Shown here: piece after piece, positions 1 to 64,000 of the stretch | How positions within the stretch are numbered: the stretch's first letter is position 1 | Layout: each line of letters begins with the position of its first letter | Notes under the pieces: model-generated | What the model was told of the DNA's origin: nothing | The model's database searches: none | The model's input: only the letters and a program-made list of their open reading frames with translations | From: Betaproteobacteria bacterium | GTDB lineage: Bacteria; Pseudomonadota; Gammaproteobacteria; Burkholderiales; Casimicrobiaceae | Assembly: GCA_016192065.1 (NCBI GenBank) | Contig: JACPUX010000040.1 | Location: 1 to 64,000 of the forward strand | Direction: 5' to 3' | Length of the DNA: 64,000 nucleotides | Translations under genes and position numbers: made by a program

Positions 1-29
1 CGAGCGCTTCACCGAGGCCCGGGGTTAGA

Positions 30-176
30 ATGAGCACCGACTTTCCCACCGCGCCGCTCGCCTCCGGCCATAAAGGGGCCGGCGGCGGCGCCGTGGAAAA
101 GTCTCCGAGCGCCTCACACACAAAAAATCTGACACTCCCGGGGCAACGATTCCTAGCCTTGCGCTTGCCATCCTAA
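30..176 (+). other. Short ORF at window edge, possible truncated gene start
   Basis: An ATG directly follows a TAG stop (26-28) that could end a gene lying left of the window (last residues ERFTEARG). The ORF encodes 48 residues beginning MSTDFPTAPLASGHKGAGGG, which looks like a normal N-terminus, then becomes unremarkable and stops. It could be the start of a real gene whose rest was lost when the low-GC segment to the right arrived, or chance. I recognise no family. Confidence 0.25.
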
Positions 177-250
177 ACAGTGTTTCCCATTGGCGCCTTC
201 ACAACTGCGCTAGTCTTGATCAAGGCAGATTACGATAGTGAGGCTCGCAA

Positions 251-1054
251 ATGAGCTTGAAGAGTCACGTTGACGCGTCGGGCTTTCCGCTGCAAATCGC
301 GGTTGCAAACACGGTTTCTGAAACATGCAAGGAATCTGGCTGGACAGTCAGGTATAAAGAGCATTCCTGGGAGAACCGCGAAACGAAGGAGTCAGGATTC
401 ATCGATCTTGTTCTCTCAAAAGACGGCGTGTTCTTTCTCGTCCTTGAGTGCAAGCGCGTCCGAGACTTTCCCTGGATCTTCCTGGCGGAACGCAATAGGC
501 AGCGCTCCTGGAGCCGCGCCAAGGCTTTCGTATCAAACAAACCGGGACGAGAAACCAAACGATTCGAATGGCTTGACCTTGCTATTTCACCGGCAACCCT
601 TGAATCGCAATTCTGTGTCGTTCCGGGCGCGGCTGGCGACCAGAGAGGTAAACCCCTGCTCGAACGCACGGCCGCCGATCTGATCGCTTCCACCGAGGCT
701 CTTGCCTGCGAAGATCTGGCACTTAACCTGGACGACCGAAACACGCTTCGCGTCTACTTACCGATAGTTGTGACCACCGCACCATTGCAGCTTTGCTCAT
801 TCGAGGTCAGTGAGATAGATATCAAGAAAGGGACCATCGAAGACCCCGCCTTTGCCGAAATTCCCTTCCTCCGATTCAGAAAACAGCTCAATCCAATTCG
901 GAAAGTGCCAAGCGAATACTCCGTATTCGGCGACTCGGAAATCGCCGCCGCCAAGGAGAATACTGTCTTCGTTGTAAATGCGCAGCACTTGGTGGAGTTA
1001 CTCGATAAACTTGAGTTGGACAACACCCATGAAAACAACCGCTATCTGACTTGA
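251..1054 (+). CDS. Hypothetical protein with PD-(D/E)xK nuclease-like core
   Basis: This 267-aa protein has no family I recognise. The N-terminal third has the layout of a restriction-endonuclease-like fold: Asp52 in GFIDLVL, then a hydrophobic strand ending in Glu66-Cys-Lys68 (LVLECKRV), the usual D...ExK metal-binding triad. The rest is mixed alpha/beta with no motif, no signal peptide and no membrane segment, so it should be cytoplasmic. Base composition is unlike the rest of the window (about 45% GC over 301-360), which suggests recent transfer. It stands alone, with decayed gene remnants on its right and a restriction-modification unit 2.5 kb further on. A role in nucleic-acid defence is possible, but only the motif supports it. 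Confidence 0.6.
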   Translation: MSLKSHVDASGFPLQIAVANTVSETCKESGWTVRYKEHSWENRETKESGFIDLVLSKDGVFFLVLECKRVRDFPWIFLAERNRQRSWSRAKAFVSNKPGRETKRFEWLDLAISPATLESQFCVVPGAAGDQRGKPLLERTAADLIASTEALACEDLALNLDDRNTLRVYLPIVVTTAPLQLCSFEVSEIDIKKGTIEDPAFAEIPFLRFRKQLNPIRKVPSEYSVFGDSEIAAAKENTVFVVNAQHLVELLDKLELDNTHENNRYLT

Positions 1055-1121
1055 GCGCCACAGCCAGGATTCCGGTCTTGGGAGCTCGCCAACCGAAGCG
1101 GGCAGGCCACATGACTCGTAC

Positions 1122-1308
1122 TCATGCCATCCGGCGAACCACCGCCCCCAGCCGTTCCACGTCTTTTTCAATCTTCTCGGGGCGGCACTGAGACGAAGGC
1201 CGGCCGCAGCGTTTCCGCCGCGGGAGCATTGGCGCAAAATGGCGCGCCGGGAACGAAGGCGACGTTTTGCTGCACGGCCTTGGCGAACAGGAGGCCGGCA
1301 TCCAAACC
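1122..1308 (-). pseudogene. Frameshifted C-terminal remnant of a PLP aminotransferase
   Basis: On the minus strand 1308-1163 reads GLDAGLLFAKAVQQNVAFVP followed by GAPFCANAPAAETLRPAFVSVPP. This matches the C-terminal region of the intact aminotransferase at 8400-9593 (AVEQNVAFVPGAPFYANAPK). The frame then breaks. Reading on in the next frame gives EKIEKDVERLGAVVRRMA and a TGA at 1122, again matching the intact protein's end. One extra C in a C-run near 1169-1172 explains the shift. The N-terminal three quarters, with the PLP lysine, are absent. It is a paralogue's remnant, not a copy, because many residues differ. Confidence 0.7.
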
Positions 1309-1548
1309 CCACCGAGGCCTTTTGACCTGGCTCGACACCGGGCTGATCCTCGTCTGTTTCTTGGGCGGCTTTGCGCTGGATGCTCAGCTCGCCCGTCAAG
1401 CTCGCGCTGTGCAGACCCGCCGAACGTTGGCCGGCGGGTGATGGTGCTGCCTGTGATGGTGATGGTCGGCGTTTGGGGCTTGGTGTTTGTGGTGTGGTGA
1501 GTGCCGGTCAGGCCATACCGCCGACGCAACAGCGCGCTTTGGAATTGA

Positions 1549-1567
1549 TGTATATTGACCATATACA
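1549..1567. promoter_or_regulatory. Palindromic operator upstream of vapB
   Basis: A perfect inverted repeat, TGTATAT-5 bp-ATATACA, lies 22 bp before the vapB start. VapBC operons are usually autorepressed through such palindromes in the promoter, so this is the probable VapBC binding site. The AT-rich core may also include the -10 region. Confidence 0.6.
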
Positions 1568-1588
1568 TGAATTCATGAGCACCAAGAA

Positions 1589-1825
1589 ATGGCATTACAA
1601 ATCGCCAATCCGGCCGTCGTGAGCAAAGTCGAGCGGCTGGCGCGCGCCACCGGACTTTCCAAGACCGCAGCAGTTGAACGCGCAGTGGATCGGATGCTGG
1701 AAGACACTTTGGTGGCCCCGGCGACGGGGCGCGTCGAGGCTTTGCTGGCACAGCTCGACCGCGTACCGAATCGCCAGCCGGCCTTCGACCCCTTGGAGTG
1801 GGACGAGCACGGCCTGCCGCGATGA
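1589..1825 (+). CDS. vapB: VapB-family antitoxin (Rv0623-like)
   Basis: This 78-aa antitoxin has the N-terminal signature of Rv0623-type VapB proteins: a MALQIANP strand, then a helix with LARATGLSKTAAVERAV. This part should bind DNA as a dimer. The charged C-terminus (FDPLEWDEHGLPR) is the expected toxin-wrapping tail. The stop codon overlaps the start of vapC (ATGA), so the two are translationally coupled and made together. A palindrome just upstream is the likely autoregulatory site. The ATG at 1589 is in frame with the conserved N-terminus; an ATG at 1575 is out of frame and gives only 15 residues. Confidence 0.85.
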   Translation: MALQIANPAVVSKVERLARATGLSKTAAVERAVDRMLEDTLVAPATGRVEALLAQLDRVPNRQPAFDPLEWDEHGLPR

Positions 1826-2226
1826 TTGTCGTCGACACTTCGGCACTGGTTGCCATCGCCTTCGCCGAGCCCGAACGCAGCGCCTTCGTTGCGGCGATCG
1901 AGAGTTCTGCCAAGGCCTTGATCTGCACGGTATCGCTGGTGGAAACCAGGATGGTTGTCTACGGGCGCCGCGGTGATCGCGCCGTCGTACTGCTCGACGA
2001 TTTGCTGCGCCTCCCCTGGTTCGAACTGGTTGCGCCAGACAAGACCATCGCCGACGCCGCCTATGCGGCCTTCATTACCTATGGCAAGGGCAACGGCCAT
2101 CCCGCCAATCTGAACTTCGGCGACGTCTTCAGCTATGCTCTGGCCAAAGTTCGCGGCCTGCCTCTACTCTACAAGGGCGATGATTTCGCGCTTACCGACA
2201 TCGCCTCGGCGTCAGCAAGCGAATGA
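1822..2226 (+). CDS. vapC: VapC-family PIN-domain toxin ribonuclease
   Basis: This 134-aa PIN-domain protein should cut RNA, commonly tRNA or rRNA in this family, when freed from its antitoxin. The acidic metal-binding residues are visible: Asp5 in VVDTSAL, Glu41 in SLVET, Asp101 in NFGDVFSYALAK, and Asp120/Asp121 in LLYKGDDF. The order and spacing match VapC toxins of the Rv0624/Rv0301 type. I chose ATG 1822 over the upstream ATG at 1798 because it gives the canonical MIVVDTSA start and an ATGA overlap with vapB. All catalytic residues are intact, so the toxin looks functional. Confidence 0.88.
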   Translation: MIVVDTSALVAIAFAEPERSAFVAAIESSAKALICTVSLVETRMVVYGRRGDRAVVLLDDLLRLPWFELVAPDKTIADAAYAAFITYGKGNGHPANLNFGDVFSYALAKVRGLPLLYKGDDFALTDIASASASE

Positions 2227-2376
2227 GCGCGGTGGCTTTTGGCTTCCGGCGCAACACGCAGGCATGCCGTCGCGGCTGGCGCGCTGCGCGGCAGGCGAGC
2301 ACGGGGCACTCTTAGTGTAAGGGTCTTTGAGGCCAACGATCTGATACTCTTGGCGGAATCAACCGCGCCCCACGTG

Positions 2377-2382
2377 TATAAT
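2377..2382 (+). promoter_or_regulatory. TATAAT -10 box before bacteriohemerythrin
   Basis: A perfect TATAAT lies 40 bp upstream of the hemerythrin ATG in the 195-bp gap after vapC. No good -35 hexamer sits at 16-18 bp; TTGGCG at 2350-2355 is too far away (21 bp). The rest of the gap shows no ORF or clear terminator. Confidence 0.35.
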
Positions 2383-2421
2383 TTTCAGGCGTCCCACCAC
2401 CCTGCGCGCGTCCGCCCAACC

Positions 2422-2913
2422 ATGAACCACCCTGCCGAAACCAGCCCCCGCGAGATCTCTCCGCGCAGCGCCACACCCATTGTCGGCTGGAAGGATGAAT
2501 ACAGCGTCGGCCTGCCCGAAGTCGACGAGCAGCACAAGATGCTTTTCGACATCATCAATCGGCTCTGGACCGCCACGGTCACCAAGGCCTCCAGCGATGA
2601 GATGATGGCCATCGTCACCGAGCTCGACCGATACACTTTCACCCACTTCACGGCCGAGGAGACCTTCATGCGGGTGATCGAATACGGCGGCTTCGAAGCA
2701 CACCGCAAGGCACACCAGGGGTTCATCGAGCGCTTGCGCGCAGAACGCACCAATGTTCTCAACGGCGGTCATCTCAGCCTGGACCTCTTGCGATTTTTGC
2801 GCGAGTGGCTGGTCAACCACATTCTGATCGAAGACAAGCGCTACGCGGCTGTGCACCTCAAAGACAACCAAGGCTTCAGTCTGGGGAAATTTTTTAAGCG
2901 TTTCTGGAGCTAG
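2422..2913 (+). CDS. Bacteriohemerythrin
   Basis: This 163-aa four-helix oxygen-binding protein carries the complete di-iron ligand set: His38 (DEQHKML), His75 and Glu79 (HFTAEE, H-x3-E), His94 and His98 (HRKAH), and His133 and Asp138 (HILIED, H-x4-D). Stand-alone bacteriohemerythrins bind O2 reversibly in the cytoplasm and serve in oxygen supply, storage or sensing. The N-terminus (IVGWKDEYSVGLPEVDEQH) is typical of the family. The ATG at 2422 follows a canonical -10 box. An upstream in-frame extension to 2239 has no family support. The gene seems monocistronic. Confidence 0.93.
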   Translation: MNHPAETSPREISPRSATPIVGWKDEYSVGLPEVDEQHKMLFDIINRLWTATVTKASSDEMMAIVTELDRYTFTHFTAEETFMRVIEYGGFEAHRKAHQGFIERLRAERTNVLNGGHLSLDLLRFLREWLVNHILIEDKRYAAVHLKDNQGFSLGKFFKRFWS

Positions 2914-2983
2914 CGAGCGTAGGCCAGCATTTTGGCTGGTCAGTGCTTGCCGCTTCGGCGCCCCAAAGACACTGCGGCCTTGG

Positions 2984-3160
2984 ATGCTCGCCGTCACCCT
3001 TGTGGCCATGGCCACGCTCAACGCGACACCGTACGCCGTGTTCGCAGGCTCGGCCCGAAAGCTCGTGTCCTCACCCAGTGTGCTGCGGCGGTTCAATCTG
3101 AACGGTGGTTCGCTTCTGTCCGTTGCCGGTGTCTGGGCACTGGCCAAGCACAGAGCATGA
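2984..3160 (+). pseudogene. C-terminal remnant of a LysE/RhtB-family exporter
   Basis: The last 58 codons of an open frame ending at 3158-3160 read MLAVTLVAMATLNATPYAVF, AGSARKLVSSPSVLRRFNLN, GGSLLSVAGVWALAKHRA. This matches the end of LysE-type amino-acid exporters: a helix, the aGxarrllrsp...rrfnr loop, and a final Gly-rich helix. The other five helices (about 145 residues) are missing, and the sequence just upstream does not resemble the family. I see no promoter or ribosome site. The rest of the 2914-3280 gap shows nothing recognisable. Confidence 0.55.
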
Positions 3161-3280
3161 GGGCGCCTGCGCCTTGGCTCCTCAGGCGGGGAATTGGCTG
3201 CGGCCAGCGCTGGGCCTGTTGGCATCCGACCGATTGCGCCAACATGTTGCGCGGACGCGCCCGATGCGGCAATGCGCCAA

Positions 3281-3625
3281 CTAGCGATCCAAGGGGTAAG
3301 CGGTCAACAGCCGAGGACAGGCAGCGGCATGCGCAAGCTCCCAGATGGAACGGATGCATGGATTCACGCGGTCCGGGGTGGGGCAGCGGCAATCGACCTG
3401 GTAGCGAGTTCCCCATTGGTGCCGCGTGACTTTCACGACAGGATTGTCGCGTCCCTGCGCGACCAGGGCGTCACGCATCTCGAACCAGCGTGCCGCATCG
3501 AACCCACGCGCTTGAAAGAACCGCGCCTTGGGCCCCCCGTCCGGGTGGGCTGGGTTAAGCAGGTACTCCAGAATCTTCTTTTCTTCAACGAGCGCGCGCT
3601 CGCTGTTTGGAAGTCCTTTGGTCAC
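3281..3625 (-). CDS. DUF6883 domain protein
   Basis: This 114-aa protein is recognisable as a DUF6883 protein from its opening KILEYLLNPAHPDGGPKARF, the AARWFEMRDAL segment and the closing WGTRYQVDCRCPTPD strand. The family has no established activity. DUF6883 genes commonly follow a small DUF4926 gene; here the DUF4926 domain is the C-terminal tail of the restriction protein just upstream. The start is GTG at 3625 and overlaps the res stop (GTGA), so translation is probably coupled. The final 25 residues (NPCIRSIWELAHAAACPRLL) look less conserved. No signal peptide. Confidence 0.7.
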   Translation of the reverse strand: MTKGLPNSERALVEEKKILEYLLNPAHPDGGPKARFFQARGFDAARWFEMRDALVAQGRDNPVVKVTRHQWGTRYQVDCRCPTPDRVNPCIRSIWELAHAAACPRLLTAYPLDR

Positions 3626-6540
3626 CGAAGCACCGCCGCTTCCAGAGCATCGGCGGCAACCGTAACCACGGCGATTTCGCCATTCAAGTCGCCGAACTCG
3701 ACCGCGTAGGCCGCCCCGTCACCGTACACTGCGAGTATTGTCCCGAGCGCACCCGCACTCAAGGCATAGCCCTCGCTCGCAACGCTGCCCCGCAGGCGCA
3801 CGCGCTCATGCTCAGCAAACCGGACGCTCGTCGCACCACCACCGATCAGCACATCGATCTGTTCGTAAACCCCGCGCCCGTTACCATCTCTTTCCACGGC
3901 CATCAGGAACAAATTGCGGCTTGCCTTGGCCCAGAACTCTCCGACCAGACGCTTATCGTTGGACTCGTTGCTGCTCTTGTAGCCTTCCCCCTTGTATTCC
4001 ACCACCAAGTGTCGCCCATCCAACAACTCACAGATGAAGTCAGGGTAGAAATACATCCCCGCCGTAGGAAGCCGAAACGAGAGGTCCGTCTTCGCGAGAT
4101 TGCGCACCCAATGCCGTACCGCGGGGTGCCTGTCGATGGCGACGGCGCAATGGAATTCGTGATCGGTCTGGCCGCGCGGCGGGTCTTCCAGTTCTCCGAT
4201 CACGCCATAGTAGTGGCGCTGAAAGCGGTAACGCCCCGAGTCCTGATAAAAGGGGGGCTGCGCGGGGTACCCGCCGGGGGCGAAGCGGAAAAGCTGGGTA
4301 TCGCTGACACAGGCGCGAGGTTGATCGCCCAATAGCGCGAGCTGGAAACCCCGGCCCTGCGCCCGGCTTGCCAGCGCAGCGATCCGTTCGGCGATCGAGT
4401 CGGCGAGTTGGTTCCGGTGCCGGACCAAGGCGGTCAAGGAGTACTGCCCTTCGCGCTGCAAGTGGCGAAGGACTCGGCCCAGCCAGACCAGGCGTTCCGC
4501 CTGCGCGATGTTCGGCGTGCGCAGGCGCGCATCGAGCCAGCGGAGCAAGTCGCCTTCTTCCACGTCGCCAGGCACCAGATCCAGGTTCATGCCGAACTCG
4601 CGCTGATCCTGTTCGATCCGCAGGTGCCCTTGCTCGATGTCGAGCAAGTAGGGTTTGGCGTCGCGGTCGGGAGTAAAGCCAGGCAACTCCGGGCCTTGTT
4701 CGGCAAGCGCCACGCCGGCCAAATCAGCCAGGGACTCCCTGCTCGCCAGTTCCAGCTCGGCTTGTTCGCCCCAGGCAAACTGTACGCACAACAGCGGCAA
4801 GGGCCGAAACGGTATGCCGCGCTCCGAGGGCGCGTGCAGCGCCAGATGGACCAATTCGAACCGCGCCATTTGCTTCGCCACCTGCTCCTGCTCTTTCTTC
4901 CCGAGCAGGGTGGCGATTAGGGTCTCTCGTACCTCCACTGTCGGCGGTTGACTCAACCGCACCAGGAAGGCCCCTCCAGGTCGGGCCTCCCAACTGACCC
5001 CCTGCGCCTGAGCAAGCTCGGGGCTTATCCTCGGCGCCACCGGCAGCTCGAACTCCAAGGGCGGCGTGGTCAGCGCCCGCACTGCCCCGCTTTCGTCGAA
5101 CAAAGGGGCGGTGCTGGGATAGATCGCCTGAGCCGCCTCCAACTCCTCGAAACCCATGGCTACCAGACGGTCCGCAAGCGCGTTGGCCACCTCCGCCGAC
5201 TTGCCGCTCGCCAGATGCGCGTAGGCGCGGTTGAGCAGATCGCTCCGGCGTCTGCTCGCATAGGGCATGCGCAGCACGCGGCCAAGCAGTTGCTCCATGT
5301 CTTTGCTCGAGCCGATGCGCTGGAGCGAGCAGAACACGTAAGCGAAAGAGCAATCCCAGCCCTCCTTGAGCGCCTCGACGGTGATGACGATCTCGACCGG
5401 GCACTTCGGATCAAACAGGTTCACGCCATCCAGCTCGCGCTGATTTCCTGTCGCCACCGCAATACGCGGCGCGGCGATATGCTCTTGCTCGATCAAGTGC
5501 GTGCGCAGTCGCTCGACGGTGATCTCGCCGGACTTGTCCTCGGCCTGCAACATCAAAATCGGGCGAAGGTATTGGTCTTCGTTGACAGCCTCAACGGCCA
5601 GGCGCTTGCGTGTGAGCAGCGCGTCGCGCACCGCCTCCTGCCAATTCGGGTGCGCTTGTAGCACGATCGGCAGCTTGATCATTTGCTCGGCTTTCAGGGC
5701 CTCGGCCGAAACATGGTAAAGCACGTTGCTGCGTTGCGAACCCTTGCGAACAGGCGTCGCCGTCATTTCGATCAATGCCGCGGGCCGCAGGCGGGCGAAG
5801 GTCTCGAAGCTCAACGCGCCCCTCGCGTTATGCGCTTCGTCGATGATGACCACCGGCCTGTGCCAGTACATCAGGTTGGCGAAACTGCGCTTGACCTTGC
5901 CGATGTCAGCTCGTGCCAGATAGGGCTGCGCCGCAAGGTCCGCTTCCACAACCCGTTCAAAACCCCTGAGGTCCGGCGCACGCGCGAAGTGCGGTTCGAA
6001 AGCTTCCTTATAGGCATAGACATCGCGCCCCGAGGTCTCCTCGACCCGCAGCGTCTGCAAAGTGCCGACGACAACGATCGCGCGGTTCTCGAAGTCCTGC
6101 GGGCGCAACTGCTCGCATTCGGTAATGTCGATGACCCGCGGACCATCCACCCCAAAGTGCTGCTCCAGCGCCTCGCGGTAAGGGTGCCCAGGCTGGCGCA
6201 GGGCGTTGAGGGTCTGCTGGCGGATGGTGTTGGTCGGCACCAGCCAAAGTGCCAGAGGTCGATCTTGCCCAGTGTAGTGGCGCGCCGCGCAAGCAATGGC
6301 ATGGGCGCCCAGCAGGGTCTTGCCGCCTCCGGTGGGAATACGTAGACAGACATAGGGGGTGACCTCAAAGCCCTGGGCCAGATACTGTGGGATGGCATCC
6401 CAGGCACAACCCTGTTCACCGAGAACCTGCCGAAAGGCGGCATCGAGTCCGCCATAGTCGCCAGCACCGCGAGCGAGATCGAAGAACCGCGCCAGTACTT
6501 CAATGGCCTTGCGTTGGTAGGACTTCAGCTCAAGGCCCAT
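3622..6540 (-). CDS. res: Type III-like restriction enzyme Res subunit with C-terminal DUF4926 fusion
   Basis: This 972-aa ATP-dependent helicase-nuclease is the cutting partner of the adjacent methyltransferase. In order it shows a Q-like SYQRKAIEVL, Walker A GGGKT (71-75), DEAH (234-237), TATP (260-263), and an SF2 C-terminal core with LKEGWDCSFAYVFCSLQ and LLGRVLRMPYA. A PD-(D/E)xK endonuclease site follows: Pro833-Asp834, then Glu848-Tyr-Lys850. Residues 908-972 are an added DUF4926-like domain (GTILAVYGDGAAYAVEFGDL). I chose ATG 6540, 2 bp after the mod stop, because MGLELKSYQRK is the conserved start; the 28-residue upstream extension runs through the end of mod. All catalytic motifs appear intact, so the system is probably active. 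Confidence 0.92.
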   Translation of the reverse strand: MGLELKSYQRKAIEVLARFFDLARGAGDYGGLDAAFRQVLGEQGCAWDAIPQYLAQGFEVTPYVCLRIPTGGGKTLLGAHAIACAARHYTGQDRPLALWLVPTNTIRQQTLNALRQPGHPYREALEQHFGVDGPRVIDITECEQLRPQDFENRAIVVVGTLQTLRVEETSGRDVYAYKEAFEPHFARAPDLRGFERVVEADLAAQPYLARADIGKVKRSFANLMYWHRPVVIIDEAHNARGALSFETFARLRPAALIEMTATPVRKGSQRSNVLYHVSAEALKAEQMIKLPIVLQAHPNWQEAVRDALLTRKRLAVEAVNEDQYLRPILMLQAEDKSGEITVERLRTHLIEQEHIAAPRIAVATGNQRELDGVNLFDPKCPVEIVITVEALKEGWDCSFAYVFCSLQRIGSSKDMEQLLGRVLRMPYASRRRSDLLNRAYAHLASGKSAEVANALADRLVAMGFEELEAAQAIYPSTAPLFDESGAVRALTTPPLEFELPVAPRISPELAQAQGVSWEARPGGAFLVRLSQPPTVEVRETLIATLLGKKEQEQVAKQMARFELVHLALHAPSERGIPFRPLPLLCVQFAWGEQAELELASRESLADLAGVALAEQGPELPGFTPDRDAKPYLLDIEQGHLRIEQDQREFGMNLDLVPGDVEEGDLLRWLDARLRTPNIAQAERLVWLGRVLRHLQREGQYSLTALVRHRNQLADSIAERIAALASRAQGRGFQLALLGDQPRACVSDTQLFRFAPGGYPAQPPFYQDSGRYRFQRHYYGVIGELEDPPRGQTDHEFHCAVAIDRHPAVRHWVRNLAKTDLSFRLPTAGMYFYPDFICELLDGRHLVVEYKGEGYKSSNESNDKRLVGEFWAKASRNLFLMAVERDGNGRGVYEQIDVLIGGGATSVRFAEHERVRLRGSVASEGYALSAGALGTILAVYGDGAAYAVEFGDLNGEIAVVTVAADALEAAVLR

Positions 6541-6542
6541 CT

Positions 6543-8072
6543 TCAGCCCGCGCGGATGGCATAGGGAATCTGCTTGAAGCGCACCCGCTCGTTGGCCAGG
6601 CGCTGCTCCGAGAGCCGGCTGCATTCACCGAAGACCAGCCATGGGCCGTCATGCGCAGGCAATAGGCCCTTGAGACGGGCAAGGATCGCGGAAGTCAAGA
6701 CATTGCCGCCTTGCGGCCGACGGTCACCCAGAATGCCGTTGTAGAGCAGAGCTATGGCAGTTCCGTCACCAACGCCGAGCAGCGGCGAAGGTTCGAGTCC
6801 CTCTCTCGGCACCAAGGGCCGCCGCATTTCCTGGTACCACACCCAGGAGGCGAGCGAAGCGAAACGAATTTCGGGATTAATGCGCCCATCGGCAAGAAAG
6901 ACCGGCTGGCCGAGGGTGAAAAACCGAAAACCGCCGCCCCCTTTCCAACCCACCGCCTGCGAGATACCGCCCTGCTCGCCCTCGACGACTTTCTGCAACC
7001 GCGGCAGACAATGCGAGCGGGCGTGATCACCCATTTCAATACCGATGTACCGGCGCCCCATTTTGTGGGCAACCGCGGCGGTGGTACCGGAGCCGAGAAA
7101 GCTATCTAAGACTAGATCATCTGGGCGTGTAGCCAAACTTAGTATTCGTTGCGCCACACGCTCTGGCTTAGGAGTTCCGAAGAGGTCATTGGCTTCATGG
7201 ATCAGCTTTGCTTCGCGCCGCGCCTCATCATTGTGCCCGGCATCGGAATAGCTCCACCATGTTGTCGCTGGCACTGAGTTGGCAACCTCTGCAAGAAACC
7301 GCTTTAATCTGGGAACATTGTTTCCGCTTGCGCCAAACCAAATGCGATGATCCGCAATGAGCGCTGCCATTCTTTCCGTTGTAAAGCGCCAGCTAGTTCC
7401 TTTCGGGGGCCAATGTTCCTTCCCCGTTGAGCTTGCGATCGGATAGATGGCGTAGTCGCGTGCCTCGTTGCGCTGAAGCGGCCCGGAGGTCCAAGGCCCA
7501 CGTGGATCGTTGTCTGGGTTGCTATAACGCGAATCCTGTTGTTCCGTTCTCGGCAGCCGATAGAGCGCAACTCGTTCTCGACTCTTGGCGTAGAGCAGGA
7601 TGTGGTCGTGTGACTCGGACAGGAACTCCGAGTCGCTCTTGACTGCGTACTTCTTCTGCCACACCACATTCGCAATGAAATTCCGCCGTCCAAACACCTC
7701 GTCCATCGCCACCTTCAAATAGTGCGCCTCATTGTCGTCGATCGACACCCAGATGCTTCCATCCTCCGCCAGCAGCTCGCGCAGCAGCTCCAGACGGGGA
7801 TACATCATGGAAAGCCATTGACTGTGTTCCAGATTGTCGTCGTAGTGCTCGAAAGCGCTTCGGGTGTTGTAAGGCGGGTCGATGTAGATGCACTTCACGC
7901 GGCCCCCATGGAACGGCAGCAGGGCTTTGAGCGCTTCTAGGTTGTCGCCCTGGATGAGCCAGTTGTCCGCGTTGGCTTCACCGTACACGCTTTCCGCGTT
8001 GAGAAGGCGATAGGGTACGCGTCCCGCCGCGCGCAGCGCTTGGTGCTTGTGGAGCCAATCGAGCGTGGGCAT
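6543..8072 (-). CDS. mod: Type III-like Mod DNA methyltransferase
   Basis: This 509-aa S-adenosylmethionine-dependent DNA methyltransferase should protect the recognition site cut by Res, probably at N6-adenine. It has beta-class order: the catalytic DPPY (65-68) comes before the cofactor motif DSFLGSGTTAA (323-333). The segment between them (roughly residues 125-310) is the expected target-recognition region, and its DNA is clearly less GC-rich (about 50% over 7261-7320) than the flanking catalytic parts, which suggests exchange of specificity. It is first in an operon with res and the DUF6883 gene, all minus strand with gaps of 2 bp or overlaps. I saw no frameshift or phase-variable repeat. 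Confidence 0.92.
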   Translation of the reverse strand: MPTLDWLHKHQALRAAGRVPYRLLNAESVYGEANADNWLIQGDNLEALKALLPFHGGRVKCIYIDPPYNTRSAFEHYDDNLEHSQWLSMMYPRLELLRELLAEDGSIWVSIDDNEAHYLKVAMDEVFGRRNFIANVVWQKKYAVKSDSEFLSESHDHILLYAKSRERVALYRLPRTEQQDSRYSNPDNDPRGPWTSGPLQRNEARDYAIYPIASSTGKEHWPPKGTSWRFTTERMAALIADHRIWFGASGNNVPRLKRFLAEVANSVPATTWWSYSDAGHNDEARREAKLIHEANDLFGTPKPERVAQRILSLATRPDDLVLDSFLGSGTTAAVAHKMGRRYIGIEMGDHARSHCLPRLQKVVEGEQGGISQAVGWKGGGGFRFFTLGQPVFLADGRINPEIRFASLASWVWYQEMRRPLVPREGLEPSPLLGVGDGTAIALLYNGILGDRRPQGGNVLTSAILARLKGLLPAHDGPWLVFGECSRLSEQRLANERVRFKQIPYAIRAG

Positions 8073-8250
8073 GTGAGTTCGGAAGTTTGTCGGGGACCGC
8101 CGCCGCCCCGATTCTGCACGCGACTATAGGGGCTTTCGCGGCCGCCGGCAACCAGGTTTCGCGTTCGGCTACGCGCGGCGCCCGCCCGGGCTCGGCGCTT
8201 TCGGGCCCGGTCGCCCGGCGCGCCCGACACTCATTGCCGGGCCGGGTAAA
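8073..8250. other. Intergenic stretch upstream of mod
   Basis: Together with the small ORF at 8251-8403 this fills the gap between the aminotransferase and mod. It is very GC-rich and I see no gene. Overlapping short ORFs on both strands have no protein-like character. It should contain the mod promoter, which I could not place. Confidence 0.4.
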
Positions 8251-8403
8251 TCAGCAGACGCAACGGCCGACCGCCGCCAGGGAGTCGCGGATCGCTTTGG
8301 GTTCGCCATCGCGGCGAAAAGTCCGGCATCCAGGATAGTCAACGAACTGGACACTGGCTTTCGCCAGCGGCACGGTGTCAAAGAGCGCGTCCTTGGGTTT
8401 CAC
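8251..8403 (-). CDS. Candidate 50-aa protein coupled to the aminotransferase
   Basis: A GTG at 8403 overlaps the TGA of the aminotransferase (GTGA) and opens a 50-codon frame starting MKPKDALFDTVPLAKASVQF and ending AIRDSLAAVGRCVC. The composition is protein-like (balanced charge, YPGCRTFRRDGEPK turn region, two C-terminal cysteines) rather than the Arg/Ala/Pro-rich noise of shadow frames here. I recognise no family. It could be a small coupled protein or the tail of a lost gene. A ribosome site would lie inside the aminotransferase end; none is strong. Confidence 0.35.
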   Translation of the reverse strand: MKPKDALFDTVPLAKASVQFVDYPGCRTFRRDGEPKAIRDSLAAVGRCVC

Positions 8404-9593
8404 ACCATGGCGCGAATCACACCAGCCAAGCACTCCACTCCCAACTCGATCCGCGCCGGCGGCACGGTGACGAAGGCCAGGCGCAGGGTTTCGATCTTGG
8501 GTGCATTGGCGTAGAAGGGCGCGCCGGGCACGAAGGCGACGTTCTGCTCCACGGCGCGCGCAAGCACGGCGGTGGCATCCAAACCTTGCGGTAATTCCAC
8601 CCACAGGAACATGCCGCCTTGCGGTCGATTCCACGTTACCCCTTTGGGCATGTGGCGCGTCAGGGCATCGAGCATGGCCAGGCATTGGTCACGATAAAGC
8701 GCGCGTATGCTGGGAATGTGTTGATCGAGGAAACCGTCTTTCACCACTTCGTAAGCCGCTTGCTGGCTCAGCGTGGCGGTGTGCAAATCGGTAGCCTGCT
8801 TGGCCTGCACGAGCTTGGCGCGAATCGCCGCCGGGGCGATGACAAAGCCAAGGCGCAAGCCGGGCGCCAGCACTTTGGAGAAGGAGCCCATGTACACCGT
8901 GCGCTCCGGCGCCAGCGTGCGGATGGCCGGGGGCACCTCACCGGCATAAGACAACGCGCCGTAGGGGTCGTCTTCGAGAATCAGCAGATCGAGTTCGCGG
9001 GCTTTTGCCGCGAGCGCCTGGCGCCGCGCCAGGGGCAAAAGGCGTCCGGTGGGATTCTGAAAGTTCGGCAGGCAATAAAGAAACTTGGCGCCGCGTAGGG
9101 ATTCATCCATGGTCTCGGGCAAGAGGCCGTCGGCATCGGATTCGAGCGCCACGAAGCGCGGTTCGAAAAGCGAAAACGATTGCAGTGCGCCAAGGTAAGT
9201 CGGCGTTTCCACGAGCACTCGGTCACCTGGGTCGACCAACACTTTGGCCAAGAGATCGAGCCCCTGCTGCGAGCCTGAAACGATCAGCACGTCATCGGCC
9301 AGGACCGGCGCCTCGGGGCGCGAAAAGCGCTTGGCCACCCACTCGCGCAATGGCGCATACCCTTCGGTGGCACTGTATTGCAAGGCTTCGCGGCCGCGCT
9401 CGGAAAGCACCTTGGCAAAGGCGACTTGCATCGCCTCGACCGGAAAGGTGGCGGGCGCGGGCAAGCCGCCGGCAAACGAGATCACCTCGGCACGCTCGGT
9501 GATCTTGAGGATTTCACGGATCGCCGAGCTTTGCAGCGCTCGAGCACGGGCGGAAAGGAATCGGTCGAAATCGGGGCGGTAGTGTCCTTGCAT
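8400..9593 (-). CDS. PLP-dependent aminotransferase (2-aminoadipate/aromatic type, LysN-like)
   Basis: This 397-aa fold-type I aminotransferase resembles LysN/KAT-like enzymes that transaminate 2-aminoadipate, aromatic or branched amino acids. Visible features are the N-terminal ISFAGGLPAP, the LPNFQNPTG region, EDDPYGAL with the cofactor-binding Asp and Tyr, and the PLP lysine in SFSKVLAPGLRLGF. The C-terminal GGMFLWVELP and AVEQNVAFVPGAPFY blocks are typical. The exact substrate cannot be read from sequence. I chose ATG 9593, which has GGAAG a few bases upstream, over a GTG at 9605. A frameshifted paralogue remnant lies at 1122-1308, and a possible 50-aa protein overlaps the stop. Confidence 0.88.
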   Translation of the reverse strand: MQGHYRPDFDRFLSARARALQSSAIREILKITERAEVISFAGGLPAPATFPVEAMQVAFAKVLSERGREALQYSATEGYAPLREWVAKRFSRPEAPVLADDVLIVSGSQQGLDLLAKVLVDPGDRVLVETPTYLGALQSFSLFEPRFVALESDADGLLPETMDESLRGAKFLYCLPNFQNPTGRLLPLARRQALAAKARELDLLILEDDPYGALSYAGEVPPAIRTLAPERTVYMGSFSKVLAPGLRLGFVIAPAAIRAKLVQAKQATDLHTATLSQQAAYEVVKDGFLDQHIPSIRALYRDQCLAMLDALTRHMPKGVTWNRPQGGMFLWVELPQGLDATAVLARAVEQNVAFVPGAPFYANAPKIETLRLAFVTVPPARIELGVECLAGVIRAMV

Positions 9594-9686
9594 GGTGTCT
9601 TCCACTTGTGGCGGTTGCGGGAGGGTCGCGAGCCTCGTGAGCCCGCGAGGAAAAAGGGGAAGTATCGCCGCCCGCGACCCCTGCGG

Positions 9687-10328
9687 TCAAACCTCAGCGG
9701 CCACGGGATAGGTGCCACCGCCATAGGGCGCGGCCCGAAATTGGGGCAGGGCCTCAGCTTCGGCGCTCAGCGCTTCCAACTGCGGGAACCGACCCTGCGC
9801 CAGAAAATCGGCGGTCTTTTGCCGGGCGAAATAGAACATCACCGCGCTGGTAATGGCGGCCTGGCTGATCGCACCGCGCCCCAAGGCGATGGGCGCGCGC
9901 TCCAGTTCCAGTTCGAGTTCGGAAAACCCGGCGAGCATTTGCCCCGATACTCGCGCGAGCCAGGCCTCGTGTTGCTTTTCGGCGGGGCGAAGCTCGCGTT
10001 CGTAGACGATCTGCACACTCTTCTCGCCCGCCGCCAGCGCGAGGCCCAGCAGGCGCAAGTCATGCGCGAGCGCGTCGAGCGCTCCAGGCATGAGGCTGCG
10101 CGGCCGTGCCAGTGCTTGGGCGTATTCCAGAATGAGGGTGGAGTCCATGAGCACCGTGCCATCGTCGCAGACCAGGGTGGGCGCTTTCACCACCGGATTG
10201 ATGCGCCGAAAGGCCTCGAAGCCACGAAACACCGAAAGCGATTGGTGCTCGAAGGCGAGGTCCAGGAATTGCAGCGAAATCGCGACGCGACGCACGTAGG
10301 GGGAATCGAGCATGCCGATGAGTTTCAT
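9687..10328 (-). CDS. Glutathione S-transferase family protein
   Basis: This 213-aa cytosolic GST-like protein has a thioredoxin-fold N-terminus starting MKLIGMLDSPYVRRVAISLQ. In many bacterial GSTs the SPY(V/S)RRV motif places the catalytic Ser/Tyr and the G-site. Pro-rich VVKAPTLV contains the conserved cis-Pro, and DGTVLMDSTLILEYA binds the glutathione gamma-glutamyl part. The all-helical C-terminal domain follows. The start at 10328 gives the family N-terminus; an upstream ATG adds ten atypical residues. It lies 40 bp after the catalase-like gene on the same strand, so the two may form an oxidative-stress operon. The substrate is unknown. Confidence 0.87.
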   Translation of the reverse strand: MKLIGMLDSPYVRRVAISLQFLDLAFEHQSLSVFRGFEAFRRINPVVKAPTLVCDDGTVLMDSTLILEYAQALARPRSLMPGALDALAHDLRLLGLALAAGEKSVQIVYERELRPAEKQHEAWLARVSGQMLAGFSELELELERAPIALGRGAISQAAITSAVMFYFARQKTADFLAQGRFPQLEALSAEAEALPQFRAAPYGGGTYPVAAEV

Positions 10329-10368
10329 GGGTCTTCCGATCTCGGTAATTGTGGGCACGGGGGGTGTT

Positions 10369-11352
10369 TCAAGCTGCGCCGCGGCCCTTCTGGCTTTGGA
10401 AGTAGACGACCTTGCGCGCCCGCATCACGTCGCCCACGGGGCGATGCGCGGCCAGCGCCTGCCAGGGGTCGAAGACCGCGGCCGCGACGGTTTGGGCAAA
10501 CTCGGAATCGGCGCTGGCGTCCTGTTGGGGCAGAATCAGATTCGCCACCGTGACATAGGGCGTGGGCCAATCGACGCTGGCATCTTCGATCGGGGTCGTC
10601 GCTTCGCTCACGAAAGGCTGCACCTGCAACTCCCAGACCAAATCCTGGGCGGCGAGGCGACCCGCGAATTCCTCGCCCCAGCGCTCGGGTGCGCTCTTCA
10701 CGGTCGGCCCGTTGGACGGCAGGGGCACCAGGCGCAGCCGCACGGCATAGGGACCGTTGGCGATCGGCGCGGCACTGTAGAACGGATTGGCGGCGAATCC
10801 GCCAAAGGGACGGCTCACGGTCTTGAGCATGGTTCCCATGCGCGCAAGCCCAGCGAAGAAGCCATAGCGTTTGATGAGATATTTCACCAGAGCCGCGCCG
10901 CCTTCGGAGGCCGCCACCACGAAATCGACGAACTCGCCGCTCTTGGGGAAGGCGAATTTCTCCTGGTTGATCAAGGTGAAATCCTGGCTCACCGCCGGGC
11001 CGCTGCCCAGCGCGGATTCGCCCACGACACCGAACACGCGCAAGGCGAAGCCGCGGATGTCCGGCTGTCGATCCGAGGCGATGTCCATGCCGCCATTGGA
11101 CAAGCGCAGCCAGACCTCGTGGTTGCCCGGTGCCGCGAACAGGCCTTGGGCCGCGAACTCGGGCAAGCCGCCCAGGACTTCCAGACGACCCTTGGCCGTG
11201 AGAAGTTGTTTGCGGTGCAAGGCGCGCCCTTTGCCGTACTTGGCGGACTTTTTCGCCTGGATGGCGGCGAATTTGGCGGCATATCCCGCGAAGCGTTGGT
11301 CTTCGTCAGAGGGAATCTCTTCCCGCCAGGCGGTGCTGGGAGTTTGCGACAT
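10369..11352 (-). CDS. Catalase-fold heme protein (short catalase-related family)
   Basis: This 327-aa protein belongs to the short catalase-like family, well below the roughly 480 residues of a monofunctional catalase. Recognisable parts are RALHRKQLLTAKGRLEVL, where His aligns with the distal heme His of catalases, and LFAAPGNHEVWLRLSNG and PDIRGFALRVFG, matching the VRFS...RDPRGFAVKFY region. Near the C-terminus, RKVVYFQSQ matches the R-x3-Y proximal heme ligand. Short members often act as peroxygenases or have weak catalase activity, so the reaction is not certain. Met codons at 11352 and 11367 are both possible. It is probably co-transcribed with the GST downstream. Confidence 0.82.
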   Translation of the reverse strand: MSQTPSTAWREEIPSDEDQRFAGYAAKFAAIQAKKSAKYGKGRALHRKQLLTAKGRLEVLGGLPEFAAQGLFAAPGNHEVWLRLSNGGMDIASDRQPDIRGFALRVFGVVGESALGSGPAVSQDFTLINQEKFAFPKSGEFVDFVVAASEGGAALVKYLIKRYGFFAGLARMGTMLKTVSRPFGGFAANPFYSAAPIANGPYAVRLRLVPLPSNGPTVKSAPERWGEEFAGRLAAQDLVWELQVQPFVSEATTPIEDASVDWPTPYVTVANLILPQQDASADSEFAQTVAAAVFDPWQALAAHRPVGDVMRARKVVYFQSQKGRGAA

Positions 11353-11500
11353 GGCGGGTTTTTCCATATGGCGAGGCGTACATTGTAGCCGCGAGCCGCC
11401 GCATGAGGTAGGCGCAGTCTTTTCCAACGCGGTATGAGCCTGGAAGTAGGGCTGCGGTGACCCCGCCGCAACCGGGCCCCGGCAGCCTCACACCCCAGGC

Positions 11501-11535
11501 CCAAAACGACGACGGGGAAGCGTCACCGCTTCCCC
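11501..11535 (-). terminator. Rho-independent terminator of the IPTL-CTERM gene
   Basis: A perfect 9-bp stem, GGGGAAGCG / CGCTTCCCC with a 4-nt loop (11514-11535), lies about 55 bp downstream of the minus-strand surface-protein gene. On that strand it is followed, after a few bases, by a short T-run (complement of 11503-11506). Confidence 0.65.
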
Positions 11536-11588
11536 GCCAAACAGCATCGACGGCAATTTGCCCGCCAACGCCCGGACCGCCTTGCCGC

Positions 11589-13592
11589 TCAGTGGCGGCG
11601 ACGCGCCCGTATGGCCGCGCCTAGCCCAAGCATCAGCGAAAGCAAACCCAGACCCCAAGGCGAAAGCGTGGGAATAGCCGCGGCCGCACCTGCCGGCGCG
11701 TTGCCCGTGCCTTGAATGACAAAGTTGTAGGGGTTCTCGTCGGCGTCATCGTTGTTGACGTTGACCGTGCAGGTGTCGGTGCCCACGTTGGTGGGCAGGT
11801 ATTGCACGGTAAACGTGGTCGAGCCCGCAGCGGCTACCGTGGTCGCCGGTTGCACGCTGACCGAGAATTCGCCGCAGCCCGCACCCGAGAGCGTTACCGC
11901 ACCCGCACCCAGGGTCATCGTGGCGCCCCCGGAGTTGGCGATCGTGTAGGTACGCGCCACGGGTGTACCCATGGTGGTGGTGCCGAAATCGGTATAGTCA
12001 GCCAGCGAAGGCGTGACATCGCCGTCGGCAATCGGCGTGGCATTACCGGTGATTTGGATTTCCGGCGCAGCCGCCGCAGCAACGGTGATGCAAGCGGAAA
12101 ACTCCGAGGTGTCATTGGTAGTCAGGTTGGTCGCCGTGGCCGTTATCGCATGCCCCGCGGTCAAAGCCCCGGCGGCGAGGTTTACAGCGATGTTTCCCGA
12201 TCCATCGGTGGCGAAATTGTTACTACCTAGGTAGACTTGCCCCTCGCCATACCCCGAGGGGTCGCAGGACGGCGAAGAGAAGAACTCCACTCGAAAGGAC
12301 GTGCTCGCGGTGCTGTTGAGGGTGCCGACGATGGCGCCACCGGTGGTAGCCGAAGTCAGCACTGGGAAGTTTTGCAGCGAGTTGGGTCCGGCATCGGGAT
12401 CGCCGAGGTCATTAAGCGTCACGCCATCGAGGTTGAGGTCGATGCCCAGGTTGCCATTGGAATAGATCAGGTTTGCCCGAATGCGGTTGCCACTGTAAGG
12501 CCCGACCGAACTGATGGCCACGCCGCGCCCACCGTTATAGGCGATGGTATTGCCATCGTTCGCATCACCTATGCTGTTGTCGGGAGCGGCCACGAGTACG
12601 CCATGACTGGAGTTCCCCATCGGCAGGCCAGAGGCACTCACGCCGATGTAATTCTCCAGCACCGAATTCGCACCGGCCAGGTTGCCGCCAATCAAAACGC
12701 CCCAGCCATCGTTGCCGGAGATGACGTTACTGTAGACGCCGTTGTCCGCACCCTGGTTGATCCAAACGCCGCATGCATCGTTCCCGCGGCCGTTATCTCC
12801 GCTCGGGTCCACGCCAATATAGTTTCCGCTGATCGTATTGCTGTCGTGCCCGTTGATCACCACGCCACAATTGCCGTTGGCGGAAATGACGTTCCGCCCC
12901 GCCGCGGTGCCGTCACCGATAAAATTGCCGTCCGCATTGTTCCCCGGCCCCAACAAAGCGCTGAGGGAAACACCGTGAATTCCATTGCCCGCGCTGCTGC
13001 CGTCGGCACGCAAGCCGATGAAGTTTCCCAACACCGAATTGGAGCTCGAACTGCCGTTAACCACGGGGTCGCCCAGGCGAATTCCGCTGGCAGCGAAGTT
13101 GACAATCGCCAGGCCTCGCACTGTTGATCCGATCCCATTGGCTAGCAACCTCAGGCCATCTGCGCCCGCTCCAGCGCCCCCGCCGTTCAGTTCAATGAGG
13201 ATAGTGCCATTCCACCCCACAGCTGCGTTATTCTGCGTCGCCCCGGTTTGCGAGTAGCCATCGATTAAGACGCGCGTCGTAACGGTCGGCAAGGGCGAGG
13301 CCGGAGCAATGGTGTGCACGCCGGCACCGGGAATGTTGAACCGAATCTCGTCGGAGGTTCCAAACGCCGCGCCGCTGTTCGGGCAATCCGCCGACGCAGG
13401 ACCGGCGCTGTTGATCAGCGTAATCGCTTCGCGCAGCGTGCAGGCACCGTCGGTCGCAATGGTGTCGCCCGTTCCGGTGACGGTCAAAATGGCCGCCTGC
13501 ACCGGCGCCGCAAGCGTCAGACCTACCGCAAACACACACCAGGCACTCTGCCGGCGCGCACCGCCAGCAATCTTTTGCAACTTGGAATTCAA
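11589..13592 (-). CDS. Surface beta-helix protein with CSLREA start and IPTL-CTERM sorting tail
   Basis: This 667-aa exported protein begins with a signal peptide (hydrophobic WCVFAVGLTLAAPVQA), then a CSLREA-type domain (GTGDTIATDGACTLREAITL) and a long right-handed parallel beta-helix rich in GNxIG and NVISGN turns. An Ig-like/choice-of-anchor segment follows (VARTYTIANSGGATMTLG). It ends in the sorting signal IPTLSPWGLGLLSLML plus basic RARRRH, the IPTL-CTERM motif handled by an exosortase-type system. The best start is a TTG at 13592, preceded by GGGAG about 7 nt upstream; the ATG at 13676 would put 28 odd residues before the signal peptide. It is a monocistron with its own terminator. 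Function unknown, probably surface-attached. Confidence 0.85.
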   Translation of the reverse strand: MNSKLQKIAGGARRQSAWCVFAVGLTLAAPVQAAILTVTGTGDTIATDGACTLREAITLINSAGPASADCPNSGAAFGTSDEIRFNIPGAGVHTIAPASPLPTVTTRVLIDGYSQTGATQNNAAVGWNGTILIELNGGGAGAGADGLRLLANGIGSTVRGLAIVNFAASGIRLGDPVVNGSSSSNSVLGNFIGLRADGSSAGNGIHGVSLSALLGPGNNADGNFIGDGTAAGRNVISANGNCGVVINGHDSNTISGNYIGVDPSGDNGRGNDACGVWINQGADNGVYSNVISGNDGWGVLIGGNLAGANSVLENYIGVSASGLPMGNSSHGVLVAAPDNSIGDANDGNTIAYNGGRGVAISSVGPYSGNRIRANLIYSNGNLGIDLNLDGVTLNDLGDPDAGPNSLQNFPVLTSATTGGAIVGTLNSTASTSFRVEFFSSPSCDPSGYGEGQVYLGSNNFATDGSGNIAVNLAAGALTAGHAITATATNLTTNDTSEFSACITVAAAAAPEIQITGNATPIADGDVTPSLADYTDFGTTTMGTPVARTYTIANSGGATMTLGAGAVTLSGAGCGEFSVSVQPATTVAAAGSTTFTVQYLPTNVGTDTCTVNVNNDDADENPYNFVIQGTGNAPAGAAAAIPTLSPWGLGLLSLMLGLGAAIRARRRH

Positions 13593-13867
13593 GATTTGCT
13601 CCCTTCCGTTGATTCCGGCCAGCGGCCCGATACCGCAGTCTTCTCTTTCGGCGGCGCGCGGCCACCGCCTGCTCAAGACGCCCGTGATCGAGGGGATCCA
13701 ACAGAAAGCCGACGTCCTTGGCGCGAGATTGTGCCTGACACCGGGTCACCCGCGCAAGGGCATAGCCGCTAGCGCGCAGCCGCCGGCGCGAGGCACCCGC
13801 CGGGCCGATTTTTGCCGTGATCTTGCCGCCCCCCCGAATTCGCCGGGAGGTACACGGCAATGCCGCT

Positions 13868-15211
13868 TCAGCCCTGGCGCAGCACTCCGGCCAAATCCGC
13901 TTGGAAGGGATTGCGCCGCTGCACCAGCACGGTCCAGACCAGGCTATAGAGCAAGGTACCACCCAGCATGGCGGCGACATTGCGATAGATCGGCCCGGCA
14001 AGTTCCGGCATGGGCGCGATGTTGAGGAAGACATAACCCATGCCAAGAATGCCCATCAATTGCGGCAGCGGAAATAAAGGCGAGCGGAAGGGCCGCACCT
14101 GTTGTGGCAGGCGCAGCCGCAGGACAATGAGGTCGAGATGCACGATCAAATAGGCCACCAGCCAGCAGCCCGCCGCCGCTACGGTCAGCGAGAGAATGGC
14201 CGAAGCGTCTAGCCCCAGCGGCACGCGCACGGCGGCGATGGCGAGCGCGAAGATGATCAGCGCCCAGGTCGGCGCGCCGCGAGCGTTCTGCGCGGCAAAC
14301 ACACGGGGCAGTTGCCCGCTTTGTCCCATACCCTGAATCATGCGCGATACGCTCGCGAGCACGGTGTTGAGCAGGGTCGCGCTGCCGAGGATGGCGAGCA
14401 CCACGAAGGCGAGCTTGGCGCCCGGGCCAAAGATCGCCAGGGCCAGATCGACGTGCGGCGTCGCGCCGCCCAGCTTCTCGGCCGTAAGCATGCGCATGCC
14501 GGCGAGGCAGAACGTGGCATACACCGCGACCACCAGCACCAGCCCGATAATCATGGCCCTGGGCAGATTGCGCCTGGGGTCACGCGCATCGTTGATCATG
14601 GGGCAGACGAACTCCAGGCCAACCAGGCCCCAGAAGGCCAGCGCCACCAGCGAGAAAGCGGCCGCGCCATCGAGCGCCAACGGCGGCAACGTCGTGCCCG
14701 CGCCGCTGCCCAAGCCGGCGAAGCCGATCACGAACAGGCCCAGAAACATGATCGCCACCAGGGCGCTCTGAATATGCGCGAAAACATCGATGCCGCGCAG
14801 ATTGAGAAAACAGAAGAGCGCCAGCAGCAGGAGACTGGGATAAGGCAGGATACTCACGAGGCCCGGCGCCACATCGGCGAGCAGCGTGTCCACCAGAATC
14901 AGCTCCGCGGGGATGCCCAGAAGCGCGACCGCCACATAACCCGAGAGTGTCGCGACGATGGCAAGGCCCGGCCCCAGCGCCGCCTGGGTGTAGGCGCTGA
15001 CCGAACCGGACTTGGGCAACATCAAGGCCAGTTCGGCGAAGGAACACACGTAGGTCAAGGCCAGCAGGCCGGATATACCGATGGCCAGCAAAAAATTCAT
15101 GGCGCCCAGACCCGTGCCATTCAGCATGGTGATCATGGTGCTCTGCACCACCACCACTCCGACGGCGGTGGCGATCATCGCTGACAGCGGTAGAGCCTTC
15201 TGACTATTCAT
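13868..15211 (-). CDS. APC-family amino acid/polyamine permease
   Basis: This 447-aa inner-membrane permease has about 12 hydrophobic segments, starting AMIATAVGVVVVQSTMITML. It has the APC-superfamily pattern: a Gly-rich first unwound helix, FAELALMLPKSGSVSAYTQA in helices 2-3, and the large loop with DARDPRRNLPRAM before helix 6. It follows the succinate-semialdehyde dehydrogenase gene by 18 bp on the same strand, and a divergent omega-aminotransferase lies beyond that. This context points to uptake of GABA, putrescine or a related amine, but the substrate is inferred only from neighbours. The start at 15211 has an AGGAGG-like site (complement of 15216-15222). Confidence 0.87.
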   Translation of the reverse strand: MNSQKALPLSAMIATAVGVVVVQSTMITMLNGTGLGAMNFLLAIGISGLLALTYVCSFAELALMLPKSGSVSAYTQAALGPGLAIVATLSGYVAVALLGIPAELILVDTLLADVAPGLVSILPYPSLLLLALFCFLNLRGIDVFAHIQSALVAIMFLGLFVIGFAGLGSGAGTTLPPLALDGAAAFSLVALAFWGLVGLEFVCPMINDARDPRRNLPRAMIIGLVLVVAVYATFCLAGMRMLTAEKLGGATPHVDLALAIFGPGAKLAFVVLAILGSATLLNTVLASVSRMIQGMGQSGQLPRVFAAQNARGAPTWALIIFALAIAAVRVPLGLDASAILSLTVAAAGCWLVAYLIVHLDLIVLRLRLPQQVRPFRSPLFPLPQLMGILGMGYVFLNIAPMPELAGPIYRNVAAMLGGTLLYSLVWTVLVQRRNPFQADLAGVLRQG

Positions 15212-15229
15212 TGTTTCCTCCTGATTTGT

Positions 15230-16669
15230 TCAAGCGCCAAAACTGACCAGCTTGGTATCCAGATAGGCATGCAAGCCCTCCGGCCCGCTCTCGGAACCCA
15301 AGCCGCTTTCCTTCACACCGCCGAAGGGCGTCTCCGGTTGCGAAACGCCGAAGTGATTGACGCCGACCATCCCGGCCTCCAGGCGATCGGCGAGGCGATG
15401 CGCGGCAACCAGATCGCGGGTGAACAGATAAGCGGCCAGGCCATAGGGCAGCGAGTTGGCGGCGGCGAGCGCGGCGTCCAGGTCCTGCCAGGCATTGATC
15501 ACGGCAATCGGCCCGAAGGGCTCCTGTTGCATGATCCGCGCCGTCGCCGGAACCTCGGCGAGCACCGTGGGCTGGAAAAAGAACCCGGCACGAGGCAATG
15601 CCCGGCCGCCGCAAAGCAGCTTGGCACCGTGCGCCAGGGCATCATCCACCAGCGCGTGCAGCTCGGCCACGCGCCGGGCATGGATTACTGGCCCCATGGC
15701 GGTTTCAGCGGCGAGTCCATCGCCCACCTGAAGCGCCTGCGCGCCGCGCGCGAAGATTTCGGCGAACTCCGCCACCCGCGCTTGATGCACCAGAAACCGC
15801 GTCGGCGAAGTACACACCTGCCCGGCGTTGCGAAATTTGGCGCTGACCGAAAGCTTCGCCACGCTGCTCGCGTCCGCATCCGCCAACACCAGCACCGGCG
15901 CGTGCCCCCCGAGTTCCGCGGTGAAACGCTTGACGCCACGCGCGCACAATTCACCCAGATGTTTGCCGACGCTGATTGATCCGGTGAAGGAGACTTTACG
16001 AATGGCCGGATCGGCGATCAGCGTTTCTGAAACGAAGGGCGGATCGCCGCACACCAGATTCAGTACTCCCGGTGGCAGCCCGGCGTCGTGAAAAGCGCGC
16101 ACCAGTTCCATCGCCGTGCCCGGCGTTTCTTCGGCCGGTTTCAGAATAGCGCTGCAGCCCGCGGCAAGCGCCGCGCCCACTTTGCGCGCCGGCAGGTTCA
16201 TGGGGAAATTCCAGGGCGTGAACAGCGCTGCCGGTCCCACCGGCACCGGCAGCACCGCCTGCGCCAAGACGTTTTCGCTGCGCGGCGGCACCAAACGGCC
16301 ATAGGCGCGTTTGCCCTCTTCGGCAAGGAACTCGATGATCTCGGCCGACAGCAAAACCTCGCGCTTGCTCTCGGCCAGCGGCTTGCCCTGCTCCAGGGTC
16401 ATCACCGTGGCGATGGTCTCGGCGCGTTCGCGCAGCAAGCGCATGGCACGGTTGATGATCTCGCCGCGCGCTTGCGCCGGCAGGCGGCGCCAAACTTCGC
16501 AACCACCACGCGCCGCCCGGACCGCGGCCGCGATCTCCTGCCCCCCAGCTAGAGGCAGTTCGGCGAGGACGGCGCCGGTGGCAGGGTTCAGCACGGGTCG
16601 GGTGCCGGCGCTGGATTGACGCAGCCATTGCCCATCGATATATAAAGCGAGTTGCGGATAGTCCGACAT
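15230..16669 (-). CDS. gabD: NAD(P)-dependent succinate-semialdehyde dehydrogenase
   Basis: This 479-aa cytoplasmic enzyme should oxidise succinate semialdehyde to succinate. It carries the aldehyde dehydrogenase hallmarks: TPWNFPMNLPARKVGAALAA and CSAILKPAEETP for cofactor binding, FTGSISVGKHL, the general base Glu in ELGGHAPVLV, and the catalytic Cys in NAGQVCTSPTRF. The assignment within the family rests on overall similarity to GabD/SSADH (EQGKPLAESKREV, GVNHFGVSQPETPFGGVKESG). It pairs with the permease downstream and the divergent aminotransferase as a GABA or polyamine route. Start codons at 16672 and 16669 are adjacent; 16669 is better spaced from GGGAAG. Confidence 0.88.
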   Translation of the reverse strand: MSDYPQLALYIDGQWLRQSSAGTRPVLNPATGAVLAELPLAGGQEIAAAVRAARGGCEVWRRLPAQARGEIINRAMRLLRERAETIATVMTLEQGKPLAESKREVLLSAEIIEFLAEEGKRAYGRLVPPRSENVLAQAVLPVPVGPAALFTPWNFPMNLPARKVGAALAAGCSAILKPAEETPGTAMELVRAFHDAGLPPGVLNLVCGDPPFVSETLIADPAIRKVSFTGSISVGKHLGELCARGVKRFTAELGGHAPVLVLADADASSVAKLSVSAKFRNAGQVCTSPTRFLVHQARVAEFAEIFARGAQALQVGDGLAAETAMGPVIHARRVAELHALVDDALAHGAKLLCGGRALPRAGFFFQPTVLAEVPATARIMQQEPFGPIAVINAWQDLDAALAAANSLPYGLAAYLFTRDLVAAHRLADRLEAGMVGVNHFGVSQPETPFGGVKESGLGSESGPEGLHAYLDTKLVSFGA

Positions 16670-17027
16670 CATTTCTTCCCGTTCATTAGGACGCGTGCCC
16701 CAGGACATCTTCGATCACACCACGCGCCGGGGATTTGTAACACCCGAGATCGCACCTGACAACGCCGAAACGCGCAAGCTGCCGCTCGATTCCCTTCCCA
16801 CGAGCAGCTTCGGGAACCCTTGGGCGCGCTTACGAGCACCACGAGCGCGGCTTCGCCGTTCGTGAGATCAAGGAGATACGTGCCGCGCTCGCCCGCACTC
16901 GCTTTGCGGCGCACGCGCCGGTCCACTGTTTGGCGCCTCCCCTTGCCGATTTGGGATACTGCATACACAAACCCTCGGGGTAAGCTCGCCCGGCGCGGGG
17001 CGCTGCCCGCGGTCAGGAATGGTGGAC
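16670..17027. other. Divergent promoter region between gabD-like and aminotransferase genes
   Basis: About 360 bp separate the two divergent starts. It must hold both promoters. I see no confident -35/-10 pair, operator palindrome or gene; a minus-strand frame here (GTYLLDLTNGEAALVVLVSA) looks somewhat protein-like but lacks a ribosome site and family. Confidence 0.4.
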
Positions 17028-18395
17028 ATGACTTCTCCGATCGAGCAATTGAAAGCTGCCAATGCGCGCCACCTCTGGCACCCCATGGCGCACCCCGGGG
17101 CGATGCGTGACAATCCGCCCGACATCATCGCGCGCGGCGAAGGCGTGTGGGTCTGGGACATCGACGGCCACCGCCTGATCGACGGCGTCGGCGGCCTGTG
17201 GAGCGCCAATTTCGGACACAGCAACCGGAGGGTGCGCGACGCCATCGTTGCCCAGCTGGACGAACTGCCCTTCTACAACACCTTTCGCGGCACCACCCAT
17301 CCGCGCGCCATCGAATTGTCGGAGCAATTGGTCGCCCTGATGGCCCCGGAGAAGGTGGGCGCGGTGATGTTCGGCAGCGGCGGCTCGGACGCCGTGGAAA
17401 CGGCGCTGAAGATTGCTCGCCAATACTGGAAACTCAAGGGCCAGGCCGATCGCCACAAATTCATCAGCCTGCGCCAGGGCTACCACGGCGTTCACTTCGG
17501 CGGCATGTCGGTCAACGGCAATACCAACTTCCGCCGGCCTTACGAACCGCTCTTGCCGGGCTGTTTCCATGTTGACACGCCCTGGCTGTATCGCAACCCC
17601 TATACCGAGGACCCGCTTGAATTGGGGAGGATTTGCGCCGAACTCCTGGAGCGCGAAATCGTCTTTCAGGGACCGGACACCGTGGCCGCCTTCATCGCCG
17701 AACCGGTGCAAGGCGCTGGCGGCGTGATCGTGCCGCCGGAGAACTACTGGCCGCTGGTGCGCAAGGTGTGCGACCGGTACGGCGTGCTCCTGATCGCCGA
17801 CGAGGTCGTCACCGGCTTCGGCCGCGCCGGTGCGCTGTTCGGCACGCGACTCTGGGGGGTCAACGCCGACATGTGGTGCCTCGCCAAGGGCATCACTGGC
17901 GGCTACATTCCGCTGGGCGCCACGGCCATAAGTGAGACCATCAGCCAGACTTTTTCCGAAGCGCCCGCCGGGACCGGTGCCATTGCCCATGGCTACACCT
18001 ACAGCGCCCATCCGGTGGGGGCGGCGGCGGCCCTGGAGGCCCTGAAACTGGTGCAGGAACTCGACCTACCGGGCAATGCAGCGCGCGTGGGTGAAGCCTT
18101 TCAGCGCCGCCTGCGTGGTTTCGTGCCGCGCCATGCGCAGATCGGCGACGTGCGCGGCGTCGGTCTCATGGCCTGCCTGGAACTGGTGGAAGACCAGGCG
18201 AGCAAGAAAGCCCTGCCGCGCGGTGCGGAGCTGCCGCAGAAGGTCGCACGCGCCGCCTATCGTCTAGGCGCCATGGTGCGAGTTTCCGGCCCCAACATCA
18301 TCCTCTCGCCACCCTTGGTGATCACACCCCAAGAAGCAGACCTCCTGCTCGACACCCTGGATGCCGCCTTCACCGAAGTGGAAAGCGTGGCGTGA
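17028..18395 (+). CDS. Omega-aminotransferase (class III, PLP-dependent)
   Basis: This 455-aa class III aminotransferase should move an amino group from an omega-amine (GABA, beta-alanine, putrescine, taurine or similar) to pyruvate or 2-oxoglutarate. Visible features are the N-terminal [27 protein letters not shown] for PLP phosphate binding, [19 protein letters not shown] with the cofactor Asp, and the PLP lysine in [15 protein letters not shown]. The LWHPMAHPG start and [11 protein letters not shown] are typical of the pyruvate-dependent subgroup. ATG 17028 sits about 9 nt after AGGA; ATG 17019 overlaps that site. It is probably co-transcribed with the UPF0261 and HAD genes and works with the divergent gabD and permease. 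Confidence 0.87.
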
Positions 18396-18398
18396 GCG

Positions 18399-18609
18399 CC
18401 CCCGCCGGGCCGTCCCAAGGGGGCGCAAGCCCATCACCGGAGCGGGCGCAGCCCGCGAACCACACTCACCCCCTTCCCCGGGAAGGGGGCCGGGGGGAAG
18501 GTTCGTCCACCCCCGCCGGGCCGTCCCAAGGGGGCGCAAGCCCATCACCGGAGCGGGCGCAGCCCGCGAACCACACTCACCCCCTTCCTCGAGAAGGGGG
18601 CCGGGGGGT
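18399..18609. repeat. 111-bp tandem repeat (two copies) between coding genes
   Basis: Two nearly identical units begin at 18399 and 18510. Each holds a CCCCCGCCGGGCCGTCCCAA start, GGGGGCGCAAGCC, GAGCGGGCGCAGCCCGCG and a hairpin of CCCCCTTCC paired with GGAAGGGGG, followed by GGCCGGGGGG. The hairpin loop differs between copies (CCCGGG-type versus CTCGAG) while pairing is kept. The frame of the downstream gene is open through both units. A third, partial copy lies at about 45571-45610. Confidence 0.85.
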
Positions 18610-18619
18610 GGGGACACCC

Positions 18620-19855
18620 GTGCGCGTCTTACTGGTCGGCACCGCCGACACCAAATCCGACGAGCTGCTGTTCCTCAGGTCCTGCATCGAAGCCGACGGA
18701 GGCGAGGCCGCGATCATGGATGTCGGCGTCCTGGAAGGCGCGCCGTTTGCGCCCGAAATTCCCAACACCGAAGTTGCCGCCGCCGCCGGCATGAGCCTCG
18801 AAGCGATTGTCCAGAGCGGCGATGAAAACACCGCCATGGCCCACATGGCCCGCGGCGCGGCGCTGCTGGCGCGCGCCTGGCGAGAAGAAGGGCGCATCCA
18901 GGGCATGCTGGCGCTGGGCGGCACCATGGGCACCGATCTTGCCCTCGAAGTGGCCGCCGCCCTGCCCTTGGGCACTCCCAAGGTGGTCGCCTCCACCATC
19001 GCTTTTTCACATTTGCTGCCACCCGAACGGATCTCGCCCGACTTGATCATGATCCTCTGGGCGGGCGGCCTGTACGGGCTCAACGAACTCTGCCGCGCCT
19101 CGCTGGCGCAAGCCGCCGGCGCGGTGCTGGGCGCCTGCCGCCTGGCGCGCGCGCCCAGCAAAGCGCGACCGACGGTGGGCATCACCTCGCTGGGTACCAG
19201 TGCTCTGTCGTACATGAAGCGCTTGAAGCCAGCCCTGGAACAGCGCGGCTACGAAGTGGCGATCTTTCACACCACCGGGATGGGCGGACGCGCCTTCGAA
19301 GAGCTTGCCGCAGCCGGACGATTCGTGGCGGTGTTCGACTTCAGCCTGCAGGAACTGGCTAATTATCTGGGCGGCTCCTGCGTCAGCGCGGGGGCGGACC
19401 GCCTGAGCGCGGCGGGCCACTGCGGCGTACCGCAGATCGTCGCGCCCGGCGCCACCGACATGATCGATTACCCAGCGTGGGCGCCGCCCCCGGCGCGCCT
19501 TGCCGGCCGCCCGAGCCACGCCCACAACCGCCTGATCGCCTCGGCCATGTGCAGCCCCGAGGAGCGCGTGGTTATGGCCGGCGCGATTGCCGAAAGGTTG
19601 CGCCAGGCCCAAGGCCCGGTTTGCCTGCTGCTGCCGCTTGCCGGTATCGAGGAGTGGGACCGGCCGGGTGCACCGCTACACGATGCCGCGGGTTTGGCCG
19701 CGTTCATCGGGGCGCTGCGCCAAGCCGACTGGGGCGGGGTGGAACTCGTGGAAGTCCCCGCGCACATCAACGACGAGATCTTCAGCACCACGGCGCTGGC
19801 AATATTCGACCGCTGGGTCGCCATGGGGCGCATTGCACCCGGTGCGCCGCGATGA
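18620..19855 (+). CDS. Tm-1-like ATP-binding domain protein (UPF0261)
   Basis: This 411-aa protein belongs to the Tm-1/UPF0261 family. The N-terminal domain starts VRVLLVGTADTKSDELLFLR and contains LALGGTMGTDLALEVAAALPLG, the nucleotide-binding part related to the plant virus-resistance protein Tm-1. The C-terminal TIM-barrel-like part includes HTTGMGGRAFEELAAAGRFVAVFD. Bacterial members have no firmly established reaction. I chose GTG 18620, with GGGG just upstream, because it begins the conserved domain; the open frame extends to 18392 only by running through the tandem repeat. It follows the aminotransferase and precedes a HAD hydrolase on the same strand. Confidence 0.82.
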   Translation: MRVLLVGTADTKSDELLFLRSCIEADGGEAAIMDVGVLEGAPFAPEIPNTEVAAAAGMSLEAIVQSGDENTAMAHMARGAALLARAWREEGRIQGMLALGGTMGTDLALEVAAALPLGTPKVVASTIAFSHLLPPERISPDLIMILWAGGLYGLNELCRASLAQAAGAVLGACRLARAPSKARPTVGITSLGTSALSYMKRLKPALEQRGYEVAIFHTTGMGGRAFEELAAAGRFVAVFDFSLQELANYLGGSCVSAGADRLSAAGHCGVPQIVAPGATDMIDYPAWAPPPARLAGRPSHAHNRLIASAMCSPEERVVMAGAIAERLRQAQGPVCLLLPLAGIEEWDRPGAPLHDAAGLAAFIGALRQADWGGVELVEVPAHINDEIFSTTALAIFDRWVAMGRIAPGAPR

Positions 19856-19949
19856 ACAGCGCGCGGCGGGTTCCCTGCGCCTTGGACCCTAGGCATCAAC
19901 GCCGGGGCGGACCGATCGACTCGGACCGAAGCAGATCCCGGGCGCCGCG

Positions 19950-20600
19950 ATGAAACGCGCCCTGGTGCTCGATTTCGGCGGGGTCATCAGCCGGACCTTG
20001 TTCGAAACCCACGCCACCACCGAAGCCGCACTGGGTTTGCCGGCGGGCACGCTGACCTGGCGCGGCCCCTTCGATCCGGCCAGCGACCCCCTGTGGTGCG
20101 CGATGCAGGCGGGAAGAATCAGCGAACGCGACTACTGGCTGGCCCGCACGCGCGAAGTGGGCGCCCTGATCGGCGAAACCTGGGAAGCCATGGCCACCTT
20201 GGTGGTGCGCGCCCGCGGCGCCGACCCGCAAGCGATGATCCGCCCCGAAGCGGTGGCCGCCATCCGCGCCGCCAAAGGCGCCGGCCACGCGGTGGCGGTG
20301 CTGTCCAATGAACTCGATCTCTTCTACGGAACTGAGCTGCGGCAACGTGTCGCCGTGCTCGGCGAAGTGGACGCCATCATCGACGGCTCCTACACCCACA
20401 TCCTCAAACCCGACCCGCGCGCCTACGCGCTGTGCCTTGAAGCGCTCGATCTGCCCGCCGCGGCCTGCGTCTTCCTCGACGACCAGACCCGCAACGTCGA
20501 GGGCGCCGCGCAAGCCGGCATGGTGGCACTGGCCTTCGATGTGTTGCGCCCGGGGGAGTCGTATGCACGCGCGCTGGGGCTGCTAGTGTCTAGAGACTAG
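19950..20600 (+). CDS. HAD-superfamily hydrolase
   Basis: This 216-aa HAD-like phosphatase has motif I near the N-terminus, LVLDFGGVISRT; the usual nucleophile Asp8 is present, but the second Asp of DxD is replaced by Gly (DFGGV), as in epoxide-hydrolase/haloacid-type members. Motif II is VAVLSNE, the lysine of motif III is in THILKPDPRAYALCLEALDL, and motif IV is VFLDDQTRNVEGAAQAGM. This matches the subfamily containing YihX-like sugar phosphatases; the substrate is unknown. The last five residues (LVSRD) and the TAG stop are contributed by a CTAG-rich repeat, so the ancestral C-terminus may differ. Confidence 0.85.
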   Translation: MKRALVLDFGGVISRTLFETHATTEAALGLPAGTLTWRGPFDPASDPLWCAMQAGRISERDYWLARTREVGALIGETWEAMATLVVRARGADPQAMIRPEAVAAIRAAKGAGHAVAVLSNELDLFYGTELRQRVAVLGEVDAIIDGSYTHILKPDPRAYALCLEALDLPAAACVFLDDQTRNVEGAAQAGMVALAFDVLRPGESYARALGLLVSRD

Positions 20601-20663
20601 AGACTAGTGTCTAGAAACTAGTGTCGAGAAACTAGTCTCTTGCCACTAGTCTCTAGAAACTAG
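20583..20663. repeat. CTAG-rich array containing the stop codons of two convergent genes
   Basis: Ten CTAG tetranucleotides occur in 81 bp, in variants of CTAGAGACTAG, CTAGTGTCTAG and CTAGAAACTAG, many self-complementary. CTAG is normally rare in enteric and related genomes. The HAD gene (+) stops at 20598-20600 and the AraC gene (-) stops at 20662-20660, both with TAG drawn from the array. It could fold as a bidirectional terminator, but T-runs are poor. Confidence 0.85.
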
Positions 20664-21676
20664 ACCCCCCTCGCCGGGTGGGCGGCGCCGCGCAGGGTTT
20701 CCGAGGGCAGCTCACCGAACATGCGGCGGTAGTCGGTGGCGAAATGCGACAGATGCCAAAATCCCCAGCGTGCGGCAATGTCCTGCACCGATTCGCGCCC
20801 TGGATCGGCCGACTTCAACATGCGCCGCGCGCCGTTCAAGCGCATGGCGCGCAGATAGCTCACCGGGTTCAATTGCAGCACTTCCTGAAAGCTGTATTGC
20901 AGGGTGCGCCGGCTCACCTTGAGGCTGCGGCAAAGGTCTTCCACGGTGAGCGGCTCCTCGACGTGCTGGCGCATGTATTCCTGAGCGCGGCTGACGATGG
21001 TGTGCCGAACCGTGGGCGGCGAGGCGATGCGGCCGGCATCTTCGCTGGGCCCCACCGCTTTCATTACGCTGGAGAGCAGCGCGTGTTCCAGACCTTTTTG
21101 CATGGCCGAGAACTTGAGCATCGAAGGGGTGCGCGAAACCGACTCCAGCACCGTCAGCAAAAAAGCACGGAATTCATCGACCTGGGCCTTGCCCGCCCGC
21201 ACCACCGAGACGCTCTTCAGCTCGCCCTCGATATCGCGCTGTTCGATGTCGCGGGCATATTGGGTGAGCACGCTTTCGGGCACCGCCACGGCGACGATGT
21301 CGAAATGCTCCGGAGCGCGGAAATCGAGTTCGTCGCCGCCACGCATGGTCATGATGCTGTCGGGGGCGATCGGGCGGCCACAGAAATAGCCCTTGCCCTG
21401 CAACATCACCGGTACGCCCAACACCCGCTCGCCCTCGCGCATCAAGCCGGCCTCATAGACCGAGCGGTTGGTGACCTCGCGGAAGAGCTGGATGCCGCGA
21501 AACCAGATTTCCATGAAGCGACCCTCGAATTGCCCGGGCGTCAATTGCTCGTATACCTGGTCCCAGTCGCGCAGGCAGGCAGCCTGTTCGTCGGCGTCGC
21601 GGGTCTCGCGGCGCACAAGCGAATAGAGCGCGCTTTCATCCAGATTATCGAAAGGATTGGGGGCTTCGGTGCTCAT
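20660..21676 (-). CDS. AraC-family transcriptional regulator
   Basis: This 338-aa regulator has a C-terminal AraC/XylS DNA-binding domain with two helix-turn-helix motifs: LTVEDLCRSLKVSRRTLQYS and VQDIAARWGFWHLSHFATDY, followed by FGELPSETLRG. The N-terminal 220 residues resemble the sensory part of EutR-like regulators and should bind an effector. It is transcribed away from the aralkylamine dehydrogenase cluster, so it is the likely amine-responsive activator of that operon. ATG 21676 begins the family-like sequence MSTEAPNPFDNLDESALYSL; the ORF to 21898 is an open upstream extension. Its end lies within the CTAG array. Confidence 0.87.
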   Translation of the reverse strand: MSTEAPNPFDNLDESALYSLVRRETRDADEQAACLRDWDQVYEQLTPGQFEGRFMEIWFRGIQLFREVTNRSVYEAGLMREGERVLGVPVMLQGKGYFCGRPIAPDSIMTMRGGDELDFRAPEHFDIVAVAVPESVLTQYARDIEQRDIEGELKSVSVVRAGKAQVDEFRAFLLTVLESVSRTPSMLKFSAMQKGLEHALLSSVMKAVGPSEDAGRIASPPTVRHTIVSRAQEYMRQHVEEPLTVEDLCRSLKVSRRTLQYSFQEVLQLNPVSYLRAMRLNGARRMLKSADPGRESVQDIAARWGFWHLSHFATDYRRMFGELPSETLRGAAHPARGV

Positions 21677-21887
21677 GTCCGGCTGGAGCCAAGTTGACGT
21701 GAAGTGAGTTAAGCCCAACGCGGCGTGAATTGCAAGCGCGCCGGTCTTCCGGCACTGGCTTTCCGGAACGATTGCGGCGCCCTTGCCAATTTCGGCTAAC
21801 GGCCGCGCCGAAACGCTGCCTACAATGCCCCCGCTGCCCAAAGAAGCGGAATACCGCAGGGCGGCGCAACCAGGAGGAGAGGCCGTC

Positions 21888-23036
21888 TTGAGACGCATTT
21901 GTTACGCTTTTGGTCTGGCCATGGGCGTTTTGTGTATCACCGCGCCCGGGCGCGCGGAGCTGCCGGCGGAAACACTCACGGTCGCCAAACTGCCGCCATC
22001 GAACGCGCATCGGCTCTATGTGTCGGACATCACCATCCAGCACATCGTCGATAACCGCCTGCATGTGATCGATGGCGAGCACTTCAAATACCTTGGCCAG
22101 GTGTCCACCGGCTACGCCGGGCAATCGACGCTGTCGCGAGATCGCCGGGAACTCTACGTTACCGCCACCTACTTCCCGCGCCTGGCGCGCGGCGAGCGCA
22201 CCGATGTGGTCGAGATCCACGACCCGAACACTCTCGAATGGCGCGCCGAGATCCTCATTCCCCCGCGCCGCGCCCAAGCCCTGCCCTACCAAGGGATCGT
22301 GCGCACTTCGGTCGATGGGCGCTGGCTGTTCGTGCAAAACGCCACCCCCGCCGCCTCGGTCACGGTGGTGGACTTGAAAGCCCGCAAGTTCGCGGCGGAG
22401 ATTCCCAACCCGGGCTGCTGGATCATCATTCCGTCCGAAACCGCGGCCGATCGCTTCTCCACCATCTGTGGCGACGGCAGCCTGCAAACCATGGTGCTCA
22501 ACCACGATGGCACGTTGAAGAGCAAGACCAAGAGCGGGCGCTTCTTCGATCCCGACGCCGATCCGGTGTACGTGCAAAGCCAGCATCTGGGCGACCGGCA
22601 TTACCTGGTGAGCTTTCAGGGCAAGGTCTTTCTGGCCGATTTGTCGCAGGAGACTCCGACCATCGAGGCGCCCTGGAGCCTGCTTTCCCAGGCCGACCTC
22701 AAAAGGAAGTGGCGTCCCGGGGGCTACCAGCTCTTCGCCGTGCATCGCGACAGCAAGCGCATGTTCATCGGCATGCATAAGAACGGCGCCGAAGGCACGC
22801 ACAAGAACCCGGCCGATGAAATCTGGGTCATCGACCTCGCGACCAAGAAGCGCCTTGCCCGCCTGCCCGGACACGCGGCGGTGGCGCTGGTGGTGAGCCA
22901 GACGCCGGAGCCGCGGCTCTACGCCCTGGATGCGGTGAAGATGGCGCTCGCCAAGTTCGATGCCGGCGCCAAGCCCAAATTCCTGGGTCGCCTGGAAGGA
23001 GTTGCCGAATCCGCCACCATGCTGGAGCTGCATTGA
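21888..23036 (+). CDS. aauB: Aralkylamine dehydrogenase heavy chain (AauB/MauB type)
   Basis: This 382-aa periplasmic beta-propeller is the large subunit of the TTQ amine dehydrogenase, which converts primary amines to aldehyde plus ammonia and passes electrons to a periplasmic carrier. It starts with a signal peptide (ICYAFGLAMGVLCITAPGRA) and has propeller strands such as RLYVSDITIQHIVDNRLHVI and DEIWVIDLATKKRLARLPGH. The best start is TTG 21888, 8 nt after a near-perfect AGGAGGAG (21872-21879); the ATG at 21783 lacks one. The stop overlaps mauE (TGATG). Close similarity to aromatic amine dehydrogenase rather than methylamine dehydrogenase is my impression and is not proven. Confidence 0.88.
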   Translation: MRRICYAFGLAMGVLCITAPGRAELPAETLTVAKLPPSNAHRLYVSDITIQHIVDNRLHVIDGEHFKYLGQVSTGYAGQSTLSRDRRELYVTATYFPRLARGERTDVVEIHDPNTLEWRAEILIPPRRAQALPYQGIVRTSVDGRWLFVQNATPAASVTVVDLKARKFAAEIPNPGCWIIIPSETAADRFSTICGDGSLQTMVLNHDGTLKSKTKSGRFFDPDADPVYVQSQHLGDRHYLVSFQGKVFLADLSQETPTIEAPWSLLSQADLKRKWRPGGYQLFAVHRDSKRMFIGMHKNGAEGTHKNPADEIWVIDLATKKRLARLPGHAAVALVVSQTPEPRLYALDAVKMALAKFDAGAKPKFLGRLEGVAESATMLELH

Positions 23037-23578
23037 TGGCGCTGCTACCGCCGCTGGATCCGATCCTGCCGCAGATCACCGCCGCCACGCTGGCGATCGT
23101 CTTCCTGGTCGGAGCGGGGCAGAAGCTCTTCGACCGCGAGTCCTTCACCTTGGCGCTGGATCAATATCGACTGCTGCCGGAGCGCTTGCTCGGCCCGGTG
23201 GCGCTGCTGCTCCCGCTGCTGGAGATCAGCGCGGCGGTGCTCCTGCTGCCGCTGGCCGGCCGGCCTTGGGGGGCCGCCTTGGCCGTGGCCGTGCTACTCG
23301 CGGTCACCGGCGCGGTGGTGATCAACCTCCTGCGTGGACGCGCCGACATCGATTGCGGCTGTGGTGGTCCCGAAGGCGGCCAGCACTTGTCCTGGGCTTT
23401 GGTCGCGCGCAACTTCACCTTGGCGCTGCTGGCCGGACTTGCCACGGCCGGCGCCAGCGCGCGCGAACTGGTCTGGCTCGATGCGCTTACCGTCGGTGCC
23501 GGAGCCATCGGGCTCTATGGTCTTTATGCCGCCGCCAATCAGCTCCTCGCCAACGCCCCCCGCCTCTCGAAGCTCTAG
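23036..23578 (+). CDS. mauE: MauE-family membrane protein for amine dehydrogenase assembly
   Basis: This 180-aa protein has four hydrophobic segments and belongs to the MauE/DoxX-like family needed for making the small subunit of TTQ amine dehydrogenases, probably by helping disulfide formation in the periplasm. The paired Cys in DIDCGCGG, facing the membrane surface, are the conserved redox-active candidates. The ATG at 23036 shares a base with the stop of the heavy-chain gene, so they are translationally coupled. The order heavy chain, MauE, MauD, light chain is the standard mau/aau order (BEDA). Confidence 0.88.
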   Translation: MALLPPLDPILPQITAATLAIVFLVGAGQKLFDRESFTLALDQYRLLPERLLGPVALLLPLLEISAAVLLLPLAGRPWGAALAVAVLLAVTGAVVINLLRGRADIDCGCGGPEGGQHLSWALVARNFTLALLAGLATAGASARELVWLDALTVGAGAIGLYGLYAAANQLLANAPRLSKL

Positions 23579-23588
23579 GACCGAAACT

Positions 23589-24188
23589 ATGAACGAGGCC
23601 TTGCTGATCTCCAACATCGTGCTCTGGGTGGTGGTGCTCGCCCTGCTGCTGGTGGTGTTCGCACTGGCGCGCCAGGTGGGCATTTTGTACGAGCGCATCG
23701 CGCCCATGGGGGCCCTGATGCTCGACACCGGCCCCAAGGTCGGCGAAGCCGCGCCCCGTTTCGAATTGCCAACGCTCGCCCGGGAGACCCTGGTGGTGGG
23801 CGCGCCTGGCCCCGCCAGCCAGCTTCTGTTCTTCCTGTCACCCACTTGCCCGGTATGCAAAAAACTTCTGCCCATCCTCAAGTCGATCGCCAAGGATGAA
23901 GCGTCCTGGCTGCGCCTGGCTTTCGCCAGCGACGGCGAACCCGAGGACCACCGCGCCTTTCAGCGCAAGGCGGCGCTAGAGAGTTTTCCCTATGTGCTCT
24001 CGGCCGAGCTGGGCATGGCCTTTCGAGTCGGCAAGCTGCCTTATGCGGTGCTCATCGACGAGCAAGGAGTGGTGCGTGCCAAGGGCCTGGTGAACTCGCG
24101 GGAGCAACTGGAGAGTCTGTTCACCGCTAAGGAACTCAAGGTGGCGTCGGTGCAGAGTTTTCTCGAAACCCGCGGCGGTGAGCGTTAG
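23589..24188 (+). CDS. mauD: MauD-family thioredoxin-like disulfide isomerase
   Basis: This 199-aa protein has an N-terminal membrane anchor (LLISNIVLWVVVLALLLVVF) and a periplasmic thioredoxin fold with the active site CPVC in FFLSPTCPVCKKLLP and the cis-Pro in GKLPYAVLID. MauD proteins are required for correct disulfides in the cysteine-rich light chain of amine dehydrogenases. It starts 10 bp after mauE. All redox residues are present. Confidence 0.9.
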   Translation: MNEALLISNIVLWVVVLALLLVVFALARQVGILYERIAPMGALMLDTGPKVGEAAPRFELPTLARETLVVGAPGPASQLLFFLSPTCPVCKKLLPILKSIAKDEASWLRLAFASDGEPEDHRAFQRKAALESFPYVLSAELGMAFRVGKLPYAVLIDEQGVVRAKGLVNSREQLESLFTAKELKVASVQSFLETRGGER

Positions 24189-24203
24189 TCACAGGGAGCA
24201 AAG

Positions 24204-24740
24204 ATGAAGTGGTTTGACCAACTTTTCGAACGCTCCGCCCGCAAGGTGGCGCACTCGACTTCACGCCGCGGTACTTTGGCGCGCCTGGGCAAGTACCTCG
24301 TGGTAGGCGCGATCGCGCTGCCGGTACTGCCCTTCGACCGTGTCAACCGCGACGCCCATGCCCTGGCCCCCGGCGGCGGCAAGAAGAAGGCGCCGGATGA
24401 ATCGCAATGCGAATATTGGCGCTACTGCGCGCTCGACGGCTTCCTGTGCAGTTGCTGCGGCGGCACCACTTCGTCCTGCCCGCCGGGCACTGAGATGTCC
24501 AAGGTGGCCTGGATCGGCACCTGCCGCAACCCGGTGGACGGCAAGGACTATCTCATCAGCTACAACGATTGTTGCGGCAAGAATGCCTGCGGACGTTGCC
24601 TGTGCAACTTCAATCTCGGCGACCGCCCGGCGTACCGCATGGGCCTGCACAACGACATCAACTGGTGCATGGCCAACACCAGCAACATGTTCCATTGCAC
24701 CACTTCGGTGATCATCGGCCTGGCGGAGCAGCACTCTTGA
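24204..24740 (+). CDS. aauA: Aralkylamine dehydrogenase light chain with TTQ cofactor
   Basis: This 178-aa subunit carries the catalytic tryptophan tryptophylquinone. The two precursor tryptophans are Trp103 (KVAWIGTC) and Trp154 (NDINWCMAN), exactly 51 residues apart as in known methylamine and aromatic amine dehydrogenases. Asp122, 19 residues after the first Trp, matches the catalytic base. I count 14 cysteines after the leader, consistent with the many disulfides of the family. The long N-terminus has a twin-arginine motif (SRRGTLARLGKYLV) and a hydrophobic stretch, typical of the unusual leader of these subunits. It follows mauD by 15 bp; its stop overlaps the cytochrome start. Confidence 0.92.
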   Translation: MKWFDQLFERSARKVAHSTSRRGTLARLGKYLVVGAIALPVLPFDRVNRDAHALAPGGGKKKAPDESQCEYWRYCALDGFLCSCCGGTTSSCPPGTEMSKVAWIGTCRNPVDGKDYLISYNDCCGKNACGRCLCNFNLGDRPAYRMGLHNDINWCMANTSNMFHCTTSVIIGLAEQHS

Positions 24741-25189
24741 AGCTGGCGATCTCCCCAGACTTGCCCACCGCCGGCATCTTGCTGGTGCTCGCTCTTGCTC
24801 CCGGTTCGGCCGGCGCTGAGGATCGCGGCGCCGCGCTCTTCGCCCAACACTGCGTCGTCTGCCATGCGGCGCAAGGCGAAGGCACGCCGGGCATCGCCCC
24901 ACGCCTGGCCGGCAGCTTGCAGGACCGCGCGCGCAGCGAAAGCGGCCGCGCCTACCTGGCGCAAGTGCTGGTCGATGGTCTGGCCGGACCGATCACCGTG
25001 GCCGGCGAGCGCTTCAACAACGCCATGCCGCCCTTCAAGCAACTGCCCGACGCCGACCTGGTGTCGCTACTCGACTACGTCGTGGCCGGCCTCAACGGCG
25101 GCGCGCCCAAGCACGATACGGCCGCGATCGGCGCGGCGCGCGCGCTACAGCTTTCCCCCAATGCCGTGCGCAAGCTGCGCGGTTCGTAA
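24737..25189 (+). CDS. Periplasmic c-type cytochrome of the amine dehydrogenase operon
   Basis: This 150-aa monoheme cytochrome c has a signal peptide (AGILLVLALAPGSAGA) and one heme motif CVVCH in LFAQHCVVCHAAQGEGTPGI; the axial Met is probably in NNAMPPFKQLPDADLVSLLD. It is a class I cytochrome likely to take electrons from the reduced TTQ enzyme; I see no amicyanin or azurin gene nearby to do so. The start is TTG 24737, overlapping the TGA of the light chain (TTGA); ORFs starting earlier run inside the light-chain gene. Confidence 0.82.
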   Translation: MKLAISPDLPTAGILLVLALAPGSAGAEDRGAALFAQHCVVCHAAQGEGTPGIAPRLAGSLQDRARSESGRAYLAQVLVDGLAGPITVAGERFNNAMPPFKQLPDADLVSLLDYVVAGLNGGAPKHDTAAIGAARALQLSPNAVRKLRGS

Positions 25190-25230
25190 TTCCTGGAGCG
25201 TCGCAAGAATCTGTGAAGGAGGAGCAAAGC

Positions 25231-26595
25231 ATGACTTGGAGCAACCGTAATATCCTGGCGGCGTGCCTCGCCTGTGCCTGGGGACTCGCCTGCGCGGCGG
25301 CGCCGGAACAGGAGGTGGCACGCCTGGGCAAGGACCTCACCCCCGTCGGTGCGATCAAGGCCGGCAACGCCGATGGCAGCATTCCGGAGTGGAAAGGCGG
25401 CATGACCACCATGCCATCCGGCTGGAAGCCCGGCCAGAAGCGGATCGACCCGTTCAAGGACGATAAGCCCCTGTTCGCGATCGACGCCGGCAACGTCGAC
25501 AAGTACAAGGACAAGCTCTCCGAGGGGCAGATCGCGGTGGTGAAGGCGCTGAAAGGCTACCGCATGGACGTGTACCCGACGCGCAGGAGTTGCGGCTTCC
25601 CCGATTTTGTGTACGAGCGCAGCAAAACCAACGCCCGCGAAGCCAAGCTCGCGGCCAACGGCTGGGGCGTGGAAAAGGCCATCGGGGCGGCGGTACTCTT
25701 CCCCATTCCGCAAGGCGGCGCGGAAGCGATGTGGAACCACAAGCTGCGCTACATGGGCGAAGGTCGAATCGAGCACTACGCGACCATCTTCTCCAGCAAG
25801 AGCGGCGACTTCACCCCGCTGGTGCAGGATCAGTGGACCACCATTCCCTTCCACAACAAGAACAACAAGGGCATCGAGGAAGTGTCCGGGGTGGAAATGA
25901 AGCTCCTCAACGCCGTGGTCTCCCCCGCGGCGCGTACCGGCGAGCTGATCCTGGCGCATTGGTCGATGAACGCCTCGAGCGATGCCTGGCTCTACTTCCC
26001 CGGACAGCGCCGGGTGCGCCGCGCCCCCACCTTCGCCTACGACAATCCGGTGCCCGGCTATGAAAACCTGGAGACCGTCGATCAATACCCAATGTACGCC
26101 GGGGCCATGGACCGCTACAACTGGAAGCTGGTCGGCCGGCAGGAGCTCTATATTCCTTACAACAGCTGGAAGCTCATCGACAAGAGCCGCAAGTACAAGG
26201 ACGTGTACGGCCCGGAGTTCATCAATCGCGAGCTCGTGCGCTACGAGCTGCACCGCGTCTGGAAGGTCGAAGCCACGCTCAAGGAAGGCATGCGCCACAT
26301 TTTCCCCAAACGCGTGTTCTACCTCGACGAAGATAGTTGGGCGCTGATGGTCGCCGACAACTACGACGCCCAAGGCAAGGTCTGGCGAGTGCAGGAATCG
26401 AGCCTCTGGATGGCGCCGGAAATCCCCGCCTGCGTCGGCCAGGAGTTCGTTTCCTATGACCTGAACGTCGGCCGCTACATCGGCGAAAACGCCACCCAAG
26501 AGAGACCCGAAACCGACTGGCTGGCCGGTCGCGAGGGCCGCATCGAAAAGAGCCGCTTCAACCCGGACGAGTTGCGCCGGGTGGGTGACCGTTAA
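25231..26595 (+). CDS. DUF1329 family exported protein
   Basis: This 454-aa protein has a signal peptide (ILAACLACAWGLACA) and the DUF1329 hallmark opening EVARLGKDLTPVGAIKAGNADGSIP. It has LolA/LolB-like beta-sheet character with WLYFPGQRRVRRAPTFAYDNP. Members are almost always encoded next to DUF1302 and MMPL/RND genes in proteobacteria that use hydrophobic or aromatic substrates, and probably act in the periplasm in export or in outer-membrane delivery. The ATG at 25231 is preceded by AGGAGG. It is 41 bp after the cytochrome gene and 23 bp before DUF1302. Confidence 0.85.
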   Translation: MTWSNRNILAACLACAWGLACAAAPEQEVARLGKDLTPVGAIKAGNADGSIPEWKGGMTTMPSGWKPGQKRIDPFKDDKPLFAIDAGNVDKYKDKLSEGQIAVVKALKGYRMDVYPTRRSCGFPDFVYERSKTNAREAKLAANGWGVEKAIGAAVLFPIPQGGAEAMWNHKLRYMGEGRIEHYATIFSSKSGDFTPLVQDQWTTIPFHNKNNKGIEEVSGVEMKLLNAVVSPAARTGELILAHWSMNASSDAWLYFPGQRRVRRAPTFAYDNPVPGYENLETVDQYPMYAGAMDRYNWKLVGRQELYIPYNSWKLIDKSRKYKDVYGPEFINRELVRYELHRVWKVEATLKEGMRHIFPKRVFYLDEDSWALMVADNYDAQGKVWRVQESSLWMAPEIPACVGQEFVSYDLNVGRYIGENATQERPETDWLAGREGRIEKSRFNPDELRRVGDR

Positions 26596-26618
26596 GCGCA
26601 GGACACGAGGAGAAACCA

Positions 26619-28457
26619 ATGATTAAGCAAGATCGCGGCATCGGCGCCCGGCGCGTGCTGGCCCTGGCACTCGCCACGGCGGGACTGGGCCTTTTCGCCG
26701 CCCCCACGGCCTACGCCTTCAAGTTCGAAAACGGCTCGATCTCGGGCAGCTTCGACAGTACGCTATCCCTGGGCTTCAGAAAGCGCCTGGAATCGACCAA
26801 CTGCGGCATCGTTTCCAATGACAACGGCGGTTGCGTGCCGGTGTCCGGAACACTCGGCGAACTGGTCTTTCCCAACGACCCCAACAGCTCCAATCCCGAC
26901 TTCAACTATCTCCAGTCGGATGACGGCAACCTCAACTACAAGAAAGGTGACATCGTCTCCTTTGCCCTGAAAGGCACGCACGAGCTGTTTCTCAAGGCGC
27001 CGGGCGGCTTTTCCGGCCTGGTACGGGCCTCCTGGCTGAAGGACTTCAAGGCCGACGAGACGCGGCGCACACCGCTGTCGGACGACGCCAAGGACCTCGC
27101 CGTCAACAACTGGACCTGGCTCGATGCCTGGATCGCCAAGGATCTCTCCTTCGGTGACCGTCCGGCCAAGTTCAAGCTCGGCAATCAGGTGATGAGCTGG
27201 GGCGAAGACATTTTCATCTATGGTGGCGTCAATATCACCAACGCCATCGACCTTCAGCGCGCCAGCATTCCCGGCACGCAGTTGAAGGAGATCTTCAAGC
27301 CCGCGCCCATGCTTTCCTTGAATGCCAGCGTCACCGACAATCTGAGCTTTGAAGGCTACTACCAGTGGAAGTGGAACGCCTTCACATTTCCTGCGGTCGG
27401 CACCTTCTTCTCGCCCGCCGACGTGCTGGGGCCGAGCGCGGCGCATGCCTTCGTGCCGACTTCGATCGCCAACTATTACCTCTATGGCGGCAGCGGCAAC
27501 AACCCGTTGGCCTTTGGAACGGTGGGCGACCCGGGCGGGCGCCATGGCCTGGGCGTGGCCGATCTCGCTTCCGACGCCAACCCGGCTTTCGGCGTGGCCG
27601 GAGTCGGCAGCGTGGCCTATCGCGAAGGCGTGAACAAGCCCAGCGGCGGACAGTTCGGCGCGGCCTTCCGCTACAAGGCCGACAAGCTCGGCGCCGATCT
27701 GGGTTTCTATTATCTGCGCTATCACGACAAGATTCCCTTCATCGGCTTCACCAACGCGGGCAGCAGCGCCAACCTGCTGGGTCTGACCTACTTCGAGGAC
27801 TACGGCCAGAAGCGCGATGTCTTCGGGGTATCCATGAACACCACGGTTGGCCCGGTGGCGGTGGGCGCGGAAGTGTCCTACCGGCCCAAGGACAGTGTCG
27901 CGGTCGACCCGACCGTGCCAATCGAGGGCGAGTTCTCGGTTTTCGAATACCCGGGCAAGGTGGCGCGCGGCTTCACCACCGAGAAGAAGTGGCAGATGCA
28001 TCTCACCGCCTTCTACCTCTTCGCGCCCTCGAGCCCGCTAGGCACCTTGATGACGGCTCTGGGCGCGGCGGAAGGCTACCTTTTGGCGGAAGCGGCGATG
28101 ACGGTCTATCCGAGCCTCGACCGTTCGGGTCGCGTGCCCTATCTGCTGTCCAACTATGAGTTGCCGACCAAATCCTCGTGGGGCTACGTGATTTCCACCG
28201 GCCTCACCTACCCCAATGCCTTTGGGAGCGGCTGGAACCTCGCCCCGCAGATCGACCTCACCCACGATGTCCATGGCACAACCCCCAACGCCCTGCCTTT
28301 CGTCGAGGGCCGCAAGTCGGCCGCCTTCACGCTCAACTTCGATCGTGAAAGCCGCTGGAAGGCGACCCTGGGCTTCACCCGCTTCTGGGGCGGCGGCAGC
28401 AACAACCTGATGCGCGATCGCGACTTCGCTTTCGGCAGCGTGGCGTACACCTTCTAA
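26619..28457 (+). CDS. DUF1302 family outer-membrane protein
   Basis: This 612-aa protein has a signal peptide (LALALATAGLGLFAAPTAYA), then the DUF1302 start FKFENGSISGSFDSTLSLGF. Long amphipathic beta strands follow, ending in an aromatic C-terminal residue (SVAYTF), as in outer-membrane beta-barrels. KLGNQVMSWGEDIFIYGGVN is a typical family segment. It pairs with DUF1329 upstream and the MMPL transporter downstream, and may form a transenvelope route for a hydrophobic compound. The start has AGGAG 7 nt upstream. Confidence 0.87.
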   Translation: MIKQDRGIGARRVLALALATAGLGLFAAPTAYAFKFENGSISGSFDSTLSLGFRKRLESTNCGIVSNDNGGCVPVSGTLGELVFPNDPNSSNPDFNYLQSDDGNLNYKKGDIVSFALKGTHELFLKAPGGFSGLVRASWLKDFKADETRRTPLSDDAKDLAVNNWTWLDAWIAKDLSFGDRPAKFKLGNQVMSWGEDIFIYGGVNITNAIDLQRASIPGTQLKEIFKPAPMLSLNASVTDNLSFEGYYQWKWNAFTFPAVGTFFSPADVLGPSAAHAFVPTSIANYYLYGGSGNNPLAFGTVGDPGGRHGLGVADLASDANPAFGVAGVGSVAYREGVNKPSGGQFGAAFRYKADKLGADLGFYYLRYHDKIPFIGFTNAGSSANLLGLTYFEDYGQKRDVFGVSMNTTVGPVAVGAEVSYRPKDSVAVDPTVPIEGEFSVFEYPGKVARGFTTEKKWQMHLTAFYLFAPSSPLGTLMTALGAAEGYLLAEAAMTVYPSLDRSGRVPYLLSNYELPTKSSWGYVISTGLTYPNAFGSGWNLAPQIDLTHDVHGTTPNALPFVEGRKSAAFTLNFDRESRWKATLGFTRFWGGGSNNLMRDRDFAFGSVAYTF

Positions 28458-28467
28458 GTAACAACGC

Positions 28468-28528
28468 GTCCGGCAGGACTGGCTCGCGGCGCCCGGGGGG
28501 GTCGCCGCGGCCAGCCCTGCGGCCGGAC
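28468..28528 (+). promoter_or_regulatory. Long intercistronic hairpin between DUF1302 and MMPL genes
   Basis: In the 86-bp gap the ends GTCCGGC and GCCGGAC pair, with further inner pairing (ACTGGC with GCCAG-like, GCGGCG with CGCCGC). There is no T-run, so it is probably an mRNA-stabilising or partial-attenuation structure rather than a full terminator. Confidence 0.5.
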
Positions 28529-28543
28529 ATCTAGGCATCCCGA

Positions 28544-30904
28544 ATGATCGAAAACACCGTCCGGCGGCTCGAGGCCTTCTTCTTTGGGCATCGGACCCTG
28601 ACCCTGGGAACGCTGCTGGCCTTTACCCTGCTGATGGCGGTCTTCGCGTCCCAGTTGCGCATGGATGCAGGCTTCGACAAGCAGTTGCCGCAGGGGCACG
28701 AATACATCCAGACCTTCAACCAGTACCGCAACGAAGTGTTCGGCGCCAATCGCATCGTGGTCGTCGTACACCCGCGCCGGGGGGAAATCTGGACGCCCGA
28801 GGGTCTCAAGAAACTCAACGACGTCACCCAGTCGGTGATGTTTCTGCCCGGCATCGACCGCCGCACCGTTTCCTCGCTCTGGACCCCCACCACCCGAGTA
28901 CTGGAGGTGACCGAGGAGGGCTTTCGCGCCGAGGACGTGATCGGCGGCGACATCACGCCCGACCAGCTCAGCCCCGAGAAGATCGCTCGTATCCGCCAGA
29001 ATGCCCTGGTTGGCGGCTACATGGGCAGCCTGGTGGCATCGGACAGCGGCGGCGCGATGGTCGTCGCCGACCTCTTGGAAACCGACCCGAGAACCCATCA
29101 GAAGCTCGATTACCTGGCTTTCGCCAAGCGCCTGGAAACCGATTTGCGCGCCAGGCACGAAGACCCCGGTTTCGAAATTCAGATCATCGGTTTCGCCAAG
29201 CAGATCGGCGACATCGCCGAAGGCGCCAAGAGCGTGGTGCAGTTCTTCGCCCTGGCTTTTGTACTCACCGCGCTGGCGGTGTACTGGTATTCGCGCTCGC
29301 TGGCGCTGACCGTGCTGCCCATGGCGTGCTCGCTGGTGTCGCTGGTCTGGCAGTTCGGCACTCTGCATCTTCTGGGCTACGGGCTCGATCCCCTGGCGGT
29401 GCTGGTGCCCTTTCTGGTCTTCGCCATCGGCGTCTCCCACGGCGTGCAGCAGATCAATTACATCGCCAAGGAAGTGTGCGCCGGCAATAGCGCCGACATT
29501 GCGGCCAAGATGAGCTTCAGCGGCCTGTTCATCCCCGGCACCATGGCCCTGGTTACGGCCTTCGTCGGGTTCGCCACGCTGACCTTGATTCCGATTCCGA
29601 TGATCCGCGAACTGGGCATCACCGCATCGATCGGCGTCGCCTACAAGATCGTTACCAATCTCATCATGCTGCCGGTCGCGGCCTCGTACTTGCGCTTCGG
29701 ACCAGAATTTGTCGAGCGCGTCCAGCGTCTGCGCGCGGCGCGTGGGCGCATCATGGCCTACTTCGGACACATCGCCACCACCCGCAACGCAGCCATCGGC
29801 ACGGTCCTGAGCCTGGTACTGTTTGCCTTCGCCTTTCACCAAAGCCAGAGCCGACATATCGGCCACCTCAAGCCCGGTGCCCCCGAACTGCATGCCGAGG
29901 CGCGCTACAACCGCGACGCCGCGGCGATCGTGGCGCACTTCGATCTGGGACTCGACGTTCTGACCGTGGTCTTTGAGACGCCCAAGGACGGCTGCTACCA
30001 GACCGAAGTCATGGCCTACATCGATCAGTTTTCCTGGCAGATGTCCAACGTGCCGGGAGTGCTTTCGGTGGCTTCAATCGCGCAACTCGCCAAGCAGGCT
30101 TATGCCGGTACCAACGAAGGCCATCCAAAGTGGACGGCGCTGGCGCTGGATGAGCGCTCGCTCGCCAATTCGGTGGGCCTGATTCCCGAAGGCACGGGGC
30201 TCTTGAACCCCGGCTGCACGGTGCTGCCGGTGAATATCTATCTCGCCGACCAGAAAGCCACCACGATCAAATCGGTGGTGCAGGCGGTGCGGGAGTTTCG
30301 CGACCGCGAGCAGCTTCCCGAGGTGAAGCTGCGGCTGGCCAGCGGCAACTCCGGCGTGCAGGCCGCCACCAACGAGGTGCTGGAGCACACCGAACTACCG
30401 ATGATGCTCTACGTCTACGCCACCATCATCATCCTGGTGCTGCTGACCTACCGCGACTGGCGCGCCATGCTCGCTTGCTGCCTGCCGCTGACGCTCGCCA
30501 CCTTCCTGGGCTATTGGTTCATGCAGGCACTGGACATCGGCCTCACCGTCGCCACCCTGCCGGTAATGGTGCTGGCGGTGGGCATCGGCGTCGACTACGC
30601 GTATTACATCTACAACCGCTTGCAAATTTACCTGGCGCAAGGCGTCGATATCGCCACCGCGTTCCGGCAATCACTGATGGAATCGGGCATCGCCACATTT
30701 TTCACGGCGGTGACGCTCTCGGTGGGCGTAGCCACCTGGTCGTTCTCCGCGCTCAAGTTTCAGGCCGACATGGGGTTGCTGCTCACCTTCATGTTCATGG
30801 TCAATATGCTCATGGCGATCACCCTGCTGCCCTCGCTGGCGGTGATGATCGATGTCCTTATCCCGCGCCGCAAACCGGTGCGTGCGCCGTTTCTCGCTCA
30901 TTGA
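28544..30904 (+). CDS. MMPL/RND-family transporter
   Basis: This 786-aa inner-membrane transporter is a single-chain RND/MMPL protein with two repeats. Each has one helix, a periplasmic loop, and a five-helix bundle: the first around VVQFFALAFVLTALAVYWYS and FLVFAIGVSHGVQQINYIAK, the second around MLYVYATIIILVLLTYRDW and VMVLAVGIGVDYAYYIYNRL. The GxxxDYxxY motif with Asp in helix 4 of the second half is the proton-relay signature. In the first half the Asp is replaced (GVSHGVQQ). It co-occurs with DUF1302/DUF1329 and probably moves a hydrophobic compound. Substrate unknown. Confidence 0.88.
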   Translation: MIENTVRRLEAFFFGHRTLTLGTLLAFTLLMAVFASQLRMDAGFDKQLPQGHEYIQTFNQYRNEVFGANRIVVVVHPRRGEIWTPEGLKKLNDVTQSVMFLPGIDRRTVSSLWTPTTRVLEVTEEGFRAEDVIGGDITPDQLSPEKIARIRQNALVGGYMGSLVASDSGGAMVVADLLETDPRTHQKLDYLAFAKRLETDLRARHEDPGFEIQIIGFAKQIGDIAEGAKSVVQFFALAFVLTALAVYWYSRSLALTVLPMACSLVSLVWQFGTLHLLGYGLDPLAVLVPFLVFAIGVSHGVQQINYIAKEVCAGNSADIAAKMSFSGLFIPGTMALVTAFVGFATLTLIPIPMIRELGITASIGVAYKIVTNLIMLPVAASYLRFGPEFVERVQRLRAARGRIMAYFGHIATTRNAAIGTVLSLVLFAFAFHQSQSRHIGHLKPGAPELHAEARYNRDAAAIVAHFDLGLDVLTVVFETPKDGCYQTEVMAYIDQFSWQMSNVPGVLSVASIAQLAKQAYAGTNEGHPKWTALALDERSLANSVGLIPEGTGLLNPGCTVLPVNIYLADQKATTIKSVVQAVREFRDREQLPEVKLRLASGNSGVQAATNEVLEHTELPMMLYVYATIIILVLLTYRDWRAMLACCLPLTLATFLGYWFMQALDIGLTVATLPVMVLAVGIGVDYAYYIYNRLQIYLAQGVDIATAFRQSLMESGIATFFTAVTLSVGVATWSFSALKFQADMGLLLTFMFMVNMLMAITLLPSLAVMIDVLIPRRKPVRAPFLAH

Positions 30905-30929
30905 GCACCACACCAGCTTCGGGGCCAAG

Positions 30930-31409
30930 ATGCCGTTCCAGAATCTGCTCGCCAAACTTCGTCAACCGCCTGCCGCGGCACCCACCGAGTTGCCCTATCC
31001 CCGCCCGGAGCTTGCGGTGGCGGCTCTGCTGATCGAAGCCGCGCAAGTCGATGGCAAGATCCCCGAGGCCGAAAGCGCGGTGATCCGTCACCTCGTCCAC
31101 GAGCATTTCCACCTGCCGCAAGCGGAAACCGAACAATTGTTGCGCATTGCCGAAGGCGAGTTCAGCGCCGCGCTCGATGATTGGGTGTTCACGCAGACGG
31201 TACGCGAAAGCTTCGACGCCAGCGAACGCCAAACGGTGCTGGAAATGATGTGGCAAGTGGTCTATGCCGACGGCAGCCTGGTCCGCTTTGAAGACGCGCT
31301 CCTTAACCGCAGCGCCCACGCCCTGGGGCTGAGCCCGCAGGAAGCCGACACCGCACGCGAACGCGCCTACGCCCGCTATTGCGACGGGCGTGACGAGGGG
31401 GCGGCATGA
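30930..31409 (+). CDS. TerB-family (tellurite resistance-like) protein
   Basis: This 159-aa helical protein has a TerB-like domain: AALLIEAAQVDGKIPEAESAVI, later QVVYADGSLVRFEDALLNRSAHALGLS. The DGKxxxxE and DGxxxxxE motifs are metal-binding in TerB. Despite the name, tellurite resistance is not implied; stand-alone members are of unknown function. It starts 26 bp after the MMPL gene (ATG 30930 chosen from the conserved start, not the overlapping frame at 30852). Confidence 0.8.
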   Translation: MPFQNLLAKLRQPPAAAPTELPYPRPELAVAALLIEAAQVDGKIPEAESAVIRHLVHEHFHLPQAETEQLLRIAEGEFSAALDDWVFTQTVRESFDASERQTVLEMMWQVVYADGSLVRFEDALLNRSAHALGLSPQEADTARERAYARYCDGRDEGAA

Positions 31410-31519
31410 GCAGGAAGAAGGAAGCAGGGGCTCCCGTCGGGGTTGCGACCGCTGGCGAATGCCATCACCCGACCGCTTGGCGTATGGACGAACAGGATCG
31501 TTCGGAGGGAGCGGCATGA
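31406..31519 (+). other. 37-codon frame bounded by ATGA overlaps and a direct repeat
   Basis: An ATG overlaps the TerB stop (ATGA) and its own TGA overlaps the ATG at 31516. The same short sequence, GGAGCGGCATGAGCAG or GGGGCGGCATGAGCAG, occurs at both ends, so the 110-bp segment looks like a duplication or insertion product. The predicted peptide (MSRKKEAGAPVGVATAGECH...) has no family. It is listed as structure rather than as a gene. Confidence 0.3.
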
Positions 31520-32676
31520 GCAGAGCGTTGGCGTTCACCATGGTCCGCAGTACCCGTCTCCTGGTGGATTCGGCCCGGCGGGCCTTGCTCGACCCTACGA
31601 CCGCGGCGATCTGGCGCCCCTCACTGGCGCGAACCCGACCCCAAGTATGGTTTGAGCGGGCGTGCAGCGACCGCGAATCCACCATGACGCCCTCCCACTC
31701 GCCGCGCCCCATGATCAGCATCGCCCACCTCTTGGCACGAGTGCTCGGCTGTTTGGTGATCGGCTTGGGCACACCGCTTTGGGCACAAACGCCGGCGGCC
31801 ACGAGCTTTCTCACCAACCCGGTATTCGTGGCGCCGCTCGCCAACAAGGCGCCGCTGCTGGCCGCCGCTGCGGCCGGTGCGCGCCTGGTGGCGGCAGGCG
31901 ACTTCGGCACCGTGCTGATCTCCGACGACGCGGGCAAGTCCTGGCGCCAGGGCAAGACCCCCACGCGCGCCACGCTTACGTCGCTGTATTTTCTCGACCC
32001 CAAGAAGGGCTGGGCCGCCGGTCATGGCGGGGTGATGATCGGCACCGTAGACGGCGGCGAAACCTGGACCCGGCTGGCCGATCTGGGCGCCGGCGTGGTG
32101 CCGTTCGCGCTGCGTTTCGAGAACGCCGCGCAGGGCCTGGTGGTGGGTGCTTTCGGTTTCGCCGCCACGACCCAGGACGGCGGCAAGACCTGGAAGGAGT
32201 TGCGCGTCTCCACCGGGGAGTTCGCCGACCAGCATCTCTACGCCATCTTCACCGGGCCGGGCAAGCGCCTGTGGGTCACCGCCGAGGGCGGCAACCTCTA
32301 CTACTCCGACGATGGCACGGTTTCCTTCAAGGCGCTGAAGCTCCCCTACAAAGGCTCGATCTGGGGTGGTCTGGCGCTACCCGAAAACACCGTGCTGGTT
32401 TGGGGCATGCGCGGCAACATTCTCAAGAGCGCCGATGGCGGCAGAACCTGGAGTGCGGCGGCGAGCGGCACCGATCAGGCGCTCACCGCCGGCCTCGTGC
32501 GCGGCGCGGAAATTGTCCTGGTGGGCCTGGGCGGCGCAGTGGTAAAGAGCCAAGACGGCGGCACGAGCTTCCAGGCGCATACCCGCCCCGAGCGTCCGGC
32601 ACATACGGCGCTGCTCCAGGCGCAGGGCAGTCTCATCAGTTTCACGTTGGCCGGCATCGGCGGCGAAATCAAGTAG
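31516..32676 (+). CDS. YCF48/BNR-type beta-propeller exported protein
   Basis: This protein (386 aa from ATG 31516) has a YCF48-like beta-propeller with repeats such as GTVLISDDAGKSWRQGK, GVMIGTVDGGETWTRLAD, TTQDGGKTWKELR and ILKSADGGRTWSAA (BNR/Asp-box motifs). Such proteins accompany DUF1302/DUF1329/MMPL genes and are presumed periplasmic accessory factors. The signal peptide is at IAHLLARVLGCLVIGLGTPLWA, which would fit an ATG at 31711 (321 aa). The only strong ribosome site (GGAGG, 31504-31508) precedes 31516. The extra N-terminus runs through a GGTGGATTC repeat, so it may be recent. The true start is therefore uncertain. Confidence 0.75.
   Translation: MSRALAFTMVRSTRLLVDSARRALLDPTTAAIWRPSLARTRPQVWFERACSDRESTMTPSHSPRPMISIAHLLARVLGCLVIGLGTPLWAQTPAATSFLTNPVFVAPLANKAPLLAAAAAGARLVAAGDFGTVLISDDAGKSWRQGKTPTRATLTSLYFLDPKKGWAAGHGGVMIGTVDGGETWTRLADLGAGVVPFALRFENAAQGLVVGAFGFAATTQDGGKTWKELRVSTGEFADQHLYAIFTGPGKRLWVTAEGGNLYYSDDGTVSFKALKLPYKGSIWGGLALPENTVLVWGMRGNILKSADGGRTWSAAASGTDQALTAGLVRGAEIVLVGLGGAVVKSQDGGTSFQAHTRPERPAHTALLQAQGSLISFTLAGIGGEIK
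31563..31683. repeat. Repeat element with GGTGGATTC / GAATCCACC ends (copy 1)
   Basis: GGTGGATTC followed by the small hairpin GGCCC-GGC-GGGCC (31563-31584) is paired at a distance with GAATCCACC at 31675-31683. The same elements occur compactly at 34734-34765. It lies within the 5' part of the YCF48-like frame. Confidence 0.55.
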
Positions 32677-32709
32677 CACCACCACACATCAACGGTCGGA
32701 GGGACAAGC

Positions 32710-34140
32710 ATGAATACCTATTTGAACACCATCAACGGCGAGCAAGTTGATTCGAGCGAGCGTTTCGAATCGATCAACCCGGCCACCGGCGAACCCATCG
32801 GCCGCGTGCCGGTTTCCACGCGCCCGCAAGTCTCCGCCGCCGTTGCCGCCGCACGAGCGGCACAACCCGCCTGGGCCGCCAAGCCCGACGCGGAGCGCAA
32901 GGCGCTGATGATGAAAGTGGCGGAGATCATCAAAGCCAACGCGCCCTACTTGGCCGAGTGGGTGACCCGCGAACAGGGCAAACCCCTGGGCGGCGTGGGT
33001 CCGGATCAGGTGCCCGGCGCGCGCTTTGAATTGTGGGGCTGTGAAGTCTGGACCCAGGTGCCGGCAAGCCTTGATCTCCCGGTGGAAGTGGCTTTCGAAG
33101 ACGACACCCGCCGCGATGAAGTACACCGCAAGCCCTATGGCGTGGTGGCCGCCGTCGCGCCCTGGAACTGGCCGCTCCTGATCGCCATCTGGCAGATCAT
33201 TCCGTCCATACGCGCCGGCAACACAGTGGTGATCAAGCCTTCAGAGTACACCTCCATCGGCACCCTGGAACTGGTGCGCCTGATCAGCCAGGCGCTGCCC
33301 AAGGGCGTGGTCAACACCGTCAGCGGGCCGGGCAGTGTGGGTTCGTGGCTGGTATCCGACCCCGGCATCGACAAAATCATGTTTACTGGGTCCGGCCCCA
33401 CCGGCGCGAAAATCGCCGAGGCGGCGGCGAAGAACCTCACCCCCACCACCATGGAACTGGGCGGTAACGATGCCGCGATCATGCTGCCCGACGCCGATCC
33501 CAAGGCCATGGCCATGGGGCTTTTCTGGGGCGCCTTCCTCAACATGGGCCAGACCTGCGCCTGTGCCAAGCGCCTCTATGTGCCCGAGAATCTGTTCGAA
33601 CCGACCGTGGCGGCGCTCAAGGAGCTCGCGGAAATGATGCCCATGGGCGACGGCATGCAGGAAGGCACGGTGATGGGTCCGATTCAAAACAAGATGCAGT
33701 ACGACAAAGTGGTGTCGCTGGTGGAAAGCGCCAAGGCCCAGGGCGGCACCATCGTGTGCGGTGGCACGCCCAAGGGCGGCCCCGGCTACTTCTTTCCCCT
33801 GACCATCGTCACCGGTCTCAAGGACGGCGATCGGCTGGTGGATGAAGAGCAGTTCGGGCCGGTGCTGCCGGTAATCAAATACCGCGAAGTCGAAGACGCG
33901 ATCGCTTCCGCCAACCGTCTCGACGCGGGTCTGGGCGCTTCGGTCTGGTCGACCGACATCAACCGTGCCAAGGAGGTAGCCGGTCGCATTCAGGCCGGCA
34001 CGGTGTGGATCAACCAGCACGGCATGATCCACCCCATGGTGCCTTTCGGCGGCATCAAGGGTTCGGGCTACGGCGTGGAGTTCGGCGTCGATGGTCTTAA
34101 GGCGGTCACCCAGCCGCAGGTGCTCAGCATCAAGAAATGA
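32710..34140 (+). CDS. NAD-dependent aldehyde dehydrogenase
   Basis: This 476-aa enzyme has all ALDH motifs: VAPWNWPLLIAIWQIIPSI, TVVIKPSEYTSIGTLELVRL, MFTGSGPTGAKI, the base Glu in MELGGNDAAI and the catalytic Cys in NMGQTCACAKRLYV. It should oxidise an aldehyde to the acid; in this operon the natural substrate is the aryl- or alkyl-acetaldehyde made by the TTQ dehydrogenase. It lacks a signal peptide, so it acts in the cytoplasm, and the aldehyde must cross the membrane. The start has GGAGGG 8 nt upstream. The stop overlaps the next ATG (ATGA). Confidence 0.9.
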   Translation: MNTYLNTINGEQVDSSERFESINPATGEPIGRVPVSTRPQVSAAVAAARAAQPAWAAKPDAERKALMMKVAEIIKANAPYLAEWVTREQGKPLGGVGPDQVPGARFELWGCEVWTQVPASLDLPVEVAFEDDTRRDEVHRKPYGVVAAVAPWNWPLLIAIWQIIPSIRAGNTVVIKPSEYTSIGTLELVRLISQALPKGVVNTVSGPGSVGSWLVSDPGIDKIMFTGSGPTGAKIAEAAAKNLTPTTMELGGNDAAIMLPDADPKAMAMGLFWGAFLNMGQTCACAKRLYVPENLFEPTVAALKELAEMMPMGDGMQEGTVMGPIQNKMQYDKVVSLVESAKAQGGTIVCGGTPKGGPGYFFPLTIVTGLKDGDRLVDEEQFGPVLPVIKYREVEDAIASANRLDAGLGASVWSTDINRAKEVAGRIQAGTVWINQHGMIHPMVPFGGIKGSGYGVEFGVDGLKAVTQPQVLSIKK

Positions 34141-34541
34141 GTTTGTGCGCCGAGGTCTCTCTTGCGGTGTGGCGGCGACGAGTTTTGTCGCCAAGTGCCA
34201 TGCCGCATCTCCTGCGAGGCCTCACCCTGGCGGCGGTGCTTCTGGCACCGCCGCCACTTTTTGCGACGCAAACCGCAGCCACCCTCTGGGCGCTCAACTG
34301 CCGCGGCTGTCACCTGCCCCCGGATGAATACCGCGCCGCCGCGCCACGCGGCGCCGGGCACTTCGCGCAAACTGAAACCGGCCGGATTTTCTTCATCGCC
34401 ATGCCCCCGCCCGGTACCTACCTGTCCGGCACGGAGGACGCTCGGCTCGTGCGCGAAATCCTCAACTGGAAAACGAGCTGTCACGTTATTCTGCAAGACG
34501 CGCCGCTGATTCGATACAGCGGCGGTCGATTTGTAAAATGA
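34137..34541 (+). CDS. Small c-type cytochrome
   Basis: This 134-aa protein (113 aa from ATG 34200) has a signal peptide (LLRGLTLAAVLLAPPPLFA) and one heme-binding motif, CRGCH, in LWALNCRGCHLPPDEY. The axial Met may be in FFIAMPPPGTYLSG. The length after the leader is about 90 residues, typical of a small class I cytochrome. The ATG at 34137 overlaps the ALDH stop and 34200 begins a more normal leader; I cannot decide. Its own stop overlaps the next gene (ATGA). It probably carries electrons between the dehydrogenase and the redox proteins downstream. Confidence 0.72.
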   Translation: MSLCAEVSLAVWRRRVLSPSAMPHLLRGLTLAAVLLAPPPLFATQTAATLWALNCRGCHLPPDEYRAAAPRGAGHFAQTETGRIFFIAMPPPGTYLSGTEDARLVREILNWKTSCHVILQDAPLIRYSGGRFVK

Positions 34542-35854
34542 AGCGAGGTGGGCCCGTCCCCTGGGCGCTGAGGCTTCTTCGGTCGGGGGTTTGGCGGTCC
34601 AGTCTTGATCGATTCGCCCGCGCCTGGCGCGGGCTAAATCCACCCCACCACTGCCAGTGTGGCAGGGTGGATCGAGCCGGGACCTCTACCCCCGGCGGGC
34701 TCGCCCACTTGTGGCACACGCACGGCGTTGTCGGGTGGATTCAGGCCCGCAGGGCCGAATCCACCAAGCACTGGCACAGCACCGCCCTGCTGCTCCAGTT
34801 CCTCGCCTTGGCGGAATGCAGCATCGCCAACGCCAACCCGCCAACACTCGAAGCGCTTCCGCGCCCCGCGATGGTCCAGCCGGCGCTGGCGGAACTGGGC
34901 CGGCATTTGTTCTTCGAACCACGCTTGTCTGGCGACGGGAGCCGCAGTTGCGCCAGCTGCCATGTGCCCGAACTGGGCTTTGCCGACGGCCTGGCGCTGT
35001 CGCGCGGCTACAACGGCACTGAGTATTTCCGCAACGCGCCGAGCCTGCTTTCCGTTCGCCTCAAGCGCCGCCTCACCTGGGATGGCCGGCTCGACGGAGG
35101 CGACCTCGCCACCGCCGTGCGCGACATGGTCACCGAGGCGCATTTCATGAACGCCGATGCGCGCCTCGTTCAGGAACGCGTGCGCCAGATCCCCGGCCTC
35201 ATGGCGCTGTGGCGAAAGGCCTTGGGTCATTCGAGCGAGCCTTATGGGCCGCAAATTTTTAATGCCATCGCCGAATACCTCAAGACGCTGGACGCACCCG
35301 ACACGGCACTCGACCGCTACTTGCGGGGCGAGCCGGTGCCGCTGCCGCCCATGGTGCAGGAAGGGCTTGCCCTCTTCCAGGGCAAGGCGGCCTGCCACCG
35401 CTGTCACTCCGGTCCGCTGGGGAGCGACGGCAAGGCGCATCGCCTGGGCCTGCCCGAACACCCGGCCGTCCTCGCCGAACCCCTGCGCAGCATCAGCCTC
35501 TTGCGCCACCACGCCACTATGGGCGTGCCCAATTACATGCACGAGCGCAAGGATCTGGGCGCTTACGTACTCAGCAAGACCGAGCTCGATCGTGGACGCT
35601 TCTACACACCCTCGCTGCGAATGCTGGTCCACACCGGGCCCTACATGCACAACGGCCTCCTTGCCACGCTCGAAGAGGTGGTGGCCTTTTACGATGCCGG
35701 CGGCGGGCCCGGCGGGGATCTCACGCCTTTGCACCTCAGCGCACGAGAACGCGCCGCGCTGGTTGCTCTACTCAAGGCCTGGTCGGCGCCGCTGCCGGTC
35801 GTGACGGTGCCGCCGGCCCATGATTATGCCGTGCTGCCGGCGAGTCAGCGATGA
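34538..35854 (+). CDS. Diheme cytochrome c peroxidase/MauG-like protein (IdrP1-like)
   Basis: This 438-aa protein (from the overlapping ATG 34538) contains a diheme peroxidase: first heme CASCH in SCASCHVPELGFADGLALSR, second CHRCH in GKAACHRCHSGPLG, and the family ending FYTPSLRMLVHTGPYMHNGL with a conserved Met. The leader-like stretch TALLLQFLALAECSIANA lies near residues 83-100, behind about 80 residues that read through a GGTGGATTC repeat and its hairpins. The repeat seems to have been inserted between the coupled start codon and the signal peptide without breaking the frame. Its neighbours (a second peroxidase, Rieske, molybdoenzyme) match the IdrP1P2 pair of iodate reducers. A role in TTQ maturation, like MauG, is an alternative. 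Confidence 0.78.
   Translation: MKRGGPVPWALRLLRSGVWRSSLDRFARAWRGLNPPHHCQCGRVDRAGTSTPGGLAHLWHTHGVVGWIQARRAESTKHWHSTALLLQFLALAECSIANANPPTLEALPRPAMVQPALAELGRHLFFEPRLSGDGSRSCASCHVPELGFADGLALSRGYNGTEYFRNAPSLLSVRLKRRLTWDGRLDGGDLATAVRDMVTEAHFMNADARLVQERVRQIPGLMALWRKALGHSSEPYGPQIFNAIAEYLKTLDAPDTALDRYLRGEPVPLPPMVQEGLALFQGKAACHRCHSGPLGSDGKAHRLGLPEHPAVLAEPLRSISLLRHHATMGVPNYMHERKDLGAYVLSKTELDRGRFYTPSLRMLVHTGPYMHNGLLATLEEVVAFYDAGGGPGGDLTPLHLSARERAALVALLKAWSAPLPVVTVPPAHDYAVLPASQR
34638..34765. repeat. GGTGGATTC repeat element with two hairpins (copy 2)
   Basis: The first hairpin, ATCCACC...CTGCCA-GTG-TGGCAG-GGTGGAT, spans 34638-34671. The second (34734-34765) is a 9+5 bp near-perfect palindrome: GGTGGATTC-A-GGCCC-GCA-GGGCC-GAATCCACC. 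The element lies inside the 5' end of the peroxidase frame and is related to the copy at 31563-31683. Confidence 0.7.
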
Positions 35855-36951
35855 GGTGCATCGCCCTGGTCCTTTCGTTTTGCGTGCAACTCGTCTGGGC
35901 GCAGGGCCCAGGCCTCTTGCCGCCGGTGCCGATACCCGCCGACAACCCCATGAGTGCCGCCAAAGTGGAACTCGGACGGCTGCTGTTCTTCGACCCGCGG
36001 CTCTCGGGGGACGGCTCCACCGCCTGCGCCTCCTGCCATCTGCCGAACCTGGGCTGGGGAGAACGCAGTGCGGTGTCGCGCGGTTATCCAGGCACCAGCC
36101 ATTGGCGCAATTCGCAGACGCTCTGGAACACCGCGTTTTATGCCCGGCTCTTCTGGGATGGCGCGGCCGGCAGCCTCGAAGCCCAGGCGCAGTCGGCGGC
36201 GGAAGGCGCGGTGGCGGGCAACGGTGACCTGGCGATGATGGAAATGCGCCTGCGCCATGTGCCCGAGTACGTGCGCCGCTTTCGTGAAGTTTTCGGCAGT
36301 GAGTGGCCGCGCATCCAGCATGCCTGGATGGCCATCGCCGCCTTCGAGCGCAGCTTGGTGAGCGACCCCCGTCGCGTTCCTTTCGATCGCTGGCAAGCCG
36401 GCGACAAGACGGCGCTGGGGGCACTGGCTTTGGCGGGCTATGAGCTTTTTGGCGGCAAGGCGCGCTGCATCGCTTGCCACACCGGGGCGCTCTTTTCCGA
36501 CCAGGCGTTTCACGCCCTGGGTGTGCCCCGATTGCCGCAGGCCGACAGCCAGGTGCTGCATCAGATCACCGCGCGTTGGCAGAATCTGCAACGCGGCGTC
36601 TCGCGCGAGCGATACCGCGCCAGCGACGAAGACCTCGGGCTCGAGTACGTCACCCGCGATGCCCGCGATCGCGGCAAATTCCGCACCCCTAGCTTGCGCG
36701 AACTGAAGCACAGCGCCCCATACATGCACAACGGCGTTTTCGCGAACCTCGCCGAAGTGGTCGATTTCTTCGACCGCGGCGGCGGGAACGGGCCGAACAA
36801 ATCGCCGCTGTTGACGCCCTTGGGTTTGAGCGCCGAAGAAAAGCGCGCCCTCGTCGCCTTTCTCGAAAGCCTGAGCATGGATGACCCGCCACACCTAGCC
36901 CCGCCCGCCCTGCCGCCGACCCAAGCCCTGGAGCCTCCCCATGGCCGATGA
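35851..36951 (+). CDS. Diheme cytochrome c peroxidase (IdrP2-like)
   Basis: This 366-aa periplasmic protein has a signal peptide (CIALVLSFCVQLVWA) and two heme motifs, Cys59-ASCH and Cys206-IACH (CIACHTGALFSDQAFHALGV), the CcpA/MauG fold. FRTPSLRELKHSAPYMHNGV has the Met expected to ligate a heme in CcpA-type enzymes, rather than the Tyr of MauG. It should reduce H2O2 or a related oxidant using cytochrome electrons. It overlaps the first peroxidase (ATGA) and the Rieske gene (11 bp), so the four redox genes are coupled. In iodate reducers such peroxidases are thought to remove reactive intermediates. Confidence 0.85.
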   Translation: MRCIALVLSFCVQLVWAQGPGLLPPVPIPADNPMSAAKVELGRLLFFDPRLSGDGSTACASCHLPNLGWGERSAVSRGYPGTSHWRNSQTLWNTAFYARLFWDGAAGSLEAQAQSAAEGAVAGNGDLAMMEMRLRHVPEYVRRFREVFGSEWPRIQHAWMAIAAFERSLVSDPRRVPFDRWQAGDKTALGALALAGYELFGGKARCIACHTGALFSDQAFHALGVPRLPQADSQVLHQITARWQNLQRGVSRERYRASDEDLGLEYVTRDARDRGKFRTPSLRELKHSAPYMHNGVFANLAEVVDFFDRGGGNGPNKSPLLTPLGLSAEEKRALVAFLESLSMDDPPHLAPPALPPTQALEPPHGR

Positions 36952-37447
36952 ACCCGCCTGCCTCGCCAGGCGCGAATTTTTGCTGACCGGCGGCAAGCTG
37001 GTGTTGCTGGCGAGTGTCGCCGGGTTGCCCACGCCGCTTTTGGCGCAACGCGCCGAGTTCGGCGCGCAGCGGCTCTCGCGTCTCGATGAACTGACTTTGG
37101 GCAAGGGCTTGTGGTTCGATTATCCGCGCCCCGGCTTGGCCAACGTATTGGTGAAACTCGGCGTGCCGGCCGGCGGCGGCATCGGTCCGGAGCGCGACAT
37201 CGTCGCCTTCAGCGCACGCTGCACGCACCTGGGCGGCGACTTGGGCGGCAGCCTGCAAGCCGCGCAGCAAGTGTTGGGCCCCTGCCCGAGGCACCTCACC
37301 ACTTTCGACCTCACCCGCCATGGCGTGGTGATCACCGGCCACGCCACCCAAAGCCTGCCGCAAGTGGTGCTGGATTTGCGGGGCTCGGAACTATTTGCCG
37401 TGGGCATGATGGGCCTGGTGTTTGGCGCCGGAGCCACGTATGGCTGA
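36941..37447 (+). CDS. Tat-exported Rieske iron-sulfur subunit (IdrB/AioB-like)
   Basis: This 168-aa protein is the small subunit for the molybdoenzyme encoded next. It begins with a twin-arginine signal (Arg10-Arg11 in LARREFLLTGGKLVLLASVA) and carries a Rieske [2Fe-2S] site, Cys94-Thr-His96 (CTHLGG) and Cys115-Pro-Arg-His118. The signal should export the folded pair together, since the large subunit has none. Similar subunits are AioB of arsenite oxidase and IdrB of iodate reductase. It overlaps the peroxidase gene by 11 bp and the large-subunit start by 8 bp. The second motif lacks the Cys-x2-His-x-Gly disulfide-linked form of bc1 Rieske proteins (CPRHLTTF), as in other arsenite-oxidase-type members. 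Confidence 0.87.
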   Translation: MADEPACLARREFLLTGGKLVLLASVAGLPTPLLAQRAEFGAQRLSRLDELTLGKGLWFDYPRPGLANVLVKLGVPAGGGIGPERDIVAFSARCTHLGGDLGGSLQAAQQVLGPCPRHLTTFDLTRHGVVITGHATQSLPQVVLDLRGSELFAVGMMGLVFGAGATYG

Positions 37448-40049
37448 ACTCGCGCCTCCCCGGCCGCCGAAGGGCGCCGATCAGTTCACCACGGCTTGCG
37501 ACTATTGCGTGGTGGGTTGCGCTTATCGCGTCTGGCGCTGGCCGGTGAAGGCGGGCGGCGCCCCGGACGACACCGTGCCTTGGGCCAATCCGGCACAACA
37601 CAACCTCATCTCCTGGCGGGGCGAAGCTCATCACGTGCTGGTGCTGCCCGACCCCGAGGCGCACGCCGTCAACCCGGGGGGCAACCACTCGATGCGCGGC
37701 GGCACCCTGGCGCAAAAATGCCACAACCCCACCAATCGCACCCGCGAGCGGCTTGGCACGCCGCTCTTGCGCGTCGCTGGCCAACTGGTGCCGGTGAGCT
37801 GGGATGCGGCCATCGAGATCATGGCGCGGGTGTCGCAACACGTCTTGAAGCACCACGGCGAACATGCCTGGGGCATCAAGGCCTATTCCTACCAATACTT
37901 CGAAAACACCTACGCCATCACCAAGCTCGCCTTCGATGCCGTGGGCACCCCGGCCTTCGCGCCCCACGACAAATGCGCCAACACCAATGATGCCGCCGGG
38001 CTCGACGACGCCGGCCTGGAAGCTTTTGCGCCGTCCTATGAAGATTGGGGCGCCTGCGAAGTATTGTTCTGCTCCGGCACCGACCCCTTCGAGACCAAGA
38101 GCACGCTGTTCACGCAATGGATCATGCACGGCGCCAGGCCGGACAAGACCCTGATCTTCGCCACGCCGCACCGGACCATGGGTGTGGCCTGGGGCGAGCG
38201 GGCTGGCGGGCTGTGGCTGCCGGTGCTGCCCGGCACCGACACCCTGCTGCACAACGCCATCGCCCGCATCATCGTGGAGCGCGGCTGGCAGGACCAGGCT
38301 TTCATCGACCGCTGGATCGCCCAGCGCTGGGAAGTCGACCAGGGCCTGGGCCGCGGCACGCGCAACACACCTTGGCAGTGGCGCACCACCTGGGGTACGT
38401 TTCAAAGCGATTGGGCCGACTATCGCGCCTTTGTGCTCGGGCGCGATGAACATCGCCTGGCGGATGCCGCGCGCCTCACCGGCGTGCCGGCCGAGAAGAT
38501 GCTGCGCGCCGCCCAACTCCTGGCCGCTCCGCGCGCCGATGGCTCGCGGCCCAAGGCCTCGTTCATGCTGGAGAAAGGCAACTACTGGTCGAATAATTAT
38601 CTCAACAGCGCCTCTTTCGCCGCCCTAGGCCTCATCTGCGGCGCCGGCAACCGGGCCGGGCAAGTGATCGGCCGTGGCGGCGGACACCAGCGCGGCATGG
38701 TGAGCGCACCGGGTCACCCGGGGTGGCTGTCGCCCGAGAAATACTCCGGGCGGCGCAAGAAACCTTTGAACCTCGACCGCTGGCTGATCGACGGCAAGCT
38801 GCGTTTCGCCTGGGTCTTCGGCACCACCTGGATCGGCGCCATGGCCGCTTCCAAGGAATTGGAACGCGCCATCGCGCGACACACCGTGGACCAGCGCGAG
38901 CAAGTCGGCGACACCGACCCCGCCGCCGCGGCTGCGGCCCTGATCGCGCGCATCGAGGCCGGCGGCCTGATGTTGGTCGATTCCGACATCTACCCCGTGG
39001 CCCCGCTCAACACGCGTTATGCCGATTTGGTGCTGCCCGCGGCGACCTGGGGCGAAGCCGACTTCACGCGTTGCAACGGCGAGCGTCGCTTGCGCTTATA
39101 CCAGGCTTTCGCCGATGCGCCGGGTGAGGCCAAACCCGATTGGTGGGCAGTGCAGGCCTTCGCCCGGCGCATGGGCTGGGGCGAGCGCTTTGCCTGGACT
39201 TCGGCGAGCGCGGTCTTCGAAGAGGCGGCCCGCCACTCGCGCGGCGGTGCCTACGATTACCACGAGTTGGTGCAGGAAGCGCGGCGGCAGGGCACAACCG
39301 GCCACGCGCTGCTGGCGCGTATGGGCAGCGACGGCATCCAGACCCCGGTGCGACGCGCGCACGGCCGACTCTTCGGCACACCGCGTCTGCATGACCCCGA
39401 TAACGCCCTGGCTGACGCCAACGCCTGGCGCAATAAACTCATCCAGGCTTTCAATACCCACAGCGGCAAGGCGGTGCTGCTCAAGTCCCCCTGGAACTTC
39501 CCCGGCTGGAGCGAATTTTACGAAGCCGCGAAACCACGCCCGGAAAAAAACGAACTCTGGATCACCAACGGCCGCGTCAACGAAAACTGGCAAAGCGGCT
39601 TCGACGACTTGCGCAAGCCCTACACCGCGGCGCGGGGCCTGCCACAAATGCTGTTCATGAATCCCGAGGATGCCGCCGCGCGGGGTATCGCCAGCGGTGA
39701 TCGGGTGCGCGTGGTCAACGACACCGTTTACGTATTGACCGGCATGCCAGTCGGCGTGGAAAGCACCGACCAGCACTTCAAGGCCTTGCTCGCCGCCGGG
39801 CACATCAAGGTGACCCAAGGCGATTTCGAAGCCGTCGCCATCCTCGACCCGGGCATGCGCCAAGGGGTCGCCAAAGCCGGCTTCAACCATCCCGCGGGCC
39901 CCGCCAATGCCGTCTGCCACGCCGTGCCTGACCCCTTGACCAACAACTACCGCTACAAACTCGGGCGCGGACGGGTGGAGCGGCTGGGGGTTTCGGAGTT
40001 TGTCGAGGACCTGCAGGGGGTGAGTCTCAAGGCGCGGGGTTTGATCTGA
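37440..40049 (+). CDS. Arsenite-oxidase-family molybdopterin oxidoreductase, iodate reductase IdrA-like
   Basis: This 869-aa periplasmic molybdoenzyme of the DMSO reductase superfamily aligns with arsenite oxidase AioA along its length. Cys20-x2-Cys23-x3-Cys27 and Ser84 (NHSMRGG) match the three-cysteine [3Fe-4S] site of AioA, where Ser replaces the fourth Cys. Of the four arsenite-binding residues (His, Glu, Arg, His), His176, Arg412 and His416 (GRGGGHQ) are kept, but the Glu is Asp184. Length matches IdrA (about 97 kDa) better than AioA (about 825 aa). It is the last gene of the + strand run, follows a Rieske gene and two diheme peroxidases as in idr clusters, and has no twin-arginine signal of its own. 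Iodate reduction is the leading guess, not proven. Confidence 0.8.
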   Translation: MAELAPPRPPKGADQFTTACDYCVVGCAYRVWRWPVKAGGAPDDTVPWANPAQHNLISWRGEAHHVLVLPDPEAHAVNPGGNHSMRGGTLAQKCHNPTNRTRERLGTPLLRVAGQLVPVSWDAAIEIMARVSQHVLKHHGEHAWGIKAYSYQYFENTYAITKLAFDAVGTPAFAPHDKCANTNDAAGLDDAGLEAFAPSYEDWGACEVLFCSGTDPFETKSTLFTQWIMHGARPDKTLIFATPHRTMGVAWGERAGGLWLPVLPGTDTLLHNAIARIIVERGWQDQAFIDRWIAQRWEVDQGLGRGTRNTPWQWRTTWGTFQSDWADYRAFVLGRDEHRLADAARLTGVPAEKMLRAAQLLAAPRADGSRPKASFMLEKGNYWSNNYLNSASFAALGLICGAGNRAGQVIGRGGGHQRGMVSAPGHPGWLSPEKYSGRRKKPLNLDRWLIDGKLRFAWVFGTTWIGAMAASKELERAIARHTVDQREQVGDTDPAAAAAALIARIEAGGLMLVDSDIYPVAPLNTRYADLVLPAATWGEADFTRCNGERRLRLYQAFADAPGEAKPDWWAVQAFARRMGWGERFAWTSASAVFEEAARHSRGGAYDYHELVQEARRQGTTGHALLARMGSDGIQTPVRRAHGRLFGTPRLHDPDNALADANAWRNKLIQAFNTHSGKAVLLKSPWNFPGWSEFYEAAKPRPEKNELWITNGRVNENWQSGFDDLRKPYTAARGLPQMLFMNPEDAAARGIASGDRVRVVNDTVYVLTGMPVGVESTDQHFKALLAAGHIKVTQGDFEAVAILDPGMRQGVAKAGFNHPAGPANAVCHAVPDPLTNNYRYKLGRGRVERLGVSEFVEDLQGVSLKARGLI

Positions 40050-40236
40050 GGCAAAGCCCCAGTCGATGCATCACGTCGACCTCGCGCGGTCGATCGCGCC
40101 CGACCTGCGCGTTTTCGCCGCACAGAGCAGGAAAGCTCCCGCAGTGATCGGTGTCGCCCATTCGTTTTGCAGATTCATGTGTTCTTGGAGAGAGCGCCTC
40201 GATTGGGAGGTTCCGCCGCGCCGGCCCGAAGTGAAT

Positions 40237-41544
40237 TCACTTGGACCGCAGCGTCACGGCGGGACCCAGCCAGCGCGCCGCATCGCGCGCGAGCCATTCG
40301 CCGGCGATGGGGTCGCTCCTCAGATTGGCGTCGAGAAAGGCCAACGATACCCGTTCGACCATGAGTGCGTGCCGCTTGAATGCGCCACCCATGCGCCCTT
40401 CGCCCTGGCCGGCACTCCTGCCCGGTCCGCCTTGCGGCGGCCCACCCGCTCCACCTCCCTTGCCGCCCATGCCACCCCGGCCGCCCATACCGCCGGGACC
40501 ACCGGAACCACGCGGGCCACCCGAACCGCCCGGGCCGTCTGAACCGCCGGGGCCGCCCGAACGGCCACGTCCCGCTTCGCCCTCGGCGCCGCGCCGGCTG
40601 GAGCGTTCCGCCGGGTCTCCCGAATCGGCTTCGGCGGTCGGCGCAGAACCAGAAAGCATGGCGTGGGTTCCCGCTCCGACCACCAGCAACCACTTGCCGC
40701 CGGCGGGCATGTACTCGAAGGGCGCTCGGCGCGTCAGCGGTGAGTCAACCAAACCGTAGGGATCGTGATCTTCGGTGCCCGTCACCGCCAACACGGGGAT
40801 GCGGATGTCGCTGAAGCGATCGAGGAGCCCGCCGGAGATCCGCACATACGGGCTGAGTGTGATCACCGCGCGCAATCCCGGTACCGAAGCTGCGCGGGCC
40901 AGGTTGGGGTGCTTTTCGCCGGCCAGAGCCAGGGCGGTTTGCGCTCCCAAATCAAACCCCGCCACCGCGACGCGGGAGAGATCGATCTGCGCGAACAGCC
41001 CGTCGGTGCCGCGACGGGCGAATTCATGGAGCACGAATTCGACTTGCGCGAGCCGTTCCGCCAGTGCTTGGGGCGCGAACTGCTCCAGCGCCTGCGGGGC
41101 GAAATCGCCCCGGCGCGAGGCAGCGCTGGCCCACAGCGACGAGGCACGCACTGATTGCAGTGCCGCGACCGCATAACCGGCCGCGGCCCAGGCTTTGCGC
41201 CAACGTTCGCCGGCCGCAGCGGTTTCGCCCATGCCCGGCAAATAGAGCACCAGCGGTACCGGCGGCCCTTGCCGCGGCGCCAGCAATTCCACGGCGATTT
41301 CGTCATCGCGGAAAAGCAGACGCTCGCGCCAGGTTTCGGCGATACTGGTCGCCGCGCTGTCGTAGCCGCGCGCAGCAAATTGCCGCAGCTCCGCATCGGC
41401 GCGCTCAGCACCCGGCTCCTCACCGCCCCAACGCCGCGGTCCGCCACAGCCGGCCAGCGCCGCACCGCCCGCGAGGGCGGCGAGCAGCACTCGCCGTTTG
41501 CTGGAAAACCGCGTCAGGTTTGGCGCTTTCGCCGACGCCAGCAT
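40237..41544 (-). CDS. Lipoprotein alpha/beta-hydrolase with Asp in the nucleophile elbow and a Gly-rich insert
   Basis: This 435-aa protein has a lipoprotein signal (VLLAALAGGAALAGC, Cys33 lipid-modified) and a dienelactone-hydrolase-like alpha/beta-hydrolase fold: VPLVLYLPGMGETA, the nucleophile elbow Gly196-Phe-Asp198-Leu-Gly200, VLAVTGTEDHDPYG and His294 in GAGTHAML. The elbow has Asp, not Ser, so it may be a different hydrolase or inactive. Residues about 327-387 are almost only Gly, Pro, Ser, Met, Arg and Ala, sitting between the catalytic His and the last helix. The ATG at 41544 overlaps the stop of the Spy-like gene (TGATG), and the two probably form a Cpx-regulated envelope operon. 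Confidence 0.78.
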   Translation of the reverse strand: MLASAKAPNLTRFSSKRRVLLAALAGGAALAGCGGPRRWGGEEPGAERADAELRQFAARGYDSAATSIAETWRERLLFRDDEIAVELLAPRQGPPVPLVLYLPGMGETAAAGERWRKAWAAAGYAVAALQSVRASSLWASAASRRGDFAPQALEQFAPQALAERLAQVEFVLHEFARRGTDGLFAQIDLSRVAVAGFDLGAQTALALAGEKHPNLARAASVPGLRAVITLSPYVRISGGLLDRFSDIRIPVLAVTGTEDHDPYGLVDSPLTRRAPFEYMPAGGKWLLVVGAGTHAMLSGSAPTAEADSGDPAERSSRRGAEGEAGRGRSGGPGGSDGPGGSGGPRGSGGPGGMGGRGGMGGKGGGAGGPPQGGPGRSAGQGEGRMGGAFKRHALMVERVSLAFLDANLRSDPIAGEWLARDAARWLGPAVTLRSK

Positions 41545-42119
41545 CAATGCCAGCGCCGACCAGGCCCGCCTTGCGGTCCCTTCTCTTGATGGAGTGCTTC
41601 GGCCTTCTTGCGCTGTTCGGGGGTGAGCACCGCATGCACTTGCGCATGCGCCTGGGCTCGCAGGAGCGCCATTTCGCTCGTCGCCTTGCCCAGCGCGTCG
41701 GCCGCGGCGCGTGCCTTGCCGGCGTCGAAGGTGTCTCCATGTACGAGCGCCTTGAGCGCCTCGCGTGCCTGGCGCATGGCCTTGTGCTTGTCGCGCATCG
41801 CCGGCGCCTGGCCGTGCATGATGCTGAAGATCTTGTCGCGTTGCGCTTCGCTCAAGCCGAGGCCGCGCAAGTGCATCATCGGACCCATCCCGTGACCCTG
41901 GCCGCCGTGGCGCATGCCCGGGCCCTGACCCTGCATCATGCCCGAGCCGTGCATCATTCCGGGACCATCCATCATGCCCCGGCCTTGCATCATGCCCCCG
42001 TCGTGAGCGAAGCTCGGGCCGTGGCCTTCGCCGTCCATCGGACCGTAGGCCGAACCGACCAGCGGAAAAGCCAGGGCCAGCGCCCCGGCGAGCAGCAATC
42101 CGGCTCTTTTCGATTTCAT
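41544..42119 (-). CDS. Spy/CpxP-family periplasmic protein, Met/His-rich
   Basis: This 191-aa exported protein has a signal peptide (LLLAGALALAFPLVGSAYG) and a helical Spy/CpxP domain with two LTxxQ-like motifs, LGLSEAQRDKI and AVLTPEQRKKAEAL. Between leader and domain is a 45-residue stretch of repeated GMM, HG and GPGMMHG units (about 13 Met and 7 His), a likely copper-binding segment. CpxP inhibits the CpxA sensor, and Spy is a chaperone. It is divergent from the CpxRA-like pair, and two CpxR-type boxes lie between them, so regulation by that system is very likely. Confidence 0.83.
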   Translation of the reverse strand: MKSKRAGLLLAGALALAFPLVGSAYGPMDGEGHGPSFAHDGGMMQGRGMMDGPGMMHGSGMMQGQGPGMRHGGQGHGMGPMMHLRGLGLSEAQRDKIFSIMHGQAPAMRDKHKAMRQAREALKALVHGDTFDAGKARAAADALGKATSEMALLRAQAHAQVHAVLTPEQRKKAEALHQEKGPQGGPGRRWH

Positions 42120-42199
42120 CTTGCATCTCCTTCAAGAACTTCGCGGGCCCGCCGAGATGGCAGGGCCAGCGCGATGATGGCATTGTGCCTCCCACCCAT

Positions 42200-42235
42200 G
42201 TAAAGCGACGTTAAGCAAGCGTAAAAGCCCGTAAA
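42200..42235. promoter_or_regulatory. Two CpxR-type boxes in the divergent promoter
   Basis: GTAAA-N5-GTAAA, the consensus CpxR box, occurs exactly at 42221-42235. A near match, GTAAA-N5-GTTAA, is at 42200-42214. They sit in phase (21 bp apart), 66 bp before the response-regulator ATG and 81 bp before the Spy-like gene, so one binding event could serve both promoters. Confidence 0.8.
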
Positions 42236-42300
42236 TGCCTGCTGCGGTCCGAACGCTTGGCCTAAGATAGGCGCCGGGGCACGGAACGGAAAGAAAGGCG

Positions 42301-42996
42301 ATGGCGGCAAGGGTTTTGTTGATCGATGATGACGTGGAACTGGTGGAACTCATGCGCGACTATCTCGTGCGCGAGGGGTTCGCCGTGGACACCGCGCACG
42401 ATGGCGCCAGCGGCGCCGCGGCGGCATTGTCCGGCCGCTTCGACATCGCCGTGCTCGACGTGATGATGCCGGGTCAGAGCGGCCTCGAGGCTTTGCGCCA
42501 GATTCGCGCCGCGAGCAATCTGCCGGTATTGATGCTGACCGCGCGCGGTGACGATGCCGACCGTATCCTGGGCCTGGAACTGGGCGCCGACGACTACGTG
42601 CCCAAGCCTTGCACGCCGCGCGAACTCACCGCCCGGCTGCGCGCCATCCTCAAGCGCAGCGGCAACGGGGTCGGCGGCAATGCGGCGGTGCTTGCGGTCG
42701 GGCGCCTGACGCTGCGCCCGGCCGAGCGGCGCGCCGAATTCTCGGGCAAGACGCTCACCCTCACCAGCACCGAATTCAATTTGTTGGAAATCCTCGCTCG
42801 TCATGCCGGGCGCCCGGTGAGCAAGGAAGAGCTTTCGCAGGAGGCGCTAGGCCGCCCGCTGGCGCGCTACGACCGCAGCATCGATGTGCATGTGAGCAGT
42901 ATCCGCCAAAAACTCGGTCGCCTCGCCGACGGTCGTTCGCTGATCCAGACGGTGATCCGCAAAGGCTATCAATTGATCGCCGAGGCGGAGTCCTGA
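42301..42996 (+). CDS. cpxR: OmpR-family response regulator (CpxR-like)
   Basis: This 231-aa regulator has an N-terminal receiver domain: acidic pair in VLLIDDDVELVEL, phosphoryl-accepting Asp in IAVLDVMMPGQSG, Thr in VLMLTARGD, and Lys in YVPKPCTPREL. An OmpR/PhoB winged-helix domain follows (LTLTSTEFNLLEILARHAGR, SIDVHVSSIRQKLG). Sequence and genetic setting match CpxR, which controls periplasmic stress genes. The stop shares one base with the kinase start (TGATG). Confidence 0.88.
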   Translation: MAARVLLIDDDVELVELMRDYLVREGFAVDTAHDGASGAAAALSGRFDIAVLDVMMPGQSGLEALRQIRAASNLPVLMLTARGDDADRILGLELGADDYVPKPCTPRELTARLRAILKRSGNGVGGNAAVLAVGRLTLRPAERRAEFSGKTLTLTSTEFNLLEILARHAGRPVSKEELSQEALGRPLARYDRSIDVHVSSIRQKLGRLADGRSLIQTVIRKGYQLIAEAES

Positions 42997-44156
42997 TGGG
43001 CCGCCTGTTCTGGAAGTTCTTTTTCGTCTTTCTCTTGGCGCAGCTCGTCACCACGCTGGGCGTTGGGCTCACCATCTGGGCGCTGCGCCCGAGCTATGCG
43101 CCAGGCTTCGGGCCGTTTTTCGAGCACCACCGCCCACCTCAACGGCCGGGAGAATTCGCCGATCGCGAACTGCGCCCGCCGCCCCCAACCATGCCCCTGC
43201 GCCCCCAGGGCATGCGCCCGCCGGAAGCGCGCCCCTATTTCCTGCATGGCTGGATGCGCTCGCCGCTCTTGCCGCTGGCCGCGGGCAGCGTGGTGAGCCT
43301 GCTGTTCGCAGCGCTGCTCGCCTGGTACTTCGCCAAACCCATCCGCAGCATGCGCCAGGCCTTCGACGATGTGGCACGCGGCAAACTCAACACCCGCCTG
43401 GGCCCGGTGATGAGTGACCGCAAGGACGAACTGGCCGACCTCGGCCAGGATTTCGACCGTATGACCGACCGCCTGCAAGCCCTGCTCGATGCGCAGCGGC
43501 GCCTGATGCACGACGTTTCCCACGAAGTGCGCTCCCCCCTGGCGCGCCTGCAAGCCGCGGTCGATGTCATGCGCCAGCAGCCCGAACGCGCCGCCGAACT
43601 GGGCGAACGCATCGAACGCGACACCCGGCGCATCGACACTCTGATCGGCGAACTTCTAACCCTGGCACGGCTCGACGCCGGCATGACCGCGCGGCGCGAC
43701 GAGGAAATCGATCTCACCGAAGTGCTGGGCCTGGTCGCGGAAGACGCCGACTTCGAAGCCGCCGGCAAAGGCGCCGCCGTCGATCTGCAGGTCACCGGCA
43801 CCCTGCCGGTGCGCGGCAACCGCGACCTCCTGCACCGCGCGGTCGAGAACGTGGTCAGGAATGCTCTGCGCCATTCGCCCGCCGGGGGCCGGGTAAGCAT
43901 TGCCGCGCGCCAGGATGAACGCACCGGTGAAATTGAGATCAGCGTCAGCGACCAAGGCCCGGGGGTGCGCCCAGAAAACCTCGAAGCGATCTTCGCCCCG
44001 TTCTTCCGCGACCGCCCCGCCAACACTCCCGATGGCTATGGCCTGGGCCTGGCGATCACGCAACGGGTGGCGGCGCTGCATGGCGGCGAGGTACATGCCA
44101 ATAACCGCGCCGAGGGGGGCCTCGTGGTCACGCTGCGGCTGCCGCGCGCGGAATAA
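42996..44156 (+). CDS. cpxA: Sensor histidine kinase (CpxA-like)
   Basis: This 386-aa membrane kinase has two membrane segments (residues about 8-28 and 92-112) around a short Pro/Arg-rich periplasmic loop (HHRPPQRPGEFAD, RPPPPTMPLRPQG), then HAMP, the H-box HDVSHEVRSPLARL, an N-box NVVRNALRHSP, and G-boxes DQGPGVRPE and GYGLGLAI. It should phosphorylate the adjacent regulator. The periplasmic loop is about 65 residues, much shorter than in E. coli CpxA, so its sensing mode may differ. The Met/His-rich Spy-like protein is the probable accessory signal. Confidence 0.87.
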   Translation: MGRLFWKFFFVFLLAQLVTTLGVGLTIWALRPSYAPGFGPFFEHHRPPQRPGEFADRELRPPPPTMPLRPQGMRPPEARPYFLHGWMRSPLLPLAAGSVVSLLFAALLAWYFAKPIRSMRQAFDDVARGKLNTRLGPVMSDRKDELADLGQDFDRMTDRLQALLDAQRRLMHDVSHEVRSPLARLQAAVDVMRQQPERAAELGERIERDTRRIDTLIGELLTLARLDAGMTARRDEEIDLTEVLGLVAEDADFEAAGKGAAVDLQVTGTLPVRGNRDLLHRAVENVVRNALRHSPAGGRVSIAARQDERTGEIEISVSDQGPGVRPENLEAIFAPFFRDRPANTPDGYGLGLAITQRVAALHGGEVHANNRAEGGLVVTLRLPRAE

Positions 44157-44454
44157 AGCATTCCCGCTGGGTGCGCGCCACCCCAAGGAGCAGCTGGACC
44201 TCGTTGCGGTCATGCACCAACCATCGGGTCGCGCGTTTTCCGCCGGCGCTTTGCCTTCACGAACCTCCGGCGATCCTCTCACCCGATTTCCGACCGCTTC
44301 GGCCCGGACTTGACGCCCTCCGCTGGAAATGCGCAAATGCTCGCCACCGGAATGCCGGGTGGCGCGCAGCCGACGCCACCCTGACGCTTCGTCCAAAAGA
44401 GCGTGGCCCAGGCCGCGCCCGTTGTCGCTCGACCCCCACCAAGGAGAAGAAACC
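44157..44454. other. Intergenic region upstream of the TAXI gene
   Basis: About 300 bp without a gene I can support. Open frames here are high-GC noise, and no repeat or clear promoter is visible. A ribosome site AAGGAG precedes the ATG at 44455. It should contain the TRAP operon promoter. Confidence 0.4.
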
Positions 44455-45438
44455 ATGCGGACTCCCACCCTGCTTTCGCTGTCCCTCACCGCGGCGCTGG
44501 CACTGGCTGCGCTGGCACCAGCGGCACCCGCCCTGGCACAGCAGAAGACCACCTACATCACTATCGGCACCGGCGGCATCACCGGCGTGTACTACCCGCT
44601 GGGCGGCGCGATCTGCCGCTTCGTCAACCAGAGCCGCAAGGATCACGGCCTGCGCTGCACCGTCGAATCGACCGGCGCCTCGGTCTTCAACATCAACGCC
44701 CTGGCAGTGGGAGACTTGGAAGTAGGCTTCGCGCAATCGGACGTGCAGTATCAGGCCCTCAAAGGCGAGGGCCCCTTCAAGGACAAGCCCCAGCCCAAGC
44801 TGCGCGCGCTGTTCTCGCTCTACCCCGAGCTGTTCACCCTGGTGGCGCGCCAGGACGCCAAGATCGCCAAGTTCGGCGACCTCAAGGGCAAGCGCGTGAA
44901 CCTCGCCGACCCGGGCTCGGGGACCCGCTCGACCATGGAGCTTCTGATGAAGGAGTGGGGCATCGCCAAGACTGAGCTCAAGCTCGCCACTGAACTCAAA
45001 CCCTCGGAAGCACCAGCCGCCCTGTGCGACAATAAGATCGACGCCTACGTCTTCATCGCTGGACATCCCAACGCCAACTTCCAGGAAGCCGCCACCACCT
45101 GCTCCAGCAACATCGCCGCCGTGGCCGGGCCGGTGGTGGACAAGCTGGTCGCCGCCCACAGCTATTACGCCAAGGCCAACGTGCCGGGCAAAATGTACAA
45201 AGGGACCGACGCCGAGCAGCCCACCTTCGGCATGATGGCCACGGTCGTGGTCAGCGCCGACCTGCCGGAAGCCACGGCCTACGCCGTGACCAAGGCGGTG
45301 TTCGACAACTTCGAAGACTTCAAGAAGCTCCACCCGGCGATGGCACACGCCACCAAGGAGCAAGCGGTCTCGGGCAACTCCGTGCCCTACCACCCCGGTG
45401 CCGCCCGCTACTTCAAGGAAAAGGGCCTGCTGAAGTAA
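44455..45438 (+). CDS. TAXI-family TRAP transporter solute-binding protein
   Basis: This 327-aa periplasmic binding protein has a signal peptide (LLSLSLTAALALAALAPAAPALAQ) and the TAXI hallmark TYITIGTGGITGVYYPLGGAI; further conserved parts are LADPGSGTRSTMELLMKEWG and VVVSADLPEATAYAVTKAVF. It captures a ligand for the fused TRAP permease encoded immediately downstream. Glutamate, glutamine and aromatic acids are common TAXI ligands, but the ligand here cannot be read. The start at 44455 has AAGGAGA 8-10 nt upstream. Confidence 0.92.
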   Translation: MRTPTLLSLSLTAALALAALAPAAPALAQQKTTYITIGTGGITGVYYPLGGAICRFVNQSRKDHGLRCTVESTGASVFNINALAVGDLEVGFAQSDVQYQALKGEGPFKDKPQPKLRALFSLYPELFTLVARQDAKIAKFGDLKGKRVNLADPGSGTRSTMELLMKEWGIAKTELKLATELKPSEAPAALCDNKIDAYVFIAGHPNANFQEAATTCSSNIAAVAGPVVDKLVAAHSYYAKANVPGKMYKGTDAEQPTFGMMATVVVSADLPEATAYAVTKAVFDNFEDFKKLHPAMAHATKEQAVSGNSVPYHPGAARYFKEKGLLK

Positions 45439-45466
45439 ACCTGCCCGATCGCGGCCCGGCCACAGC

Positions 45467-48151
45467 ATGCGCGCCCCCGAACGGCCGCCCACCAGCAAGC
45501 CAGCGGCTTGCGCAGGACCGCCGAAAGGCGGGTCCGGCCAAGTGCCGGATGCGGCGAAGCCGCACAAAGGGGGCGCAAGCCAGCCACCGGAGCAGGCACA
45601 GCCCGCCCTGGTCGAGGCGGCGCTGGCCGCCGAATCAGGCGGGCGGACGGGCCACTTGGGGCCGGGGCTCACCCGCCTGGTGGCGGGCACGGCGGTACTG
45701 TGGTCATTGTTTCAACTGTGGATTTCCTCGCCGCTGCCCTTTCTGGTCGGCGTCGGGGTCGTCAACGACACGATCCAGCGCTCGATCCACCTCGCCTTCG
45801 GAATTTTTCTCGCCTACCTTTGTTACCCGCGCGCCAAATCTTCGCCGCGCGATCGTGTTCCGCTTGCCGACTGGGCGCTGGCGCTTCTGGCCACAGGCTG
45901 CGCCGCGTACCTGGCAATGTTCTACACCGAGCTATCGGGACGCCCGGGGCTGCCGACCGCGCTCGACATCGGAGTCTTCGTGCTGGGCGTCGGCTGCCTG
46001 CTCGAAGCCACGCGGCGGGTGCTGGGTTGGCCGATGACGTTGATGGCGTTGGTCTTTCTCGCCTACATGTTCCTCGGCCCCTGGATGCCCGAGCTCATCG
46101 CCCACAAAGGCGCCTCGCTCTCGCGCGCCGCGTCGCATCAGTGGCTGTCCACCGAGGGAGTGTTCGGGGTGGCGCTGGGGGTCTCCACCAGTTTTGTCTT
46201 TCTGTATGTCTTGTTCGGCGCCATGCTCGACCGCGCCGGCGCGGGCAACTACCTCACCCGGGTGGCGTTCTCGCTGCTGGGCCACTTGCGCGGCGGGCCG
46301 GCCAAGGCGGCGGTGCTGTCCTCGGGCCTCAACGGCATCATTTCCGGCTCTTCGGTGGCCAACGTGCTCACTGGTGGCAACGTCACCATCATGCTCATGA
46401 AGCGCGTCGGCTACACCCCCGTGAAAGCAGGAGCGATCGAAGTCGCGTCGTCCTCGAATGGCCAGATCATGCCGCCGGTGATGGGCGCGGCGGCGTTCCT
46501 GATGGTCGAATACCTCAACCTGCCCTATAGCGAAATCATCCGCCACGCGTTTTTGCCGGCGGTACTGGCTTACCTCTCGCTGCTCTACATCGTGCACCTC
46601 GAAGCCCTGAAAGCCGGCATGCGCAGCCTGCCGCGCCCGTCTTCGCCCTGGCGTGAGCGGCTGGTGAATTGGGGCATCACCATCGCCAGTCTGCTCATTC
46701 TGGTTCGTGGCGGGCTCTGGCTCACCGAGTGGCTACCGGAACTGCTGGGCGAATCGGCTACAGCGGTGGCGGTGCTGCTGGTGGCCGGGGTCTTCCTGGC
46801 GCTGGTGTGGATGTCCGCACGCTACCCCGAAGAAGACCACGAACTGGCCCTTGAGGAAGCCACACACCTGCCGCCGGCACGCCCTACGGTCCTGGGCGGG
46901 CTCTATTTCGTGGTGCCGATCTGGGCGCTGATCTGGAACCTCATGGTGCTGGAACAATCGGCGGCGCTGGCCGCCTTTTGGGCCTGCGCCATCACCGCGG
47001 CGATGCTGCTGGTGCAGCGCCCCTTGGTGGCCTGGTTCCGCCACCGTCCGCTGGCCGGTACCTGGCGCCGCGGCGCCCGCGAACTGGTGGAGAGCCTGGA
47101 ACACGGCGCGCGCAACATGATCGGCATCGCCATCGCCACCGCCACCGCCGGCATTATCGTGGGCGCGGTGAGTCTCACCGGCATCGGCCAGGTACTCGCC
47201 AACGTCGTGGAAACGCTGTCTTTCGGCTCGCTCGCCGCGGTACTGGTGCTCACCGCGCTGCTATCACTGGTGCTGGGCATGGGCCTGCCGACCACCGCCA
47301 ACTACATCGTGGTCTCCACCCTGCTGGCGCCGGTGATCGTGACTCTGGCCGCCGGGCACGGCATGGAATTGCCGCTGATCGCGGTGCATCTGTTCGTTTT
47401 CTATTTCGGCATCATGGCCGATTCCACGCCACCGGTAGCGCTGGCCGCCTACGCCGCGGCCGGGCTTTCGGGGGCGGACCCGCTGAAGACCGGCATCCAG
47501 GGGTTTATCTACGAACTGCGCACCGCGATCCTGCCCTTCATGTTCGTCTTCAACACCGAGTTGCTACTGATCGGCGTGAGCAGCCCTTTACATTTGGCCT
47601 GGGTGGCGAGTACCGGGGTGGTCGCTTGCTTCGCTTTCGCCTCGGCCACCCAGGGCTGGGGCTGGGTTGAAAACCGCAAATGGGAAAGCGCGCTGCTGAT
47701 CGTGGCGATGATTCTGCTTTTGCGCCCCGATGTATTGCGCGATCAGTTCCATCCGCCCTACACCCGGCACGCCGCCGACGCGGTGCCAAACCTCGCCAAT
47801 CTGGCACCGCGCGACCAACCCTTGCGCCTGCGGCTGCGCATCGACGAGGGCGCCGAAAGCAGCGAGCGCACCTTCGCCCTGAAGTTGCCCGCTGGCGCCA
47901 AGGGTGACGCGCTGGAGGCTCTGGGCCTCACGGTCGAGCCTGACGGCGAACTGCTCAAGGTCGTGGACGTAGCGATTGACAGCGTGGCCGAACGCTCCCG
48001 CATCGACATCGCCAAACGCAATTTCATCATCGGCCTCGAGACCCGTAATCCACAACCCTGGAAAGGCTGGTTTGCCTTGCCCGGCTTGCTGCTGGTGGGC
48101 GCGGTGGTGTGGAGTCAAAGGCGCCGCCTTGCACTTGCGTCAAGAGGCTAG
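45467..48151 (+). CDS. TRAP transporter fused permease (DctQM) with DUF3394 tail
   Basis: This 894-aa inner-membrane permease fuses the small (DctQ-like) and large (DctM) subunits, as usual for TAXI systems. After an N-terminal unit of four helices comes the large subunit with GLNGIISGSSVANVLTGGNVTIMLMKR and VLGMGLPTTANYIVVSTLLA, a Na+/solute-pathway signature. The last 170 residues form a DUF3394-like domain. The first 60 residues (MRAPERPPTSKPAACAGPPK..., KGGASQPPEQAQPA) read through a GC-rich repeat related to the tandem repeat at 18399-18609; the native start may be near residue 60, for which no ATG, GTG or TTG is in frame. Confidence 0.88.
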   Translation: MRAPERPPTSKPAACAGPPKGGSGQVPDAAKPHKGGASQPPEQAQPALVEAALAAESGGRTGHLGPGLTRLVAGTAVLWSLFQLWISSPLPFLVGVGVVNDTIQRSIHLAFGIFLAYLCYPRAKSSPRDRVPLADWALALLATGCAAYLAMFYTELSGRPGLPTALDIGVFVLGVGCLLEATRRVLGWPMTLMALVFLAYMFLGPWMPELIAHKGASLSRAASHQWLSTEGVFGVALGVSTSFVFLYVLFGAMLDRAGAGNYLTRVAFSLLGHLRGGPAKAAVLSSGLNGIISGSSVANVLTGGNVTIMLMKRVGYTPVKAGAIEVASSSNGQIMPPVMGAAAFLMVEYLNLPYSEIIRHAFLPAVLAYLSLLYIVHLEALKAGMRSLPRPSSPWRERLVNWGITIASLLILVRGGLWLTEWLPELLGESATAVAVLLVAGVFLALVWMSARYPEEDHELALEEATHLPPARPTVLGGLYFVVPIWALIWNLMVLEQSAALAAFWACAITAAMLLVQRPLVAWFRHRPLAGTWRRGARELVESLEHGARNMIGIAIATATAGIIVGAVSLTGIGQVLANVVETLSFGSLAAVLVLTALLSLVLGMGLPTTANYIVVSTLLAPVIVTLAAGHGMELPLIAVHLFVFYFGIMADSTPPVALAAYAAAGLSGADPLKTGIQGFIYELRTAILPFMFVFNTELLLIGVSSPLHLAWVASTGVVACFAFASATQGWGWVENRKWESALLIVAMILLLRPDVLRDQFHPPYTRHAADAVPNLANLAPRDQPLRLRLRIDEGAESSERTFALKLPAGAKGDALEALGLTVEPDGELLKVVDVAIDSVAERSRIDIAKRNFIIGLETRNPQPWKGWFALPGLLLVGAVVWSQRRRLALASRG
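45571..45610. repeat. Partial third copy of the 111-bp repeat inside the TRAP permease frame
   Basis: GGGGGCGCAAGCC, then a near copy of CACCGGAGC and GGCACAGCCCGCC, matches the repeat units at 18413-18460. It is read in the same frame as at 18399 (GGASxxPExAQPA). Confidence 0.6.
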
Positions 48152-48244
48152 GGAAACCCTGGTCAAGACCGTGACGCCGACGCAGTCCGGCCCCGCTCGC
48201 CTGCTGCGCAGGGGTCGGTATTCAGTGCGTTGAATTTTCTTGAC

Positions 48245-48260
48245 TCCGGCCTTCGCCGGA
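48245..48260. repeat. Short REP-like hairpin after the TRAP operon
   Basis: TCCGGC-CTTC-GCCGGA followed by ATGAC is a common proteobacterial intergenic hairpin. It lies between the convergent TRAP permease and the histidine kinase genes and may help termination. The rest of the 48152-48330 gap is empty. Confidence 0.5.
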
Positions 48261-48330
48261 ATGACGAATCCTGGATTGATCAGCGTCTCCTCGGCGCGGC
48301 GCCCCACGCGGCAGCTCGCCCGCGTGGGTT

Positions 48331-49908
48331 CTATTCGGCGTTTCCGGAGCGGTCGCGTTCACCCAGGGTGAAGAAAAAGCTCGCCCCTTCGCCAACCAGC
48401 GCAGTGGCCCAAATCCTTCCGCCGTGACGATGGATGATGCGCGCCACCGTGGCCAGACCGATACCCGTCCCCGGAAACTCTTCCACGTGATGCAGTCTCT
48501 GGAACGCCTCGAATAGACGTTCGCCGTATTGCATGTCGAAACCCACGCCATTGTCGCGGATGAAAAACGCGGGCCGCTCGCCGGTGGCGTCGCAGCCCAG
48601 TTCAATCCGCGCGTGGTCGCGCTTGCCGGTGTATTTCCAGGCGTTGCCCAGAAGGTTTTCCAGCACGATGCGCAGCAAGCCCTGGTCGCCCCAGGCCTGC
48701 ATCCCCGGCGCAATGCTCCAGGTCACTTGCCGGACCGGATCGCTCGCCTGCAACTCCTGCGCCACCAGCGCCCCCAGAGCACTGAGATCGACGTGTGCCG
48801 GGTTCATGGCGCGCTGGCTGATCTGCGACAGGCGCAACAGGTCATCGATCAGCGAACCCATGCGCTCGACGCCGTTTCTTATGCGCTCGAGATAATGTTT
48901 GCCCTGTGCGCTGAGCCCTTGTTCCAACTCGCGGTCCAGTAGGTGCGAGAAGCCGTGAACGGCACGCAGCGGCGCGCGCAAGTCGTGGGACACTGAATAG
49001 GTGAACGCCGCCAACTCACGATTGGCCGACTCCAGTTCGGCGGTCCGCTCCTCGACCCGCTGCTCCAGTTCCAGATTGAGGCGGTTGATCTCGGCCTCGG
49101 CCTCGCGCCGTGCCGCGATGTCGGTCTGTAAGTCCCGGTTGGCGATGCTGAGGTCCGCGTAGGCGTGTTCCAGGCGGGTTTGCAAGCTCGCGAAGGCATG
49201 CACCAAATGATCGAGCTCATCGGGCACCTCGCGCGGCGTGCGCGCCAGCTTCGGTGGACCGGCCGGAGCGCGGATATCGAAATCGGCGAAGTAGCGCGCC
49301 AAACCACCGAGGTGCCGTGTCACCACCTGATGCACGATGAACAGAATGAAGAACGAGACCAGGAAGGTCTTGATCCCCTGGCTGGCCAGGATGATCAGCG
49401 CGCGCTCGGTGAGGCGCTGATAGACGCCCTCAAGCGTTGCCGCCACGCGTAATTCGCCGAGCAGGCGGCGCTCGCCACGATCCTCATAGCTGATGGGCAC
49501 GGTGCGCAAATATACGGCCTGGGTCTCGATGCGGCCACTTTGCACGGTGAGCGCGCCCTGGGCACCTTGCACCTCGGCGCCGAGAATGTCCGGCAAGCGG
49601 GTGATGCCCTCGATCTGCAATTGGAGCTGCTCCCGATCGAGCTTCCACAGGCTGCCCGCCAGCGAGGGAAGGTAACCGTGTTCGATTTCCGCCAACCTCG
49701 CTTCGATGCCATCCACATCGCGCCGATAGTCGAGGTAGAGTTGCAGCGAAGTCAGAAGCAGCGTGACCAGCGAGCTGGCCACGAGAATCCACACCAGCAG
49801 GCGGCGCCCGATCTGCGCTCGCCAGAGCCATCGCGGCGCATGATCCGGCGCCGGTTCGGGGACCGGCGCTGCTGGACCGGGGCGCGCCCCGGGCTCAAGC
49901 TCGCGCAT
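48331..49908 (-). CDS. Orphan membrane sensor histidine kinase
   Basis: This 525-aa kinase has a transmembrane segment (LLVWILVASSLVTLLLTSLQLYL), a periplasmic domain of about 130 residues (LPSLAGSLWKLDREQLQLQI), a second segment (FLVSFFILFIVHQVV), HAMP-like and coiled-coil linkers, HisKA (FTYSVSHDLRAPLRAVHGFS), and a HATPase_c domain with NLLGNAWKYTG and RDNGVGFDMQYGERLF. Its kinase module closely resembles that of the kinase at 51232-53685. No response regulator is adjacent, so its partner is elsewhere. ATG 49908 is the last Met before the membrane part; the frame extends to 50211. Confidence 0.85.
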   Translation of the reverse strand: MRELEPGARPGPAAPVPEPAPDHAPRWLWRAQIGRRLLVWILVASSLVTLLLTSLQLYLDYRRDVDGIEARLAEIEHGYLPSLAGSLWKLDREQLQLQIEGITRLPDILGAEVQGAQGALTVQSGRIETQAVYLRTVPISYEDRGERRLLGELRVAATLEGVYQRLTERALIILASQGIKTFLVSFFILFIVHQVVTRHLGGLARYFADFDIRAPAGPPKLARTPREVPDELDHLVHAFASLQTRLEHAYADLSIANRDLQTDIAARREAEAEINRLNLELEQRVEERTAELESANRELAAFTYSVSHDLRAPLRAVHGFSHLLDRELEQGLSAQGKHYLERIRNGVERMGSLIDDLLRLSQISQRAMNPAHVDLSALGALVAQELQASDPVRQVTWSIAPGMQAWGDQGLLRIVLENLLGNAWKYTGKRDHARIELGCDATGERPAFFIRDNGVGFDMQYGERLFEAFQRLHHVEEFPGTGIGLATVARIIHRHGGRIWATALVGEGASFFFTLGERDRSGNAE

Positions 49909-50304
49909 CGGACCACTCTCCACGGGCGCACTGGAGGCGCGTACGAAGTCGCCCCGCCGGGGAAGAACGACTCCAACTGAGCGATGCACGCGCCAGCACA
50001 GGCATTGAAGCAGGTCCCCCAGGGTCTTGAGCGCCCCGATCCGTCGGCGGGCTGCCGCAGGGGCGGGTACGCGATGTCGCCCACACAGCCTAGACAATCG
50101 CCCCCCCGAGGTCAAGGCTGCGGGCCCCCGGTCAAGGTCCACGCGCACGGGAGACGGCTCAACCTGGGGCAGATCGATTCGCCCAGCGTTGCGCCGGGAC
50201 CTCGCCGGCACGCACGGTGTGAATTGACACTTCCTCGCCGACGGCGCGTAGAATGTTTAGCGCCGCTGCCCTCCGACCCGCGGCAAAACCCAGTCGGTGG
50301 CCCA
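49909..50304. promoter_or_regulatory. Divergent region with sigma70-like promoter and long leader
   Basis: TTGACA (50224-50229) and TAGAAT (50249-50254) with 19-bp spacing form a sigma70-like promoter reading toward the solute-binding gene, giving a leader of about 100 nt. The leader includes GCCGG-GCAA-CCGGC, a GNRA-capped hairpin at about 50311-50324. The left part should hold the kinase promoter. No gene is seen. Confidence 0.5.
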
Positions 50305-51177
50305 GTGAAAGCAGCCGGGCAACCGGCCCGGGACCGAACCGGTTCACCTTGCGGGAGTCCGATCATCCCCAGCACCGGTAAGAGCCTTCTGGTTACCTGT
50401 CTCGCCAGCCTGCTGTCACTCCTGGGTCCGCTGTGGCCCACCGCCGCCGCCGCTCAGGCACCGCCCTGCACGCAACTGGTGGCGTCCGGAAATCCCGAGT
50501 ACCCACCCTACCTGTGGCGCGACGCCAACGATGAAAAAGTCCTGGTCGGCGCGGCCGCGGAGATGATGCACCGTCTCGGCGAGGAGATCGGCATCCCCAT
50601 CGCCGTTCACTACGCCGGCCCCTGGGGGCGCGTGCAAGAGGAAGTGCGCCAAGGCAAGGTAGATCTGATCGCCGGTGCTTTCTTCACCCTGCCGCGCCTC
50701 GAATACATGGACTACTTTCAACCGCCACTGCACAGCACCCGCACGGTGATCTGGACGCAAGCGGCGCGACCCTTCGACTACCGCAAATGGGCAGATCTAC
50801 GCGGTAAGAATGGCGTCACCGTGATCAACAACAGTTTCGGCGAAGCCTTCGACCGCTACGCGGAAAAGAACCTGCGCATCGACAAGGTGGCCACACTCGA
50901 AAGCGCCTTGAAGATGCTCTCGCTGGCGCGCGCCGACTACCTGATCTACGAAGAGGCCCCAGGTGAAGCCTTCGCCGCCAAACTCGGCATCAAGGGCCTG
51001 CGCGCGGGCAAGACGGCGATCAGCAGCGAAGATTTGCACCTCACCCTGGCGCACCAGTCCAAATGCAACACCGGCGCCCTGCGGGGCCGCATCACCCAGG
51101 CCTTGTACAAGTTTCAGAAAGAAGGCCTGATGGACAAACTGGTTGAAGCCGCGGTCAGGCGGTGGAGCGGAAAGTAA
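50305..51177 (+). CDS. Periplasmic solute-binding protein (SBP_bac_3 family)
   Basis: This protein (290 aa from GTG 50305) has a type II periplasmic binding fold typical of amino-acid and sensor SBPs: QLVASGNPEYPPYLWRDAND, then GKVDLIAGAFFTLPRLEYMD and RGKNGVTVINNSFGEAFDRY. The leader LLVTCLASLLSLLGPLWPTAAAAQ starts only about 25 residues in, so the start may be downstream. A GGGAG at 50353-50357 is followed by ATC codons at 50362/50365, so an ATC start would give a perfect leader. No ABC permease genes are linked; flanking genes are sensor kinases, so it may serve signalling. Confidence 0.8.
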   Translation: MKAAGQPARDRTGSPCGSPIIPSTGKSLLVTCLASLLSLLGPLWPTAAAAQAPPCTQLVASGNPEYPPYLWRDANDEKVLVGAAAEMMHRLGEEIGIPIAVHYAGPWGRVQEEVRQGKVDLIAGAFFTLPRLEYMDYFQPPLHSTRTVIWTQAARPFDYRKWADLRGKNGVTVINNSFGEAFDRYAEKNLRIDKVATLESALKMLSLARADYLIYEEAPGEAFAAKLGIKGLRAGKTAISSEDLHLTLAHQSKCNTGALRGRITQALYKFQKEGLMDKLVEAAVRRWSGK

Positions 51178-51231
51178 GGTGGCTGACGGCTGCCGCCAGT
51201 AGTGGAGCGCAAAGCGGTGAAGGGGCGCAAC

Positions 51232-53685
51232 TCAGCCCAAGGTGAAGTGAACGGTGGTCGCCACGCCCGGCTTCGATTCGGCCCAGACTTGGCCGCCATG
51301 CCGGCGCACGATCCGCGCCACGGTGGCCAGGCCGATGCCGTTGCCCTCGAAATCATCGGGTTTGTGAAGGCGCTGGAACGGAGCGAAGAGGCGATCGACA
51401 AACTGTTCATCAAACCCGACGCCGTTGTCCCGCACATGGAAGACGGTTTTCCCGTCGACGGCGGCACAGCCGAAAGCGATCGTGGGCGCGGCACAACGCG
51501 CGGAGTACTTCCAGGAGTTCTCCAAGAGGTTTTGCAGCAACAGCTTCAGAAGCTGCGGATCGCCGTCCACTACGCATCCGGGCGCGATCTCGGTCAACGG
51601 CCTCGGGCCTGAATTGGCCTGGCCCATTTCTTCGACCAACTCGGCCGCCAGTGCGCTTAGATCAACTCGCTCGCGCCGCATCTCCTGGCGCGTGACCCGC
51701 GAAAGCTCGAGGATATCGTCGATCAGCGCGCCCATGCGCTGCGCCGCGCCGCGCACCCGAGCCAGGTAGTCGCGGCCTTGGGCGTCGAGCTGGTCGCGGT
51801 AGCGCTCGAGCAACAGATGACTGAAACCATCGATACCGCGCAAGGGCGAGCGCAAATCGTGGGAAATCGAATAGGCGAAGGATTCCAGTTCGCGATTCGC
51901 CGCCGTGAGTTCTGCGGTGCGCGCTTGCACGCGCTTTTCCAGCTCCGCGTTGAAGCGTTTGACTTCCTCGCGAGCTTGCTCCTGGGGGCTGATATCCTGC
52001 GAGGTGCCAAGCACCCGCAGTAGTTTTCCAGAGGCGTCGCGAGAGATCTCCCAGCGCGAGTGGAGGGTCTTGATTCGGCCCCCGGTCAGGACGATGCGAT
52101 GTTGGTGCTCGTTGGCCCCAACAGGGCCGCCCGCCTGGTTCAGGAGCACGGTTGCCAGAGGTTCCGCGTCATCGGGATGGGCGCGATCGAGCATTTCCTC
52201 CAGCGTCCCGGCACAAGTGCGCGGATCACGTTCATAGATTCGGCACAGCTCCTCGGACCAAGTCATGGTTCCGCTGGCAAGCTCCAGAACCCAGCTTCCG
52301 ACATGGCCGATGCGCTGCGCCTCGGCCAGTCCGGCCCGGCTTTCCCGCAGCGCCAGCTCCGCCCGCTTGCGCTCCGTCTCATCGATGGCCAACACCAAGG
52401 CGCAGGCCTCGCCCTTGAGCTGGATTACCTCCGCGCAGAGCCGCACTTGCAGTTCCTCGCCCCGCTGGTTGCGTTGCGTCGCTTCGTAGTTCGCCATCCG
52501 ACCCGCTCGCAACAGCCGCTCCATCCAGGCACCGCGATCATCCGGGTGCAGCCAATGGCCAACTTCCACCGAACTGCGCCCCAGGCATTCTTCCCGCGTC
52601 CAGCCATAGATCTCGGTGAAGGCGTCGTTCAGGTCGAGAAAGCACCCGTCGCTCAAGCGCGTGACGGCGATGGCGATGGGGCTCGCCCGAAACACCTTTT
52701 GAAATTTTTCCTCGGAGCTGCGCAGAGCCTCGTCCGCCGCTTTGCGCGCGGTAATATCCTCGGCGGTGGCGATCACTACCTCCTTGCCAAACCAGGTACC
52801 ACGCACCAGGCGCACATCCTTGGGAAAACGCTCGCCGCTGGCGCGCAGGCCCCAAAACTCGAACCGCTGCGGCTCGCCGGCGAGCGCGAGCTCGACCAGG
52901 GCGCTGATCTTGCCCAAATCGTTCATACCTGGTGCGGAGATGAATTCCGGGCTGCGGCCGATAAAGGTCTCGCGCGGATGGCCGTACATGCGCACCGCTC
53001 CGTCGTTAACATCCAGGAAGCGGCCATCGCAATCCTGAATGTAGATGGCTTCGCGCACGGTGTTGAACAGATCGTGATAGCTGGCCTCGCTACGCTCCAG
53101 GGCGGAGACCTGCGCGCCAAGTTCACCGCCGAGGCGCCGCACTTCGTGCAAGCGGAATTGGTAGCCGCCGACCACCCGCCTGACGATCACGGTCATGAAA
53201 ATGATCGCGCCCGATTGGATCACCAAATGAAGTAGTGAACGATTGCTGACCGCCCCAATCAACCCCATCACCTCGGCCAGCGCGAGTCCGAGGCAGGCCA
53301 GCACCGAGGCGCCGCCGAATGCATAGGCGGCGCGCAGCCCCAGCAACCAGCCGGCCATCAGGATGATCAGGGGATAAAGATAGAGCGCTGGCGCCCTCAC
53401 GCCGCCGGTGATCACCGCCATGAGGGTGACTTCCGCCCACACGCCCAAGCCCAGGGCCAGGAGCCCGGTGCGAATTTTGCGCTGGCGTTGGCAATACAGC
53501 GCGAAGCCAGCCACCAGCAGCAGCACCACCGGCCCGGCGGTGCGGGCGAGCTGTTCGGGAAGGGCAAGCCGCAGAATCACCAAGTATACGAGGCTGCCCG
53601 CGGCAAGCGCCAACGCCGCCATCACCAGAAAGGCTTTGGCGTGCTCTTCCGCGATCCGGTCATCACTGTGCGTCGCATTTAGCAT
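51232..53685 (-). CDS. Multi-PAS membrane sensor histidine kinase
   Basis: This 817-aa kinase has about six N-terminal membrane helices (FLVMAALALAAGSLVYLVIL through SLLHLVIQSGAIIFMTVIV), at least three PAS domains (SYHDLFNTVREAIYIQDCDG, KFQKVFRASPIAIAVTRLSD, a third near GHVGSWVLELASG), HisKA (FAYSISHDLRSPLRGIDGFS) and HATPase_c (NLLENSWKYSA, RDNGVGFDEQFVDRLF). PAS-rich kinases like this usually sense redox or small ligands. Its catalytic half is paralogous to the kinase at 48331. No response regulator adjoins. It converges with the binding-protein gene across a 54-bp gap. Confidence 0.88.
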   Translation of the reverse strand: MLNATHSDDRIAEEHAKAFLVMAALALAAGSLVYLVILRLALPEQLARTAGPVVLLLVAGFALYCQRQRKIRTGLLALGLGVWAEVTLMAVITGGVRAPALYLYPLIILMAGWLLGLRAAYAFGGASVLACLGLALAEVMGLIGAVSNRSLLHLVIQSGAIIFMTVIVRRVVGGYQFRLHEVRRLGGELGAQVSALERSEASYHDLFNTVREAIYIQDCDGRFLDVNDGAVRMYGHPRETFIGRSPEFISAPGMNDLGKISALVELALAGEPQRFEFWGLRASGERFPKDVRLVRGTWFGKEVVIATAEDITARKAADEALRSSEEKFQKVFRASPIAIAVTRLSDGCFLDLNDAFTEIYGWTREECLGRSSVEVGHWLHPDDRGAWMERLLRAGRMANYEATQRNQRGEELQVRLCAEVIQLKGEACALVLAIDETERKRAELALRESRAGLAEAQRIGHVGSWVLELASGTMTWSEELCRIYERDPRTCAGTLEEMLDRAHPDDAEPLATVLLNQAGGPVGANEHQHRIVLTGGRIKTLHSRWEISRDASGKLLRVLGTSQDISPQEQAREEVKRFNAELEKRVQARTAELTAANRELESFAYSISHDLRSPLRGIDGFSHLLLERYRDQLDAQGRDYLARVRGAAQRMGALIDDILELSRVTRQEMRRERVDLSALAAELVEEMGQANSGPRPLTEIAPGCVVDGDPQLLKLLLQNLLENSWKYSARCAAPTIAFGCAAVDGKTVFHVRDNGVGFDEQFVDRLFAPFQRLHKPDDFEGNGIGLATVARIVRRHGGQVWAESKPGVATTVHFTLG

Positions 53686-53748
53686 GATGCTCCGTCATCC
53701 CCCTGGAAACGCTGACTCAAGCGGTCCAGCTGGCGAAGACCGGTGTCC

Positions 53749-54804
53749 TCACCTCTGCCCGTACTCGTTCACTTGCCGCGTCGCCAGCTCGGAGACGCGG
53801 ATCCAATCGCCCTTGAGGGTGGTCGTGCGGTCCTGGGTGACGATCCAGTCGTAGCCGCTTTTTCCCTTGAGCAAGACCACGCCGTCCCCGCCCTGGGACT
53901 TCATTTCCGCTTTGCTGGCGGCACGCCATTGGCCTTGCGTCGACTCGGCGGTGGCGCTCTTCCAGACATAGCCGCCGTTGGCGGCAAGGCTGAGCGTGCC
54001 CAGGCCGGAGACGCCGAGCTCACCTTTGCGGTAGATCCAATCGCCCCGCTGCACGTACACCGCCGGCGCGACTTTGCCGAGCTTCCAGGTGCCTATCAGC
54101 CAAGCCTGCCGCGTGGGCGGGCCGTAATTCTCACGCAAGGGAAAACCGAGCTCGCTGGTGTTGGCACCCATGCGGCTGAGCGCGTTGTAGAACTCCGAGG
54201 GCGTGGCCTCATAGACAAAATCGAGCCCGCGCGCCTTGATCAGTTCCGCGAGTTCGAGCTTGATGGCATCGCGGCGCGGGTTCTGAAACGGCTGCTCACC
54301 CATGCGTGTCCTGAGGAACGCCAGAATCTGCGCTTGCGACATCAGGCCCGCACCCGGTACGACAGCGGCCAGCGGCGTCGCCGGAGCGCTCGCGGCAGCC
54401 GGTTTAGGCTCGCTCGCCGATCCCGCTGGGCCGGGCGAAATCACGGCACCGGCGGCGACCGGCGGCTGGGCACGGCCAGTTCCGGATGCTGCCGCCGCGC
54501 CGGGCATTGGGGCGACCGCCCTGCTGCCCAAGGGGCGAAGGTCCGACCACGCGGCGGCACGCCGATTGCCTTCTTTGCTGAACTCGTTGGGCTTCTGCCG
54601 AATGATGGGCTGGGTGCCGCCGGGCGTAGCGCCGATGAAGGTGACTTCTTCCCATTTCTCCGGATAGCCCGAAACTCTCAGTTCGACGAGTTCGCCGGGG
54701 CGGTAGTTCTGCGCCTGCGGGCTCGACACGGCCAGGAAGGCAAGCACGAAACCCAGGGCAGGCCGCAGCCGTGAAGGCGGGCCAGGTTCAAGTGTTCCAC
54801 TCAT
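53749..54804 (-). CDS. Exported hypothetical protein with Ala/Pro linker
   Basis: This 351-aa protein has a signal peptide (LRPALGFVLAFLAVSSPQAQ), a small N-terminal beta domain (GELVELRVSGYPEKWEEVTF), an Ala/Pro/Gly-rich linker (about residues 85-150), a helical segment (QILAFLRTRMGEQPFQNPRR), and a C-terminal all-beta part with WLIGTWKLGKVAPAVYVQRG and YDWIVTQDRTTTLKGDWIRV. I recognise no family. ATG 54804 is chosen because it gives a normal leader; the frame to 55107 is open upstream noise. It lies near the FmdB gene on the same strand, with no evident link. Confidence 0.65.
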   Translation of the reverse strand: MSGTLEPGPPSRLRPALGFVLAFLAVSSPQAQNYRPGELVELRVSGYPEKWEEVTFIGATPGGTQPIIRQKPNEFSKEGNRRAAAWSDLRPLGSRAVAPMPGAAAASGTGRAQPPVAAGAVISPGPAGSASEPKPAAASAPATPLAAVVPGAGLMSQAQILAFLRTRMGEQPFQNPRRDAIKLELAELIKARGLDFVYEATPSEFYNALSRMGANTSELGFPLRENYGPPTRQAWLIGTWKLGKVAPAVYVQRGDWIYRKGELGVSGLGTLSLAANGGYVWKSATAESTQGQWRAASKAEMKSQGGDGVVLLKGKSGYDWIVTQDRTTTLKGDWIRVSELATRQVNEYGQR

Positions 54805-54962
54805 GCTTTCGCTCCTCCGGTTGGTTCGCTTCGTGGCCCACGATGGCGCCAAGCGCTGCCTTCCTTCTCGCCCCCAGGCACACGCGGTGACGCGTCGGCG
54901 CCAAGGCGTCGGGGCCAGCCCGCGCAAGCCGAGGAAGGCGCGGCGGATCGAGCCGCCAACGC

Positions 54963-55187
54963 TCAGTCGCCGTACGGACAGCCGCCATGCGTCCCGGGGT
55001 TCGCACAACCACCGCAAGGCGGCGCGGGCGGGGCCGCGGAAGCAACGCTGATGGCGGCGAATGCCGAGAGCTTCTTGGTCAGGTCCTGGCCATGACAGGC
55101 CGGGCACTCCGGCGCCGGTGCCGAAGCACGCACCAGGGTTTCAAATTCTTCGCCGCAACCGCGGCATAGGTATTCGTAAATCGGCAT
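54963..55187 (-). CDS. FmdB-family zinc-ribbon protein
   Basis: This 74-aa protein is a FmdB-type regulator-like zinc ribbon: MPIYEYLCRGCGEEFETLVR and ECPACHGQDLTKKLSAFA provide two CxxC pairs (CRGC, CPAC) for Zn2+. A second Cys cluster near the C-terminus (PPCGGCANPGTHGGCPYGD) occurs in many bacterial members. Function is unknown. It is separated by 158 bp, with no gene seen, from the exported protein. Confidence 0.88.
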   Translation of the reverse strand: MPIYEYLCRGCGEEFETLVRASAPAPECPACHGQDLTKKLSAFAAISVASAAPPAPPCGGCANPGTHGGCPYGD

Positions 55188-55443
55188 CGGGAATCTCCGG
55201 CAGGGTCTACGCGCCAGTGGCGGCGCGCTGGGCTGACGGCCATTTTACCGGCAAAGCGCGCCTGCCGTCGGGTTCGACACCGAGCTTTCGATTTCCATGG
55301 TGGGGCGAGCCGCAGAGCGGCGATTCTGGGCACAATACGACCGACACTCCAGCGTTCGGCCCCGATCGGCATTCTCCCCTGCAAAGCTCCAAGGACCAGC
55401 TCCAAGGCGGACACGCGTCCGGTGGATGCGGTAGCATGCGCTC

Positions 55444-56607
55444 ATGGACCGCCGCATCGCGCATCTCGACATGGACGCGTTTTATGCGTCGGTGGAGCTG
55501 CTGCGTTATCCGCAATTACGGGGCCTTCCGGTGGTGGTGGGCGGGCGCGGCCAGACGCCGCCGCCCCCGGACACCGCGCCACCGGATTTTCCGCGCCTCA
55601 AGACTTACGCCGGCCGCGGCGTCGCCACCACCGCGAGCTACGAGGCCCGCGCCCTGGGCGTACACTCGGGCATGGGCTTGATGAAGGCAGCGCAGCTCGC
55701 CCCCGGAGCGATTTTGCTGCCTGCCGATTTCGAAGCCTACCGGCGCTATTCCCGCCGCTTCAAGGCGGCCGTGGCCGAGCTGGCGCCGAAAATCGAAGAT
55801 CGCGGCATCGACGAAATCTATATCGATCTCACCGAGGTACCTGGCGACGCCGCCACGCTCGCCGCCGAAATCAAGCGCCGCGTCTTCCGCGCCACCGGTC
55901 TCAAATGCTCGATCGGCATCACGCCCAACAAGCTCCTGTCCAAGATCGCCTCGGAACTCGACAAACCCGACGGCCTCACGCTCCTGAGCTTCGCCGACCT
56001 GCCCACGCGCATCTGGCCACTGGCGGTCAAAAAAATCAACGGTATCGGTCCCAAGGCCAGCGCCAAACTCAACACCCTGGGCATCCACACGGTCGGAGAA
56101 TTGGCGGTGGCGTCGCCACAGTTGCTCCTTGAGCACTTCGGAAAACACTATGGGCGCTGGATGCTCGATGCCGCCCACGGCCGCGACGAGCGCACAGTGG
56201 AGACCTCCAGCGAACCGAAGTCGATCAGCCGCGAAACCACCTTCGACCGCGACCTCGATCCGCGCCGCGATCGCGCCGAACTCTCGCGCATTCTCATCAG
56301 CCTGTGCGAAGGGGTCGCCCGTGATCTCAAGCGCAAGGGCTACCTCGGCAAGGCCATCGGCATCAAGCTGCGTTTCGAGGACTTCCGCACCCTCACCCGC
56401 GTGGTCACGCAAACCGAAGCCACCGACGACGCCGCCGCCATCCTCGCCGCCGCGCGGGCATGCTTGAAGCGAGTGACCCTCGAACGTCGCCTGCGTCTGC
56501 TGGGCGTACGCGCCGCGACGCTCGTGCGCCCCGGCGAGCCAGTCCCGAGCGCTCGTGAACCCGCCCCGGAGAATCTGCTCGGTGAAACCTTGCCGCTCTT
56601 TGAGTGA
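55444..56607 (+). CDS. dinB: DNA polymerase IV (Y-family translesion polymerase)
   Basis: This 387-aa polymerase copies damaged templates. The N-terminal HLDMDAFYASVE has the first catalytic Asp, YEARALGVHSGM the nucleotide-binding Tyr-Arg, and RGIDEIYIDLTE the second acidic pair; the usual Ser of SxDE is Gly here. The thumb/HhH region (KINGIGPKASAKLNTLGIHT) and the little-finger domain follow. It ends in LGETLPLF, resembling a beta-clamp binding peptide. It is monocistronic in front of a REP doublet; I see no clear LexA site upstream. Confidence 0.92.
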   Translation: MDRRIAHLDMDAFYASVELLRYPQLRGLPVVVGGRGQTPPPPDTAPPDFPRLKTYAGRGVATTASYEARALGVHSGMGLMKAAQLAPGAILLPADFEAYRRYSRRFKAAVAELAPKIEDRGIDEIYIDLTEVPGDAATLAAEIKRRVFRATGLKCSIGITPNKLLSKIASELDKPDGLTLLSFADLPTRIWPLAVKKINGIGPKASAKLNTLGIHTVGELAVASPQLLLEHFGKHYGRWMLDAAHGRDERTVETSSEPKSISRETTFDRDLDPRRDRAELSRILISLCEGVARDLKRKGYLGKAIGIKLRFEDFRTLTRVVTQTEATDDAAAILAAARACLKRVTLERRLRLLGVRAATLVRPGEPVPSAREPAPENLLGETLPLFE

Positions 56608-56644
56608 GGCCAGTGCCGAAATCGCGAAAGTTCGAACTCGCCCT

Positions 56645-56818
56645 GCCGGAACGGGTTTGCCCGCGAATCGGTGGGCAGGCCGATGAGCCACGCGCTCGCG
56701 GCCAAGGTTGCTCCAACCCCCTCTTCACCACTCGATCTCGCCACGCAGGAGCGGGCTTGCCCGCGAATCGGCCAGCGGGCACATCTACCCCTCATTCGCG
56801 GCCCAGGCCGCTCCCGCC
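56645..56818. repeat. REP doublet (two copies 100 bp apart)
   Basis: ACGGGTTTGCCCGCGAATCG at 56651 and GCGGGCTTGCCCGCGAATCG at 56751 are one repeat at exact 100-bp spacing. Each is followed by a facing arm containing CGCGGCC and CTCC (56697-56714 and 56797-56815). This matches the style of Pseudomonas REP/BIME elements. It separates dinB and srkA, which converge. Confidence 0.8.
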
Positions 56819-56840
56819 AATCATCCGCGGCGCGCTCGAC

Positions 56841-57851
56841 TCAGCCCGATCGCGCCACGAGCGGCTCCTCCTGCATCGCCGCCACTTGCTCGCGCAATTG
56901 CAGGATGTGATCCTGCCAGAAGCGCTGGGTGTTGAACCAGGGAAAGGCGGCGGGAAAAGCCGGGTCGTGCCAACGGCGAGCGAGCCAAGCAGCGTAGTGA
57001 ACGATGCGCAGGGTGCGCAGCGCTTCGATGAGTGCGAGTTCGCGGTCGTCAAAATCGCGGAACATTTCGTACCCGGCCAGCAGTTGCCCCAACTGCTCGC
57101 TCATCTCTTGGCGATTGCCGCTGATCAGCATCCACAAATCCTGCACCGCCGGACCGCTGCGGCTGTCGTCGAAGTCGACAAAATGCGGCCCGCCGCTGGC
57201 GCCGTCATCGATCCAGAGCACGTTCCCGACGTGGCAATCCCCGTGTAGACGAAGATTGGCCACGGCGCCGGCGCGCGCGAAGCACGCGCGCACCCCTTCT
57301 AGCGCCAATTCCACCACACTGCGGTAGGCGGCGTCGAGTTCGGGAGGAATAAAGCCCAGGGCAAACAGATCGTCGCGCGGCTCCTCGCCAAACGCGGCGA
57401 TGGTCAGCGCCGGTCGTGCCGAGAATGCCCGGCGCGCCCCGACCACGTGGATGCGTGCCAAATAGCGGCCCAGGCGCTCTAGCGTACCGGCGCGGTCGAG
57501 TTCCGGTGCCCGCCCGCCTTGCCGCAGATACAGGGCGAAACGAAACCCTTCGAACTCGTGCAAAACCGCGCCGTTTTCAGTCACCAGCGCCGGCACCACC
57601 GGCACTTCGGCAGCGGCGAGCTCGGCGACAAACGCGTGTTCTTCGGCGATCGCCTCGTTCGACCAGCGCCCGGGACGATAGAACTTGGCCACCAGCGCCG
57701 GCCCGTCCTCGATACCCGCCAAAAAAACACGGTTCTCGTAGCTGTTCAGAGCCAGGAGCCGTCCATCGGTGCGATGCCCTTGCCGGTCGATGGCATTGAG
57801 CACGAGGTCCGGCGTCAGCCCGGAAAAAGGCGTCTCACGATGGGGTTCCAT
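56841..57851 (-). CDS. srkA: Stress response kinase A (YihE/RdoA family)
   Basis: This 336-aa kinase resembles SrkA, a Ser/Thr-type kinase of the aminoglycoside phosphotransferase fold that in E. coli counters death under envelope stress. It has the nucleotide loop (SYENRVFLAGIEDGPALVAK with the ATP-binding Lys), the catalytic loop RLHGDCHVGNVLW, and the metal-binding FVDFDDSRSGPAVQDLWML. ATG 57851 gives the family start MEPHRETPFSGLTPDLVLNA. In E. coli srkA lies beside dsbA under Cpx control; here it is alone, 15 kb from the CpxRA-like pair. Confidence 0.9.
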   Translation of the reverse strand: MEPHRETPFSGLTPDLVLNAIDRQGHRTDGRLLALNSYENRVFLAGIEDGPALVAKFYRPGRWSNEAIAEEHAFVAELAAAEVPVVPALVTENGAVLHEFEGFRFALYLRQGGRAPELDRAGTLERLGRYLARIHVVGARRAFSARPALTIAAFGEEPRDDLFALGFIPPELDAAYRSVVELALEGVRACFARAGAVANLRLHGDCHVGNVLWIDDGASGGPHFVDFDDSRSGPAVQDLWMLISGNRQEMSEQLGQLLAGYEMFRDFDDRELALIEALRTLRIVHYAAWLARRWHDPAFPAAFPWFNTQRFWQDHILQLREQVAAMQEEPLVARSG

Positions 57852-58029
57852 GGCCCGATTGTACCGGTCCCGCTCCACCGCCGGTACGCATGCCGCCGCG
57901 CTCGAATTAAGGACCATTTAAGGCCGGCTTAAGTACTTCGAAGCCCGGTCCTTCGAATAATGTGCTCGACGCTTGGTGCCTTCTGACCTCGCCGAGGAAC
58001 TACCGAACCCACCAGCAAAGGAGATGGTC

Positions 58030-58794
58030 ATGAATCTAATGCAATTCAAGTGCCGTGCGCTACTGCTCTTGCGCCTGATGGTCGCGGCCTCGAGCCCGGC
58101 CCTTCACGCTTGCCTCGCCCATGCCGATACCACTCCGGAACACCAGCTCCCGATCCTGGTTTCCGGACTCCGGCAGCAGCAGACCTCAACGCGCGAGGCC
58201 AATGAACTGAAAGCGCAGGCACTGCCTCGGCGCGACGCCGCCGACCTCCATTGGACGCCCCAGCGCGACCGGGTGTTGCCAGAGCCTAATAGACGCTCTC
58301 TGGAGCAGATCTCGGGGCAGTGCTGGAAATCCGGCGCGGACGCTACGGAACTGTGCTTTCTGTTCGATCCCGACGCCCAGTCACTCACCCAACATGGGTG
58401 TTATCGGGAACGTCTGGTGGCACTACACCGGTACCTTGCACACTCCGACACCGATAGCTTCGGCGTCGGCCCAAGCGATGGCAGTATTCTGTTGCGGCAG
58501 CGAACCTTCTCCGCGCCCTTGGGGACCTGGGGCAGGCCACTCTACGACCAACGCATCTTGCACCAGGTCACCGCCCGCCGCTTCATGATCGAGCTACGGA
58601 CGTGGCAGGACCAAACCCAGCCCTTCGAAGACCGGACCCGCCGAATCTACCATCACACCCGGACGATCGATCCGCGCACGCCGATCTGCGACCGGATCGG
58701 GCGAGGTTCATCGTCCGGGATCCTCGGGCGAAGCCGCCACCCGGTTGCGCCCGCCACGCTTGGCGACGTAGAGCGCCGCATCGGCGCGCGCTAG
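58030..58794 (+). CDS. Exported hypothetical protein overlapping the GGDEF gene
   Basis: This 254-aa protein has a signal peptide (ALLLLRLMVAASSPALHA) after a well-placed ribosome site (AGGAG, ATG 58030). The middle part has the pair CWKSGADATELCFLFDPDAQ and two more Cys, suggesting a disulfide-bonded periplasmic protein. I know no family. From about residue 190 the sequence is Arg/Thr/Pro-rich, and its last 87 bp overlap the end of the GGDEF gene on the other strand, so the native C-terminus may have been replaced by read-through after a frameshift. Confidence 0.5.
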   Translation: MNLMQFKCRALLLLRLMVAASSPALHACLAHADTTPEHQLPILVSGLRQQQTSTREANELKAQALPRRDAADLHWTPQRDRVLPEPNRRSLEQISGQCWKSGADATELCFLFDPDAQSLTQHGCYRERLVALHRYLAHSDTDSFGVGPSDGSILLRQRTFSAPLGTWGRPLYDQRILHQVTARRFMIELRTWQDQTQPFEDRTRRIYHHTRTIDPRTPICDRIGRGSSSGILGRSRHPVAPATLGDVERRIGAR

Positions 58795-60393
58795 CACGGC
58801 GTCGATGGCTTCACCGGAACCCAGGTTGGCCAAGCCGACACTGATGGTCACCGCCAGACCCGGCTTGAGCGCGGGCCAATCGTGCGCTTCGATCGCCCCG
58901 CGCAGACGTTCGGCGGCGCGCGCCGCCTGTTCGGGCGTGGAACCGAGAATCGCCACCACGAATTCCTCGCCGCCGAACCGCGCCACCACGTCCTGCGGGC
59001 GGAAGCAGCGCCGGAACAAAGCGCCCACTTCACGCAAAACGTCGTCGCCCACGGCGTGCGAAAAATTGTCGTTGACGCGCTTGAAATGGTCGATGTCGCC
59101 GATTGCCAGCGTCAGAGTCGCCCCGCTTCCGCTGCGCAAAGCGCTCACCTGCTGCTCGAAGAAGCGCCGATTGCCGAGCCCGGTAAGGGGGTCTTCCAGG
59201 GCCTCGCGGCTCAACTGCTGGGCGTGGTTCTGAAGATTGCGATTGTCGCGTTCCAGCTCGGTGGCGCGCAGGCGGAGGATTTCCGCTTCAAGTCGCGTTC
59301 TTTCGATGTCGAGCTTCAAGGACATCACTTGCACATGCGCGCTGGCGTTGGCGCGCATGATGCTTACCTGCAGCTCGTGGAACTGCTGGTAATGCGCCAG
59401 GGCGCCCGCGAGTTCGCCTTGATCCTGTAGCGCCTTCGACAGGCGCTTGTGGCAGTTGACCCGCAAGTCGCGCCGGCCGAGGTCCTCGGCGATCGCCAGG
59501 GCGCGGCGCAGACGCACCATGCCTCGCTGGAACTCGCTGGCGGCACACTGCACCATGCCGAGCTTGAGTTCGAAGTCGCATTCCTCGCCACGCTGACCGA
59601 GCGTGACGGCGATGCTCAGTCCATCTTCGAGCGCGGCCCGCGCCTCATCGGTGCGACCCAGGGCGAGAAAACCGTCGCCCATGGCCTGGGTCGTGGTGGT
59701 AACCATCACGTCGAAGCCCAGCGCTCGGCAGGCCTCGCAATGAAGTCTGGCCTCGGCCAGGATTCCGGCCAGCAGGGCACGGTTTTCCGGGGCGTCCTGC
59801 CCCTCTAGCGTGTGCAGACTCTGGCGAATTCTGCTGATCACCAGCGCCGTCTCGGCATGTTTGAGCATATGCTCGTTGCCGAGCAGCCGGGCGTTATCGA
59901 GCGCGGTGTGAATGGCGGCGATCGCCTTGGGATAGTCCTCAAGCCGATCATAGATCACACTCAGGTTGTTCCAGACCCGAAAATCGGTGTCGGGGTCGCG
60001 CAGTTCGGCGGCAATCGTGACGGCACGTTCGAGATGGTCAAAGGCTTGCGCACTGCTGCCGATGACGGCAAGCTGCACCGCCACCAGGCTCAGCGTGCGC
60101 GCCTGGCCGTGGCGATCGCCGAGCTTCTCGTACAAGGCGAGGCTGCGATAAACAGCACGCAAGGCATCGTCGGGCGCCCCTCGACGCTCATGCGCCAAGC
60201 CGAGCAGGCGCTGGCAATGGGCCTGCAAGCGCAGGTTCTCGGTGAACTCGATCAGCGCCCAGCAGCGTTCCGCCAACGCGATGGCGCGCATGGCTTGACC
60301 GTCGTACACCAGTCGCTCGGCTTCGGAAAGCAGCGCCTCGGGTGCGTCGGTCGCGGTGGCGGAGACCGCCAGGGTACTGGGTTCTTGCGCCAT
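58708..60393 (-). CDS. Diguanylate cyclase with N-terminal TPR repeats
   Basis: This 561-aa cytoplasmic protein should make cyclic di-GMP. About 370 N-terminal residues form TPR-like helices (SLALYEKLGDRHGQARTLSL, LYDRLEDYPKAIAAIHTALD), then a coiled coil, then a GGDEF domain from DPLTGLGNRRFFEQQVSALR to ADAALYVAKRGGRN. The active motif is GGEEF in VARFGGEEFVVAI, which is competent. An RxxD inhibitory site does not stand out. The stop is at 58708, inside the end of the opposite-strand exported protein. Confidence 0.9.
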   Translation of the reverse strand: MAQEPSTLAVSATATDAPEALLSEAERLVYDGQAMRAIALAERCWALIEFTENLRLQAHCQRLLGLAHERRGAPDDALRAVYRSLALYEKLGDRHGQARTLSLVAVQLAVIGSSAQAFDHLERAVTIAAELRDPDTDFRVWNNLSVIYDRLEDYPKAIAAIHTALDNARLLGNEHMLKHAETALVISRIRQSLHTLEGQDAPENRALLAGILAEARLHCEACRALGFDVMVTTTTQAMGDGFLALGRTDEARAALEDGLSIAVTLGQRGEECDFELKLGMVQCAASEFQRGMVRLRRALAIAEDLGRRDLRVNCHKRLSKALQDQGELAGALAHYQQFHELQVSIMRANASAHVQVMSLKLDIERTRLEAEILRLRATELERDNRNLQNHAQQLSREALEDPLTGLGNRRFFEQQVSALRSGSGATLTLAIGDIDHFKRVNDNFSHAVGDDVLREVGALFRRCFRPQDVVARFGGEEFVVAILGSTPEQAARAAERLRGAIEAHDWPALKPGLAVTISVGLANLGSGEAIDAVLARADAALYVAKRGGRNRVAASPEDPGR

Positions 60394-60439
60394 GGTTGGG
60401 CGATTCTAGACGAGCCGGCGGGAAGAAACCATGGCACTT

Positions 60440-61336
60440 CTACTTCCGCCGACTTGCCTGTTCATCCCCCGCCGCCAACCCACGCAACCAGGGGTCGAGC
60501 AACCAATCGCGCAGGTAGGCCTGGGTTTCGTCGCCCCAGGGATCACTGCCCAACTGGCCTTCCATGGCCAGCACCGCCACCCCATGGACCATGGCCCAGA
60601 AGGCCACCGCCACCGCGGGGGCGGCTTCTGGCGACCAGTAGCGAGTCTTGCCCGGCAGTTCGGCGAGGCGCGCGAAGGCGGCCACCAGCGCGGTGAAGGT
60701 CGCCTCCCCGGCATGCACTGCGCCGGCGAAAGCAGCCTCGGTGGCATTGCCATCTTGCCCGGGCAGGACACAGGCCGCGCCGGTCAGCATTTCCTGCAAA
60801 CTGCGCGGATCCTGAGGCAAGGCCCCCTGTTCGATGCCCGCCGCGGAGAACATGAGGTGCAAATGCCCCTGGCAGTCACGGGCGAACAGAAGATAGGCAA
60901 GCCCGCCGCGACGCACCGCCTCAGCGGCGTCCTTGGCCTGGCCCAGACCCTCTTCCACCATGGTGCGCAGCTTCTCGAAGCCCTCGCGGGCAAGCTCGGC
61001 AAGTAGCTGTTCGCGAGTCTCGAAGTGCCGGTAGAACGCCGCCTGACTGACCCCCGCGGCGCGGCAGATCTCCACCAGTTTGAAGCCGCCAGGGCCCCGC
61101 TCACGCACCAGCGCCAGCGCCGCATCCATCAGGGCGCGCTTGAGATCGCCATGGTGATAGGCACCGGCGCGTTTCTTCTGCACCGGCGGAGCGGCCCGGG
61201 CCCCCAGCGGCAAGCTCACTGGCAGGCTTACGCCCTGCCCCCGCTTCGGCGGTTGGGCAGGAGCGCGATTCGCGGGCGCTGTCCGCGACGGCGTCTTACT
61301 TGCACCAGGAGGGGAGGAAGATTTTTTCGCAGCCAT
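60440..61336 (-). CDS. TetR-family transcriptional repressor (WHG domain)
   Basis: This 298-aa regulator has a 60-residue basic, Ala/Pro-rich N-terminal extension, then a TetR helix-turn-helix (LKRALMDAALALVRERGPGG, LVEICRAAGVSQAAFYRHFE) and a C-terminal ligand-binding WHG-type domain with YLLFARDCQGHLHLMFSAA. It is divergent from two NAD(P)-binding genes and a palindrome lies between, so it probably represses them and itself. The inducer is unknown. Confidence 0.87.
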   Translation of the reverse strand: MAAKKSSSPPGASKTPSRTAPANRAPAQPPKRGQGVSLPVSLPLGARAAPPVQKKRAGAYHHGDLKRALMDAALALVRERGPGGFKLVEICRAAGVSQAAFYRHFETREQLLAELAREGFEKLRTMVEEGLGQAKDAAEAVRRGGLAYLLFARDCQGHLHLMFSAAGIEQGALPQDPRSLQEMLTGAACVLPGQDGNATEAAFAGAVHAGEATFTALVAAFARLAELPGKTRYWSPEAAPAVAVAFWAMVHGVAVLAMEGQLGSDPWGDETQAYLRDWLLDPWLRGLAAGDEQASRRK

Positions 61337-61337
61337 G

Positions 61338-61374
61338 TTGACAAGGTTAACATTGTTGGCTAAAGTAAATGTTA
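61338..61374 (+). promoter_or_regulatory. Promoter overlapped by a TAACATT/AATGTTA operator
   Basis: TTGACA (61338-61343), a 17-bp spacer and TAAAGT (61361-61366) form a promoter toward the dehydrogenase-like genes. The inverted repeat TAACATT (61348-61354) / AATGTTA (61368-61374) overlaps the -10, so a repressor bound there would block RNA polymerase. The TetR protein encoded 2 bp left of the promoter is the natural candidate. Confidence 0.7.
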
Positions 61375-61447
61375 TATACTTTCACATACCAACTCAAGCG
61401 GGCAGCGCCTGCGCTTTCAACTCCATCACTACCCGCCAGGAATCCCC

Positions 61448-62395
61448 ATGAACCCAGTTCTTCATCTCATCCTCGGCACCGGACCGGTGGGCTGCTGGAC
61501 CGCCCGCGCCCTCGTAGCTCGGGGGCTGGCCGTGCGCGCCGTGAACCGCCGCGGCCAGCGTCCCGATCTGCTGCCCCGGGAGGTCGAAGTGTGCGCCGCC
61601 GACTGCCTGAATGCCGCCGCGGTGCGTGAACTTGCGCAAGGCGCGGCCGTGCTCTACCAGGCGCTCAATCCGCCCTATCACCAATGGCAGGCGCTTTTCC
61701 CCGTCCTGCAGGCGAGCGCCCTGAATGCTGCCCAGGCGGTGGGTGCGCGCTACGTTTCGATCGAAAACCTCTACCTCTACGACCCCAGCGCACCCATCAG
61801 CGAAGACTCGCCCATCCGCCCGCGCTCCGCCAAGGGCGAGCTGCGGGCGCGACTCGCGGCCGAGGTGCTGGCCGCGCATACGCGTGGCGAAGTCGAAACC
61901 ACGGCGCTGCGTTCCAGCGATTACTACGGCCCCGGGGTGACGCTCTCCGCCCTGGGTGAGCGCGTTTTCGCGCCGCTGGTGGCCGGACGCAAAGCTCAGC
62001 TTCTGGGCGCGACCGATCAGCCGCACTCCTTCGCCTACATCGAAGATGTGGGCCGCGCGGCCGCCTTGCTGGGCACCCGCGATGACGCTCTGGGCCAGGC
62101 CTGGATCGCCCCCCATGCGCCGGCGCGCAGCCAGGGCGACCTGCTCGACCTCACTGGCGAGGCCTTGGGTCGCCCAGTGGGCTACCGCGTGATCACCCCC
62201 TTGCTGATGCGCCTGGCCGGGCTCTTCAACCCCGGCGCGCGCGCCTCGGTGGAGATGATGTACCAGTTCACCGCGCCCTTCGTGGTGGCGTCGCATCGCT
62301 TCGAGGCGCACTTCGGCCTCGTGCCCACGCCCACGGAAGCAGGCATTGCCCGCACCGTCGCCTGGTATCGGGCGCGGGCCGAGGGCCGCGCGTAA
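61448..62395 (+). CDS. NAD(P)-dependent epimerase/dehydratase-like (atypical SDR) protein
   Basis: This 315-aa protein has a Rossmann N-terminus HLILGTGPVGCWTARALVAR (GxGxxG), and AVLYQALNPPYHQW and SIENLYLYDP in place of the usual YxxxK active site, the pattern of extended SDR/NAD-dependent epimerases (SSDYYGPGV in the substrate loop). The substrate is unknown. It is first of the TetR-controlled operon, followed after 84 bp by a second NAD(P)-binding gene and then the ABC/TolC chimera. Confidence 0.82.
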   Translation: MNPVLHLILGTGPVGCWTARALVARGLAVRAVNRRGQRPDLLPREVEVCAADCLNAAAVRELAQGAAVLYQALNPPYHQWQALFPVLQASALNAAQAVGARYVSIENLYLYDPSAPISEDSPIRPRSAKGELRARLAAEVLAAHTRGEVETTALRSSDYYGPGVTLSALGERVFAPLVAGRKAQLLGATDQPHSFAYIEDVGRAAALLGTRDDALGQAWIAPHAPARSQGDLLDLTGEALGRPVGYRVITPLLMRLAGLFNPGARASVEMMYQFTAPFVVASHRFEAHFGLVPTPTEAGIARTVAWYRARAEGRA

Positions 62396-62479
62396 AGGCC
62401 ACCTTCCGCCTCCGCTCTGTCCCACTTTCCCAGGCCGTCCGGGGGCTTCGAACGGACGGCACAACCCCAGGAGATACCC

Positions 62480-63109
62480 ATGAAAGTCGTGGTCTTCGGC
62501 AGCACCGGCAACACCGGCATCGAACTACTGAAACAGGCCCTGGAACGCGGCCACCGCGTTCTTGCCTTCGCCCGCGACCCGGGGCAAATCGCGCTCTCCA
62601 GCCCGCGTCTCGAAACCCTGCGCGGCGACGTTCTGGATCGCGCTGCGGTCGCCAACGCCGTCTCGGGGGCCGAGGTCGCGATTTCCGTACTCGGCGTGCG
62701 ACTTGGACACCCCCCCGGAACCGTGCGCTCGAAGGGCACGGAGAACATCATAGCGGCGCTCACCGCGGCGAAGGTACCCCGCTTTATCAGCGTTTCCACC
62801 ATCGGCGTGGGCGACAGCCAACAGCGCCTCTCTTTTGTGGCGCGTGCCTTCCTTCCCAGGATCATCGGCGCCGAACGCCTGCGGGAAGCGCAGGAGCAAG
62901 AGGCGATCACGGTGCGCTCGAAGCTCGAGTGGACCATTCTGCGCCCCCCACGATTGCTGGATCGGCCGGGGACCGGTCACTACCGCCTGGGCACCGATTT
63001 GCGTACCGGGATGCGCACCCAGTTGCATCGCGCGGATTTGGCTCGCGCCTTGCTCGATCAAATGGCGTCCAGCGCGTTCCTGAGACAGTGTCCCTCGGTG
63101 ATCAACTAG
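62480..63109 (+). CDS. NAD(P)H-binding NmrA/SDR-like protein
   Basis: This 209-aa protein has the Rossmann motif VVVFGSTGNTGIELLKQALE (GxxGxxG), RGDVLDRAAVANAVSGAEVA, and SVSTIGVGDS near the catalytic region, like YwnB/flavin-reductase-type NAD(P)H-binding proteins. The start has AGGAG upstream of ATG 62480. It is probably co-transcribed with the epimerase-like gene and may act in redox detoxification; the substrate is unknown. Confidence 0.85.
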   Translation: MKVVVFGSTGNTGIELLKQALERGHRVLAFARDPGQIALSSPRLETLRGDVLDRAAVANAVSGAEVAISVLGVRLGHPPGTVRSKGTENIIAALTAAKVPRFISVSTIGVGDSQQRLSFVARAFLPRIIGAERLREAQEQEAITVRSKLEWTILRPPRLLDRPGTGHYRLGTDLRTGMRTQLHRADLARALLDQMASSAFLRQCPSVIN

Positions 63110-63128
63110 CCAGTCAGAACCGCCCATC

Positions 63129-64000
63129 ATGTTGGACATCGCCCTCAAAATGCTCTTCTCCGATCGCCTCAAGTATTTTGGCCTGGTGGCGGGCATCGCT
63201 TTCGCCACCATGCTGATCGTGCAGCAGGCTTCCATTCTGGTCGGCTTCACCAAGCAGACCGGTTCCTTCATTCGCGATACCGCTCAAGCCGACCTTTGGC
63301 TCATGGACCCGCAAGTGCGCTTCGCCCAGGACCCCGTACCGCTGCGCGACACCGCGCTGCAAATGGCCCGCGGCGTGCCCGGCGTGCTGTGGGCGGCGCC
63401 GCTCTACCAAGGTTCTCAGCGCGCCAAGCTGCCCAAAGTGCCCGCACTGGCGGCTGCGCTGCCGGGAGAACTGCTGGCGCGCCGGCCGGACCTTTTGGCC
63501 ATCGAACGCGCCGTGGCGGCGGAGCATGCACGCATCGGGGTCGCCACGAGCGCGGCCTATCCGCGGCTATCGCTGGGCCTGTCGCTGGGCTTCCTCGCCA
63601 TCAACGGCGCCAATCTTGCCGCCAGCGGCAGCCGACAGGGCAGCGGCGGGGCGCAAGTGCAATTGCCGCTGTTCCAAGGCGGCGCCATCCACTCCGGCAT
63701 CGAGGCGGCGCAAGCGCGCTACGAGCAGGCGCGCATCCGCTACGAAACCGCCGCCGCGGTGGCGGTCGAGGAAGCGGAGCGCGCCGCCTTGCGCCTCACC
63801 CGCGCCCAGGCGCGGGAAGTACAGGCCCGAAGGGCCCTGGAGGCCCACGCCCTGAGCGCAAGGCTGACGCAGGCCCGCTACCAGCAGGGCCTGGTCGACT
63901 ACCTCAATGTGCTCGACAGCGAACGCCAGCACCATGCGCTCGACGACGAGCGGCTCCTGGCCCGCGAGCAAGCGGCCATGGAGTGGGTGGCGATGGTGAA
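63129..64000 (+). CDS. In-frame chimera: ABC permease N-terminus joined to TolC-family protein (incomplete at window edge)
   Basis: The frame starts at ATG 63129 and stays open to the window end (290 codons). Residues 1-102 (LKYFGLVAGIAFATMLIVQQ, FIRDTAQADLWLMDPQVRFA) are the first helix and part of the periplasmic domain of a FtsX/DevC-type ABC permease. From about residue 104 the sequence is the middle of a NodT/TolC outer-membrane factor (LPGELLARRPDLLAIERAVA, AQVQLPLFQGGAIHSGIEAA, LTQARYQQGLVDYLNVLDSE). The rest of the permease and the first half of the TolC protein are missing. A deletion or an assembly join near 63429-63443 explains this. No signal peptide remains for the TolC part, so it should not work. 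Confidence 0.8.
   Translation, partial: MLDIALKMLFSDRLKYFGLVAGIAFATMLIVQQASILVGFTKQTGSFIRDTAQADLWLMDPQVRFAQDPVPLRDTALQMARGVPGVLWAAPLYQGSQRAKLPKVPALAAALPGELLARRPDLLAIERAVAAEHARIGVATSAAYPRLSLGLSLGFLAINGANLAASGSRQGSGGAQVQLPLFQGGAIHSGIEAAQARYEQARIRYETAAAVAVEEAERAALRLTRAQAREVQARRALEAHALSARLTQARYQQGLVDYLNVLDSERQHHALDDERLLAREQAAMEWVAMV

What the first reader, a model, noticed from the sequence alone, without database searches (positions are those of the whole stretch)
3622..3819. DUF4926 domain fused to the end of a Type III restriction subunit
The last 65 residues of Res match DUF4926, which normally is a separate small gene paired with DUF6883. Here the DUF6883 gene follows with a GTGA overlap. 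The pair may be a regulatory, immunity or toxin-like add-on to restriction, and the fusion ties it physically to the nuclease.
Basis: partly seen in the sequence, partly recalled or inferred. Interest (0 to 1): 0.72.

Follow-up and report, generated by a model that had tools for sequence, protein, structure and literature searches.

The report
Restriction enzyme carrying its toxin's antidote
The DNA-cutting subunit of this bacterial restriction system ends in what looks like the antidote to a small tRNA-cutting toxin encoded by the overlapping next gene, and the same arrangement recurs in unrelated Type III and Type I restriction enzymes, suggesting a booby trap that goes off if the restriction enzyme is disabled or lost.

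Summary
The Type III Res protein (3622-6540, minus strand) ends in a DUF4926 domain above Pfam's cut-off, and the DUF6883 gene (3281-3625) follows with a GTGA overlap. It is not a frame error: a betaproteobacterial bin shows the same reading-frame fusion at about 40% identity.

The pair is best read as toxin and antidote. The predicted DUF6883 structure (pLDDT 95) matches the tRNase toxin CdiA-CT of Klebsiella 342 (Z 11.4, 2.1 A over 100 residues), and the published catalytic residues K/Y/H/R/T line up with conserved K17, Y21, H27, R105 and T108. DUF6883 also ends phage capsid-type and effector-like proteins. DUF4926 almost always sits beside it as a small SH3-like protein.

The fusion recurs in at least three Res families and in a Type I HsdR, always with DUF6883 next. 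Close homologues without the domain (75-81% identical) also lack the toxin.

Proposed function: a restriction-linked trap. The restriction subunit neutralises the toxin, and its loss or inhibition frees the toxin to cleave tRNA and shut down translation. This works like PrrC/EcoprrI but is unrelated in parts. Toxicity, neutralisation and trigger are inferred; nothing was tested at the bench.

The parts
6543..8072 (-). Mod: Type III N6-adenine DNA methyltransferase, 509 aa, with DPPY and FLGSGTTA motifs
   Evidence: PF01555 170 bits; PADLOC MTase_III 630 bits
3622..6540 (-). Res: Type III restriction subunit, 972 aa from the ATG just after the Mod stop (open frame runs to 6624); helicase plus nuclease plus C-terminal DUF4926
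   Evidence: PF04851 55.8 bits; PADLOC REase_III 731 bits over frame residues 32-927
3991..4044 (-). PD-(D/E)XK-like nuclease motif of Res (PDFICELLDGRHLVVEYK), intact
   Evidence: read from the translation
3625..3819 (-). DUF4926 domain at the Res C-terminus: predicted SH3/KOW-like immunity (antitoxin) domain
   Evidence: PF16277 above cut-off; SH3/KOW fold predicted for a standalone homologue
3622..3625 (-). GTGA overlap of the Res stop and DUF6883 start (translational coupling)
3281..3625 (-). DUF6883 gene, 114 aa: predicted BECR-fold tRNase toxin; putative catalytic K17 (3575-3577), Y21 (3563-3565), H27 (3545-3547), R105 (3311-3313), T108 (3302-3304)
   Evidence: PF21814 100.9 bits; AF2 pLDDT 95.2; Foldseek and VIA match to 6cp9; conservation

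Best explanation
The operon is mod, res-DUF4926, DUF6883. DUF6883 is a BECR-fold ribonuclease toxin, most like the tRNA acceptor-stem nuclease CdiA-CT(Kp342). DUF4926 is its cognate immunity domain, here built into the C-terminus of the restriction subunit. Res is translated first and the toxin is translationally coupled to it, so each toxin is made next to its antidote and held inactive on the Res or Mod-Res complex. If Res is inhibited, degraded or no longer made (a phage anti-restriction protein, host shut-off, or loss of the R-M genes), the toxin is freed, cleaves tRNA and stops translation. That would be abortive infection as a second line behind restriction, and addiction to the R-M operon. 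Shown by sequence: the fusion, the overlap, the joint gain or loss, and the recurrence in Type I and III. Predicted: toxin fold, active site, immunity role. Inferred: neutralisation by Res, the trigger and the tRNA target.
For: (1) DUF6883 model pLDDT 95, pTM 0.88. The best PDB match is the CDI toxin 6cp9: Foldseek E 3.5e-4, TM 0.72; VIA Z 11.4, rmsd 2.1 over 100 aa, well above the next rows, which include other BECR toxins (CdiA-CT EC3006 Z 7.4, BrnT Z 7.1). (2) Kp342 active site K157, Y160, H170, R252, T255 (PMC9086364). The aligned range 11-112 to 151-259 puts K17 on K157 and R105/T108 on R252/T255, with Y21 and H27 at matching places. Across 96 DUF6883 sequences K17 is kept in 93, Y21 in 94, H27 in 86, T108 in 87 (plus 8 Ser), R105 in 67. 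(3) Toxin contexts: C-terminus of a Mu-F-type phage minor capsid protein (viral models); C-terminal domain of a 382-aa effector-like frame followed by DUF4926; an orphan DUF4926 gene downstream of a Pyocin_S protein. (4) Tight pairing: 48 of 52 loci, mostly within about 40 bp, both gene orders. (5) Recurrent fusion: window-type Res; BPTD_3080-type Res in Agrobacterium, Rhizobium and an IMG/VR contig; a third Res; a Type I HsdR in a complete hsdM-hsdS-hsdR operon, DUF4926 at 32.5 bits against a cut-off of 29.1. All overlap the DUF6883 start by 4 or 8 bp. (6) Joint presence or absence: 14 Res homologues 75-81% (one fragment 73%) identical to L057, 10 window-type homologues and one HsdR (61%), all with downstream sequence held, lack both. 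(7) Tree: R-M-linked DUF6883s lie among antitoxin-first pairs in separate places, 3 changes, at least 2 forced, 0% of bootstraps with a single group. (8) Res holds the only DUF4926 in this genome. (9) dN/dS below 1 for DUF4926 (0.07) and DUF6883 (0.26) between L052 and L056.
Against: No toxicity or neutralisation data exist. The AF2 model of a read-through DUF6883-DUF4926 pair did not fix the relative placement of the domains (pTM 0.68). There is no detectable sequence similarity to solved BECR toxins (best E 0.22). Some R-M-linked copies lack putative catalytic residues: L063 has R at 17 and 27, L038 has S at 27 and 108, L052/L056 have I at 105. The fusion is rare: none among 11 HsdR relatives and 12 Res relatives in wider surveys. 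DUF4926 shows no DNA-binding domain or degradation tag.
Confidence: 0.6

Rival explanations
1. Pure addiction or stabilisation: the toxin serves only to punish loss of the R-M operon; the fusion simply ties the antidote to the genes to be kept and plays no part in sensing phage.
For: Same parts and coupling; plasmid-borne examples; the Res domain is the only antidote in the genome.
Against: An unfused adjacent antitoxin would serve addiction equally well; repeated fusion specifically to R subunits of Type I and III suggests that the state of R matters.
Confidence: 0.2
2. Coupled effector: DUF4926 tethers the nuclease to the R subunit, and target DNA recognition or translocation, rather than loss of R, releases or activates DUF6883 so that RNA and DNA are attacked together.
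For: The C-terminal position beside the nuclease domain in both Res and HsdR would let conformational change reach the toxin; the geometry recurs.
Against: Standalone pairs and effector-immunity contexts fit an inhibitor rather than an activator or tether.
Confidence: 0.12
3. DUF4926 is an SH3/KOW-like nucleic-acid or protein-binding accessory of the R subunit, and DUF6883 is a non-toxic partner or an inactivated nuclease used as a regulator.
For: DUF4926 resembles the N-terminal domain of Hpy99I (Z 9.3) and NusG KOW (Z about 8); some R-M-linked DUF6883s lack putative catalytic residues.
Against: The window copy keeps all five residues; SH3-like matches are common and say little about function; effector and phage contexts point to toxins.
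Confidence: 0.07
4. The fusion is an assembly or sequencing error or a chance read-through.
For: The window is from a draft genome of 85 contigs, 88.8% complete.
Against: The same frame in L100 and the same architecture in four different R genes.
Confidence: 0.01

Closest known systems
PrrC/EcoprrI (anticodon nuclease silenced by a Type Ic R-M enzyme)
   Same: Translation-disabling tRNase encoded with an R-M system and, by inference here, kept silent by it; called an R-M guardian in PMC12707154; PrrC facts from PMC2610378.
   Different: PrrC is a large ABC-ATPase anticodon nuclease without a dedicated antidote domain; here a 114-aa BECR-type toxin with an immunity domain fused to the R subunit, in Type III as well as Type I.
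CdiA-CT/CdiI of Klebsiella pneumoniae 342 (PDB 6CP9)
   Same: Toxin fold and position of active-site residues; toxin with a small cognate immunity protein.
   Different: Delivered between cells by CdiA; CdiI is almost entirely beta-strands and dimeric (PMC9086364), with no link to DUF4926 found; about 20% identity only in structural alignment.
BECR-fold type II toxin-antitoxin modules (BrnT/BrnA, RelE/RelB)
   Same: Small adjacent toxin and antitoxin genes, overlap, same fold class (BrnT Z about 7).
   Different: Antitoxin has an SH3/KOW-like fold with no DNA-binding domain found, and is fused to a restriction subunit.
PARIS (AriA/AriB)
   Same: Guard against anti-restriction, named with PrrC in PMC12707154.
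   Different: Unrelated proteins; senses anti-restriction proteins by a separate large complex.
ptuXYZ and other BECR-linked defence operons (PMC11980606)
   Same: BECR RNase placed in a defence operon with a restriction-like protein.
   Different: DUF262/PtuA/YoeB-like parts; no antidote fused to a Type I or III R subunit described in the passages read; no held paper names DUF6883.

Membership tests
Type III restriction-modification | Mod with N6/N4 MTase domain and DPPY/FxGxG motifs | tested here: met
Type III restriction-modification | Res with ResIII helicase and PD-(D/E)XK-type nuclease motif next to Mod | tested here: met
Type III restriction-modification | ATP-dependent cleavage at two head-to-head sites | not testable with these tools
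   needs protein
DUF4926 (PF16277) | score above Pfam's curated cut-off | tested here: met
   31.4 and 37.7 bits against 29.1; 36.9
DUF6883 (PF21814) | score above Pfam's curated cut-off | tested here: met
   100.9 bits against 27
BECR-fold ribonuclease toxins (CdiA-CT Kp342/colicin D-like) | BECR fold: helices followed by a four-stranded antiparallel sheet | tested here: met
   predicted model only: Z 11.4, rmsd 2.1 over 100 aa to 6cp9
BECR-fold ribonuclease toxins (CdiA-CT Kp342/colicin D-like) | K/Y/H/R/T active-site set | tested here: met
   residues match in place by range offsets and are conserved; no residue-by-residue superposition was available
BECR-fold ribonuclease toxins (CdiA-CT Kp342/colicin D-like) | RNase/tRNase activity | not testable with these tools
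   needs assay
Type II toxin-antitoxin module | adjacent, co-oriented small toxin and antitoxin genes | tested here: met
   standalone pairs elsewhere: 48 of 52 loci have the two side by side; in the window the antitoxin part is a domain of Res
Type II toxin-antitoxin module | antitoxin protein binds and neutralises toxin | tested here: inconclusive
   pair model pTM 0.68 does not fix an interface
PrrC/EcoprrI guardian | tRNase gene inside or next to an R-M operon | tested here: met
   (the tRNase activity itself is predicted, not shown)
PrrC/EcoprrI guardian | PrrC protein (ABC-ATPase plus ACNase domain) | tested here: not met
   the 114-aa protein matches only DUF6883, so it is not a PrrC; it may work like one
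PrrC/EcoprrI guardian | silenced by R-M, activated by anti-restriction factor | not testable with these tools
   needs bench

The most novel reading that the evidence does not exclude
A previously undescribed class of restriction guardian, found in both Type I and Type III systems, in which the antidote of a BECR-type tRNase toxin is a domain of the restriction subunit itself, so that the integrity or abundance of the restriction enzyme is the direct off-switch of a suicide toxin; antitoxin-first toxin-antitoxin pairs have been captured this way more than once.
Probability: 0.5. Interest if true: 0.85.

Novelty: new variant of a known kind. Interest (0 to 1): 0.74.

Why it matters
Two abundant, functionally unnamed families would gain roles as toxin and immunity protein, and restriction systems would gain a new guardian design that physically links first-line DNA cleavage to second-line translation shut-off. 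It makes the old question of how cells answer anti-restriction proteins directly testable in small cloned operons, in Type III systems as well as Type I. It also gives a search rule: look for immunity domains at the ends of restriction subunits.

Tried and rejected
Sequence searches of DUF6883 and DUF4926 against solved structures found nothing significant. The twelve-row DUF6883 alignment was too diverse for back-translated patterns, so a three-row one was used. AF2 of read-through pairs did not settle the interface. DUF6883 is absent from the phage collection at the sensitivity used and from E. coli genomes with the Rahnella DNA query. The 57-aa gene after the phage capsid-DUF6883 gene looked like a small beta-rich immunity protein, but Pfam does not call it DUF4926, so it is not counted. 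The Mod-N/Res-C chimera in L100 could be a real in-frame deletion that keeps antidote and toxin, or an assembly join; it is not used as evidence for addiction. A first tree counted a duplicate of the window's own protein under the wrong label, so it was rerun without it. The held literature has one paper that names DUF4926, a cyanophage study where the name occurs once, not read further, and none with DUF6883.

Full report
What is there. On the minus strand the window carries mod (6543-8072), res (3622-6540) and a 114-aa gene (3281-3625). Mod and Res match PADLOC's Type III models with 630 and 731 bits, and both keep their catalytic motifs in the translation. The Type III Res model ends at residue 927 of the 1000-aa frame. 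Beyond it, residues 938-995 match DUF4926 above Pfam's cut-off. The next gene is DUF6883 and its GTG start overlaps the Res stop as GTGA. Both families occur once in this genome.

It is not an error. A betaproteobacterial bin (L100) shows the same nuclease-DUF4926 frame, with the nuclease part about 65% and DUF4926 about 40% identical to the window, followed by DUF6883 with the same GTGA overlap. That contig joins the start of mod to the end of res in frame, which may be a deletion or an assembly join; the C-terminal part is what matters here.

The pair elsewhere. A scan of bacterial genomes with DUF6883 gave 52 loci in many phyla. In 48 a DUF4926 frame lies beside it on the same strand, usually within about 40 bases. 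Both orders exist: toxin first in most phyla, DUF4926 first in many alphaproteobacteria. Annotated plasmids show the same. DUF6883 is also the C-terminal domain of a Mu-F-type phage minor capsid protein, of viral minor capsid models, and of a 382-aa effector-like frame followed directly by DUF4926. In one genome a lone DUF4926 gene lies downstream of an S-type pyocin protein. These are the usual settings of toxin and immunity genes.

Structure. AlphaFold2 folds the window's DUF6883 confidently (pLDDT 95.2, pTM 0.88): helices, then a four-stranded sheet. The best solved match is CdiA-CT of Klebsiella pneumoniae 342 (6cp9): Foldseek E 3.5e-4 and TM 0.72, VIA Z 11.4, 2.1 A over 100 residues, well clear of the next rows, several of which are also BECR toxins. 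That toxin and its E. coli 3006 counterpart cleave uncharged tRNA-Ile, and its catalytic residues are K157, Y160, H170, R252 and T255 (PMC9086364; PMC6851490). The aligned ranges place K17 on K157 and R105/T108 on R252/T255, with Y21 and H27 near Y160 and H170. K17, Y21, H27 and T108 are strongly conserved in 96 DUF6883 sequences and R105 moderately. DUF4926 is predicted as an SH3/KOW-like barrel, a common fold that does not show function by itself.

The fusion recurs. The matches on the BPTD_3080-type and third Res fall a little under Pfam's cut-off or are seen only with the local profile; those on the window's Res and on HsdR pass it. DUF6883 comes next in every case, overlapping by 4 or 8 bases. 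Controls: 14 relatives of the BPTD_3080-type Res (75-81% identical to L057, one fragment 73%) with downstream sequence, 10 relatives of the window's Res and one HsdR relative (61%) have neither the domain nor the toxin. Domain and toxin therefore come and go together. In a tree of DUF6883 (few columns, many forks open) the restriction-linked copies lie among antitoxin-first pairs in separate places, needing 3 label changes of which at least 2 are forced, and no bootstrap tree makes them one group. The host genes are different, so the fusion arose more than once. Fusions are rare: none among 11 further HsdR relatives or 12 Res relatives.

How it most likely works. The restriction subunit carries the antidote, and the toxin is made only after it and coupled to it. 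While Res is present the toxin is held; when Res is inhibited, degraded or lost, the toxin is freed, cleaves tRNA and stops translation. This is PrrC-like logic: PrrC is silenced by EcoprrI and activated when T4 Stp neutralises that enzyme (PMC2610378; PMC12707154). Shown here: architecture, recurrence, joint presence, fold prediction, residue conservation, purifying selection between L052 and L056. Inferred: toxicity, neutralisation, trigger, target.

Weak points. The pair model did not fix an interface (pTM 0.68). Some restriction-linked copies lack one or two putative catalytic residues. Sequence search does not link DUF6883 to solved BECR toxins, although the review notes that most BECR CDI toxins were recognised only by structure. 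The held literature has nothing on DUF6883 and one paper that names DUF4926; papers outside it may exist.

Verdict. Real, recurrent and, as far as the held literature shows, undescribed. It is a new variant of the restriction-guardian idea built from uncharacterised families.

Noticed in passing
window 1589-2226 (+): A VapBC-type toxin-antitoxin pair (PSK_trans_fac/RHH antitoxin, PIN toxin) lies about 1 kb from the R-M/toxin operon, so the region holds two toxin-antitoxin-like systems.
   Followed up: partly
window 251-1054 (+): A 267-aa protein with no Pfam match near the R-M operon; its sequence suggests a nuclease-like motif (FIDLVLSKDG...VLECKR), possibly another defence gene.
   Followed up: no
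L111 5176-6684, L059 5113-6678, L037, L116, L117: A family of about 500-aa proteins with DUF6883 in the middle, flanking regions without any Pfam match in the two scanned, and no DUF4926 beside it.
   Followed up: partly
L100 4994-5986: In-frame chimera of Mod N-terminus and Res C-terminus that keeps DUF4926 and is followed by DUF6883: either a deletion that keeps antidote and toxin, or an assembly join.
   Followed up: partly
L073 5636-5992: Standalone DUF4926 protein with an extra N-terminal stretch (weak PF20711 hit) that reads like the N-terminus of small unstable antitoxins, followed by DUF6883.
   Followed up: no
L186 3459-6646: Meiothermus plasmid: DUF6883-DUF4926 pair directly followed by a DEAD/DEAH helicase-family protein in the same orientation, perhaps another defence link.
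   Followed up: no

What the first reader, a model, noticed from the sequence alone, without database searches (positions are those of the whole stretch)
34538..40049. Iodate-reductase-like redox module in an unusual operon
Two diheme peroxidases, a Tat-exported Rieske protein and an AioA-family molybdoenzyme are coupled by overlapping stop/start codons. That is the gene set of IdrABP1P2, but in P-P-B-A order. The large subunit keeps the AioA Cys3-Ser [3Fe-4S] ligands and three of the four arsenite-site residues, with Asp184 in place of Glu. This fits an iodate reductase or an unnamed relative better than arsenite oxidase.
Basis: partly seen in the sequence, partly recalled or inferred. Interest (0 to 1): 0.85.

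Follow-up and report, generated by a model that had tools for sequence, protein, structure and literature searches.

The report
Iodate-reductase module tied to amine-dehydrogenase cluster
A bacterial enzyme set of the kind that uses iodate as a substitute for oxygen turns out to belong to a side branch whose genes keep being found near genes for an enzyme that oxidises aromatic amines, which suggests that the two work together.

Summary
The four genes are real. The large subunit falls inside the iodate reductase (Idr) family, in a clade shared with Denitromonas iodatirespirans IR-12 (idrA knockout published) and apart from arsenite oxidase. Asp184 is the usual Idr letter (65 of 83 other Idr rows; Glu in 8 of 8 AioA rows). 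P-P-B-A is the normal idr order, so the "unusual operon" falls away.

What is unusual lies outside the given coordinates. The window belongs to a distinct Idr clade of 10 sequences with a small CxxCH gene at the operon head (9 of 9 loci with data). In the window the operon ends a co-directional run of 16 genes (21783-40049) that begins with a TTQ aromatic amine dehydrogenase (AADH). Nine of the clade's 10 genomes carry AADH, against 6 of 71 other Idr genomes. Gene order differs among them, and the linked AADHs are not one clade (p-AU 0.0002) and conflict with the IdrA tree, so the linkage was rebuilt or kept through exchange. In the inner clade IdrP1 has Phe in place of its MauG-type haem-ligand Tyr (5 of 5).

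Most likely: a periplasmic reductase of iodate (or a like oxyanion) fed by amine oxidation. Membership is well supported; the coupling mechanism is inferred; no activity was tested.

The parts
21783..23036 (+). aromatic amine dehydrogenase heavy chain (TTQ enzyme; start codon uncertain)
   Evidence: Pfam PF06433 8.3e-50; best solved relatives are AADH heavy chains, E 3.7e-85, against methylamine dehydrogenase 6.7e-38
23033..23578 (+). MauE-like accessory membrane protein
   Evidence: 53% identical to the L030 protein that matches PF07291 MauE; no NCBIfam match of its own; Pfam was run only on a wrong-frame ORF here
23589..24188 (+). MauD accessory thiol-disulfide protein (start approximate)
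   Evidence: NCBIfam TIGR02661 207.8 bits over the cut-off of 188.6, on 23577-24188
24204..24740 (+). aromatic amine dehydrogenase light chain; conserved Trp and Cys of TTQ light chains kept
   Evidence: PF02975 6.7e-53; AADH light chain 2.1e-55; three Trp columns invariant in 32 of 32 light chains aligned; TIGR02659 below cut-off, 175.7 against 196.85
24821..25189 (+). c-type cytochrome of the AADH cluster (HCVVCH; coordinates cover the mature part only)
   Evidence: weak NCBIfam cytochrome matches; counterparts in many AADH loci
25213..26595 (+). DUF1329 protein
   Evidence: PF07044 1.6e-135
26619..28457 (+). DUF1302 protein
   Evidence: PF06980 1.1e-138
28544..30904 (+). MMPL/RND-type transporter
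   Evidence: PF03176 1.1e-18
30852..31409 (+). TerB-domain protein
   Evidence: PF05099 4.1e-29
31516..32676 (+). YCF48-like protein (start approximate)
   Evidence: PF14870 4.3e-18 on the longer ORF 31390-32676
32710..34140 (+). aldehyde dehydrogenase; would oxidise the aldehyde made by AADH (inferred)
   Evidence: PF00171 1.1e-138; 82% identical copies beside idr in L032 and L104
34200..34541 (+). C: small CxxCH (presumed haem c) protein with a leader-like N terminus, at the operon head; mark of this Idr clade
   Evidence: 9 of 9 loci with upstream data; no Pfam match on the longer ORF and no NCBIfam match; AlphaFold model poor, pLDDT 55
34538..35854 (+). idrP2-type diheme protein, MauG-type axial Tyr kept; leader carries a repeat insertion
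35851..36951 (+). idrP1-type diheme protein; axial-ligand Tyr replaced by Phe
36941..37447 (+). idrB-type Rieske subunit with Tat-like leader (RREFL; CTHLG...CPRH)
37440..40049 (+). idrA-type molybdoenzyme large subunit
34545..34780 (.). in-frame insertion (bounds approximate) with a palindromic repeat in the idrP2 leader
   Evidence: exact pattern match at 34733-34765; pattern with up to 3 mismatches at 12 distinct places of the genome (15 strand matches), backward control 0; absent from the congeneric locus L029

Best explanation
34200-40049 is an Idr module (C-P2-P1-B-A) of a distinct clade of the dissimilatory iodate reductase family, working as the downstream part of an aromatic amine dehydrogenase gene cluster. 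Shown by sequence: Idr membership, IdrA-type pocket letters, Tat-like leader on the Rieske subunit, diheme partners, and physical linkage to AADH that recurs in the clade. Inferred: AADH oxidises a primary amine in the periplasm; its electrons pass through the cluster's c-type cytochromes (24821-25189 and perhaps C) to the Rieske subunit IdrB and on to the molybdenum site of IdrA, which reduces iodate (or a similar oxyanion); P1 and P2 deal with H2O2 or other oxidants made on the way; the aldehyde dehydrogenase removes the aldehyde. IdrA would thus be a terminal reductase wired to amine oxidation in the periplasm rather than fed only through quinol, bc1 and c551.
For: Membership: careful tree of 43 rows puts the window in a 23-row clade with IR-12 at 100/99, L058 (named Roseovarius sp.) just outside, AioA rows apart at 100/100; the 10-sequence window clade has 100/100. 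IR-12 knockout and complementation: PMC8692401 section 8. Pocket: H176, R412, H416 invariant; D184 in 65 of 83 other Idr rows (three of them duplicates), Ser 17, Ala 1, Glu in 8 of 8 AioA; Idr-type S150/Y151/Y153/D177/D215/R418 kept; the 5 positions that mark the inner clade (556, 630, 734, 802, 851) are none of the pocket positions compared. Coupling: AADH light chain (PF02975) in the window genome and the 8 other clade genomes besides G192, against 5 of 31 and 1 of 40 other Idr genomes; Fisher p 2e-8, ignoring kinship. Same contig in 8 of 9 (contig lengths); in L057 the Idr contig ends inside the AADH heavy chain. AADH genes within 6 kb in 6 of the 80 loci, all in this clade (some loci have shorter flanks). 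In L031 the first ATG of C lies 5 nt after the light-chain stop. Several gene orders. Linked AADHs are not one clade: p-AU 0.000166, 3.1e-5 without four long or outlying rows; the IdrA grouping is rejected on AADH data (1.5e-6) and the AADH grouping on IdrA data (6.8e-5). Purifying selection on all five operon genes, dN/dS 0.11-0.23 (one species pair). Two genomes hold a second, non-window-type Idr (Sulfuritalea bin.273 L032+L053; G192 L116+L120).
Against: No activity, expression or protein-contact data. The basal member's genome G192 (94% complete) has the C-P-B-A operon but no PF02975 match. In the inner clade P1 has lost the Tyr that the other intact IdrP1 keep, so P1 at least has changed. 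No c551, sigma-54 regulator or MoaA match within 6 kb in window-clade loci; these are also missing from some genomes of the verified clade (PMC8801600). The same AADH cluster exists without a linked Idr in 9 loci, so it does not need Idr. NCBIfam's AioA model is passed, barely (359.3 against 359.05 bits). The AU and Fisher tests rest on few independent events and on MAGs; groups for the AU tests were named after the trees were seen.
Confidence: 0.5

Rival explanations
1. TTQ-maturation module: the two MauG-type diheme proteins (with C, and IdrAB as redox partner) build or activate the tryptophan tryptophylquinone of the AADH, and oxyanion reduction is secondary or gone.
For: IdrP1/IdrP2 carry Tyr at the position of MauG Tyr294, IdrP2 in 61 of 62 and IdrP1 in 65 of 67 Idr loci outside the window clade (the two IdrP1 exceptions are broken frames). 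In 3 of the 9 AADH-linked genomes (G000, G818, and G816 apart from one weak fragment) the only CCP/MauG-family proteins found are P1 and P2; G829, with an unlinked AADH, likewise has only its own IdrP1/IdrP2. Repeated linkage to a TTQ enzyme.
Against: Window P1 has Phe there (5 of 5 inner-clade loci) and P2 has His in 3 of 5. The other 6 AADH-linked genomes have further diheme proteins. AADH genomes without Idr can lack Tyr-type diheme proteins: only Met-type among the regions fetched in 5 of 12 genomes, Tyr-type in 7 (not every hit fetched), and G265 (99% complete) has no match to either family model. TIGR03791 scores of P1 and P2 are far below its cut-off.
Confidence: 0.15
2. An ordinary iodate reductase; the AADH cluster is only a fellow passenger on a mobile catabolic island.
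For: Canonical idr is horizontally mobile with poorly conserved neighbours (PMC8692401 section 10; PMC8801600 passages). Six other Idr genomes carry AADH, in five of them on a contig of another length than the Idr contig (the sixth not compared).
Against: Linkage holds in 9 genomes with several gene orders and at least three AADH lineages, with AADH and IdrA trees in conflict; chance linkage would not be rebuilt.
Confidence: 0.2
3. The molybdoenzyme of this clade has another substrate (another oxyanion, N-oxide or amine-derived compound).
For: Long stem branch (0.31-0.34) of the inner clade; co-occurrence with another Idr in two genomes; new neighbours.
Against: No pocket position compared separates the clade from other IdrA.
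Confidence: 0.12
4. Arsenite oxidase (AioAB).
For: TIGR02693 just over cut-off; best solved relatives are AioA and AioB.
Against: Outside the AioA rows at 100/100; Asp for Glu and Idr-type pocket letters; diheme partners; IdrB below the TIGR02694 cut-off (94.6 against 95.65).
Confidence: 0.03

Closest known systems
IdrABP1P2 dissimilatory iodate reductase (Denitromonas IR-12, Pseudomonas SCT, Azoarcus DN11, Aromatoleum TC-10, Roseovarius azorensis)
   Same: Gene set, P-P-B-A order, Tat-like IdrB leader, IdrA-type pocket letters, tree position with IR-12 (the others' sequences were not in hand)
   Different: Own clade; C gene at the operon head; AADH linkage; no c551, sigma-54 regulator or MoaA match nearby; Phe at the haem-ligand position of P1; peroxidases fused in L032, L033, L104 and L128
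AioAB arsenite oxidase (NT-26)
   Same: Family, [3Fe-4S] Cys3-Ser, His/Arg/His of the site
   Different: Asp for Glu, diheme partners, separate clade
TTQ aromatic amine dehydrogenase cluster (AADH known from solved structures; that these are from Alcaligenes faecalis is recalled)
   Same: Heavy and light chains, MauE/MauD accessories, cytochrome, aldehyde dehydrogenase nearby
   Different: Extended by DUF1329, DUF1302, MMPL and YCF48 genes, and here by an Idr module
MauG / MbnH-type diheme enzymes
   Same: Tyr at the axial-ligand position in IdrP2 and in most IdrP1/IdrP2 of the family; TIGR04039 (MbnH family) matched at 5e-43 and 3e-62, far below cut-off; 6e1c first among solved relatives of the C-terminal halves, CCPs first for the whole proteins
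   Different: Scores far below the MauG and MbnH cut-offs; Tyr replaced by Phe in the window's P1

Membership tests
IdrABP1P2 iodate reductase | IdrA groups with experimentally verified IdrA, apart from AioA | tested here: met
   (IR-12 = L048; other verified sequences were not in hand)
IdrABP1P2 iodate reductase | two diheme peroxidase-like genes directly before idrB and idrA | tested here: met
   canonical order (PMC10989891; PMC8801600)
IdrABP1P2 iodate reductase | Tat leader on IdrB and none on IdrA | tested here: met
   RREFL motif in B; A starts MAELAPPRPP with no leader (read by eye; no predictor run)
IdrABP1P2 iodate reductase | Sec leaders on P1 and P2 | tested here: inconclusive
   P1 leader plausible by eye; P2 leader displaced by the insertion
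IdrABP1P2 iodate reductase | Idr-type pocket residues (Asp184 for AioA Glu, others) | tested here: met
IdrABP1P2 iodate reductase | reduces iodate | not testable with these tools
   needs enzyme or cells
IdrABP1P2 iodate reductase | island accessories c551, two-component system, moaA (optional) | tested here: not met
   no match in window-clade loci; also missing from some of the ten genomes of the verified clade
AioAB arsenite oxidase | Glu at the arsenite site and placement in AioA | tested here: not met
TTQ aromatic amine dehydrogenase | heavy and light chain nearest AADH, conserved Trp and Cys of the light chain | tested here: met
MauG | TIGR03791 cut-off and Tyr294 | tested here: not met
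   164.7 (P2) and 211.6 (P1) bits against 443.85; Tyr in P2, Phe in P1

The most novel reading that the evidence does not exclude
A clade of Idr enzymes has been recruited repeatedly to work with TTQ aromatic amine dehydrogenases: either a periplasmic amine-to-iodate (or other oxyanion) electron chain, or an Idr-derived helper of the quinone-cofactor enzyme. No link between iodate reductase and amine dehydrogenase turned up in the two paper searches made for it.
Probability: 0.55. Interest if true: 0.78.

Novelty: new variant of a known kind. Interest (0 to 1): 0.62.

Why it matters
If right, iodate reductase is not only a stand-alone respiratory island: one branch, seen here in betaproteobacterial MAGs, is tied to periplasmic oxidation of aromatic amines. 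[quoted passage not shown] PMC8801600 passages); a direct periplasmic donor would be a new route. It also makes the unsettled role of IdrP1/IdrP2 testable: by sequence they are of the MauG/MbnH ligand type (Tyr), not the Met/His type of classical cytochrome c peroxidases.

Tried and rejected
Rejected: 'unusual order' (it is the canonical order); 'Asp184 marks a new enzyme' (commonest Idr letter). P1/P2 as the only possible TTQ makers: attractive because G000 and G818 show no other diheme protein of the family and G816 only a weak fragment, but lowered because AADH genomes without Idr can lack Tyr-type diheme proteins, and one shows no member of the family. Arsenite oxidase: rejected on the tree and the pocket. 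The C protein matched no Pfam model (longer ORF) or NCBIfam model, and its AlphaFold model was poor (pLDDT 55), so no fold search was made; its haem binding rests on CxxCH alone. R. azorensis IdrA was not fetched, so a second verified reducer as bracket is replaced by L058, named Roseovarius sp., a stand-in. The promoter and terminator scan found no more than shuffles give. Looking for mauG on Paracoccus plasmid 1 failed; the MauG alignment came. In one search two ORFs (22960-23592 + and 21645-23033 -) were wrong-frame or antisense and gave nothing.

Dropped rows: L010 and L011 were left out of trees and counts as copies of L029 and L046. The careful IdrA trees used 43 and 24 of the sequences in hand. 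Of the 83 other Idr rows, three are duplicates (80 distinct). Four long or outlying AADH rows were dropped after one search had used them; L197 was left out of both for want of genes. In one search I fetched 20 diheme regions from 12 of the 19 AADH genomes without Idr that have such matches. The 71 other Idr genomes include G824, whose Idr L034 is identical to L120 of G192, so it is probably G192's assembly again. AioA rows are so called from annotation or tree position; only NT-26 (L112) is known to me as a studied enzyme (recalled).
Full report
Observation. The four overlapping genes are present and intact at the stated places. Pfam and NCBIfam give two CCP/MauG diheme proteins, a Rieske subunit and a molybdopterin oxidoreductase. 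The AioA equivalog model is only just passed by A (359.3 against 359.05 bits) and just missed by B (94.6 against 95.65). The best solved relatives are AioA and AioB.

Placement. One scan of the species-genome collection found 131 relatives and returned the best 80 loci, among them Denitromonas iodatirespirans IR-12 (L048), whose idrA deletion abolishes growth on iodate and is complemented (PMC8692401 section 8). Three plasmid Idr and four plasmid AioA loci were added, with four AioA-like loci. Quick tree of 92 rows, careful trees of 43 and 24: the window lies inside Idr, in a 10-sequence clade (100/100) within a 23-row clade that holds IR-12 (100/99). The AioA rows are apart (100/100).

Residues. 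Asp184 aligns with the AioA Glu. It is Asp in 65, Ser in 17 and Ala in 1 of 83 Idr rows outside the window clade (62, 17 and 1 of 80 distinct), and Glu in 8 of 8 AioA. H176, R412 and H416 are invariant. None of the five positions that set the inner window clade apart is among the pocket positions compared. Identity of function is thus likely but not shown.

Operon. P-P-B-A is the canonical order (PMC10989891 passages; PMC8801600 passages). The window clade adds a small CxxCH gene, C, before P2: in the window and the seven clade loci with upstream sequence, confirmed by a profile, and in the basal member L128, so 9 of 9; among the other Idr loci with upstream sequence none has it there. The two diheme genes are one ORF in L032, L033 and L104, in L128, and in a Rokubacteria locus elsewhere in the tree, L061.

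Haem ligand. The MauG alignment places Tyr294 of MauG on the Tyr of P2's AFYD (chain positions 260-295). Tyr294 is conserved in MauGs and replaced by Met or His in CCPs (PMC7567364 passage); the Met of 1iqc aligns with the Phe of P1. Outside the window clade IdrP2 has Tyr in 61 of 62 loci (Lys in L091) and IdrP1 in 65 of 67, the two exceptions being broken frames (L070, L081). In the inner window clade IdrP1 has Phe in 5 of 5, IdrP2 Tyr in 2 and His in 3. P1 is nevertheless under purifying selection between two species of the genus (dN/dS 0.144; A 0.106, B 0.229, P2 0.150, C 0.221), so this looks like change rather than decay.

Neighbourhood. Upstream on the same strand lie AADH heavy chain, MauE-like, MauD, AADH light chain, a cytochrome c, DUF1329, DUF1302, MMPL, TerB, YCF48 and aldehyde dehydrogenase, with gaps of -53 to 106 nt over 16 genes from 21783 to 40049 (some starts approximate). 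The heavy and light chains are closer to aromatic amine dehydrogenase than to methylamine dehydrogenase, and the light chain keeps the conserved Trp and Cys.

Is the linkage more than chance? The light-chain family is in the window genome and the congener, and in 8 of 8 genomes of the clade loci, the congener among them. It is in 5 of 31 and 1 of 40 other Idr genomes. The basal G192 lacks it. It is on the Idr contig in 8 of 9 clade genomes (contig lengths), and in L057 the Idr contig ends inside the heavy chain. In five of the six other cases it lies on a contig of a different length from the Idr contig; the sixth was not compared. Within 6 kb, AADH genes occur in 6 of the 80 loci, all in the clade. 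In the order, PF02975 occurs in 24 of 399 genomes (23 over the cut-off) and Idr in 6 of 399; only the two genomes of the window's genus have both.

Several arrangements are seen: Idr after ALDH (window, L029); Idr before an oppositely directed AraC gene and AADH (L030, L035, L057); AADH light chain followed after 5 nt by C (L031); ALDH on the other strand, Idr, then AADH (L032, L104); and the same contig about 17 kb apart (L033). G192's operon has a YCF48-like gene upstream at the contig end. Concatenated AADH proteins of 31 loci reject a single clade of Idr-linked AADHs (p-AU 0.000166; 3.1e-5 without four long or outlying rows). The IdrA grouping {window, L029, L031, L030, L035, L057} is rejected on AADH data (1.5e-6), and the AADH grouping {L032, L104, L030, L035, L057} is rejected on IdrA data (6.8e-5). 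So the two modules have separate histories yet sit together: re-association or in-place exchange, which points to a joint function.

Mechanism. Preferred: AADH electrons reach IdrB and IdrA through c-type cytochromes, with iodate or a like oxyanion as acceptor. The rival, in which P1/P2 serve TTQ maturation, gains from the Tyr ligand trait of the family and from G000 and G818 showing no other diheme protein of the family (G816 only a weak fragment); the other 6 linked genomes do have others. It loses from the Tyr changes and from AADH genomes without Tyr-type diheme proteins: of 12 genomes looked at, 7 had a Tyr-type and 5 only Met-type proteins among the regions fetched, and G265 shows no member of the family.

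Local damage. The idrP2 leader of this genome carries an insertion with a palindromic repeat found at 12 distinct places of the genome and absent from L029. The frame stays open, but export of P2 in this very strain is in doubt.

Literature. No paper in the library holds both 'iodate reductase' and 'amine dehydrogenase'. The one with 'iodate' and 'methylamine dehydrogenase' mentions iodate only in a reference title (passages). Subscription papers were not searchable.

Noticed in passing
34545-34780: In-frame insertion with a palindromic repeat (12 places in the genome) in the idrP2 leader; absent from the congeneric L029.
   Followed up: partly
34538-36951 and the rows: IdrP1 and IdrP2 across the sampled Idr family carry Tyr at the MauG ligand position, although they are called cytochrome c peroxidases.
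   Followed up: partly
L089, L091-L096, L098-L100, L102, L103, L105, L106, L108, L124, L125: 17 of 83 Idr rows outside the window clade have Ser at the Asp184 position, most of them in a deep branch; they may differ in function.
   Followed up: no
L032 with L053; L116 with L120: Two genomes carry both a window-type and another Idr.
   Followed up: partly
L144-L147, L149, L195, L198, L203, L204: AADH-DUF1329-DUF1302-MMPL clusters without a linked Idr (9 loci, 8 with YCF48, 6 with ALDH), no MauG-family match on the fetched stretches; how their TTQ is made is unclear.
   Followed up: partly
37440-40049 and 36941-37447 against L029: dS of idrA and idrB (0.38, 0.43) is about half that of the nine other genes compared (0.74-1.36), as if this stretch had been exchanged more recently.
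   Followed up: no
L109, L110, L111: idr genes on plasmids of Azonexus, Thiothrix and Vibrio; the Azonexus idrA is annotated as arsenate reductase (azurin) large subunit.
   Followed up: no
L070, L081: Broken reading frames in the IdrP1 genes of two loci.
   Followed up: no
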